Position numbers and translations under genes: made by a program. Below are positions 1-32,816 of a stretch of 32,816 bases of DNA, piece after piece (the first letter of the stretch is position 1; each line of letters starts with the position of its first letter). The stretch is from positions 1 through 32,816 of the forward strand of contig JARXAM010000116.1 in assembly GCA_029865845.1 (NCBI GenBank), read 5' to 3'. The notes beneath the pieces are model-generated. The model was not told where the DNA came from and did not search any database. It saw only the letters and a program-made list of their open reading frames with translations. The DNA comes from Rhodoferax sp. GTDB lineage: Bacteria; Pseudomonadota; Gammaproteobacteria; Burkholderiales; Burkholderiaceae_C.

Positions 1-4
1 AAAA

Positions 5-40
5 TCCAAATTGTATCAAAGTGAAAATTGATAATTTGGA
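5..40. repeat. AT-rich imperfect inverted repeat upstream of the first esterase-like gene
   Basis: An 8-bp outer arm (TCCAAATT, 5-12) pairs with AATTTGGA (33-40). After a two-base bulge, a 5-bp inner arm (ATCAA, 15-19) pairs with TTGAT (28-32), leaving an 8-base loop. The right arm overlaps a possible -35 element (TTGATA, 28-33) placed 17 bases from a weak -10 (TTATAT, 51-56). It could be an operator, or the terminator of a gene lying off the left edge; the sequence after it is not a clean T-run. The repeat itself is certain, its role is not. Confidence 0.5.
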
Positions 41-75
41 GTTTCATAGTTTATATCTATAATTGGGGGACATAT

Positions 76-1290
76 ATGAATAGAGGATTTAAGTGGAGTG
101 CATGCAATAAGGCGATGAAAGTCATTGCGGCCTCGCTGATCGCCACCGCGACAATATGGAGCCATGCATGGGAGGCGGATGGTTTGTATGAACCAGTGGC
201 ATCCAACGACGTGGCCGTACTGTTTGCGTTTGGGCAGTCCAATAGCGTAGGACGCACAACTGAGACTGATGCTTCCCAATACACCGCCAGTGTGAACGAC
301 CATGTTTATATTGCACGCAGCGATAACCGGTTGAGATCCAAGGATCCAATCAGCTGGTCACCCTACGATCCGCGCAATAAAGATAACATCCTTGGGAGAG
401 ACGCTAGGACACTTAAATTTAATGTATCCAGCAATGCAAGTGAAAAACCACTGGCGAATACCGTTCTTTATATCGCAGATTGGTGGAGCAAAAACAGGGT
501 TTCCTTAAATCTGCCGGATTTGTATATTGTCCATCTTGCGATAGGCGGGCAAAGTATCAACTGCAGGTCACCCGCCTGCCAGGGCGACCTTGGATACCTC
601 AGTGACCAATGGAGTGTGGCGGTAACCAGTGCAAACTCTTTCGTCAATCCGCTTGGTGCCGCTGCAGTTCCTAAAGCCAGCGAAACTGATGTGAGTCTCT
701 TTAATTCTGCCAGGTCATTAATCAGTAGGACGATATACTCTCTTCAGAAGCAAAATAAGCGGCCTCGTATACTGGGTGTCGATTGGAATCAGTGGGAGGG
801 AGACTCCGGTACGTATACACATGCCTATGCATACGCAGCAAACCTGGATAAAGTAATTGCAGGCTTTAACTCGGCTGCATTTGGATCAGCGGCAGGCACC
901 AGTACATTGCCGATATGGTTTCATTATCCGTTACGGCAATCGATCTTAAGTGAAGATGAGTTAAACAAAATAACCATTATCGAGCGTACGGTTGTCGCGA
1001 AAGCAAAAAGTAATGCAATGCATAGCGTTGTGAGTATACATACTGTACCTGCCGGATTTAGGAGCTCACGAAATCTCTACAGTTCGAATACTACATATCA
1101 AAACAACAAATCACTTCTCGCACTGACTTGGGATGCAGGCATGTTTTCTGATACTCAGCATTACAAGCCTTATGCCATGCGAGAAATGGCATTGAAAATC
1201 AAGTCGGACTTTTTCAAGAAATCAGCTGATGGGAAAATCCGCTTCGGCGTTATTCCGCCGATTCTCTCAGAGGCTGACCTAATCAATTAA
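76..1290 (+). CDS. Secreted SGNH-hydrolase / sialate O-acetylesterase-like protein (paralog 1)
   Basis: Start chosen at ATG 76 because GGGGGA lies just upstream; the frame stays open to 28 but without comparable support. The product is 404 aa. Residues 1-31 read as a Sec signal peptide ending SHA, so it is probably periplasmic or secreted. The block-I motif GQSNSVG (nucleophile candidate Ser55) matches the GQSN motif of the SASA/CE6 esterase family. A Gly block (HLAIGGQSIN), a DWNQWEGDSG block and a C-terminal DTQH (DxxH) complete an SGNH-like catalytic set. Such enzymes remove acetyl or other acyl groups from sugars; the substrate here is unknown. A close paralog follows at 1654. The DNA is clearly AT-richer than the rest of the window, which suggests acquisition by transfer. 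The fold assignment is motif-based. Confidence 0.7.
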   Translation: MNRGFKWSACNKAMKVIAASLIATATIWSHAWEADGLYEPVASNDVAVLFAFGQSNSVGRTTETDASQYTASVNDHVYIARSDNRLRSKDPISWSPYDPRNKDNILGRDARTLKFNVSSNASEKPLANTVLYIADWWSKNRVSLNLPDLYIVHLAIGGQSINCRSPACQGDLGYLSDQWSVAVTSANSFVNPLGAAAVPKASETDVSLFNSARSLISRTIYSLQKQNKRPRILGVDWNQWEGDSGTYTHAYAYAANLDKVIAGFNSAAFGSAAGTSTLPIWFHYPLRQSILSEDELNKITIIERTVVAKAKSNAMHSVVSIHTVPAGFRSSRNLYSSNTTYQNNKSLLALTWDAGMFSDTQHYKPYAMREMALKIKSDFFKKSADGKIRFGVIPPILSEADLIN

Positions 1291-1653
1291 TCGCCGAACC
1301 ATCAACGTTCCCTGTTGACCATGGACGGGGCGCGTTGATTTATTCAGAGTACGCGGCTGTGCCGGTTCTCTGTAGAGTGAAGTGTGCTGCACATCCGGTG
1401 GTTTGCATGTTGAACGTGATAAACATAGGCATGCGATGTATCTGACATGTGCAATTGAACGTGGAAATAAAGATAAATATCTTTAATCAGACCAAGAAGT
1501 CTGAGGACTTACCCTTATATTGTTCATTGATGAACACTTGCTGATGTATCTGGAGATTTGAAATCCTAGGATGAAAAAGCTTATGGTTTATGGGACTAAT
1601 AGGTAGCCGCCGTAAGTTCGAAGTCAGGAAATGAAAATCACCAGGAGATAAGC
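1291..1653. other. Non-coding gap between the two esterase-like paralogs
   Basis: There is no convincing ORF in these 363 bases. They hold a weak stem-loop at 1302-1338 (annotated separately) and a tiny hairpin AAGTC-TGAG-GACTT at 1497-1510. A good ribosome-binding site, AGGAGA (1643-1648), sits before the second gene. The length and the putative terminator suggest the second gene has its own promoter, but I found no clear -35/-10 pair. Confidence 0.5.
1302..1338 (+). terminator. Possible weak terminator hairpin after the first esterase-like gene
   Basis: TCAACG (1302-1307) pairs with CGTTGA (1333-1338). After a 2x2 internal loop, CCC can pair with GGG further in. The downstream arm is followed by TTTATT, a partial T-rich tail. 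It starts 12 bases after the stop codon, which fits a terminator, but the stem is interrupted and the call is tentative. Confidence 0.3.
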
Positions 1654-2865
1654 ATGACAAGTTTCTCAAAGATAGCCAGATGGAAGATGATTTGCATAGG
1701 GGTCGCGACATTATTCTCTGTGTCGCTCAGCGTGGTTAGCCACGCCACAGAAGCGCGTAGTGCGTATGAGCCTATTGCTGCCGGCGATGCAGCGGTGCTA
1801 TTTGTGTTTGGCCAGTCGAATAGCGTGGGTTATTCAACCGAATACAACAAGACTCGATACACTGCAGGTGTGCACAGTAAGGTGTATGTTGCACGCAGTA
1901 GCAATACAAAAGTCCGGTCTACCGAGCTAATGGAGTTTAGTGAATATAATCCGGGCCACACAGACAACATTCTTGGTAAAGATGCTAAATCCGGGAAAAG
2001 TCCCGAATCTAGCGATGCAAACGATAATCCCTTATCCAACACGCCACTTTATATCGCAGATTGGTGGCAAAAAAATTCTTCTAAGCTGAAGTTGCCACCA
2101 CTTTATATTGTTCACTTGGCAGTGGGGGCGCAAAGCATCAACTGCCACACCTCTGAGTGCAGGAACGGTATTGCCTACTCCCATGATCAATGGAGCATAG
2201 CGGTCACCAGCAAGGCGGCTGACTTTGTTCTTCTCGCCGAGAACAAAGGCATGTCCCCCGCCAGTGCAACGGAGTACAGTTTATACAATTCAGCGCGGTC
2301 CCTGATTAGTCGCACCATTTATACGCTTCAGAAGCAAAATATGCGTCCTCGCATTTTGGGTATCGACTGGAATCAATGGGAGAGCGATTCGGGAACGTCG
2401 AAAGCCGCGAAAGTCTATGGAGAAAACTTGAAAAAGTTGATTGATGGTTTTCAGGAGGCAGCCTCAGGTGGAAATCCTTCTATGGATTCCATACCAGTAT
2501 GGCTGTATTATCCGCTGCGGCAGACTGTGCAGAGCCAAGCGGAGTTAGACAATATGTCTACCATCGAGGCGGCGGTTACCAAGGTGGCAAACGATGACCC
2601 TAGATTCAGCATTATCAAAATACATGCCGTTCCCAATGGGTATGACAGCTACACGGATTTGTATGTCAACACCACGACAAAGAGTTTTCCCAAGAAACTT
2701 CGTGTGGATGGCGGTTTATTCGTTAACGCAAAACACTACCAGTCTTTTGCGATGCGAAGAATGGCCATTGCTATTGTTTCTGACATATTCATCAAAAATG
2801 CTGATGGAAAATCCCGCTTTGGAGTCATTCCTCCCGCCTTGTCGGCGAGTGACTTGCTGCAATAA
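1654..2865 (+). CDS. Secreted SGNH-hydrolase / sialate O-acetylesterase-like protein (paralog 2)
   Basis: This 403-aa protein starts at ATG 1654, preceded by AGGAGA at six bases. It has a signal peptide (hydrophobic stretch about residues 11-28, ending SHA) and then aligns with the upstream paralog over essentially its whole length. Shared blocks include GQSNSVG (Ser55), YIADWW, LYIVHLAVG, NSARSLISRTIY, RPRILG and the C-terminal RFGVIPP. The notable difference is in the last catalytic block: where paralog 1 has DTQH, this copy has NAKH, so the Asp of the DxxH motif is Asn. It may be a Ser-His dyad enzyme, have altered specificity, or have lost activity. Tandem duplication followed by divergence is the simplest origin. 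It is AT-rich like its partner. Confidence 0.7.
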   Translation: MTSFSKIARWKMICIGVATLFSVSLSVVSHATEARSAYEPIAAGDAAVLFVFGQSNSVGYSTEYNKTRYTAGVHSKVYVARSSNTKVRSTELMEFSEYNPGHTDNILGKDAKSGKSPESSDANDNPLSNTPLYIADWWQKNSSKLKLPPLYIVHLAVGAQSINCHTSECRNGIAYSHDQWSIAVTSKAADFVLLAENKGMSPASATEYSLYNSARSLISRTIYTLQKQNMRPRILGIDWNQWESDSGTSKAAKVYGENLKKLIDGFQEAASGGNPSMDSIPVWLYYPLRQTVQSQAELDNMSTIEAAVTKVANDDPRFSIIKIHAVPNGYDSYTDLYVNTTTKSFPKKLRVDGGLFVNAKHYQSFAMRRMAIAIVSDIFIKNADGKSRFGVIPPALSASDLLQ

Positions 2866-2887
2866 GCGAGGGTGCGCATAGCGTCCT

Positions 2888-2947
2888 GCTGGCGTGGGGG
2901 GTGACTTCCACGCCAGCCCGAGGGCTTGGAAGTCACCCCCCCCCCCC
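2888..2947. terminator. Compound inverted repeat with C12 run, likely bidirectional terminator
   Basis: Two perfect but mutually exclusive stems share the middle segment. A 10-bp stem pairs GCTGGCGTGG (2888-2897) with CCACGCCAGC (2908-2917). A 15-bp stem pairs 2896-2910 with 2927-2941, and its loop carries a further AGCC/GGCT pairing. The 3' arm runs into twelve consecutive C (2936-2947). It lies 22 bases after the plus-strand esterase stop and just past the stop of the minus-strand permease gene, where a shared terminator is expected. There is no T-tract on either strand, so a rho-independent mechanism is uncertain. Confidence 0.6.
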
Positions 2948-2956
2948 ACCATCTTC

Positions 2957-3784
2957 TTATCCCTTTACCGCGCCTGCCGTTAACCCGGTGATGATTTGCC
3001 GCGCAGCCACGAAGGTGAAGATCAGTGGCGGAATTGCGATCAGGCTGCCCATCGCCATGACGCGGCCCCAGTCCACCCCCATATCGGTGATGTAGAGCGA
3101 TGCCGCTACAGGCAATGTGCGGGTTCCTCGATCGGTCAATACCAGCGCCAGGATGAATTCGTTCCAGGCGATGCGGAATGTGAATATCGATGCAGCAGCC
3201 AAGCCGGGAGCCATCAAGGGCAGCAAGACTTTGGTGAACACGCGTACAGGGCCACAGCCGTCTATGGCAGCTGCTTCCTCAAGTTCAGCGGGCACTTGCA
3301 GCACAAAACCGTACAGGAGCCAAATGGTGAATGGAAGGTTCACCGCCACGTACAGCAAAACCAAGCCCCACAAACTGTTGACCAAGTGCCATTGGTTCCA
3401 AATCATGAACACCGGAATCGCCAGCACTGCCAAAGGCACTGTGCGCAATAACAAGGTGGTGTAGGCCACCGTGGTGCGTCCCTTGAATCGAAAACGCGCC
3501 AGACCATAGGCCGCCATGCAGCCCAGTACGAGTGTGATGACCGTGGACACCAATCCCACGAACAAACTGTTCATGAGGTAGCGGTCAAACTTGTCCTCTT
3601 GCAAGACCGCGCGATAGTTCTCCAGTGTGGGGGTAAACAAAAAGTTCAGTGGGTCGGCAAAGATGTCTACCTGCTGGCGCAAGCTGGTTGCGAAAATCAC
3701 CACAATGGGGGCCACGCACAGGACAGCCAAGGTGATCAACATGAGGTAGTGCAAGCTGCTGAGCAGGGGGGAACGGTGGTTCAT
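2957..3784 (-). CDS. CUT1-family carbohydrate ABC transporter permease (MalG-like)
   Basis: This 275-aa inner-membrane protein has about six hydrophobic segments and the binding-protein-dependent permease fold. The EAA loop that docks on the ATPase is visible at about residues 169-194 (EEAAAIDG, followed by LLPL.APG). Its length is normal for MalG/UgpE-type subunits. It is the last gene of the minus-strand locus, 18 bases downstream of its partner permease, and with the binding protein at 4765 and the ATPase at 6154 makes a complete CUT1 importer. The substrate cannot be read from the sequence; the setting in a sugar-acid locus points to a sugar, polyol or sugar acid. Confidence 0.9.
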   Translation of the reverse strand: MNHRSPLLSSLHYLMLITLAVLCVAPIVVIFATSLRQQVDIFADPLNFLFTPTLENYRAVLQEDKFDRYLMNSLFVGLVSTVITLVLGCMAAYGLARFRFKGRTTVAYTTLLLRTVPLAVLAIPVFMIWNQWHLVNSLWGLVLLYVAVNLPFTIWLLYGFVLQVPAELEEAAAIDGCGPVRVFTKVLLPLMAPGLAAASIFTFRIAWNEFILALVLTDRGTRTLPVAASLYITDMGVDWGRVMAMGSLIAIPPLIFTFVAARQIITGLTAGAVKG

Positions 3785-3802
3785 GATGAAGGCTCCAGGG
3801 GC

Positions 3803-4678
3803 TCAGCGGTCGGTCTTGAGCGGGTTGGACAGGCGCAGTGCGCCCCACGACAACAAAGCCACCACCGTCAGCAGCAGGACGGATATGGCCGCAGCCACGC
3901 CCAACTGTTGTCCGATGAATGCTGTCTTGTAGATGTGCAGGGCCAAAATTTCGGTGGAGTCGCCTGGGCCGCCAAAGGTGAGCACGTACACGACTTCCAG
4001 CACTCGAAAGGCGTCAATGAGGCGCATCATCAAGGTGATTGCGATCACGTTCATGATCATGGGCAGCTTGACGCGAAAGGTCATCTGGAACCAGTTGGCC
4101 CCATCGATGCGGGAGGCCTCGATGACGGAGCCATCCACGCTGGCCAAAGCTGCCACCATCATGATGAACACAAAGGGTGTCCATTGCCAAATGTCAGCAA
4201 TCACAATGGCTATGAATGCCAATGTGGGGTCTGCCAGCCAGATTTTGGGCGCAAAGTGCAGGAGCTCCAACACCGCGTTGATCAGGCCAAACTGCGCATC
4301 AAACATATAGCGCCAGGCCAGTCCGACGGCGATGGGGGCGATCATCATGGGCAAGATGAAGAGCGTGCGAAAGAATGCAGTCCCGCGCACCGGCTTTTCA
4401 AGCGCCAGCGCCAGCGCAATTCCGAGAACCATTTCGGCACTCACGCAAACCGCTGCAAAGATCAACGTGGTCCATAGTGAAGACCAGACCCGTTCTTGGC
4501 GAAAGGCGGAAACAAAGTTGTCCAGGCCAACCCACTGGGCTTCGCTCCAGGGTGTGCCCATACTCCAGTTGAAGAGTCCCAAATGAAACGCTGAAATGAC
4601 CGGATAGAGGCAGGCAGCTGCCATGATGAGAAGTGCGGGCCCGATGTAAAAAGCCGGCACCCAGGGGGCTGTGCGCAT
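3803..4678 (-). CDS. CUT1-family carbohydrate ABC transporter permease (MalF-like)
   Basis: This 291-aa polytopic inner-membrane protein has a first transmembrane segment at about residues 8-32 and an EAA loop at about 187-210 (EASRIDGA, then LP). These are the hallmarks of the MalF/UgpA-type subunit, in the shorter form that lacks MalF's large periplasmic insertion. It pairs with the MalG-like permease immediately downstream and is separated from the binding-protein gene upstream by an 86-base gap containing a strong hairpin. Substrate unknown. Confidence 0.9.
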   Translation of the reverse strand: MRTAPWVPAFYIGPALLIMAAACLYPVISAFHLGLFNWSMGTPWSEAQWVGLDNFVSAFRQERVWSSLWTTLIFAAVCVSAEMVLGIALALALEKPVRGTAFFRTLFILPMMIAPIAVGLAWRYMFDAQFGLINAVLELLHFAPKIWLADPTLAFIAIVIADIWQWTPFVFIMMVAALASVDGSVIEASRIDGANWFQMTFRVKLPMIMNVIAITLMMRLIDAFRVLEVVYVLTFGGPGDSTEILALHIYKTAFIGQQLGVAAAISVLLLTVVALLSWGALRLSNPLKTDR

Positions 4679-4724
4679 GGATAGACCTCGTGTGCAATAG
4701 GTGATGGTGAATGCGTGCGGGTGG

Positions 4725-4756
4725 GCCGCTGCCCCAGCGCTGGCCGGGGCAGCGGC
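4725..4756 (-). promoter_or_regulatory. Intercistronic hairpin after the CUT1 binding-protein gene
   Basis: GCCGCTGCCCC (4725-4735) and GGGGCAGCGGC (4746-4756) form a perfect 11-bp GC-rich stem with a 10-base loop. It lies eight bases past the binding-protein stop and well before the permease start at 4678. There is no T-tract, so mRNA 3'-end protection or partial attenuation fits better than a full terminator. The same arrangement follows the other two binding-protein genes in the window. Confidence 0.6.
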
Positions 4757-4764
4757 TCAGCCCT

Positions 4765-6096
4765 TCACACCTTGTAGCCGGCCTCGCGCATGATTTGCGT
4801 CACAGGTGCCACCAGGTCGTTGAGGGCGGCCTCGGCTGTTTTCTTGCCCGTCAGCGCCTCAGAAATCCCAACCCCCAGCGCCTGGACGTTGATCTTGTCC
4901 CACACCGCGATGATGGGGCGCCAGTCGGGGTTTGAGTATTTGAGTGCCTCTTTGAAGGTAATGAACTCCGGGTACTGGCGCACCAGTTCCACATCGGACA
5001 TGGTGGAGTTACGCGTAGGCGCACCCCCCAGGCGTGTGACCGCCTTGTCCTGCTGCTTGGAGGTCAGCCACTGCATCAACAAAAATGCGGCGTCGGCATT
5101 TTTGGCATTTTTCGGAATGGCCAGACCTAGGCCACCGGACTGTGATGCGCGCCGTGTGCCCATGGGGTGCAAGGCCCAACTCACTTTGCCTGCCACCCTG
5201 GACTTGGTGGGGTCGTTCACCAAGCCCGCCAAGGAGGTGCTGTCCAGGTACATCGCTGCTTGGCCCTGCAAGAATGCGGTGTTGCTCTCGCCCTGGCCAT
5301 AGCCGGGGATACCGGCGGGGCCTGTGGCCACCACTTCTTGCAAAAACTTGAGCGCTTCAACGCCGGGTTTGTCGTTGAAGCGAGGGCGCCATTGCGCATC
5401 AAACACACTGCCACCCAAGGGATTTAAGTGCAGTAGCCAGGCATGGACCGCCTGATGCCCGGCTTGTCCGCGTGACGCCAGTGCGCCTATACCTTCCTTG
5501 TCCTTGATGACGCGCAGCAGCTCACGGAATTGGCTGTAGTTCTCCGGAATCTTGAGGTTGTGCTTGGCAAAAATGTCATTGCGGTAGGCCAGCACCGACG
5601 TTTCTGCCCCATAGGGCAAACCGTACAGTTTGGCGCCCGGGCCAGCAAGGTAACCCTTGGGCCCGCCGACCATGCCCAGGTTTTCCAAGTAGATGGGGAT
5701 GATGTCCTTGATGTCGTAATTGGGGTCCGCAAGCGCGGGATTTTTCAGGAAGGGTTCGAGCTCATGCACCAGGTTTTTGGACACGTACTCGGTTTTCCAC
5801 ATCACCACATAGCAGCACAAGTCGTAGTCGCCGGTAGACTTGGCCATTTCCAGTAGTTGCTTGTCTTTCATGCGGCCAATGGCCAAACGGTCAGTTTCGA
5901 CTTTGATGCCCGTTTCTTTGGTGAACTCCGGCAAGATCTTCAGCATCGCGTCGTAGTGCGGATGCGAGGGAATGCTGATCGTCACCGTTTTTCCGGCGTA
6001 CTTCGCAAACCGGTTTTGGGCGTGTGCGCTTACCCATGGGATGCTGGCTCCCACCAGTGCGGCAGAACCAGACCCGATAAATTCACGTCGTTGCAT
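4765..6096 (-). CDS. CUT1 ABC transporter sugar-binding protein (family 1), Tat-type signal
   Basis: This 443-aa periplasmic solute-binding protein is of the MalE/UgpB class, a normal length for the family. The N-terminus has twin arginines (Arg3-Arg4) in RREFIG, a hydrophobic stretch and an Ala-rich end (SAHAQ, about residue 27), which suggests export by the Tat pathway rather than Sec. The body shows typical family patterns such as MAKSTGDYDL, YLAGPGAKLYGLPYGAE and LGLAIPKNAKN. A GAGGAGAC ribosome-binding site precedes the ATG. The gene sits between its ATPase and its two permeases. The ligand is unknown. Confidence 0.88.
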   Translation of the reverse strand: MQRREFIGSGSAALVGASIPWVSAHAQNRFAKYAGKTVTISIPSHPHYDAMLKILPEFTKETGIKVETDRLAIGRMKDKQLLEMAKSTGDYDLCCYVVMWKTEYVSKNLVHELEPFLKNPALADPNYDIKDIIPIYLENLGMVGGPKGYLAGPGAKLYGLPYGAETSVLAYRNDIFAKHNLKIPENYSQFRELLRVIKDKEGIGALASRGQAGHQAVHAWLLHLNPLGGSVFDAQWRPRFNDKPGVEALKFLQEVVATGPAGIPGYGQGESNTAFLQGQAAMYLDSTSLAGLVNDPTKSRVAGKVSWALHPMGTRRASQSGGLGLAIPKNAKNADAAFLLMQWLTSKQQDKAVTRLGGAPTRNSTMSDVELVRQYPEFITFKEALKYSNPDWRPIIAVWDKINVQALGVGISEALTGKKTAEAALNDLVAPVTQIMREAGYKV

Positions 6097-6153
6097 GCTG
6101 TCTCCTCAGTAAGTAATGGTCAAAAAACACAAGTGGCGCGAGAGAACAAAAAC

Positions 6154-7248
6154 TCAGGCGCGCAGACTGCGACCTGATTCAGAATCGAACACATGCAAGT
6201 CGTCGCTTGCGAACGTCAGTCCCAACGCCTGGTGTAGCTGGGTCAATGCATTGCCGGGCAACATGGCGGATACCCGTTGTCCGCCGGGGGTTTGCAAATG
6301 CCCGACCACCTGACTTTCGGTGCCCAGGTACTCCACCACATCCACCAGCAGGGTGAATTGCGCGTGCTCCGGGCTGCACGCTTTGAGGTGTTGGGGGCGC
6401 AGGCCAATGGTGAGCCCCTGTTCTGGGTTGGGCAGCCGGTCTGCCAGCCACTGGGGTGCGGCAAAGGCAAAGCCCTCGCCACGCAACATGCACTGGCCAG
6501 CCTCTTGCGTGCAGCGCCCCTTGAAGAAGTTCATCGTCGGCATACCGATGAACCCGGCCACAAAAGCGCTGGCAGGACGGGTGAACACCTCCGTAGGGGT
6601 TCCCACCTGCTGAATCCGGCCCTTGTCAAAAATGACAATGCGTGAGGCCAGCGTCATGGCTTCTACCTGGTCGTGCGTGACGTATATCGTCGTTTTGCCC
6701 AACCGCTCGTGCAAGATGGCAAGCTCGGCCCGCATGTGGCCGCGCAATTTGGCATCCAGGTTGGACAGGGGCTCGTCAAACAAAAACACCTGGGGTTCAC
6801 GCACAATGGAGCGGCCAATGGCAACGCGCTGGCGCTGTCCACCCGAGAGGTCTTTGGGCTTGCGCGCGAGCAAGTGTTCTATGTTGAGAATCTTGGCGGC
6901 GGCCGTGACTTTTTCATGCACTTCGGCGTGCGGGCGACCCGCCAGGCGCAGTGCAAACGACATGTTCTCGCCCACGTTCATGTGGGGATAAAGCGCGTAG
7001 CTTTGAAACACCATGGCGATGTCGCGGGCCATGGGGGGCAGGTGGGTGACATCCCGCCCGCCAATGCTGATGCGGCCCTCGGTCACTTCTTCGAGCCCGG
7101 CGATCATGCGCAAGGTGGTGCTCTTGCCGCAGCCGGATTCGCCCAGCAGCACAACAAACTCCCCCTCTTGAACCGATAAGTTCATTTGTTGGACGACGGT
7201 CACGTCGCCAAAGCGTTTCACCACATTGTTGATGTCTAGTCCTGCCAT
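6154..7248 (-). CDS. ugpC: CUT1 ABC transporter ATP-binding protein (UgpC/MalK-like)
   Basis: This 364-aa cytoplasmic ATPase energises the CUT1 importer. Walker A GESGCGKST is at residues 36-44, the Q-loop is in VFQSYALYPH (about 80-89), signature LSGGQ at 134-138, Walker B FLFDEP at 155-160 and the switch His at 192. The C-terminal third (about 235-364) is the TOBE/MalK-type regulatory region. Such ATPases often serve several CUT1 systems; here the gene is adjacent to a matching binding protein and permeases. The family call is firm. The gene symbol reflects family resemblance, not proof of glycerol-3-phosphate transport. Confidence 0.88.
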   Translation of the reverse strand: MAGLDINNVVKRFGDVTVVQQMNLSVQEGEFVVLLGESGCGKSTTLRMIAGLEEVTEGRISIGGRDVTHLPPMARDIAMVFQSYALYPHMNVGENMSFALRLAGRPHAEVHEKVTAAAKILNIEHLLARKPKDLSGGQRQRVAIGRSIVREPQVFLFDEPLSNLDAKLRGHMRAELAILHERLGKTTIYVTHDQVEAMTLASRIVIFDKGRIQQVGTPTEVFTRPASAFVAGFIGMPTMNFFKGRCTQEAGQCMLRGEGFAFAAPQWLADRLPNPEQGLTIGLRPQHLKACSPEHAQFTLLVDVVEYLGTESQVVGHLQTPGGQRVSAMLPGNALTQLHQALGLTFASDDLHVFDSESGRSLRA

Positions 7249-7278
7249 GAAGGTGCTCCCAAGTGAAAGTTAGTGAAT

Positions 7279-8028
7279 TCAGGGTTGTGTGGACGGCGGG
7301 TGCCACGGGTTTTGTTGCGTGCGCCTCACCCCCCAGCCAATCGGGGGGCGTTGCATGCCCGGCAACTCCGGGCTGGTGCCCCAGATCGCCTGGTAGGTGT
7401 CGATGCAAGACCCGCGGCGTTGCAAGTACACGGCGACGCCGACCAGCAGCGCCCACCACGCGGCCAGGGCGCACACCATCCAGCGTGGGGCATCAGCGCT
7501 GACCATTCCCAGCAGGACCACCACTACGGACACCAGCACCGCCAACCAGCCCATCGATTTGTGCAGGCGCTCAAACGCTATGCGCCATGGGGTCATGTCG
7601 AAGTGGTCTCCTCGGAGTTGCACATCGGTAGGCCCCCCTTTGCTTCCGCGCACGATGCCGCCAAGCACCTGGAGCCAGCCCAACACCAAGACCAACCAAC
7701 CCAAGAGGCGATGCATGCCGGTGGCACTGAAGGGGGCCGCTTCGGAGGGGCGCCAGACCAGCCACAAGCCCAGGCTCATGACCAATACCCCTGTGTATTG
7801 CAAGGTGCGATGGCCGTGCCACCACAGGGGGTTGTCCAGCTCGGCGGGCCACCGCTGGCGGGGCGTTACCTTGAAGTAGCGCGCAACCAAGGCGCCCGTG
7901 GGTAGCAAAACGCCCCACGCCAGTACCATGGCACGGGCGTGCCAGTAAACGCTGGGCGCAATGGTGTGCTCGGTGCTGCCCGATACGGAGCGGCTAAGCC
8001 ACTGCATGGATTGGGCCCAGAGTTCCAT
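7279..8028 (-). CDS. Cytochrome b561-like multi-helix membrane protein
   Basis: This 249-aa protein has about five to six hydrophobic helices. Histidines sit at helix ends in the pattern expected for b561-type haem ligation: His30 (YWHARAM), His71/73 (WWHGHR), His106 (GMHRLLGW) and His156 (ERLHKSMGW). The motif ARYFKVTP after the first helix is common in bacterial cytochrome b561-domain proteins. Its role would be transmembrane electron transfer, but the partner is not identified. It lies 15 bases downstream of the aldehyde dehydrogenase gene and 30 bases upstream of the CUT1 ATPase gene, so it is probably co-transcribed. It could link a periplasmic sugar or aldehyde oxidation to the quinone pool; this is inference. 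Confidence 0.7.
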   Translation of the reverse strand: MELWAQSMQWLSRSVSGSTEHTIAPSVYWHARAMVLAWGVLLPTGALVARYFKVTPRQRWPAELDNPLWWHGHRTLQYTGVLVMSLGLWLVWRPSEAAPFSATGMHRLLGWLVLVLGWLQVLGGIVRGSKGGPTDVQLRGDHFDMTPWRIAFERLHKSMGWLAVLVSVVVVLLGMVSADAPRWMVCALAAWWALLVGVAVYLQRRGSCIDTYQAIWGTSPELPGMQRPPIGWGVRRTQQNPWHPPSTQP

Positions 8029-8043
8029 GGTTGCGCTCCTGTC

Positions 8044-9483
8044 TCAGGCCAGCGTGTAGGCGGTCTTCACCGTGGTGAAGAACTCGGCCGCGTACCTGCC
8101 CTGCTCGCGCGGTCCGTAGCTGCTGCCCTTGCGCCCACCAAAGGGCACGTGGTAGTCCACCCCGGCGGTAGGCAGGTTCACCATCACCATGCCCGCCTGG
8201 CTGTGCCGCTTGAAGTGGGTGGCGTATTTGAGGCTGGTGGTCGCGATGCCGGCAGACAGGCCAAAGGGGGTGTCATTGGCAACCGCCAGCGCTTCGTCGT
8301 AGTCTTTGACGCGGATGACGCTGGCCACCGGACCAAATATTTCTTCGCGGTTGATACGCATGGTCGGTGTGCTGTCCACTAACAGGGCAGGTGCCATGTA
8401 AAAGCCATCGGCGTCCCGCAGGAGACGTTCACCGCCTGCGACCAGCCGTGCGCCTTCCGCTTTGCCGATGTCTACATACGACAAGTCCTGCTCCAACTGG
8501 GCGAGTGACGACACAGGGCCAATGTCGGTACCGGCTGCCAGGGCATCGCCCACTTGGATGGCAGCCATGCGCTGTTGCATGGCGTGGATGAACGACGGGT
8601 AGATTGCGTCGGTCACGATCAGGCGGCTCGATGCAGTGCAGCGCTGGCCGGTGGAATAAAAAGCGCTTTGCACACACAGCTCGACGGCGATGTTGAGATC
8701 TGCGTCGTCCAACACCACTTGGGGGTTTTTGCCGCCCATTTCCAGTTGCATTTTTTTCATGTGGCCAGCACATGCTGCTGCAATCCGCTGCCCCACACCG
8801 ACCGATCCGGTAAAGCTCACTGCCGTGATGCCGGGGTGGTTGACCAGCGCGTCTCCAATGACACGGCCCGAGCCCATGACCAGGTTGAACACACCCGCAG
8901 GAATGCCACTGCGCTGGATGATGTCGGCCAGCGCCCAGGCGCAGCCAGGCACCAGGTCGGCAGGCTTCAACACCACGCAGTTGCCATAGGCCAGTGCGGG
9001 TGCGATTTTCCAGGCAGGAATGGCCAGGGGAAAGTTCCAGGGGGTGATCACCCCGATGACACCCAAAGGCTCACGGGTCACTTCCACGCCGATGCCGGGT
9101 CGCACGGAGGGCAGCGTTTCCCCCGCTAGGCGCAGGCATTCACCGGCAAAAAACTTGAAGATGTTGCCCGCACGGGCGGCCTCGCCAATGCCTTCGGCAC
9201 GGGTTTTTCCCTCTTCGCGGGAGAGCAGGGTGCCCAGCTCTTCTTTGCGGGCCAGGATTTCATTGCCGATTTTGTCCAGTGCATCGGCGCGCGCCTGGAT
9301 GCCGCTGATGGACCAAGCCGGAAATGCCCTTTGCGCGGCGGCCACAGCGGCCCCTAGCTGGCTGACGTCGGCTTGCGCGTATTCACCGATGACGTCGGCA
9401 AGGTTCGACGGATTGACATTGGGCACATAGCCCGTGCCGGCAAGCCACTCGCCGTTGATCAGGTTGGTGTGTTGGGGAATCAT
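8044..9483 (-). CDS. Aldehyde dehydrogenase, probable 2-oxoglutarate-semialdehyde dehydrogenase
   Basis: Start placed at ATG 9483 (MIPQHTNLING), four bases after the upstream stop, with GGAG upstream. The longer open frame to 9600 would run inside the preceding gene. The 479-aa product has every ALDH landmark: catalytic Asn150 in PWNFP, the FTGSVGVG NAD-binding turn (about 224-231), general-base Glu248 in LEMGGK and nucleophile Cys282 in GQRCTA. ALDHs of this length encoded next to a DHDPS-family keto-deoxy-acid dehydratase typically oxidise 2-oxoglutarate semialdehyde (2,5-dioxopentanoate) to 2-oxoglutarate with NAD(P)+. The substrate is inferred from that context. Confidence 0.88.
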   Translation of the reverse strand: MIPQHTNLINGEWLAGTGYVPNVNPSNLADVIGEYAQADVSQLGAAVAAAQRAFPAWSISGIQARADALDKIGNEILARKEELGTLLSREEGKTRAEGIGEAARAGNIFKFFAGECLRLAGETLPSVRPGIGVEVTREPLGVIGVITPWNFPLAIPAWKIAPALAYGNCVVLKPADLVPGCAWALADIIQRSGIPAGVFNLVMGSGRVIGDALVNHPGITAVSFTGSVGVGQRIAAACAGHMKKMQLEMGGKNPQVVLDDADLNIAVELCVQSAFYSTGQRCTASSRLIVTDAIYPSFIHAMQQRMAAIQVGDALAAGTDIGPVSSLAQLEQDLSYVDIGKAEGARLVAGGERLLRDADGFYMAPALLVDSTPTMRINREEIFGPVASVIRVKDYDEALAVANDTPFGLSAGIATTSLKYATHFKRHSQAGMVMVNLPTAGVDYHVPFGGRKGSSYGPREQGRYAAEFFTTVKTAYTLA

Positions 9484-9487
9484 GGGT

Positions 9488-10417
9488 TTAGTGGCTCCAG
9501 CGAAGTACCAGTGGGTCGAGACGTCGGGCGGCATCCAACAAGCCCTTGCGGACGTCGGGATGCATCTCGGGGAAGGGGTGGCGTGGCGACTCACATGCAA
9601 TGACGCCGCCCTCTTTCATGAGTGCTTTGGCTGTGAGAATTCCGCCTTGGCGGTTTTCGTAGTTGATCAGTGGCAACCACTTGGCATAGGCCTGGGTGGC
9701 CGCCTCGGTGTCGCCCTGGGTCCAGGCATCCATGATTTCGCAGATGCCATCCGGGTAGGCCCCACCGGTCATAGCGCCGGTCGCACCGGCCTGCAAGTCG
9801 GCCAGCAAGGTGATGGCTTCCTCGCCATCCCAGGGCCCTTCAATTGCCTCGCCACCCAGGCGGATCAGTTCACGAAGTTTGGAGGCAGCACCCGCCGTTT
9901 CAATTTTGAAGTACGCGACGTTGCGAATCTCCTTGGCCATGCGTGCCAGAAAGGCCGCCGATAGCTTGGTGCCGCTGACAGGCGCGTCCTGGATCATGAT
10001 GGGGATATCAATCGCGTCCGACAGCCGGGCGTAGAACTCGTAGATCTTGTCTTCCTCCACCCGCAAGGTGGCCCCGTGGTAGGGGGGCATCACCATCACC
10101 ATGGCCGCGCCAGCGTCCTGCGCACGGCGGCTGCGGGCGGCGCAAATGTCGGTAGAAAAATGGGTGGTGGTCACGATGACGGGCACGCGCTCCCGCACAT
10201 GTTTCAAGATGGCCGTGGTCAGCACCTCGCGCTCTGCATCCGAGAGCACAAACTGCTCTGAGAAGTTCGCCAGAATGCACAGGCCCGTCGATCCGGCATC
10301 GATCATGAAGTCCACGCAACGCAACTGGCTGGTCATGTCGAGCTCACCCGACGGGGTGAACGTCGTGGGCACTACGGGGAAAACGCCGCGTAAGCGCGGG
10401 TTGGACAGGGTGTACAT
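9488..10417 (-). CDS. DHDPS-family 2-keto-3-deoxy-L-pentonate (L-arabonate-type) dehydratase
   Basis: This 309-aa class-I aldolase-fold protein carries Schiff-base Lys171 in AYFKIE. The usual DHDPS Tyr motif is replaced by IQDAPVSG (about 142-149). From memory, the N-terminal RGVFPVVPTTF, the ANFSEQF segment, the EGPWDGEEA segment and the length of 309 match L-2-keto-3-deoxyarabonate dehydratases of the Azospirillum type. That enzyme converts 2-keto-3-deoxy-L-pentonate to 2-oxoglutarate semialdehyde, which suits the ALDH encoded four bases downstream. It lies three bases downstream of the enolase-superfamily dehydratase gene. The related 5-keto-4-deoxyglucarate dehydratase is an alternative. 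Confidence 0.85.
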   Translation of the reverse strand: MYTLSNPRLRGVFPVVPTTFTPSGELDMTSQLRCVDFMIDAGSTGLCILANFSEQFVLSDAEREVLTTAILKHVRERVPVIVTTTHFSTDICAARSRRAQDAGAAMVMVMPPYHGATLRVEEDKIYEFYARLSDAIDIPIMIQDAPVSGTKLSAAFLARMAKEIRNVAYFKIETAGAASKLRELIRLGGEAIEGPWDGEEAITLLADLQAGATGAMTGGAYPDGICEIMDAWTQGDTEAATQAYAKWLPLINYENRQGGILTAKALMKEGGVIACESPRHPFPEMHPDVRKGLLDAARRLDPLVLRWSH

Positions 10418-10420
10418 CGC

Positions 10421-11617
10421 TTACTCCGTGATGGTGAAGTGGTGGAGGTACTCTGTTTTGAGCGACAGCCCCAAGCCTGGGGTGTTGTCGTCGAGCTGCA
10501 GATAGCCGTTTTCTGCAGCAGGATCGCCGTCGAAGATGTAATAAAACAGTTCGTTGCCCACCTCCACATCGAAGATCGGGAAGTACTCGCTGATGGGGCA
10601 GTTCAAGCTGCTCATGGTGAGGTGGTAGTTGTGCATTTGCCCCGCATGCGGAATGACCGGCACGCTGTAGGCCTCACACAGCGCGTTGATCTTGTGGGCC
10701 ATGGTGATGCCCCCCACCCGGTTGGTGTCGTACTGGACCACGCTCACCGCCTTGCGATCCAGCAGTTGTTTGAAGCCATAGAGACTGAACTCGTGCTCCC
10801 CCCCCGAGATGGGAATGCTGGTGAGCTGGTTGAGCTCGGCGTAGCCGTCGATGTCGTCGGCAATGACGGGCTCTTCCAGCCAGCGCGGCTGGTACTTTTC
10901 CAGCTTGGGCAGGATGCGTTTGGCGTACTCCAGGTTCCAGCCCATGTAGCACTCCAGCATCAGGTCGTTGTCATAGCCAATGACTTCGCGCACAGCCTCG
11001 ACCGACTTGAGGTTTTCCACCACACCCTGTTGGCCGTGGGCTGGGCCGTATCCAAAGCGCATCTTGAAGGCCCTAAAGCCCTGGTCTTTGAACTTTTGCG
11101 CCTCTGCCTGCATCTCTCGGAGGCCGGTGCGGTAGAGCTTGCTGTAATAGCAAGGAATTTTTTCTTTGGTGCGTCCGCCCAGCAACTTGAAAACCGGTTT
11201 GTTGACGGACTTGCCCAAAATGTCCCAGATGGCAATGTCAATGGCCGAGATGGCTGCCATGCCCACCCCCTTGCGGCCCCAGGCATGGGTGGCGCGGTAC
11301 ATGCGTTGGTTGAGGTATTCGTAGTCCCACGGGTCTTGCCCGACGACCAGCGGCGTGAGGTATTCGTCGATGATGGCCTTGGCAATGCGCGGGGCCAAGG
11401 CTACGTTGCCCAGCCCGACTATGCCGCTGTCCGTTTCCACCTCCACCACCGTCCAGCAATGAAAGCGGAAGGTGTTCATCGTGTCGGTGCCTGCTGCGTG
11501 GTGGTTGGCCTTGTTGTCATAGACCAGGTCCATCGCGTTGGAGCAAAAGTTGCCTTGGGGTGGAACGGTCTTGCCCTTCCATTCATAGACGCGAGCGCGC
11601 ACGGCGGTGATTTTCAT
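10421..11617 (-). CDS. Enolase-superfamily sugar-acid dehydratase (L-rhamnonate dehydratase-like subgroup)
   Basis: This 398-aa mandelate-racemase/enolase-superfamily protein has an N-terminal capping domain followed by a TIM barrel. Visible active-site elements are Lys185-x-Arg187 (FKMRFGYG), metal ligands Glu222, Glu248 (WLEEP) and Glu274 (SGGEHE), and the Asp297 (QYDTNRVGG)/His324 (VIPHAG) dyad. The second-strand K-x-R and the GEHE and PHAG contexts resemble L-rhamnonate dehydratase and relatives. It would remove water from an aldonate to give a 2-keto-3-deoxy acid, the substrate of the next enzyme. Because L-arabonate, L-lyxonate, L-xylonate and L-ribonate give the same keto-deoxy product, context does not reveal which is used. 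The substrate is unassigned. Confidence 0.85.
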
Positions 11618-11664
11618 GGTGTCCTCTCAGGTTGCTTGGGGGGTGTGTTGGGGTAGGGTGCGGC

Positions 11665-12708
11665 TCACGCAGGCGTTGGGTGCGTTTGCTCCGCCAGCCG
11701 GGCGGCACCCATGCGGCATGCGATGCGCAGCGCGTTGGCAGTGGCGTCCACATTGGCACGCCCCAGACCTGCGATGTCAAACGCCGTGCCATGGGCCGGG
11801 GTGGTAATGGGAATGGGCAATCCGCCCTGCACGGTCACGCCTTGGGAGAAGCCCATCAGCTTGATGGCGATTTGACCTTGGTCGTGGTACATGGTCACGA
11901 TGGCGTCGAGTTCACCATCGCGAGCTTTGAGAAAAATGGTGTCCGCCGGAAAGGGGCCCAGCACCGGTATGCCCATGGCCGCCAGCTTGGCGATGGCGGG
12001 TTGAATAACGTCTATCTCTTCGCGCCCGCAGGTGCCGCCATCGCCGTTGTGCGGGTTGAAGCCCGCGACGGCCACGCGTGGTGCCGCGTTCCCGTTGCGT
12101 TGCAGTGAACGGTAGATCAGGGTCGCCGCGTCCATGATGCGCTGCTGATCCAGATACAGGGGCACGTCCTTGAGCGGTACGTGCGATGAAATCCGCGACG
12201 TCCACAGCCCATTGAGTGTGTTGAATTCGCAAAAGTAGCCCTGCACACCCAGATGCTGGGCAAAGTGGTGCAGCTCATCTTCATGCTGGAGTCCGGCCAT
12301 CTTCATGGCGTGCTTGTTGAGTGGCGCAAAGGTAATGGCATCAAGGTGCCCGGCCAGTGTCGCGTCCATGCACAGGTCCAGCACCTGGAGCACCGAGGCG
12401 CCACAGGCAGCAAGGGTCTGGGCCTTGGTGACTTGGTCGGGCCGAATCGTCTGCAGTGGCAAAAAGGCTGGGGTGTTTGGATGCGGGCGTCCGCGCACCT
12501 CCGACAAGCTGGCGACGCGCTGCGTGGCAACGGTCAGGCCGGCAACGGCTTGGCCGTCTTCCCAGAGCCATTCGTCCCCGACCAGCACCACATTGGCCAG
12601 TGCCATCATGTCGTGACGCGCCAACAGCCGGGCGATCAGCTCTGGGCCAATGCCGGCGGGGTCTCCCAGCGTGACGGCAACTACGGGTAGGGGTGTGGAA
12701 TGTGTCAT
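11665..12708 (-). CDS. PdxA2-like 4-phospho-sugar-acid / 4-hydroxythreonine-4-phosphate dehydrogenase family protein
   Basis: Start at ATG 12708 (MTHSTPLPVVAVTLGDPAG), the usual N-terminus of the family; the upstream extension would run through the intercistronic hairpin. The product is 347 aa. The metal-binding histidines of PdxA are conserved as His176 (SSHVPL), His220 (NPHNGDGG) and His275 (YHDQG). PdxA-family enzymes are NAD-dependent oxidising decarboxylases of 4-phospho-3-hydroxy acids. Copies in catabolic clusters (PdxA2) usually act on 4-phospho-D-threonate or -erythronate made by a DUF1537 kinase. No such kinase is present here, and the location inside a sugar-acid operon argues against the pyridoxal-phosphate biosynthetic copy. 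The exact reaction is unresolved. Confidence 0.82.
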   Translation of the reverse strand: MTHSTPLPVVAVTLGDPAGIGPELIARLLARHDMMALANVVLVGDEWLWEDGQAVAGLTVATQRVASLSEVRGRPHPNTPAFLPLQTIRPDQVTKAQTLAACGASVLQVLDLCMDATLAGHLDAITFAPLNKHAMKMAGLQHEDELHHFAQHLGVQGYFCEFNTLNGLWTSRISSHVPLKDVPLYLDQQRIMDAATLIYRSLQRNGNAAPRVAVAGFNPHNGDGGTCGREEIDVIQPAIAKLAAMGIPVLGPFPADTIFLKARDGELDAIVTMYHDQGQIAIKLMGFSQGVTVQGGLPIPITTPAHGTAFDIAGLGRANVDATANALRIACRMGAARLAEQTHPTPA

Positions 12709-12732
12709 GTGTAGTGGTCCTGTGAGGGGGGT

Positions 12733-12761
12733 GCGGCAACACCCCCAAAGGGTGTTGCCGC
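12733..12761 (-). promoter_or_regulatory. Intercistronic hairpin after the CUT2 binding-protein gene
   Basis: GCGGCAACACCC (12733-12744) and GGGTGTTGCCGC (12750-12761) form a perfect 12-bp stem with a 5-base loop. It occupies the gap between the binding-protein stop (12770) and the pdxA2-like start (12708). There is no T-run on the transcribed strand. An mRNA-stabilising or partially terminating element that favours binding-protein expression is the likely role. Confidence 0.65.
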
Positions 12762-12769
12762 CTGGTGCC

Positions 12770-13879
12770 TTACTTGGCCCAGATTTTTTTGTACTCGTTG
12801 CGATAGCCGTTGTCGGGGTCAAACACGTTCTTGGGTCCGCCGTCTTTGCCCACGTTGTCTACAGTGACCAAATGCACTTTGGGGATGTAGCCTGACCAAG
12901 TCGCCTTGGAGAACGCGCGGTTGAGTTCATCGACGATTTGCCAGCCCTGCATGTTCAGTGGCTCAGGCACGGTGCCAGCCTGGTAGCGCTTGGTGCGAAT
13001 GCGCTGGTAGGCGGCTTCGGAGCCATCGCCCGCAGACACGGCCTTGGGTGCGCCGTCGCCCTTCTTGCCAGCCGCTTGCAGGCTGCTGCCCATGAAGTCG
13101 AAATACAGATCATTGATCGCCAGCGAGTGGGTCCATTTGTCGCCAAAGCGCTGCAGCAACGACGTGGTCAACTGCGGCATGCGGGTGGAGCTTTCGGCAA
13201 TGGGGCTGTCCTCAAAACTCAGCACTGTGCAGCCTCCGCACTTCTTGATCACCGCCTCCATCGCGCGCGCTTTGTACACGGCAATGGCGTATTGCGAGTC
13301 GGTGAAGATCACCACGCCGGCTTTGCCACCCGAGTCGGCAACCGCAGACAAGGCTGCCACTTCGGACACGTCGTCTGCTGTGGTGGTCACGTTGGCAAAC
13401 AGGCCTGCTTCTGCGTTGGGTCCGGGCTTTTCACCCGAGTGCCAGCCCACCAGCGGAATGCCAGCCTTGGCCGCGTTGGCAAATGCAGCCTTTTGCTCGG
13501 TGGTGTCAAAGCCGCCCACCACGATACCGCCGGGCTTGAGGGCGAGGGCCTGGTTCAGGGCGGCGGTGCGTCCGCTTACCGAGCCTTGGCCGTCCATAAC
13601 CCGCACCTTCCATCCGATGGCTGCCGCCGCTTCTTCCACGCCTTTAGAGACGCCAAGAATGCCGCCGTTCTTTAGGTCAGCCGCCACAAACACAATGGTT
13701 TTGGCAGCCACGGCCTTGGGGCCGGTGGTCGGGCCGTCCCATGTGCTCTTGGACTGGGTCGCAATCTGCACCTTCTTCTTCGCAGCGTCCAAAAATTCAT
13801 CGGCCATAGCGTGGCCCGCAAAACCAGCCGCCGTGATGGCGATGGCTATCGCGCCTAAACGCGCACTGAACTTCTTCAT
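12770..13879 (-). CDS. CUT2 ABC transporter sugar-binding protein (periplasmic-binding-protein family 4)
   Basis: This 369-aa protein has a Sec signal peptide (MKKFSARLG..., cleavage probably after AMA at about residue 26). The two-lobe sugar-binding fold of the ribose/xylose class follows, with landmarks KGVEEAAAAIGWKV, GGIVVGGFD and SAGDGSEAAYQRI. A strong AAGGAGAC ribosome-binding site lies just before the ATG. It precedes a gap with a perfect hairpin and follows its permease (41-base gap) and ATPase genes. It delivers an unknown pentose, sugar acid or lactone to the CUT2 permease. Confidence 0.88.
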   Translation of the reverse strand: MKKFSARLGAIAIAITAAGFAGHAMADEFLDAAKKKVQIATQSKSTWDGPTTGPKAVAAKTIVFVAADLKNGGILGVSKGVEEAAAAIGWKVRVMDGQGSVSGRTAALNQALALKPGGIVVGGFDTTEQKAAFANAAKAGIPLVGWHSGEKPGPNAEAGLFANVTTTADDVSEVAALSAVADSGGKAGVVIFTDSQYAIAVYKARAMEAVIKKCGGCTVLSFEDSPIAESSTRMPQLTTSLLQRFGDKWTHSLAINDLYFDFMGSSLQAAGKKGDGAPKAVSAGDGSEAAYQRIRTKRYQAGTVPEPLNMQGWQIVDELNRAFSKATWSGYIPKVHLVTVDNVGKDGGPKNVFDPDNGYRNEYKKIWAK

Positions 13880-13920
13880 GGTTGTCTCCTTGTTGACAAT
13901 AAAGGACTACGAAACACCGC

Positions 13921-15033
13921 TTACCCAGCGGATGAGGGGGAATGGGGTGGGGTGTCGGACGGGGCAGGTGGTGCCACGCTCTCCAGTTGCCGCTCGGCAA
14001 TACGCCGTTTGATGGAGTGGTTGCGCCGCTGCTGGGCCCAGCCCGCAATGCCAATCGACACCAACAGGGTTAGCCCGTTGAAAAGCGGTTCGACAAAAAA
14101 TGCGCCGCCAAACTGCTGAATCCCGGAGATGCCGATGGCCAATATCGCCACGCCCACCAAGGTGCCCCACACGTTGACCCGTCCGGGCCGGATGGTGGTG
14201 GAGCCCAAAAACGCACCTACCAGCGCGGGCAGCAAAAACTCCAATCCAACGCTGGCTTGCCCGATTTGCAGGCGGGATGCCAGCAACACACCGGCAAAAC
14301 CCGACAACATGCCCGATGCCACAAACGCACCCATCACATGCTTGCGCACGGCAATGCCGTTGAGTTGCGCGGCTTTCGGATTGGCCCCGATCACGTACAG
14401 CGCACGCCCCAGTGGGGTGAACTCGGTGATCAGCCACATGACGACGCTGATGGCCAGCACATAAAACGCCCCTATCGGCAGGCCCAAAAAGTTGCCCCCT
14501 GCGAGGTCCAAAAAGCCTTCGGGCAACTCGCCCACCACCTGCCGCCCACCGCTGTGCCACAGCGCCACCGCATAAATGACGGTGCCCGTGCCCAGCGTGG
14601 CGATGAAGGAATCGATCTGGGCCAGCTCTACCAACAAGCCGTTGAGTACGCCAAACAAGGCGGCGCAGGCAATCACGATCAGTACGGCAAAGGGCCACGG
14701 TATGCCCAAGCGCGTTTGCAGGCTGATGGCCAAGATGTGCCACAGCACAATGCCGTAGCCCACGGTGAGGTCTATCTTGCCCGTGATCATGGGAATGGTG
14801 GCTGCCAAGGCCAGTATGGCAATGACCGACTTGTCCGCCAGAATGGCCCGCAGATTGAACAGGGTGGGGAAGGTATCGGGCAGCAGCACTGCAAACAACC
14901 CAGCCAGCCCTATCGTCAGAAACACCAGCCCGTAAACCGGCGTGGCCTGGGTAATGCGCTGCATCACACCGACCGCTGCGCCGTCTACCGCAGGATCGGG
15001 TTCAAGCGCCGTGGATTTCATTGAGGTCGTCAT
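13921..15033 (-). CDS. CUT2 ABC transporter permease (RbsC-like)
   Basis: This 370-aa, highly hydrophobic inner-membrane protein of the RbsC/XylH class shows typical signatures: MITGKIDLTVG near the second or third helix, SFIATLGTGTVIYA (about 165-178), GANPKAAQLNGI (about 217-228) and a C-terminal GV.ILAIGISGIQQ. About eight to ten transmembrane helices are expected, with the N-terminal 25 residues cytoplasmic. Its ATG overlaps the stop of the ATPase gene by four bases, indicating translational coupling. In CUT2 systems one permease works as a homodimer, so no second subunit is needed. Confidence 0.9.
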   Translation of the reverse strand: MTTSMKSTALEPDPAVDGAAVGVMQRITQATPVYGLVFLTIGLAGLFAVLLPDTFPTLFNLRAILADKSVIAILALAATIPMITGKIDLTVGYGIVLWHILAISLQTRLGIPWPFAVLIVIACAALFGVLNGLLVELAQIDSFIATLGTGTVIYAVALWHSGGRQVVGELPEGFLDLAGGNFLGLPIGAFYVLAISVVMWLITEFTPLGRALYVIGANPKAAQLNGIAVRKHVMGAFVASGMLSGFAGVLLASRLQIGQASVGLEFLLPALVGAFLGSTTIRPGRVNVWGTLVGVAILAIGISGIQQFGGAFFVEPLFNGLTLLVSIGIAGWAQQRRNHSIKRRIAERQLESVAPPAPSDTPPHSPSSAG

Positions 15034-16565
15034 GCGAGAGACTCCAGTTGGTTGGTGTGGGGGAGGGCTGCGGCGCTACCGCCGGCAGCTAGCTTGAGAA
15101 GGTTGCCCACCGTGATGTCGCCACCGGTCAGCTCGGCGGCAATGCGCCCGTTGCGAAACACCAGCACGCGGGTGCACACGGTGGCTACTTCTTCAAAATC
15201 GGTGGACACCACCGCCAGCGCAGTGCCTGCGTTGGCCTGGGCGCGAAGAATGTCGTAAATCTGCCGCTTGGCACCCACATCCACGCCTGCGGTGGGCTCC
15301 TCCAGCACCACCAGGTCTTTGTCCAGATTGAACCAGCGGGCCAGCACCACCTTTTGCTGGTTGCCGCCCGAGAGTTGCTGCGCCTCTGCCTGGGGAGCCG
15401 GAGGGTTGACGTCGAACAGACCGATCAGGCGCATGGCCTGTGTCCACTCGCGCTGGCCCCGGTCAAAGGCCAGGCCCCGTTCGCCCTGCAGCGATGGGTT
15501 GGGAAACAGGTTTTCCTGCACCGACATGGATGGGGCCAGGTTTTCGTCCAGCCGTTCACTGGCCACGTAGGCCACACCCGCTGCAATCGCTTGCGCGCAG
15601 TCGGTAAAGTGCACCGGTTTTCCATGCAGTTTCATCTCGCCAGCAGACAGTGGCTCGCGGCCAAACAGGGCGCGACTGATAGCCTCGTGCCCCGCCCCGC
15701 GCAGCCCGATCAGGCCTACCACCTCGCCCCGTCGAATCTGCAACGACAGTGGCCCGGCGTTGCCGCTGGCAGCGTCCACCAGCTCTAGCACCGTGGCCGC
15801 GTTGGGTTGGGGTTGGGCTTTGGCCACGGTGCCCGAGAGCGACTTGCCCACAATCAGATTCACCAGCTCGGTGGTGTCGGTTTGGCTGGTGTTTTTGATA
15901 TCCACAAGCCGGCCATCCCGCATCACAGCGGCGCGGTCGGAGATCGCCATGACCTCATCCAATCGGTGCGAGACATACACCATGGCCATGCCTTCCCGGC
16001 GCAAGGTGCGCAGCACGCCAAACAGGCGCTCCACATCGGCCATGGGCAGGCTGGCCGAGGGCTCATCGAGCACCAACACTTTGGCTTGTACCTCCAAGGC
16101 CCGACCAATGGCCAGGAGCGACTTTTCGGCACGCGTGAGCGAAAAAATGCGCCTGCCAGGGTCTATGTCGCAGCCTACGCGTTGCATCACTCTGCGTGCC
16201 CGTGCGTCTGCCTCTTGCCAGTGGATCAGGCCAAAGCGCTTGGCGTAACCCATCCCCAAGGCCACGTTCTCTGACACCGTCATCCACTCCACCAGGCCCA
16301 GGTCTTGGTGGATAAATGCGACCGGTTGTTTGGAGCGGTCTGCGCTGCGCCATTGGCTCTGCGGTTGCCCCTGGAAAAAAATCTCGCCGCTATCGCAGGG
16401 GTAGATCCCTGCCAGCAGCTTGATCAGGGTGGACTTGCCCGCCCCGTTTTCCCCCAGCAAAGCGAGGATCTCCCCGGCATGCACGTCCAAGCTTATGTTG
16501 CCCACGGCTTGGGTGCCGCCAAAGCGCTTGTTGACGCCTTGGAATGCGAGTACAGGCCCGCTCAC
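15030..16565 (-). CDS. CUT2 ABC transporter duplicated ATP-binding protein (RbsA-like)
   Basis: This 511-aa protein has two nucleotide-binding domains in tandem. The N-terminal domain has a good Walker A (GENGAGKST, 38-46) and Walker B (VLVLDEPSASLP, about 163-174), but the signature motif is degenerate (LTRAE, 143-147, instead of LSGGQ). The C-terminal domain is the reverse: its P-loop is non-canonical (GLRGAGHEA) while LSGGNQQKV is intact. Such complementary degeneration leaves one or two composite sites and is common in CUT2 ATPases. The gene overlaps both neighbours by four bases. Confidence 0.9.
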   Translation of the reverse strand: MSGPVLAFQGVNKRFGGTQAVGNISLDVHAGEILALLGENGAGKSTLIKLLAGIYPCDSGEIFFQGQPQSQWRSADRSKQPVAFIHQDLGLVEWMTVSENVALGMGYAKRFGLIHWQEADARARRVMQRVGCDIDPGRRIFSLTRAEKSLLAIGRALEVQAKVLVLDEPSASLPMADVERLFGVLRTLRREGMAMVYVSHRLDEVMAISDRAAVMRDGRLVDIKNTSQTDTTELVNLIVGKSLSGTVAKAQPQPNAATVLELVDAASGNAGPLSLQIRRGEVVGLIGLRGAGHEAISRALFGREPLSAGEMKLHGKPVHFTDCAQAIAAGVAYVASERLDENLAPSMSVQENLFPNPSLQGERGLAFDRGQREWTQAMRLIGLFDVNPPAPQAEAQQLSGGNQQKVVLARWFNLDKDLVVLEEPTAGVDVGAKRQIYDILRAQANAGTALAVVSTDFEEVATVCTRVLVFRNGRIAAELTGGDITVGNLLKLAAGGSAAALPHTNQLESLA

Positions 16566-17491
16566 AGCATCACCACCATGGAAACATCGGGTTCTTTTTG
16601 GGTAGCGATGTAGCGCAGTACTTTGAGCTCTGCGGTGTCCAGCACGGCGACCCGGTCGGAATCCAGTGACACGAAAGCCAGCGCTTGGGTTGGGTGCATG
16701 CTCATGGCGATGCAGCGCCCCCCCAGAGGGAGGTATGCCACCTCACCCAAATGGTTGGGGTCCACCACCGACAAGGACCGGTCGCCGTAGTTGCTGGTAA
16801 ACAGCCGTCCGTCGGCTGCGCGGTAAATGCGCGTCACATCGTCCCGCGAAGGGGCGCTGCGTTGCACTGTCATGCTCAGGGTGTCTATGGCGCACAGCGT
16901 GTTGCTCCAGCGGTTGCTGACAAACAAGGTTTGCTCGTCGGCACTCAGGCAATAGCCCTCTGGTTTTTGTCCTGGGTGGCAGGCCAGGGGGGCAAACAAG
17001 GGGTCCCAGGGCTTGACTTTGGTGACCGTGTGGCTGAGCAGGTTCATGCAGTAGGCGGTCTGCCCATCACGTGTCAGCGCAAACAAATGGCTCTTGATGC
17101 CGCCAGAGGGCACCGCCCTGCGCGCGGCGGTGTCGGTGTCGGGTTGGTCCAACACCAGCAGGGTGGACTGGGCCTCGCTGAGCGCATACAGCCGGTCGTG
17201 CTGGTCCATTTGCAGCCCGTGAATCCGGTTGAAAGGCGACAGGTCTATTGACCGTACCAGTTTGGGCGAACGAATGTCAATTTGCAACAACGAGTGCCCG
17301 CCGGCCCCGGTGTGGCCTGACGTTTCCACCCCGTAATGGCCCACGTAGGCGTAGCGCTGTGCCGCATCGGTCACAAATTCGTGGGGAAAGTCGGGCAAGG
17401 GCAAGGAATGCAGCCTCTCGCCGCTTGCAATGTCATACCAGCTAAAGCAGTGTGAACACTTCTCTACCAACAACAGCGTTTCTCGAGCCAT
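16562..17491 (-). CDS. YncE/YVTN-type beta-propeller protein of unknown function
   Basis: This 309-aa protein consists of repeated blades with patterns such as LYALSEAQSTLLVLDQ, LFVSNRWSNTLCAIDT, LFTSNYGDRSLSVVDP and AFVSLDSDRVAVLDT, consistent with a seven-bladed propeller. No signal peptide is evident, so it is probably cytoplasmic. A CSHC pair (Cys12, Cys15) near the N-terminus is unusual for the fold. It lies between the SMP-30 lactonase and the CUT2 ATPase genes and overlaps the latter by four bases, so it belongs to the operon. A second lactonase (as in 6-phosphogluconolactonase-like propellers) or a sensor is possible; the catalytic role is not established. Confidence 0.7.
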   Translation of the reverse strand: MARETLLLVEKCSHCFSWYDIASGERLHSLPLPDFPHEFVTDAAQRYAYVGHYGVETSGHTGAGGHSLLQIDIRSPKLVRSIDLSPFNRIHGLQMDQHDRLYALSEAQSTLLVLDQPDTDTAARRAVPSGGIKSHLFALTRDGQTAYCMNLLSHTVTKVKPWDPLFAPLACHPGQKPEGYCLSADEQTLFVSNRWSNTLCAIDTLSMTVQRSAPSRDDVTRIYRAADGRLFTSNYGDRSLSVVDPNHLGEVAYLPLGGRCIAMSMHPTQALAFVSLDSDRVAVLDTAELKVLRYIATQKEPDVSMVVML

Positions 17492-17509
17492 GGTGCGCCT
17501 TACAAAAGG

Positions 17510-18439
17510 TTAAGGAACCTGAATGCCACGGGCATTCAGACGGATGCGATAGAGGGACGTGGTCGCGCAGATATACAGCTCGTTGCGTTGCGCACCGCCA
17601 AAAGTCAGGTTGCCCACCTTTTCTGGCACAAACACCTTGGCCAGCAAGGTGCCGTCGGGGTGATAAACCTGCACGCTGTCTTGGCTGCTGGTGTACACCC
17701 AGCCCCTGCGGTCTATACGAAAGCCATCGGAGAGTCCTGGTGTTATCACTGCAAATACGCGGGGGTTGGACAGTGCCTGCCCGTCGACGACGTCAAAGCA
17801 GGCAATGTGGTGATGCCCCGCACCGTTGGGGGCCAGCGCTGCCGAGGTGTCTGACACGTAGAGCAAGGATTCGTCGGGCGAAAACGCCAGCCCGTTGGGC
17901 TCTTCCACCCAGGTGCTCACGCTGCTTAAAGTGCGGGTACGCGGGTCAAACCGAAACACATGGTTGTCGCCCAGTTCCGACTCCGCCTGGTGGCCTTCGT
18001 GGTTGGAGGCAATGCCATAGGGTGGGTCGGTGAACCAGATGGTGCCATCGCTTTTCACCACCACGTCGTTGGGGGAGTTCAGGCGCTTGCCCTCCCAGCG
18101 GTCTACCACCACCTCATCGCGCGCTGCGCCGGGGCCGCAGGGGTTTATCGTGCGCATGATGGCCCTGAGCCCGTGCGAGCAATGCAGCAGTGAGCCGTCG
18201 GCTTCCCGGTAATGCCCGTTGGTGAATTCGACCTGGTCGCGCCACACCGACGTCCCATCGGTGGGGTGCCAGCGCATCATCCGGTTGTTGGGAATGTCGC
18301 TCCACAGCACGCTGTGGTCTTCCGACATCCAGATAGGGCCTTCGCTCCACGCCGCGCCAGTGGCAAGGCGCTCCAACACCGCACCGTCGTCCAGCAAGTG
18401 AGTGGCCCGTCGGTCCAAAATGAGCGCGGTGCCTAGCAT
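17510..18439 (-). CDS. SMP-30/gluconolactonase family sugar lactonase
   Basis: This 309-aa six-bladed propeller hydrolyses sugar-acid lactones to aldonates using a divalent metal. The expected metal-site contexts are present: Glu33 (SEGPIW), the NSPND segment (121-125), Asn182 (EPNGLAFSP) and Asp238 (LSDGF). It has no signal peptide, so it acts in the cytoplasm. Its ATG overlaps the TGA of the regulator gene (TGATG). In this operon it would convert an imported or oxidatively formed aldonolactone to the acid used by the RhmD-like dehydratase. The lactone identity is unknown. Confidence 0.87.
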   Translation of the reverse strand: MLGTALILDRRATHLLDDGAVLERLATGAAWSEGPIWMSEDHSVLWSDIPNNRMMRWHPTDGTSVWRDQVEFTNGHYREADGSLLHCSHGLRAIMRTINPCGPGAARDEVVVDRWEGKRLNSPNDVVVKSDGTIWFTDPPYGIASNHEGHQAESELGDNHVFRFDPRTRTLSSVSTWVEEPNGLAFSPDESLLYVSDTSAALAPNGAGHHHIACFDVVDGQALSNPRVFAVITPGLSDGFRIDRRGWVYTSSQDSVQVYHPDGTLLAKVFVPEKVGNLTFGGAQRNELYICATTSLYRIRLNARGIQVP

Positions 18440-19161
18440 CAGTTCGCCATTTCTTGGAGGGTGGTGGTTTTCACCTGTTCCAAATGCGACCGCATGGCCC
18501 CCACCGCAATGTCGGGGTTGCGTGTTTTCAAGGCCTCCACAATCTTGCGGTGGTCGTCCACACTGTGGCGGATGGCACCAGGGCGCTGCAGCGCCCGGCG
18601 GCGATATTCCAGCGCGTAGTCATAAAAATCCGACACCACATCCACCAGCAAGGAGTTGCCGCAGGCACGGTACAGAGTGACGTGGAATTCGCGGTCGGAA
18701 ATCTGAAAACCTACTGGGTCTTGTTGCATGGTTTCTTGGTCTCTGACCAGTTCTGCCAGGCGCGCCAACTCGTTGTCCCCAATCCTTTGCGCGGCCAGCC
18801 AAATAACCTGCAACTCCACCGCCGCGCGGGCCTCGGTTACTTCTTCAAAGCTCCGGTCTTTCAGGTTGCCCAAGGTACTCACCGACTCGTGCATGGGTAG
18901 CAGGCCCGGCCCCAGCACGCGGGTCCGGGAGCCCTGGCTGACTTCCACCATGCGGCGGGCATGCAAGACGCCGATAGCCGCCCGCACCGTCTCGCGCGAC
19001 ACCTCCAGGGTAGTGGCCAGCGTGCGCTCAGACGGCAGCTCATCACCGGCGCGCAGCAGCCCAGAGTGAATCATGTAGGCCAACTTGTCGCTGATCTGCT
19101 CTTTGACGGTGCGCTTGCTCACACGACCGTGTTCGCCGGGGATGCGATCAATAAGTTCCAT
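18439..19161 (-). CDS. GntR-family transcriptional regulator, FadR/FCD subfamily
   Basis: Start chosen at ATG 19161 (MELIDRIPGEH); the frame extends to 19263, but that stretch contains the likely operator and shows no family homology. The product is 240 aa. A winged helix-turn-helix occupies about residues 15-80 (LPSERTLAT...VSRETVR), followed by an FCD ligand domain. Its metal ligands are visible: Asp156/His160 (DREFH), His204 (DDHRK) and His226 (MRSHLEQ). FCD regulators usually repress sugar-acid operons and are released by a carboxylic-acid effector. It is the first gene of the locus, so autoregulation of the whole operon is likely. The lactonase start overlaps its stop. Confidence 0.88.
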   Translation of the reverse strand: MELIDRIPGEHGRVSKRTVKEQISDKLAYMIHSGLLRAGDELPSERTLATTLEVSRETVRAAIGVLHARRMVEVSQGSRTRVLGPGLLPMHESVSTLGNLKDRSFEEVTEARAAVELQVIWLAAQRIGDNELARLAELVRDQETMQQDPVGFQISDREFHVTLYRACGNSLLVDVVSDFYDYALEYRRRALQRPGAIRHSVDDHRKIVEALKTRNPDIAVGAMRSHLEQVKTTTLQEMAN

Positions 19162-19165
19162 AAGG

Positions 19166-19211
19166 TGGTAGATATCGGTGACTGGTAAACTGGTAGATCC
19201 ATCGTACCAGT
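19166..19211. promoter_or_regulatory. Candidate GntR operator cluster (TGGTA / TACCA half-sites)
   Basis: Three TGGTA half-sites (19166-19170, 19183-19187, 19191-19195) and one TACCA (19205-19209) lie 5-50 bases upstream of the regulator ATG. The last two form a perfect 7-bp inverted repeat, ACTGGTA-N9-TACCAGT (19189-19211). The first two of the ACTGGTA copies are direct repeats eight bases apart. TGGT...ACCA dyads are typical FadR-subfamily operators, although usually with a shorter spacer. The arrangement fits autoregulation at the operon promoter. Confidence 0.55.
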
Positions 19212-19525
19212 GGATTTGAACTAAGCAATACAGGGTTTTCCCGCATGGTTTGTGGATGGACATCCATCGCTACCATCTGTGCTCGTCACCAAGAGGATGC
19301 TTCAACAAGGGCATGCTTGCCACGCACTCAGCCGGTGTAGGGGCGTCGGCCAGGGTTGATCTGGCAACACCTTGCCGTATGCACCGGCAGCGAAGGATTG
19401 CCAGTCGCGGTTATGCGTGCTTAGGTTCTCCCGCCTCGCCAATTTTTGCGGTTAGCATGCCCCCGGTCTCGATAGCCCGCGTCGGCGGGCGGCTGGGAGC
19501 GCACATTTTCTTTTAGAGGTCTTTT
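19212..19525. other. Intergenic region between the divergent regulator and cupin genes
   Basis: No supported ORF is present. It must hold the promoters of both divergent units, but no convincing -35/-10 pair could be picked. A GCCCGC-GTCG-GCGGGC hairpin lies at 19475-19490. It is followed 24 bases later by AGAGGT (19515-19520), the ribosome-binding site of the TTG-started cupin gene. A T-rich stretch (19508-19527) surrounds that start. Confidence 0.4.
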
Positions 19526-19906
19526 TTGAGCACGTTTACCCAAGTCATTTTGTTCACTGACACCGATGGCTTTGCCAAGTTCCGTGAGGAGACGATTTCT
19601 CTGGACCATGGCAATCCACAGTCCGTGTTGTCCCAGGTGTTTGCGTCAGGGGGGTATCAATTTCGCACCAGCCCGGTGGGGTTTCGCAGCGCGTTTCATT
19701 GCTCGGGGCACACGCAGTGGTGCTTTATCTTGCAAGGGCAGATGGAGATTGGGGTGCACGGCGGATCGCGCGTGTTTGGGCCGGGGCAGCACTTTTACTC
19801 AGCGGACTTGCTGCCCGAGGGCGCGACGTTTGACCCTGCTATCCACGGCCACTGGAGCCGCCAGGTCGGCGACCAGCCCTTGGTGACCTTGTTTGTGCGG
19901 GGCTAA
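19526..19906 (+). CDS. Small cupin-domain protein with TTG start
   Basis: The 126-aa protein is a single beta-barrel cupin. Motif 1 is represented by FHCSGHTQWCFILQG (His58, His62) and motif 2 by FGPGQHFYSADLLP (His89). The start codon is TTG at 19526: AGAGGT lies five bases upstream and the first in-frame ATG is at residue 73, inside the barrel. No signal peptide. The activity (dioxygenase, isomerase or ligand binding) cannot be assigned. It is transcribed away from the sugar-acid locus and its stop codon overlaps that of the convergent dehydrogenase gene, leaving no room for a terminator between them. Confidence 0.75.
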   Translation: MSTFTQVILFTDTDGFAKFREETISLDHGNPQSVLSQVFASGGYQFRTSPVGFRSAFHCSGHTQWCFILQGQMEIGVHGGSRVFGPGQHFYSADLLPEGATFDPAIHGHWSRQVGDQPLVTLFVRG

Positions 19907-20562
19907 GCTTGCCCTGCGCGCGCTGCGGCACCTTGCAGCGCGCCCGACAAAAGGTGCCGCACGCCGGGCTGGCCGGTGTGGACGGCTTGCACCAGGCCAG
20001 CGGCGACATCCTCTGCCCGCACCGGCAGGTAGTGGGTGGGGATCAGCGGTCCCAGCAGCTTGCTTACCCACAGCCCGATATGTTCGCCCGGCCGCACCGG
20101 CTGGTTGAGCGGGCCGCGGTCTCCCACCAACAGCGAGGGCCGCACAATGTTGACGCTGGGGTACCCCAGATTGGCCACTGCGTGCTCCACCTCGCCTTTG
20201 ACACGGTTGTAAAACATGCGGGAAGTGGCATCTGCCCCCATGGCACTTACCAAGCCCAGTCGGGTGGCGCCGTGTGTCCGCCCCCAGCGCGCCACCGCGA
20301 GCACCGCGTCATAGTCCACCGCGCGAAACGCCGCTTGGCTGCCCGCTATCTTGATGGTGGTGCCCAGACAAATAAAAACATCGTCGATCTGCGGTAGCGC
20401 GGGGAGCGCCGCAAAGTCGACGATGTGTTGGGAGAGCTTCGGGTACGTCAAGGGCAGCAGGCGCCGCCCCAGACTGTGTACCGTGCGGGTGCGTTTATCG
20501 GCTAGAAGAGCCGCCAGAACCGCGCGGCCCACGAGGCCCGTTGCCCCCGCGACCACCGCCAC
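19903..20562 (-). CDS. NAD(P)-binding SDR-like oxidoreductase (atypical epimerase type)
   Basis: The Rossmann glycine motif GATGLVG lies at residues 6-12 when the GTG at 20562 is used as start, giving 219 aa. Catalytic-type residues follow: Ser106 (LVSAMGA), Tyr118 and Lys122 (FYNRVKGE), then [10 protein letters not shown]. This resembles the NAD(P)H-binding family of atypical SDRs related to HTATIP2/TIP30. ATGs further upstream (20616, 20655) are open, but the added residues are an Ala/Val-rich reading of the rhlE glycine tail and do not look like protein; the start is uncertain. It overlaps the 3' end of rhlE by about 68 bases in a different frame on the same strand. The substrate is unknown. 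Confidence 0.7.
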
Positions 20563-22255
20563 CCGGACGTCCGCCGCCGCCAAATCCCCCTCCGCCACCA
20601 CCGTATCCACCGCCATTGCCGCCTCCTGTGCGGCCACCGCCGCCAAAGCCACCACCGCCCCCGCGGCGGGCGCCGCGACTGGCCATCATATCGACGCTAG
20701 TGCGCATGGGGTCTGGCTGTGCAGTTGATACCCGTGGGGCACGGCCTTCGTGGGTGAAGCCTGCGGGTGGCTGGTATTCGGCGTTGCCACTGTCTCGGCG
20801 CGGGCCACGGCCTTGCGCGGGACGTGGGCCTTGGGAACGGGGCGGTTGAAATTCGCCGCTGCGGTCGGGGCCTCGGCCTCCACCGCTATTGGCACGGGGG
20901 CCTTGACCGCCCCGGCCTCCACCCCCTTGGCCGCCGCCTGCGTTGCCACTGCGGCCACCGCCTTGGGCGGCCTTGTTGTCGCGCACGCGTTGCAGCATTT
21001 CGCTGCGGGCCGCTTTGGCGGCTGCTTGCATCACATCCCGGCTGGGCGGCTTGCCCGCGCCGCCCCAGATGGTCTGGCGACCCATGGCGATGGGCTCGGC
21101 CTTTTCATCTGCCTCGGGGCCAAAGCCTTCTACGACCTTTACATCAATTTTTTGCTTAGTGAAGCGCTCAATGTCTTGCATGAAGCCCTCTTCGTCCAAG
21201 CACACCAGGTTAACTGCCGCGCCATCGGCACCAGCGCGTCCGGTGCGCCCGATGCGGTGCACATAGTCTTCACTGACATTGGGGATTTCGTAGTTCACCA
21301 CGTGGGGCAGGTCGTCAATGTCGATGCCACGGGCGGCAATGTCGGTGGCGACCAGGGCGCGCACCTCACCACTTTTAAAGCCAGACAGGGCTTGCGTGCG
21401 TGCGGCCTGGCTCTTGTTGCCATGCAAGGCCATGGCGGTAATGCCGTTTTTTTCCAGAAACTCGGCCACGTTGTTAGCGCCGAACTTGGTGCGGGTGAAC
21501 ACCAACACCTGGCTCCAGTTTTGCTCGTTGATGATGTGAGCGAGCAGGGCCTTTTTCTTGCCGCGGCCCACGGGGTGGATCACCTGCGTGATGCGCTGCA
21601 CGGTGGTGTTGCGCGGGGTGACTTGCACACTTTGCGGGTTCTTGAGCAGGCCGTTGGCCAGTTCGCGGATTTCGTCGCTGAAGGTGGCCGAGAACAGCAG
21701 GCTTTGCTTTTCCTTGGGCACCAGCGCCAGCACTTTTTTGACGTCATGGATGAAGCCCATGTCGAGCATGCGGTCAGCTTCGTCGAGCACCAGCATTTGT
21801 ACCTGGCCCAGGTCCAACATGCCTTGTTGGGCCAAGTCCAGCAGACGACCGGGGGTGGCCACCAAGATGTCTACGCCTTTTTTGACCTTGGCAATCTGCG
21901 GGTTCATGCCCACGCCACCGAAGACGACGGTGGAGCTCAGCTGCAGGTACTTGCCGTACTGGCGCACGGATTCTTCTACTTGGGCAGCGAGTTCGCGGGT
22001 GGGGGTCAACACCAGTGCGCGGATGCCGGTGCCGCCGAATTTGTTTTGCGCGCTGCGGCTCATGGATAGGCGGTGCAGCAAGGGCAAGGTGAAAGCCGCC
22101 GTTTTGCCAGTGCCAGTTTGGGCGCCGCCCAGCAGGTCGTGGCCCTCCAGCACCAGTGGAATGGCCTGCGCCTGAATGGCAGTGGGCGTTTCGTAGCCTT
22201 GTTCGCGCACGGCCTTCACGATGGCGGGAGCCAGCTTCAATTCTTCAAAGTTCAT
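20495..22255 (-). CDS. rhlE: DEAD-box ATP-dependent RNA helicase RhlE-like
   Basis: Start at ATG 22255 ([10 protein letters not shown]), the usual N-terminus; the open frame to 22306 adds nothing recognisable. The 586-aa product has all helicase motifs in order: Q motif GYETPTAIQ (20-28), AQTGTGKT (45-52), [48 protein letters not shown] and [10 protein letters not shown]. About 370 residues of core are followed by a long low-complexity tail rich in Gly, Arg, Asn and Pro, which probably binds RNA and may promote condensation. RhlE acts in ribosome assembly and mRNA turnover, often at low temperature. The tail is longer than in most relatives. Confidence 0.92.
20498..20674 (-). repeat. Glycine-rich low-complexity coding repeat at the rhlE 3' end
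   Basis: The last 59 codons of rhlE are almost all Gly with spaced Phe, Tyr, Asn and Arg ([22 protein letters not shown] units), encoded by runs of GGN codons. The DNA is correspondingly a CCN-type near-repeat on the plus strand. Its 3' part also encodes the start of the following SDR-like gene in another frame. Confidence 0.7.
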
Positions 22256-22554
22256 GGATCGTTGCGCCCGTCCGGGGCGCTTAGGGGTCGGCCGTTCTAC
22301 TGGCACGCGGCGCAGCAGTCAGTCAAAGGCAGATGGATTCAAAAACGGGACCTCGGCGTTCGCCAGATCCCCAGCATGGTGCCGGTATCGCGGGCAACTG
22401 AAAGCCGCAATGGGGGCTATTGTCGCATGCTTGCCCTACTAGGGGACGGGGCCGGTCGGGTGCCGCGGGCATGCGACGCGTATAGACGAAAAGGCATGTG
22501 CGCGGGCGGCGGTGCAGTCGATAATAGAGTTTTCGCAGAATCACTACAAAACCC
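22256..22554. other. Divergent promoter region between rhlE and ettA
   Basis: There is no supported gene in these 299 bases. The most promoter-like element towards ettA is GATAAT (22520-22525), 29 bases before the ATG, but the -35 position (TGTGCG) is poor. No clear promoter towards rhlE was found, although such a long leader is common for cold-regulated helicase genes. No stable hairpin was recognised. Confidence 0.35.
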
Positions 22555-24216
22555 ATGGCCCAATACGTTTTCTCCATGAACCGCGTCGGCAAGATCGTGC
22601 CGCCCAAGCGGCACATTCTCAAAGACATTTCCCTCTCGTTCTTCCCTGGCGCCAAGATCGGTGTGTTGGGGACCAACGGTTCCGGCAAGTCCACGCTGCT
22701 CAAGATCATGGCAGGTGTGGACAAGGAAATTGAGGGCGAAGCCATCCCCATGGCCGGCCTGAACATTGGCTACCTGCCCCAAGAGCCCCAGTTGGACCCG
22801 AGCCACACCGTGCGCGAAGCCGTGGAAAGCGGCATGGGCAACGTGTTTGCCGCCAAAGCCCGCTTGGAAGAGGTGTACACCGCCTACGGTGCGGAAGACG
22901 CAGACTTTGATGCGCTGGCCGCGGAGCAAGCAGAGTTGGAGGCCATCATCGCCACCGCCGGCACGGACTCCGAGCACCAGCTCGAAATCGCCGCCGACGC
23001 GCTGCGCCTGCCTCCGTGGGATGCCAACATCGGCGTGCTCTCGGGCGGTGAAAAGCGCCGCGTGGCACTGTGCCGTTTGCTGCTCTCCAAGCCCGACATG
23101 TTGTTGCTGGACGAACCCACCAACCACTTGGACGCCGAGTCGGTGGACTGGCTGGAGCAGTTTCTGCAGCGCTATTCCGGCACGGTGGTGGCCATCACCC
23201 ACGACCGCTATTTTCTGGACAACGCGGCAGAGTGGATTTTGGAGCTGGACCGTGGCTCCGGCATTCCGTACAAGGGCAACTATTCCGATTGGCTGACCCA
23301 GAAGGGTGCCCGTTTGGAGGCCGAGCAAAAGGGTGAAGAAGCCCGCGCCAAGGCCCTGAAGAAGGAGTTGGAATGGTCGCGCCAGAACCCTAAGGCGCGC
23401 CAAGCCAAGAGCAAGGCCCGCCTGGCCCGCTTTGAAGAATTGAGCGACTACGAATACCAAAAGCGCAACGAAACCAACGAGATCTTTATCCCCGTGGCCG
23501 ACCGCTTGGGTAGCCAAGTGATCGAGTTCAAAGGGGTGAGCAAGTCCTTTGGCGACCGCGTGCTGATCGACAACCTGAGCTTCAACATTCCCGCCGGCGC
23601 GATTGTCGGCATCATCGGCCCCAACGGGGCCGGTAAATCGACCTTGTTCAAGCTGATCGCGGGCCGCGAAAAGCCGGACTCCGGCGAAGTCGTTATCGGC
23701 TCCACCGTCAAGATGGCATTTGTGGACCAGCACCGTGACGCGCTGTCGGATGACAAGACGGTGTGGGAAGACGTCTCCGGTGGTCTCGACATCCTGAATG
23801 TGGGCAAGTTCCAGATGGCCAGCCGCGCCTACTGTGGTCGCTTCAACTTCAACGGGGGTGACCAGCAGAAAAAAGTGGGCATGCTGTCCGGCGGAGAGCG
23901 CGGACGTTTGCATCTGGCAAAGACATTGATCGCAGGCGGGAATGTGCTGATGCTGGACGAGCCGTCCAACGATTTGGACGTGGAAACCTTGCGCGCGCTA
24001 GAAGATGCCTTGCTCGAATTCGCCGGCACCATGCTGGTGATTTCCCACGATCGATGGTTCTTAGACCGTATTGCCACCCACATCCTGGCCGCAGAAGGCG
24101 ACAGCCAGTGGACCTTCTTTGACGGTAACTACCAAGAGTATGAAGCCGACAAGAAGAAACGCCTGGGCGAAGAGGGCGCCAAGCCCAAGCGCGTGCGTTA
24201 CAAGGCGCTGAAGTAA
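22555..24216 (+). CDS. ettA: Energy-dependent translational throttle protein EttA (ABC-F)
   Basis: This 553-aa protein closely follows E. coli EttA (555 aa, from memory) from the N-terminal MAQYVF...VPPKRHILK to the C-terminus. It has two ATP-binding cassettes: Walker A GTNGSGKST (39-47) and GPNGAGKST in the second half, signatures LSGGEKRRV and LSGGERGRL, and the interdomain linker with KARLARFEEL. It lacks membrane segments. ABC-F EttA binds the ribosomal E site and gates entry into elongation according to the ADP/ATP ratio. Minor variation: the second Walker B is followed by EPS rather than EPT. The DUF1631 gene starts 23 bases downstream, so co-transcription is plausible. Confidence 0.95.
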   Translation: MAQYVFSMNRVGKIVPPKRHILKDISLSFFPGAKIGVLGTNGSGKSTLLKIMAGVDKEIEGEAIPMAGLNIGYLPQEPQLDPSHTVREAVESGMGNVFAAKARLEEVYTAYGAEDADFDALAAEQAELEAIIATAGTDSEHQLEIAADALRLPPWDANIGVLSGGEKRRVALCRLLLSKPDMLLLDEPTNHLDAESVDWLEQFLQRYSGTVVAITHDRYFLDNAAEWILELDRGSGIPYKGNYSDWLTQKGARLEAEQKGEEARAKALKKELEWSRQNPKARQAKSKARLARFEELSDYEYQKRNETNEIFIPVADRLGSQVIEFKGVSKSFGDRVLIDNLSFNIPAGAIVGIIGPNGAGKSTLFKLIAGREKPDSGEVVIGSTVKMAFVDQHRDALSDDKTVWEDVSGGLDILNVGKFQMASRAYCGRFNFNGGDQQKKVGMLSGGERGRLHLAKTLIAGGNVLMLDEPSNDLDVETLRALEDALLEFAGTMLVISHDRWFLDRIATHILAAEGDSQWTFFDGNYQEYEADKKKRLGEEGAKPKRVRYKALK

Positions 24217-24239
24217 GTTTTGCGCCGCAGCGCGTAACC

Positions 24240-26621
24240 ATGCAAGAGGCAGATTCGCGGTATTCCGCACCCTACCAAGCCACCATTCGTGATGCCGTCG
24301 CGGCGGCGGCGGACATCATGGTGCGGTTGATCGCGCCCCTGCGGCGAGAGTTGCATGCGCGTGAGTCGGCTTCGCGTGATGCGCGCGAGCGGGCGTTGCA
24401 TGCCGATGCCTTGCGCGCACTGCATCGCTGCGAACCGGACTTGTGCAAAGGGTTTGGGCTTGCCTTGTCGGAGCAAATTGCCCGCAGCCAAGATGGGGGC
24501 AAGTCGGCACCGGAATTTGCGCAACTGGCGTTCGAGCGTTTGGAGTTGATGGGCGAGGTGCAATTGCAGCAAAGCGTGAACATGGCACGCATGCAACAAG
24601 TGGCCTTACTCGCCTCGGAGGCCAGCCTTGCCGAACTCGCCCCACTGGTGTGCTCCACCTTGGGCCTGACGGCGGTTCGGCCCGAGCGCAATCCCTTGCG
24701 CCCGGAGGTGTACCTCTGCGCGCTGCGCAACGCGGTAGAGCGTGTGGCTGCACCCCATGGCATGCGCCAGGACTGGTTTTCCACGATGGGGCAAGCATTG
24801 GGGCCAGAACTCCATACAGAGTTTGAGCGCCTTGCTGCCAATTTGCGCGCACAGGGGGTAGAGGAAGCCGATTACACGGTGACCCTGGCCGCGAACGCAC
24901 CGCGCAGCCCCGGCGCAGGTAAGTTGCGCGCTGGCGCTGCGAGCGCAAGTCCCGCCGTTGTGCGCGATGGCGCACCTGCAAGCGCCTTGCGTGAAGCCTC
25001 CATTGCGCGGGAGCGCAAGTCCATGCAAGCCGCGCAAGACCCGGCCTTGCTGACCTTGGACCGTTTACGCAAGTTGTTGGTTGGGGAATTGGAGCCTGAG
25101 CCATCCGCAGGCCGACTGGCCGCATTCGGCAAGCACTTTGCCTCTGAATTTGAAGGTGCCTCTGGGGGCGGTGCTCCCGCGTTTGACGTGCAGACTGACT
25201 TTGTGGCCACCGTCCCGGCGGCTTTCGAGGCCTTGAAAGAAATGCAGCAGGTGGACCGCGTGGTGCAAAGGGTGGCCCAGCGCATCAACGGTGTGCCCTC
25301 GCCTGACCTGCCGCACCACGTTCAAGCCGCGCGGGAAGACCTGCGGATGAGTGCGGTGGGCGTGGCACAGGCCTTGAGCCTCGAAGTGGTGAGTCTGATG
25401 GTGGACAACATCGCCAAAGACCCACGCTTGCTGCCGCCGGTGCAAGCCTTGGTGCGGGAATTGGAGCCCCCGCTCATGCGCATTGCGTTGGCAGACCCCC
25501 GATTTTTTACCCATAAGCAACATCCTGCTAGGCTGCTGGTGCAGGAAATCACGCATCGCAGCTTTGCCTATGCGCACACGCAAAGCGCTGGTTTTGCCCA
25601 CTTTGTGCGGCATATGCAGTCGCTGATCCGGCCCTTGGTGGGAGCGCAGTCTTTGGTGCCCGAGGTGTTTGCAGATGCGCTGCTTGCGCTGCAAACGCTG
25701 GATGACGGCCCCGATCAGGACCGTCTGCAAGCCCGTAACAATGTGGTTAAAACCTTGGAAAAGGTAGAGCAGCGCAACGTGTTGGCCGAGAAGATTGCGC
25801 GCGACATTGCTGCTAACCCCAACGTGGCCCAAGTGCCCGAAAGCGTCGTCTCTTTTTTATGTGGTCCATGGGCCCAGGTGGTGGCACAGGCACGGCTCAT
25901 GGGGCCCAGTGGCCAAGCGGTGGCAGACAAATACCATGCGCTGGTGTCGGCCTTGCTGTGGAGCACCCATCCCGAGCTTGCCGGGCAAGACCTGGGCAAG
26001 CTGACCAAGGTGGTGCCGTTGCTGCTGTCCACCTTGCGCGAAGGGTTGGAGACCATTCAATACCCGCAAAGCGAAACCAGTGTGTTTTTGGAGGCATTGA
26101 TGGGCATGCACCAATCGGTGTTCCGCAGCCAAAGGCGTGATGCCCCTGCCCATGTACTGCAATCCGCACAGCCTGTGCGGCAGGCTCCGCCCGTGCCCCT
26201 GCAGGCTGCCCATACGGTGGCCGATGGCAACCCCTGGATCGCCCCGACGGAGGCGCACGACTCCAATTTTGTAGACCTTCCCAACCTTGATGCCGCCGGT
26301 GCGACGCTACCCCACGCCCGCCCGCCAAAGGCAGGCGTCGAGCCGGCGGCTGTGGAAAGCCAGTTGGTTCTTGGTTCATGGATTGAGCTGGCGACCCAAG
26401 GGCAGTGGATGCGCACCCGGTTGACGTGGTCCAGCCCTCACGGCAGTTTGTTTCTGTTCACCAATGCCGAAGGCGCGACCCAGTCGATGACCCTCCGCAC
26501 CTACGACAAGCTGCTGCAGGCCGACCAACTGCGGCATCTGCCTACCCCGGGGGTGGTGGATGATGCCCTGGACGCGGTGGCACAGCAGGCCATGATGAAC
26601 AGCCTAGGCATGCGGTCGTAG
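24240..26621 (+). CDS. DUF1631 family protein
   Basis: This 793-aa, predominantly helical cytoplasmic protein has no signal peptide or membrane segment. Family-type features include an N-terminal region with ELAPLVCSTLG-like helices and a central helical repeat region with RLLVQEITHRSFAYA. The C-terminal small beta domain (about 715-770) reads WIELATQGQWMRTRLTWSSP, then GSLFLFTNAEG, a barrel of the kind seen in PilZ-like folds. DUF1631 proteins are widespread in beta- and gammaproteobacteria and have no firmly established function known to me; a link to cyclic-di-GMP signalling is speculative. It follows ettA closely and ends 49 bases from a convergent flavin reductase gene. Confidence 0.8.
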   Translation: MQEADSRYSAPYQATIRDAVAAAADIMVRLIAPLRRELHARESASRDARERALHADALRALHRCEPDLCKGFGLALSEQIARSQDGGKSAPEFAQLAFERLELMGEVQLQQSVNMARMQQVALLASEASLAELAPLVCSTLGLTAVRPERNPLRPEVYLCALRNAVERVAAPHGMRQDWFSTMGQALGPELHTEFERLAANLRAQGVEEADYTVTLAANAPRSPGAGKLRAGAASASPAVVRDGAPASALREASIARERKSMQAAQDPALLTLDRLRKLLVGELEPEPSAGRLAAFGKHFASEFEGASGGGAPAFDVQTDFVATVPAAFEALKEMQQVDRVVQRVAQRINGVPSPDLPHHVQAAREDLRMSAVGVAQALSLEVVSLMVDNIAKDPRLLPPVQALVRELEPPLMRIALADPRFFTHKQHPARLLVQEITHRSFAYAHTQSAGFAHFVRHMQSLIRPLVGAQSLVPEVFADALLALQTLDDGPDQDRLQARNNVVKTLEKVEQRNVLAEKIARDIAANPNVAQVPESVVSFLCGPWAQVVAQARLMGPSGQAVADKYHALVSALLWSTHPELAGQDLGKLTKVVPLLLSTLREGLETIQYPQSETSVFLEALMGMHQSVFRSQRRDAPAHVLQSAQPVRQAPPVPLQAAHTVADGNPWIAPTEAHDSNFVDLPNLDAAGATLPHARPPKAGVEPAAVESQLVLGSWIELATQGQWMRTRLTWSSPHGSLFLFTNAEGATQSMTLRTYDKLLQADQLRHLPTPGVVDDALDAVAQQAMMNSLGMRS

Positions 26622-26670
26622 CGCCATGCGTGGCTGGCCCCCCTATCGCGCAGTAGTGTGTATGAGTCCG

Positions 26671-27189
26671 CTACGCCGTGCGATGCGTAGCAAAGGCACC
26701 ATTGTGGTAAAGCAAGGCCGGGGCGTGTGCGCTGTGCGCGCAGCGCTCCACTTCGCCTACGAAGATGACGTGATCGCCCTCCGGGTATTGGCTGCGATTG
26801 AAGCATTCAAAATGGGCTGCAGCTCCCACTAGCAGCGGGGCACCGTGGACGCCCGTGGCGAACTGAACCCCCGCAAACCTGTCGGTCTTCCGGTTTGCAA
26901 ATTGCAGGGCCAAGGCTTGCTGGTCTGCCGCCAACACATTGATGGCGTAGTGGCTTGCCTGACGAAATGCGGTCAGCGTACCGGCCTTGCGCGCAAGGCT
27001 CCACAGCACCAAAGGTGGCGTGAGGGATACCGAGTTGAACGAACTGACGGTCAGGCCCACCAACGCACCGTCGGGGGTGCGAGCGGTGACAACTGTCACC
27101 CCGGTGGGGAACATGCCCAAGGCCTGTCGGAACTGTTGGTCGGAAAAGTCGGGGGAGATGGCGCTAAGCGCCGTGGACTGGAAAAGCAT
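26671..27189 (-). CDS. Flavin reductase-like FMN-binding protein
   Basis: This 172-aa single-domain protein is of the HpaC/RutF/flavin-reductase class. It has the typical FRQALGMFPTGVTVVTA opening, the GLTVSSFNSVSLTPPLVLWSL block and the C-terminal GDHVIFVGEVE block before the YHNG end. It reduces free FMN or FAD with NAD(P)H, often to supply a two-component monooxygenase, or carries a bound flavin. No monooxygenase partner is nearby. It is divergent from the M14 peptidase gene, with about 80 bases between their starts. Confidence 0.88.
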   Translation of the reverse strand: MLFQSTALSAISPDFSDQQFRQALGMFPTGVTVVTARTPDGALVGLTVSSFNSVSLTPPLVLWSLARKAGTLTAFRQASHYAINVLAADQQALALQFANRKTDRFAGVQFATGVHGAPLLVGAAAHFECFNRSQYPEGDHVIFVGEVERCAHSAHAPALLYHNGAFATHRTA

Positions 27190-27258
27190 GGACCGAATTT
27201 AACGCGCTTTGGCCGTCCACGGTGTCGCGCACCAAAAGAACCCCACGGTGCCGCCCCC

Positions 27259-27264
27259 TACAAT
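27259..27264 (+). promoter_or_regulatory. Candidate -10 element immediately upstream of the M14 peptidase start
   Basis: TACAAT at 27259-27264 is a good -10 match and would place transcription initiation near 27271, at or next to the ATG at 27272. No Shine-Dalgarno sequence precedes that ATG. This suggests a leaderless mRNA. The -35 position is weak, so the call is tentative. Confidence 0.35.
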
Positions 27265-27271
27265 GCGCTGT

Positions 27272-28117
27272 ATGAATTGGCATTCGATGTTAGGCGCGCT
27301 GATGGGCATGTGCGCGGTTGCAAGTGGCGCACAACCTTTGCGGGTGTGCACCGACTATGCCGCCAAGTTACCGAATGTTTCCGTCAGCATGTGCGCTGCG
27401 GCAGGGTTGCAAGACATGCAGGCACGGTCCAGTCAGGGGCGCGTGTTGTGGGGGCGCGATGTGGCTGTGGAGCGAGCGGACATCCGGGTGCTGGTGATAG
27501 GCGGAATCCATGGCGATGAGATGTCCTCATCCTCGCTGGTTTACCACTGGCTGGAGCTTGCATCTACGCCGCCGGCAGACGCACCATTGCGTATCCACTG
27601 GCGATTTATTCCCAGCGTGAATCCTGATGGCTTGTTTGCCAAACCCGCTCGGCGCACCAATGCCAACGGTGTGGATTTGAATCGGAATTTCCCTACGCCC
27701 CATTGGGCACGCGATGCCAAAAACTACTGGGAGCAGCGTACCCGCCGCGATCCGCGGCGCTGGCCGGGCAACAAGCCAGAGTCGGAGCCAGAGTCCCGGT
27801 TTGTGTTGCAGCAAATGGACGGCTTCAAGCCCAACCTGATTGTCAGTGTGCATGCTCCCTACGGGGTGCTGGACTTCGATGGCCCGTCGGTGCCACCCAG
27901 CAAGCTCGGCCGCCTGTATCTGGACCAGGTTGGTATTTTCCCCGGATCGCTGGGCAACTATGCCGGCGTGCACCGGCGTATTCCAGTGGTCACCATTGAA
28001 TTGCCGCATGCAGGCCGCTTGCCGCAGGCCGCGGAGGTACGCCAGATGTGGATAGATTTGCTGCGGTGGACCCATGAGCGCATTGGGCCCGCCGCAGCCT
28101 CGGCGTCCTTGCCCTGA
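27272..28117 (+). CDS. M14-family zinc carboxypeptidase / murein peptide amidase-like protein
   Basis: Start at ATG 27272 (an in-frame ATG at 27263 and a TTG at 27209 are alternatives), giving 281 aa. The N-terminus is a signal peptide (about residues 1-20, ending ASGA), so it is probably periplasmic. Zinc ligands are His80 and Glu83 (GGIHGDE) and His194 (SVHAPYG). Substrate-binding Asn137-Arg138 is in DLNRNFP, and the general base is Glu243 (TIELP). This matches the MpaA-like branch of M14, which trims murein peptides at the gamma-D-Glu-diaminopimelate bond; a periplasmic location would differ from cytoplasmic MpaA. Its stop lies one base from the stop of the convergent small ORF. Confidence 0.85.
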   Translation: MNWHSMLGALMGMCAVASGAQPLRVCTDYAAKLPNVSVSMCAAAGLQDMQARSSQGRVLWGRDVAVERADIRVLVIGGIHGDEMSSSSLVYHWLELASTPPADAPLRIHWRFIPSVNPDGLFAKPARRTNANGVDLNRNFPTPHWARDAKNYWEQRTRRDPRRWPGNKPESEPESRFVLQQMDGFKPNLIVSVHAPYGVLDFDGPSVPPSKLGRLYLDQVGIFPGSLGNYAGVHRRIPVVTIELPHAGRLPQAAEVRQMWIDLLRWTHERIGPAAASASLP

Positions 28118-28118
28118 A

Positions 28119-28421
28119 TCAGCCTGAGGGGTCGCTGGAAACGCGGAGTGCCGCTTTGTCGGCCCACAGTTGCAGGCTGTTCACCAGATCGCGCTGGCTG
28201 AAGGAGCAACTTTCCTCATTGAACAGGGCGCTGGACTCCAAGCGGTCCATCAATTGGTGCAGCACTTCGGTAAACTTCTCTGGCAGCGCGGCGAGCAAAT
28301 CGCTCTGGCCGCGTGCCAATTCTGACAATCCATGGGCAGTCAATTCGCCCGCCCGGAATCGCGCCAAGGCGTCTTGAAACCCTTGGAGTTGCGCATGCGC
28401 GGAATGGGCGGCTGACTGCAT
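28119..28421 (-). CDS. Small hypothetical protein at the end of the aap operon
   Basis: This 100-aa, soluble, probably all-helical protein (ALARFRAGELTAHGLSELA, then EKFTEVLHQLMDRLE) has no recognised domain, signal peptide or cysteine motif beyond a single Cys. It starts five bases after the aapP stop, so it is likely translationally coupled, and ends one base from the convergent M14 gene. Base composition matches the neighbours, which supports real coding. The function is unknown; a regulatory or structural partner of the transporter is possible but unsupported. Confidence 0.65.
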   Translation of the reverse strand: MQSAAHSAHAQLQGFQDALARFRAGELTAHGLSELARGQSDLLAALPEKFTEVLHQLMDRLESSALFNEESCSFSQRDLVNSLQLWADKAALRVSSDPSG

Positions 28422-28426
28422 CGTCT

Positions 28427-29170
28427 TTAGTGGCCCAGGATCTTGGACAAGAAGTCGCGGCTGCGCTCGTTCTGCGGGTTGTTGAAGAACTCGTGGGGCG
28501 TGTTCTGCTCCACGATCTGGCCTTGGTCCATGAAGATCACGCGGTCAGCCACCGCCTTGGCAAAGCCCATTTCGTGGGTCACGCAGATCATGGTGATGCC
28601 TTGGCTGGCCATCTCGATCATCACGTCCAGCACTTCCTTGATCATTTCTGGGTCGAGCGCCGAGGTGGGCTCGTCGAACAGCATGATCTTGGGCTTGAGG
28701 CACAACGCGCGGGCAATCGCCACGCGCTGCTGCTGACCACCGGAGAGTTGCAACGGGTACTTGTTGGCCTGGTTGGCAATGCGCACGCGCTCCAGCTGGA
28801 CCATGGCTTTTTCTTCAGCCTCTTTTTTGGGCATTTTGCCGACCCACATCGGCGAGAGCGTCAGGTTTTCCAGCACCGTGAGGTGCGGAAACAGGTTGAA
28901 CTGCTGGAACACCATGCCGACTTTCTTGCGCACGTCGTCAATGGCTTTCACATCGTCGGTCAGTTCCACGCCGTCCACGATCAGGTTACCCTGCTGGTGC
29001 TCTTCGAGTCGGTTGATGCAGCGGATCATGGTGGACTTGCCGGAGCCGGAGGGGCCGCACACCACAATGCGTTCGCCCTTGGTGACAGTCAGGTCAATGT
29101 CGCGCAGTACGTGGAAGTTATTGCCGTACCACTTGTTGACTTTGTTGAAGGTGATGATGGGTTCAGACAT
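28427..29170 (-). CDS. aapP: General L-amino-acid ABC transporter ATP-binding protein AapP
   Basis: This 247-aa ATPase is of the polar-amino-acid uptake family. Walker [10 protein letters not shown] is at residues 39-47, Q-loop [10 protein letters not shown] at about 87-96, signature LSGGQ at 142-146, Walker B MLFDEP at 163-168 and the switch His in CVTHEMGFA. Its length is standard for GlnQ/AapP. It lies nine bases downstream of the AapM permease gene and completes a four-component importer with broad L-amino-acid specificity in Rhizobium-type systems. Confidence 0.92.
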
Positions 29171-29179
29171 ATTCGTTCC

Positions 29180-30283
29180 TTAGCGGAGTTTGCTCTTGTT
29201 GACTTGCTTTTCGATCCACAGGCTGTAGCGCGACATGGAGAAGCAAAAACCGAAGTAAATCAGGGCGATGAAGAGATAGCCTTCAATCTTGTAGGGGCGC
29301 CAGTCGGCGTCCGAGTTGAGTGCCAAGCTCATGGAACCGGTGAGCTCGTACAAGCTCACGATGGTCACCAGCGAGGTGTCCTTGAAGGTGGAGATGAAGT
29401 TGTTCATGATGCCGGGCACCACCATGGACAGTGCCTGAGGCAATACGATCTTGCGCTGCGTTTGCCAGTAGCTTAGGCCCAGTGTGGCGGCTGCCTCAAT
29501 CTGGCCCTTGGGCACGGCTTGCAGGCCCCCGCGTATCACCTCTGCCATGTAGGCCGCAGCAAACAGGGTGATACCTGCGAGCACGCGCACCAGCACGTCG
29601 ATGTTGAAGCCCTGGGGCATCAGCAGGGGGAACATGAACGAGGCCATGAACAGCACGGAGATGAGTGGTACGCCGCGGATCAACTCGACATAGACCGTGC
29701 ACAGGGACCGGATGGCAGGCAGCGTGGAGCGGCGCCCCAATGCGATCAGCAAGGCCAGCGGAAAAGCCATGGCCATGGACAGTGAGGACAGCAACAGCGT
29801 CAAGGGCAGGCCGCCCCAGCGGTCTGTGTCGACCTTGGTCATGCCCAACACACCACCGGACATTAGCACGAAGAAGCTGCCGAGGACCACAACCCAGGCC
29901 AGCCCCAACCACGCCTTCCAGAACATCCGCATGCAACTTGCCACCAGCAGAGTACACAGCGCCAGCGTGGCAATCAGTGGACGCCATTGTTCTTCGAACG
30001 GGAAGCGCCCAAAGATGATGATGCGGAACTTCTCCACAATCACCCCCCAGCAGGCGCCCGCACCGTCTGCGTGGCAGGCCTCGACCTGCGGGAGCCAGAC
30101 GGCCTGAATCAGCGCCCAGTTGATGAGGCGCGGCAGAATCGCCAGCAACACGGCACCGATGACCAGTGTTCCTAGCGTGGTCTTCCAGTCGCCAAAAAGG
30201 TTGAATCGAATCCAGGCCGCCAGCCCTTCGGTCTTGACCGGTGCCGGACGGGCGTCAATAGGTTGGAATGTAGTTGCGCTCAT
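29180..30283 (-). CDS. aapM: General L-amino-acid ABC transporter permease AapM
   Basis: This 367-aa polytopic inner-membrane protein belongs to the His/Glu/Gln/Arg permease family. An N-terminal extension precedes the core domain, as is typical for AapM. The core has RSLCTVYVELIRGVPLISVLFMASF and an EAA-type loop QIEAAATLGLSYWQTQRKIVLPQAL. It is nine bases downstream of aapQ and heterodimerises with it. Confidence 0.92.
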   Translation of the reverse strand: MSATTFQPIDARPAPVKTEGLAAWIRFNLFGDWKTTLGTLVIGAVLLAILPRLINWALIQAVWLPQVEACHADGAGACWGVIVEKFRIIIFGRFPFEEQWRPLIATLALCTLLVASCMRMFWKAWLGLAWVVVLGSFFVLMSGGVLGMTKVDTDRWGGLPLTLLLSSLSMAMAFPLALLIALGRRSTLPAIRSLCTVYVELIRGVPLISVLFMASFMFPLLMPQGFNIDVLVRVLAGITLFAAAYMAEVIRGGLQAVPKGQIEAAATLGLSYWQTQRKIVLPQALSMVVPGIMNNFISTFKDTSLVTIVSLYELTGSMSLALNSDADWRPYKIEGYLFIALIYFGFCFSMSRYSLWIEKQVNKSKLR

Positions 30284-30292
30284 GTGCGTCCC

Positions 30293-31468
30293 TTAACGTT
30301 CTTGGATGGCAGAGCGGTTGTTGTACCAATTCATCATGATCGACGTGAACAGCGACGTGCTCAGGTACACCAGCATGATGATGGCAATGCACTCGACGGC
30401 GCGCCCGGTCTGGTTGATGGCGGTATTGGCAATGGACACCACATCGGGGTAGCCAATCGCCACGGCCAAGGACGAATTCTTGGTCAGGTTCAGGTACTGG
30501 TTGGTTACCGGCGGGATGATCACCCGCAGGGCCTGTGGCAGCATGACCAGGCGCATGGTTTGGCCCCGGCTCAGGCCTAGCGCCGCGGCTGCTTCCGATT
30601 GGCCAAGTGCAACCGACTGAATGCCACCGCGCACCACTTCGGATACAAAGGCTGCGGTGTAGATGGTCAGACCCAAGAGCACGGACAGGTATTCAGGGGT
30701 CAACGCCCCCCCGTTCTCGATGGCGAATTCCCCTTGCACAGGCATGTTCATGGCCATGGGTGCGCCACCCAGCAACCAGCCCAGCACGCCGGTGCCCAGC
30801 ACAATTCCCACAGGGACCCAGAACATGCTATTGACGTGTCCGGTGCGCTCAAACGACTTCTTGGCATACCAGCGGTACGCCACCGCGCCTGCGATACCAA
30901 CCACCAGCCCCCATGCTGCCCAGACATGGCCAGTTGCCCATGCAGGAATCGGGAAGTTCAGGCCGCCCTTGCTCAGGTAGAACGGGCCTACGACCCACGG
31001 CTCATTGGATGCAGGCAACACCTCCGTAAACATGAGGTACCACATGAGAAGCTGCAGCAGGACGGGGATATTACGAAAAAACTCCACGTAGGCCGAGCAC
31101 AGGCCGCGAATCAGTGCGTTGCGGGAGAATCGTCCCACACCAATCAGCGTGCCTAGCAACGTGGTTAACACAATGCCGACCACGGCCACGCGCAGCGTGT
31201 TCACAAAGCCCACGAGGTAAGCCCGCCAATACGACTCACCAGAGTCAAAGGCAAACAAGCTCTCGCCGATGTCAAACCCCGCAGGACTGGACAAAAAATC
31301 GAAGCCGCTTTGGATGCCGCGCAGCTTCATGTTGGTGGTGGTGTTGTGGGCCAAGTAGAGCACCGCAAGCAACACCACCGCAATGGCGATGACTTGGTAG
31401 ATCAGTCCGCGAAATGCCTGACTGCGCCACGACCACGATTTGGATGGGGGGGAAGAAGTTGGGGACAT
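30293..31468 (-). CDS. aapQ: General L-amino-acid ABC transporter permease AapQ
   Basis: Start placed at ATG 31468 (MSPTSSPPSK) with AAGG upstream; an in-frame TTG at 31489 is less likely. The 391-aa inner-membrane protein has the AapQ hallmarks. Its large periplasmic loop includes LRGIQSGFDFLSSPAGFDIGE. The core has CSAYVEFFRNIPVLLQLLMWY and the EAA loop QSEAAAALGLSRGQTMRLVMLPQAL. It pairs with AapM. Confidence 0.92.
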   Translation of the reverse strand: MSPTSSPPSKSWSWRSQAFRGLIYQVIAIAVVLLAVLYLAHNTTTNMKLRGIQSGFDFLSSPAGFDIGESLFAFDSGESYWRAYLVGFVNTLRVAVVGIVLTTLLGTLIGVGRFSRNALIRGLCSAYVEFFRNIPVLLQLLMWYLMFTEVLPASNEPWVVGPFYLSKGGLNFPIPAWATGHVWAAWGLVVGIAGAVAYRWYAKKSFERTGHVNSMFWVPVGIVLGTGVLGWLLGGAPMAMNMPVQGEFAIENGGALTPEYLSVLLGLTIYTAAFVSEVVRGGIQSVALGQSEAAAALGLSRGQTMRLVMLPQALRVIIPPVTNQYLNLTKNSSLAVAIGYPDVVSIANTAINQTGRAVECIAIIMLVYLSTSLFTSIMMNWYNNRSAIQER

Positions 31469-31510
31469 ATCAGCCCTTGTTTCAATCAAAGAAGGCGTAT
31501 CAATGGAAAA

Positions 31511-31574
31511 GGGCAGCGCATGGAGATTGCGGCTGCCCTCATCTGGTGCGGGGCGTCACATTGTGGAGCCCCGC
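31511..31574 (-). promoter_or_regulatory. Tandem intercistronic hairpins after aapJ
   Basis: Two GC-rich stem-loops occupy the aapJ-aapQ gap. GCGGGGC (31548-31554) pairs with GCCCCGC (31568-31574), starting ten bases past the aapJ stop. GGGCAGC (31511-31517) pairs with GCTGCCC (31532-31538), with an inner GCA/TGC extension. There is no T-run. They probably protect the aapJ mRNA end or partly terminate transcription, raising binding-protein levels relative to the permeases. Confidence 0.6.
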
Positions 31575-31583
31575 CCAACGCGT

Positions 31584-32618
31584 TTAACGCACAGGTGGTG
31601 CGTATTGCACGCCGCCCTTGCTCCACAAATTGTTCAAGCCACGTGGGAGTTGCAGGGGAGACTTCGGCCCCACATTGCGTTCAAAAATTTCACCGTAGTT
31701 GCCGGTGGTTTTCACTGCGCGTGCCAGCCATTCCTTGTCCAGACCCAGCAACTTACCGGTGTCTTCGGTGGAGCCCAGCAAGCGGCCAATGACAGGGTCT
31801 TTGCTGCTGGCCTTGAGTTCGTCCACATTGGCTGCGGTCACACCGGCTTCTTCCGCTTCCAACAAACCATACACAGTCCACTTGACGATAGCGGTCCACT
31901 CGTCATCGCCACGGCGCACCATGGGGCCCAAAGGCTCTTTGGAAATCAGCTCGGGCAGGATCATGTGATCTGCCGGGTTTTTGGCCACCTTGTTGCGGGT
32001 GGAAGCCAAGCCGGATGCGTCGGTGGTGTACGCCACGCAACGGCCAGAAAAATATGCGCCTTCAGCAGCTTCGAGCTTTTCAAACACAATGGGTTTGATG
32101 TTCAACGCATTGGCTTTGGAGTAGTCGGTCAGGTTTTTCTCGGTGGTGGTGCCGGACTGCACGCACACCGTTTGGCCCTTGAGTTGCTTGGCACTCTTGA
32201 TCTTGCTCTTCACGGGAACCATGAAGCCCTGGCCGTCGTAATAGGTCACGGCGGTTTGTGACAGGCCCAAGGACGCGTCACGGGTCAATGTGAACGTGGT
32301 GTTGCGCGACAACACATCCACCTCACCCGACTGCAAGGCGGTGAAGCGTGCTTGCGCATTCAGGGGAACGTACTTCACTTTTTCGCCATCGCCCAACACG
32401 GCAGCGGCCACTGCGCGGCATACGTCCACGTCCAAACCGGTCCATTTGCCGTTGGAATCAGCAGCACTGAAACCCGCCAGGCCGGTATTAACGCCGCACA
32501 CCACTTGACCGCGTGCCTTGACAGCATCAAGTGTCTTTCCTGCATAGGCAGGCATGGCTACCAAGGTGCCCAAAGTGGCAACCACGGTTGCCAGTACTTT
32601 CAGTTTCTTCATGCTCAT
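31584..32618 (-). CDS. aapJ: General L-amino-acid ABC transporter substrate-binding protein AapJ
   Basis: This 344-aa periplasmic protein has a Sec signal peptide (residues 1-26, ending AYA). The SBP family 3 fold follows: DAVKARGQVVCGVNTGLAG at the N-terminus, the FSAADSNGKWTGLDVDVCRA ligand-site segment and SGTTTEKN. The start at ATG 32618 is favoured by GGAG nine bases upstream; ATG 32612 (MKKLK) is the alternative. It is the first gene of the aap operon. The length fits the AapJ group rather than the shorter GlnH group. Confidence 0.93.
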   Translation of the reverse strand: MSMKKLKVLATVVATLGTLVAMPAYAGKTLDAVKARGQVVCGVNTGLAGFSAADSNGKWTGLDVDVCRAVAAAVLGDGEKVKYVPLNAQARFTALQSGEVDVLSRNTTFTLTRDASLGLSQTAVTYYDGQGFMVPVKSKIKSAKQLKGQTVCVQSGTTTEKNLTDYSKANALNIKPIVFEKLEAAEGAYFSGRCVAYTTDASGLASTRNKVAKNPADHMILPELISKEPLGPMVRRGDDEWTAIVKWTVYGLLEAEEAGVTAANVDELKASSKDPVIGRLLGSTEDTGKLLGLDKEWLARAVKTTGNYGEIFERNVGPKSPLQLPRGLNNLWSKGGVQYAPPVR

Positions 32619-32798
32619 AAATCATTACTCCAAAGAATTAAATCAGCAGCCCGCACCAGAGTGGCGCGTGCCCCTCGATTCTGAGGCTGAACTTTAGCCC
32701 TGAGGCCCGTTCACCCTATCGGGGTTTACCATCGAAAGGCATGCGGAAAAATCATTACTTCATTCGCCGCAATCCTCTCCATGAGTGCCGGAACTAAA

Positions 32799-32814
32799 AG
32801 CAGGGAGCATGCCA
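32799..32814 (-). promoter_or_regulatory. Possible sigma-54 promoter upstream of aapJ
   Basis: Read on the minus strand, the sequence is TGGCATG-CTCC-CTGCT. The GG and GC doublets are ten bases apart, as at -24/-12 promoters (consensus TGGCACG-N4-TTGCA), with one mismatch in the -12 box. It lies about 180 bases upstream of aapJ, at the window edge. Nitrogen-controlled amino-acid transport would make sense, but one match of this quality can arise by chance. Confidence 0.25.
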
Positions 32815-32816
32815 CT

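Follow-up and report, generated by a model that had tools for sequence, protein, structure and literature searches.

A PdxA-family protein encoded without a kinase in Rhodoferax sp. as the very likely decarboxylase of an L-ascorbate catabolic operon

A PdxA-family gene at positions 11665 to 12708 on the minus strand of a Rhodoferax sp. contig was read, in a preliminary description of the locus, as a PdxA2-like dehydrogenase that lacks the neighboring DUF1537 kinase normally supplying such enzymes with a 4-phosphorylated acid. This raises the question of whether the kinase lies elsewhere in the genome or whether the protein, here called P0001, acts on an unphosphorylated or different substrate, which the same description held would be a new reaction. 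The window, meaning the whole stretch of 32,816 nucleotides that was analyzed, makes up the entire contig C17; the genome to which it belongs measures 2.74 Mb and has a completeness rating of 75.8%.

The 347-residue open reading frame was verified on the minus strand, the frame on the plus strand being broken by stops. P0001 matched the Pfam PdxA family PF04166 above cut-off (279 bits, E 5.7e-83), and its residues H176, H220 and H275, all three intact as previously reported, align with H166, H211 and H266 of E. coli PdxA, which we take to bind the metal; the domain and the three histidines together place the protein in the PF04166 superfamily. An AlphaFold model (mean pLDDT 83) confirmed the fold, and a Foldseek search with this model returned PdxA, PdxA2 and TphB, all as strong matches, so that structure left the choice of substrate undecided. 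Seven NCBIfam equivalogs for PdxA and PdxA2 matched P0001 at E<=1e-10, none of them with a score that reached its curated cut-off.

With the biosynthetic PdxA of vitamin B6 synthesis P0001 has the Pfam family and the fold in common, yet we regard it as extremely improbable that this is its role: the score against TIGR00557 (biosynthetic PdxA) was 258.9 bits versus a cut-off of 290.35, the protein falls in a different clade, and its gene stands in a catabolic operon. In addition, the genome encodes a second PdxA with an intact substrate site on contig C13, and PdxJ on contig C29; P0001 is neither the only copy nor a protein that clusters with PdxA, two features that had been named beforehand as part of the case for a biosynthetic enzyme. 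The second copy would be the biosynthetic one, given that no PdxA besides these two was found and that PdxJ is present. Neither rsmA nor surA, taken as a biosynthetic sign, was present in the 20-kb stretch surrounding it; among the loci tested these genes stood only beside the two copies nearest to E. coli PdxA (L163 and L165).

In order to compare substrate sites, P0001 was aligned with 108 other PdxA-family sequences: E. coli PdxA, the genome's second PdxA, two plasmid-borne PdxA2 (one annotated as D-threonate 4-phosphate dehydrogenase, the other beside a four-carbon acid sugar kinase), 15 further PdxA-like genes from related genomes, one TphB-like gene situated between dioxygenase genes, 12 intermediates, the homologue on a Variovorax PBL-E5 plasmid (L171), and 75 clade sequences from 80 genome loci, five having been dropped since the matched stretch could not be translated without a stop. 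H136, T137, N283 and R292 of E. coli PdxA are reported as substrate positions in its UniProt entry. All four were kept in 19 of 19 PdxA- or PdxA2-type sequences, and the set was lost in all 75 readable clade sequences, L171, P0001, the 12 intermediates and the TphB-like sequence (90 in total), with P0001 carrying E145, L146, T292 and I301 in their place. The metal histidines and the lysine (K283) were retained in every sequence compared. This residue test separated 19 PdxA/PdxA2-type from 90 other PdxA-family sequences.

A tree of 47 rows, including 13 of the 75 clade sequences, recovered the P0001 clade as one group (support 100/100), which joins the intermediates at 100/99, apart from both PdxA and PdxA2. 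The joint PdxA/PdxA2 group has a weakly supported boundary in this tree (76/65). Long branches lead to the TphB-like sequence and to the Pantoea PdxA2, whose placement is unsure. Judged by sequence, P0001 is a member of a separate clade that is neither biosynthetic PdxA nor kinase-linked PdxA2. The tree, as proposed in the preliminary description, and the alignment of phosphate-type residues agree in setting P0001 apart from both; with the substrate residues lost and the NCBIfam PdxA2 cut-offs missed, its PdxA2 label is not supported. A broader group of PdxA-like proteins, with about 40-54% identity to P0001, is also without the phosphate-type residues. Four genes of this broader group, at L041, L044, L173 (S. 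meliloti pSymB) and L177 (a Pacificitalea plasmid), have no LyxD nearby and adjoin TctC or TRAP transporters, an amidohydrolase (L044) or a tartrate dehydrogenase (L177).

The kinase itself was sought by a profile search for DUF1537 (PF07005), which gave 0 matches in the 75.8% complete source genome and was positive in 3 of 14 control genomes. Within the window, no kinase family was found among the 20 open reading frames scanned with Pfam, the remaining frames being named by eye, and three DUF1537 queries against 104 loci around PdxA-family genes gave no match at E<=1e-3. The observation that the locus encodes no kinase was therefore sound, and P0001 is without the adjacent DUF1537 kinase expected for a kinase-linked PdxA2. 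DUF1537 genes do occur in 17 of the 21 searched genomes of the order. Nine of these relatives have a close P0001 homologue, and in the 8 of them that also have DUF1537 it lies on a different contig or at a distance of at least about 177 kb from the clade gene. When 11 DUF1537 loci of clade genomes (L133-L143) were inspected, a PdxA-family gene was present in the fetched stretch only at L140; this gene is a distinct PdxA2 paralogue (40% identity to PdxA2 versus 35% to P0001), and its genome, that of Achromobacter sp. Root83, also encodes a clade protein (L115) about 180 kb away.

The wide occurrence of DUF1537 in related genomes and the incompleteness of the source genome would fit a true catabolic PdxA2 whose 4-phosphorylated substrate comes from a kinase encoded elsewhere. 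We nevertheless hold such an identity for P0001 to be very improbable, given the 104 loci lacking DUF1537, the position of kinase-linked PdxA2 sequences outside the P0001 group with their four substrate residues kept, and the coexistence in Achromobacter sp. Root83 of a clade protein with a separate DUF1537-PdxA2 pair. Of the two branches left open in the preliminary description, the distant kinase fares poorly, and the unphosphorylated or different substrate is the better and probably the right one, because the phosphate-type site is lost, the protein has a clade of its own, and the logic of the operon points the same way.

That operon lies entirely on the minus strand. A mandelate-racemase-type enolase of the L-lyxonate dehydratase (LyxD) family (10421-11617) keeps K185-x-R187 and H324, and its best PDB match is 3stp (E 9e-190 over the full length), the L-rhamnonate dehydratases reaching about 2e-56. 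We take 3stp to be the LyxD of L. aggregata; R187 and H324 of the window enolase fall on 179 and 316 after an 8-residue gap in the 3stp alignment, and are presumably equivalent to the essential residues Arg179 and His316 of LyxD. The PDB labels 3stp a putative galactonate dehydratase. An identity as L-rhamnonate dehydratase was considered for the enolase and rejected, the NCBIfam model giving 223.9 bits versus a cut-off of 393 and 3stp being far closer. A DHDPS-fold protein (9488-10417), the predicted L-2-keto-3-deoxypentonate dehydratase, matches the solved L-2-keto-3-deoxyarabonate dehydratase (7c0c/3fkk) at E 1e-151; by their stereochemistry, L-lyxonate and L-arabonate give rise to the same 2-keto-3-deoxy acid. 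An aldehyde dehydrogenase of the alpha-ketoglutarate semialdehyde dehydrogenase (KGSADH) type (8044-9477) has AlphKGSA_gudD as its best NCBIfam model (506.7 bits, under the cut-off of 770).

Further members of the operon would act before P0001. A membrane protein with a cytochrome b561 domain (7279-8028), predicted to carry out ascorbate oxidation, barely reaches the PF03188 cut-off (23.1 versus 23 bits), and the Variovorax PBL-E5 gene at the corresponding place is annotated as a cytochrome b561 domain protein. An SMP-30/gluconolactonase family lactonase (17510-18439) matches PF08450 at 144 bits, and a YncE-like beta-propeller (16562-17491; PF21783, with a TIGR03866 match under cut-off) is the predicted benzilic-acid rearrangase on the strength of its family and co-occurrence. 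ABC importer 2 consists of a periplasmic sugar-type binding protein (12770-13879, PF13407), a permease (13921-15033, PF02653) and an ATPase (15030-16565, PF00005 in two stretches), and a GntR/FCD regulator (PF00392 and PF07729) is encoded at 18439-19263. The other ABC importer, second of the two (2957-7248), comprises permeases at 2957-3784 and 3803-4678, named by eye, an SBP_bac_1 protein at 4765-6096 and an ATPase at 6154-7248; genes resembling it adjoin the operon in L088, L090, L111, L127, L038 and L171. On the plus strand, 28-1290 and 1654-2865 encode two similar-looking tandem proteins, the second of which weakly matches the SASA carbohydrate esterase family, and 19526-19906 encodes a small protein that resembles cupins, with a cupin match under cut-off; its gene diverges from that of the GntR regulator.

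A bacterial pathway of L-ascorbate breakdown was reportedly described by Stack and colleagues in 2020 in Ralstonia eutropha H16. In that pathway b561 is said to oxidize ascorbate, after which a gluconolactonase acts; a WD40-like protein then reportedly performs a benzilic-acid rearrangement giving 2-carboxy-L-lyxonolactone, and an amidohydrolase lactonase follows. A PdxA-family decarboxylase with catalytic NAD+ is said to convert unphosphorylated 2-carboxy-L-lyxonate to L-lyxonate, which the LyxD route reportedly takes to alpha-ketoglutarate. The window holds seven of the eight enzyme classes of this pathway as reported, and P0001 fits the decarboxylase step; LyxD, the keto-deoxy-pentonate dehydratase and KGSADH are present together, and b561, gluconolactonase and propeller stand together here and in L171. 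The one class missing is the amidohydrolase lactonase, of which none was seen in the window and for which the incomplete source genome gave no PF04909 match over cut-off; this bears on the operon, not on P0001 itself. Stack et al. 2020 and the L-lyxonate paper are cited elsewhere for ascorbate degradation that needs a COG4948 enzyme (PMC10444878). The chemistry also proceeds non-enzymatically in plants, where, according to a second article, diketogulonate gives 2-carboxy-L-lyxonolactone, 2-carboxy-L-xylonolactone and 2-carboxy-L-pentonate, slow carboxyl loss then yields L-lyxonate and L-xylonate, and benzilic-type rearrangement with CO2 loss is thus documented non-enzymatic chemistry (PMC11066805).

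Taken together, these results make it very likely that P0001 serves as the PdxA-family decarboxylase in a bacterial operon for the catabolism of L-ascorbate (vitamin C). Ascorbate would be oxidized by the cytochrome b561 protein and its ring opened by the SMP-30 lactonase to 2,3-diketo-L-gulonate, which the beta-propeller would rearrange to 2-carboxy-L-lyxonolactone, and a lactonase would open the latter to 2-carboxy-L-lyxonate. As the predicted 2-carboxy-L-lyxonate decarboxylase, using NAD+ catalytically, P0001 would oxidize the C3 hydroxyl of this acid with its metal and bound NAD+, the resulting beta-keto acid would lose CO2, and the bound NADH would re-reduce C3 to give L-lyxonate with a net redox change of zero; LyxD, the L-2-keto-3-deoxypentonate dehydratase and the semialdehyde dehydrogenase would then lead from L-lyxonate to alpha-ketoglutarate. 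The basis of this reading is the family memberships, the conserved gene coupling, the loss of the phosphate-type residues and the separate clade, from which we infer what reactions take place in this organism, in what order the C3 steps run and which acid is the substrate. A kinase would be unnecessary because the pathway has no phosphorylated intermediate, and a substrate without phosphate would account for the lack of a kinase as well as for the residue losses. The substrate of P0001 is very probably a branched sugar acid that carries no phosphate, and the missing kinase has an ordinary answer.

Gene company across the clade was examined next to that of the window. Relatives of P0001 at 64-72% identity were found in 9 of 299 other genomes searched in the order, and the best 80 of at least 548 loci, at 61-84% identity, were taken from named genomes, most of them presumably Burkholderiales by their names; with 8 further loci and 1 plasmid, 89 clade loci were counted. 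A LyxD-type enolase is present in 85 of these 89 (in 84 of them at most 1.5 kb away from the PdxA-like gene) and in 1 of 32 control loci, the Cupriavidus sp. EM10 locus L172, in which the same set of partners accompanies a PdxA relative of 54% identity. As for the loci counted without enolase, L058 is cut inside the enolase gene (a 76% fragment is visible), L105 has none in 10 kb downstream and its contig stops 125 bases upstream, and L062 and L081 have a DHDPS-type gene directly next, in the enolase's stead. A DHDPS-type dehydratase occurs in 68 of the 89, and all three kinds of step (LyxD, keto-deoxy-pentonate dehydratase and KGSADH) occur together in 21. Twelve other loci without a DHDPS-type gene (e.g., L130:12300-13301) carry a conserved protein that looks FAH-like by eye and has no Pfam match; it is possibly a non-orthologous replacement of the dehydratase. 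The nearest relative among the matches listed, at 84%, is from Rhodoferax lacus (L053), whose contig repeats the gene order of the window starting at the GntR regulator and breaks off at the DHDPS gene. The Variovorax PBL-E5 plasmid carries PdxA, enolase, DHDPS, b561, ABC, SMP-30 and YncE genes in a single stretch.

Comparison with known systems places P0001 more closely. PdxA2 (D-threonate/D-erythronate 4-phosphate dehydrogenase; 2hi1, 6e85; DUF1537-linked) has the fold and metal site in common with P0001, and oxidative decarboxylation is common to PdxA2 and the predicted P0001 reaction, whereas PdxA2 is about 33-37% identical, keeps the four substrate residues and works with a kinase. The L-lyxonate pathway of Pseudomonas aeruginosa PAO1 has the same tail of LyxD, dehydratase and KGSADH as the window; as reportedly described by Ghasempur in 2014 it starts at L-lyxonate, the upstream PdxA step being said to have been added in 2020. 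The reported ascorbate operon of R. eutropha H16 has in common with the window the b561, gluconolactonase, WD40-like propeller, LyxD, keto-deoxy-pentonate dehydratase and KGSA dehydrogenase, and differs in its amidohydrolase lactonase, the likeness being one of gene company. TphB (terephthalate cis-dihydrodiol dehydrogenase/decarboxylase; 4aty, 8zhy-8zj7) combines the PdxA fold and metal with an unphosphorylated carboxylated diol, and is described as a PdxA-family member acting on an unphosphorylated acid (PMC13040137). The TphB-like sequence, as P0001, is without the PdxA substrate residues, but TphB belongs to an aromatic pathway, is 23-27% identical and performs a net dehydrogenation. The most fitting view of P0001 is that it adds one more member to an already described pathway; the new reaction once suggested for it is not supported, since the step corresponds to the pathway reported by Stack and colleagues and TphB was already known to act on an unphosphorylated acid. 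The apparent gap of a catabolic PdxA without a kinase is thereby removed. At least one annotated clade member bears the PdxA name of the B6 enzyme, and the clade is probably neither that enzyme nor a phosphate-dependent PdxA2.

The genes that would open ascorbate are distributed less evenly than the core. The b561, gluconolactonase and propeller genes are all together in only 9 of the 89 listed clade loci, and all three are absent in 42, some of which are cut by contig ends. Organic-acid binding proteins, counted by sampled cluster members, are present in 40 (TctC) and 11 (DctP) of the 80 listed named loci. Propellers were assigned to type 1 (that of the window) or type 2 according to which of two queries matched better: type 1 occurs in 18 of the 89 loci, with SMP-30 in 15 (Fisher p 3e-13, kinship ignored), and type 2 in 24, with an amidohydrolase in 23 (Fisher p 2e-15, kinship ignored), both types being present in L054 and L055. 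Two upstream modules, propeller 1 with SMP-30 (often with b561) and propeller 2 with amidohydrolase, are thus near-exclusive. At the level of genomes (22 clade and 8 others, several incomplete or without stated completeness), a propeller at E<=1e-40 was found in 11 of the 22 versus 0 of the 8 (Fisher p 0.014), while an amidohydrolase at E<=1e-40 (7 of 22 versus 3 of 8) made no distinction and b561 at E<=1e-15 (5 of 22 versus 2 of 8) no clear one. Of seven further genomes that have a type 1 propeller, four (G171, G300, G307 and G308) had no amidohydrolase at E<=1e-40 and three had a match: G305, at 37% identity, and G204 and G301, each of which has both propeller types. SMP-30 may replace the amidohydrolase in type 1 operons, to judge from these gene associations.

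The 42 loci without ascorbate-opening genes, the 11 of 22 clade genomes without a propeller match and the organic-acid binding proteins would also suit a PdxA-type oxidative decarboxylase of some other unphosphorylated branched or dicarboxylic sugar acid, ending in an L-pentonate for LyxD; we consider this unlikely for P0001, as the operon of the window itself has b561, SMP-30 and propeller, pointing to ascorbate. With ascorbate catabolism retained for the window, clade genomes that have the core without a propeller may start from imported 2-carboxy-L-pentonates; Polaromonas glacialis R3-9 (L060), for example, had no propeller, amidohydrolase or b561 match. The 11 genomes without a propeller match suggest scavenging of vitamin C decay products, and we tentatively propose, as a possibility short of likely, that the PdxA-LyxD module is independent of ascorbate uptake, that about half of its hosts, those whose genomes lack a recognizable rearranging propeller, scavenge 2-carboxy-L-pentonates from vitamin C decay, and that the ascorbate-opening parts were added twice. 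These acids would form non-enzymatically in the plant apoplast and soil and be imported by TctC or TRAP transporters, and the two additions would be b561, SMP-30 and propeller 1, as in the window, or propeller 2 and amidohydrolase. The two upstream modules, together with the loci that have none, offer a testable picture of bacterial use of vitamin C and its decay products. Additionally, a sulfatase-family gene directly precedes the b561-like gene at L094:15666-17111, with the same cluster in L084 and L108.
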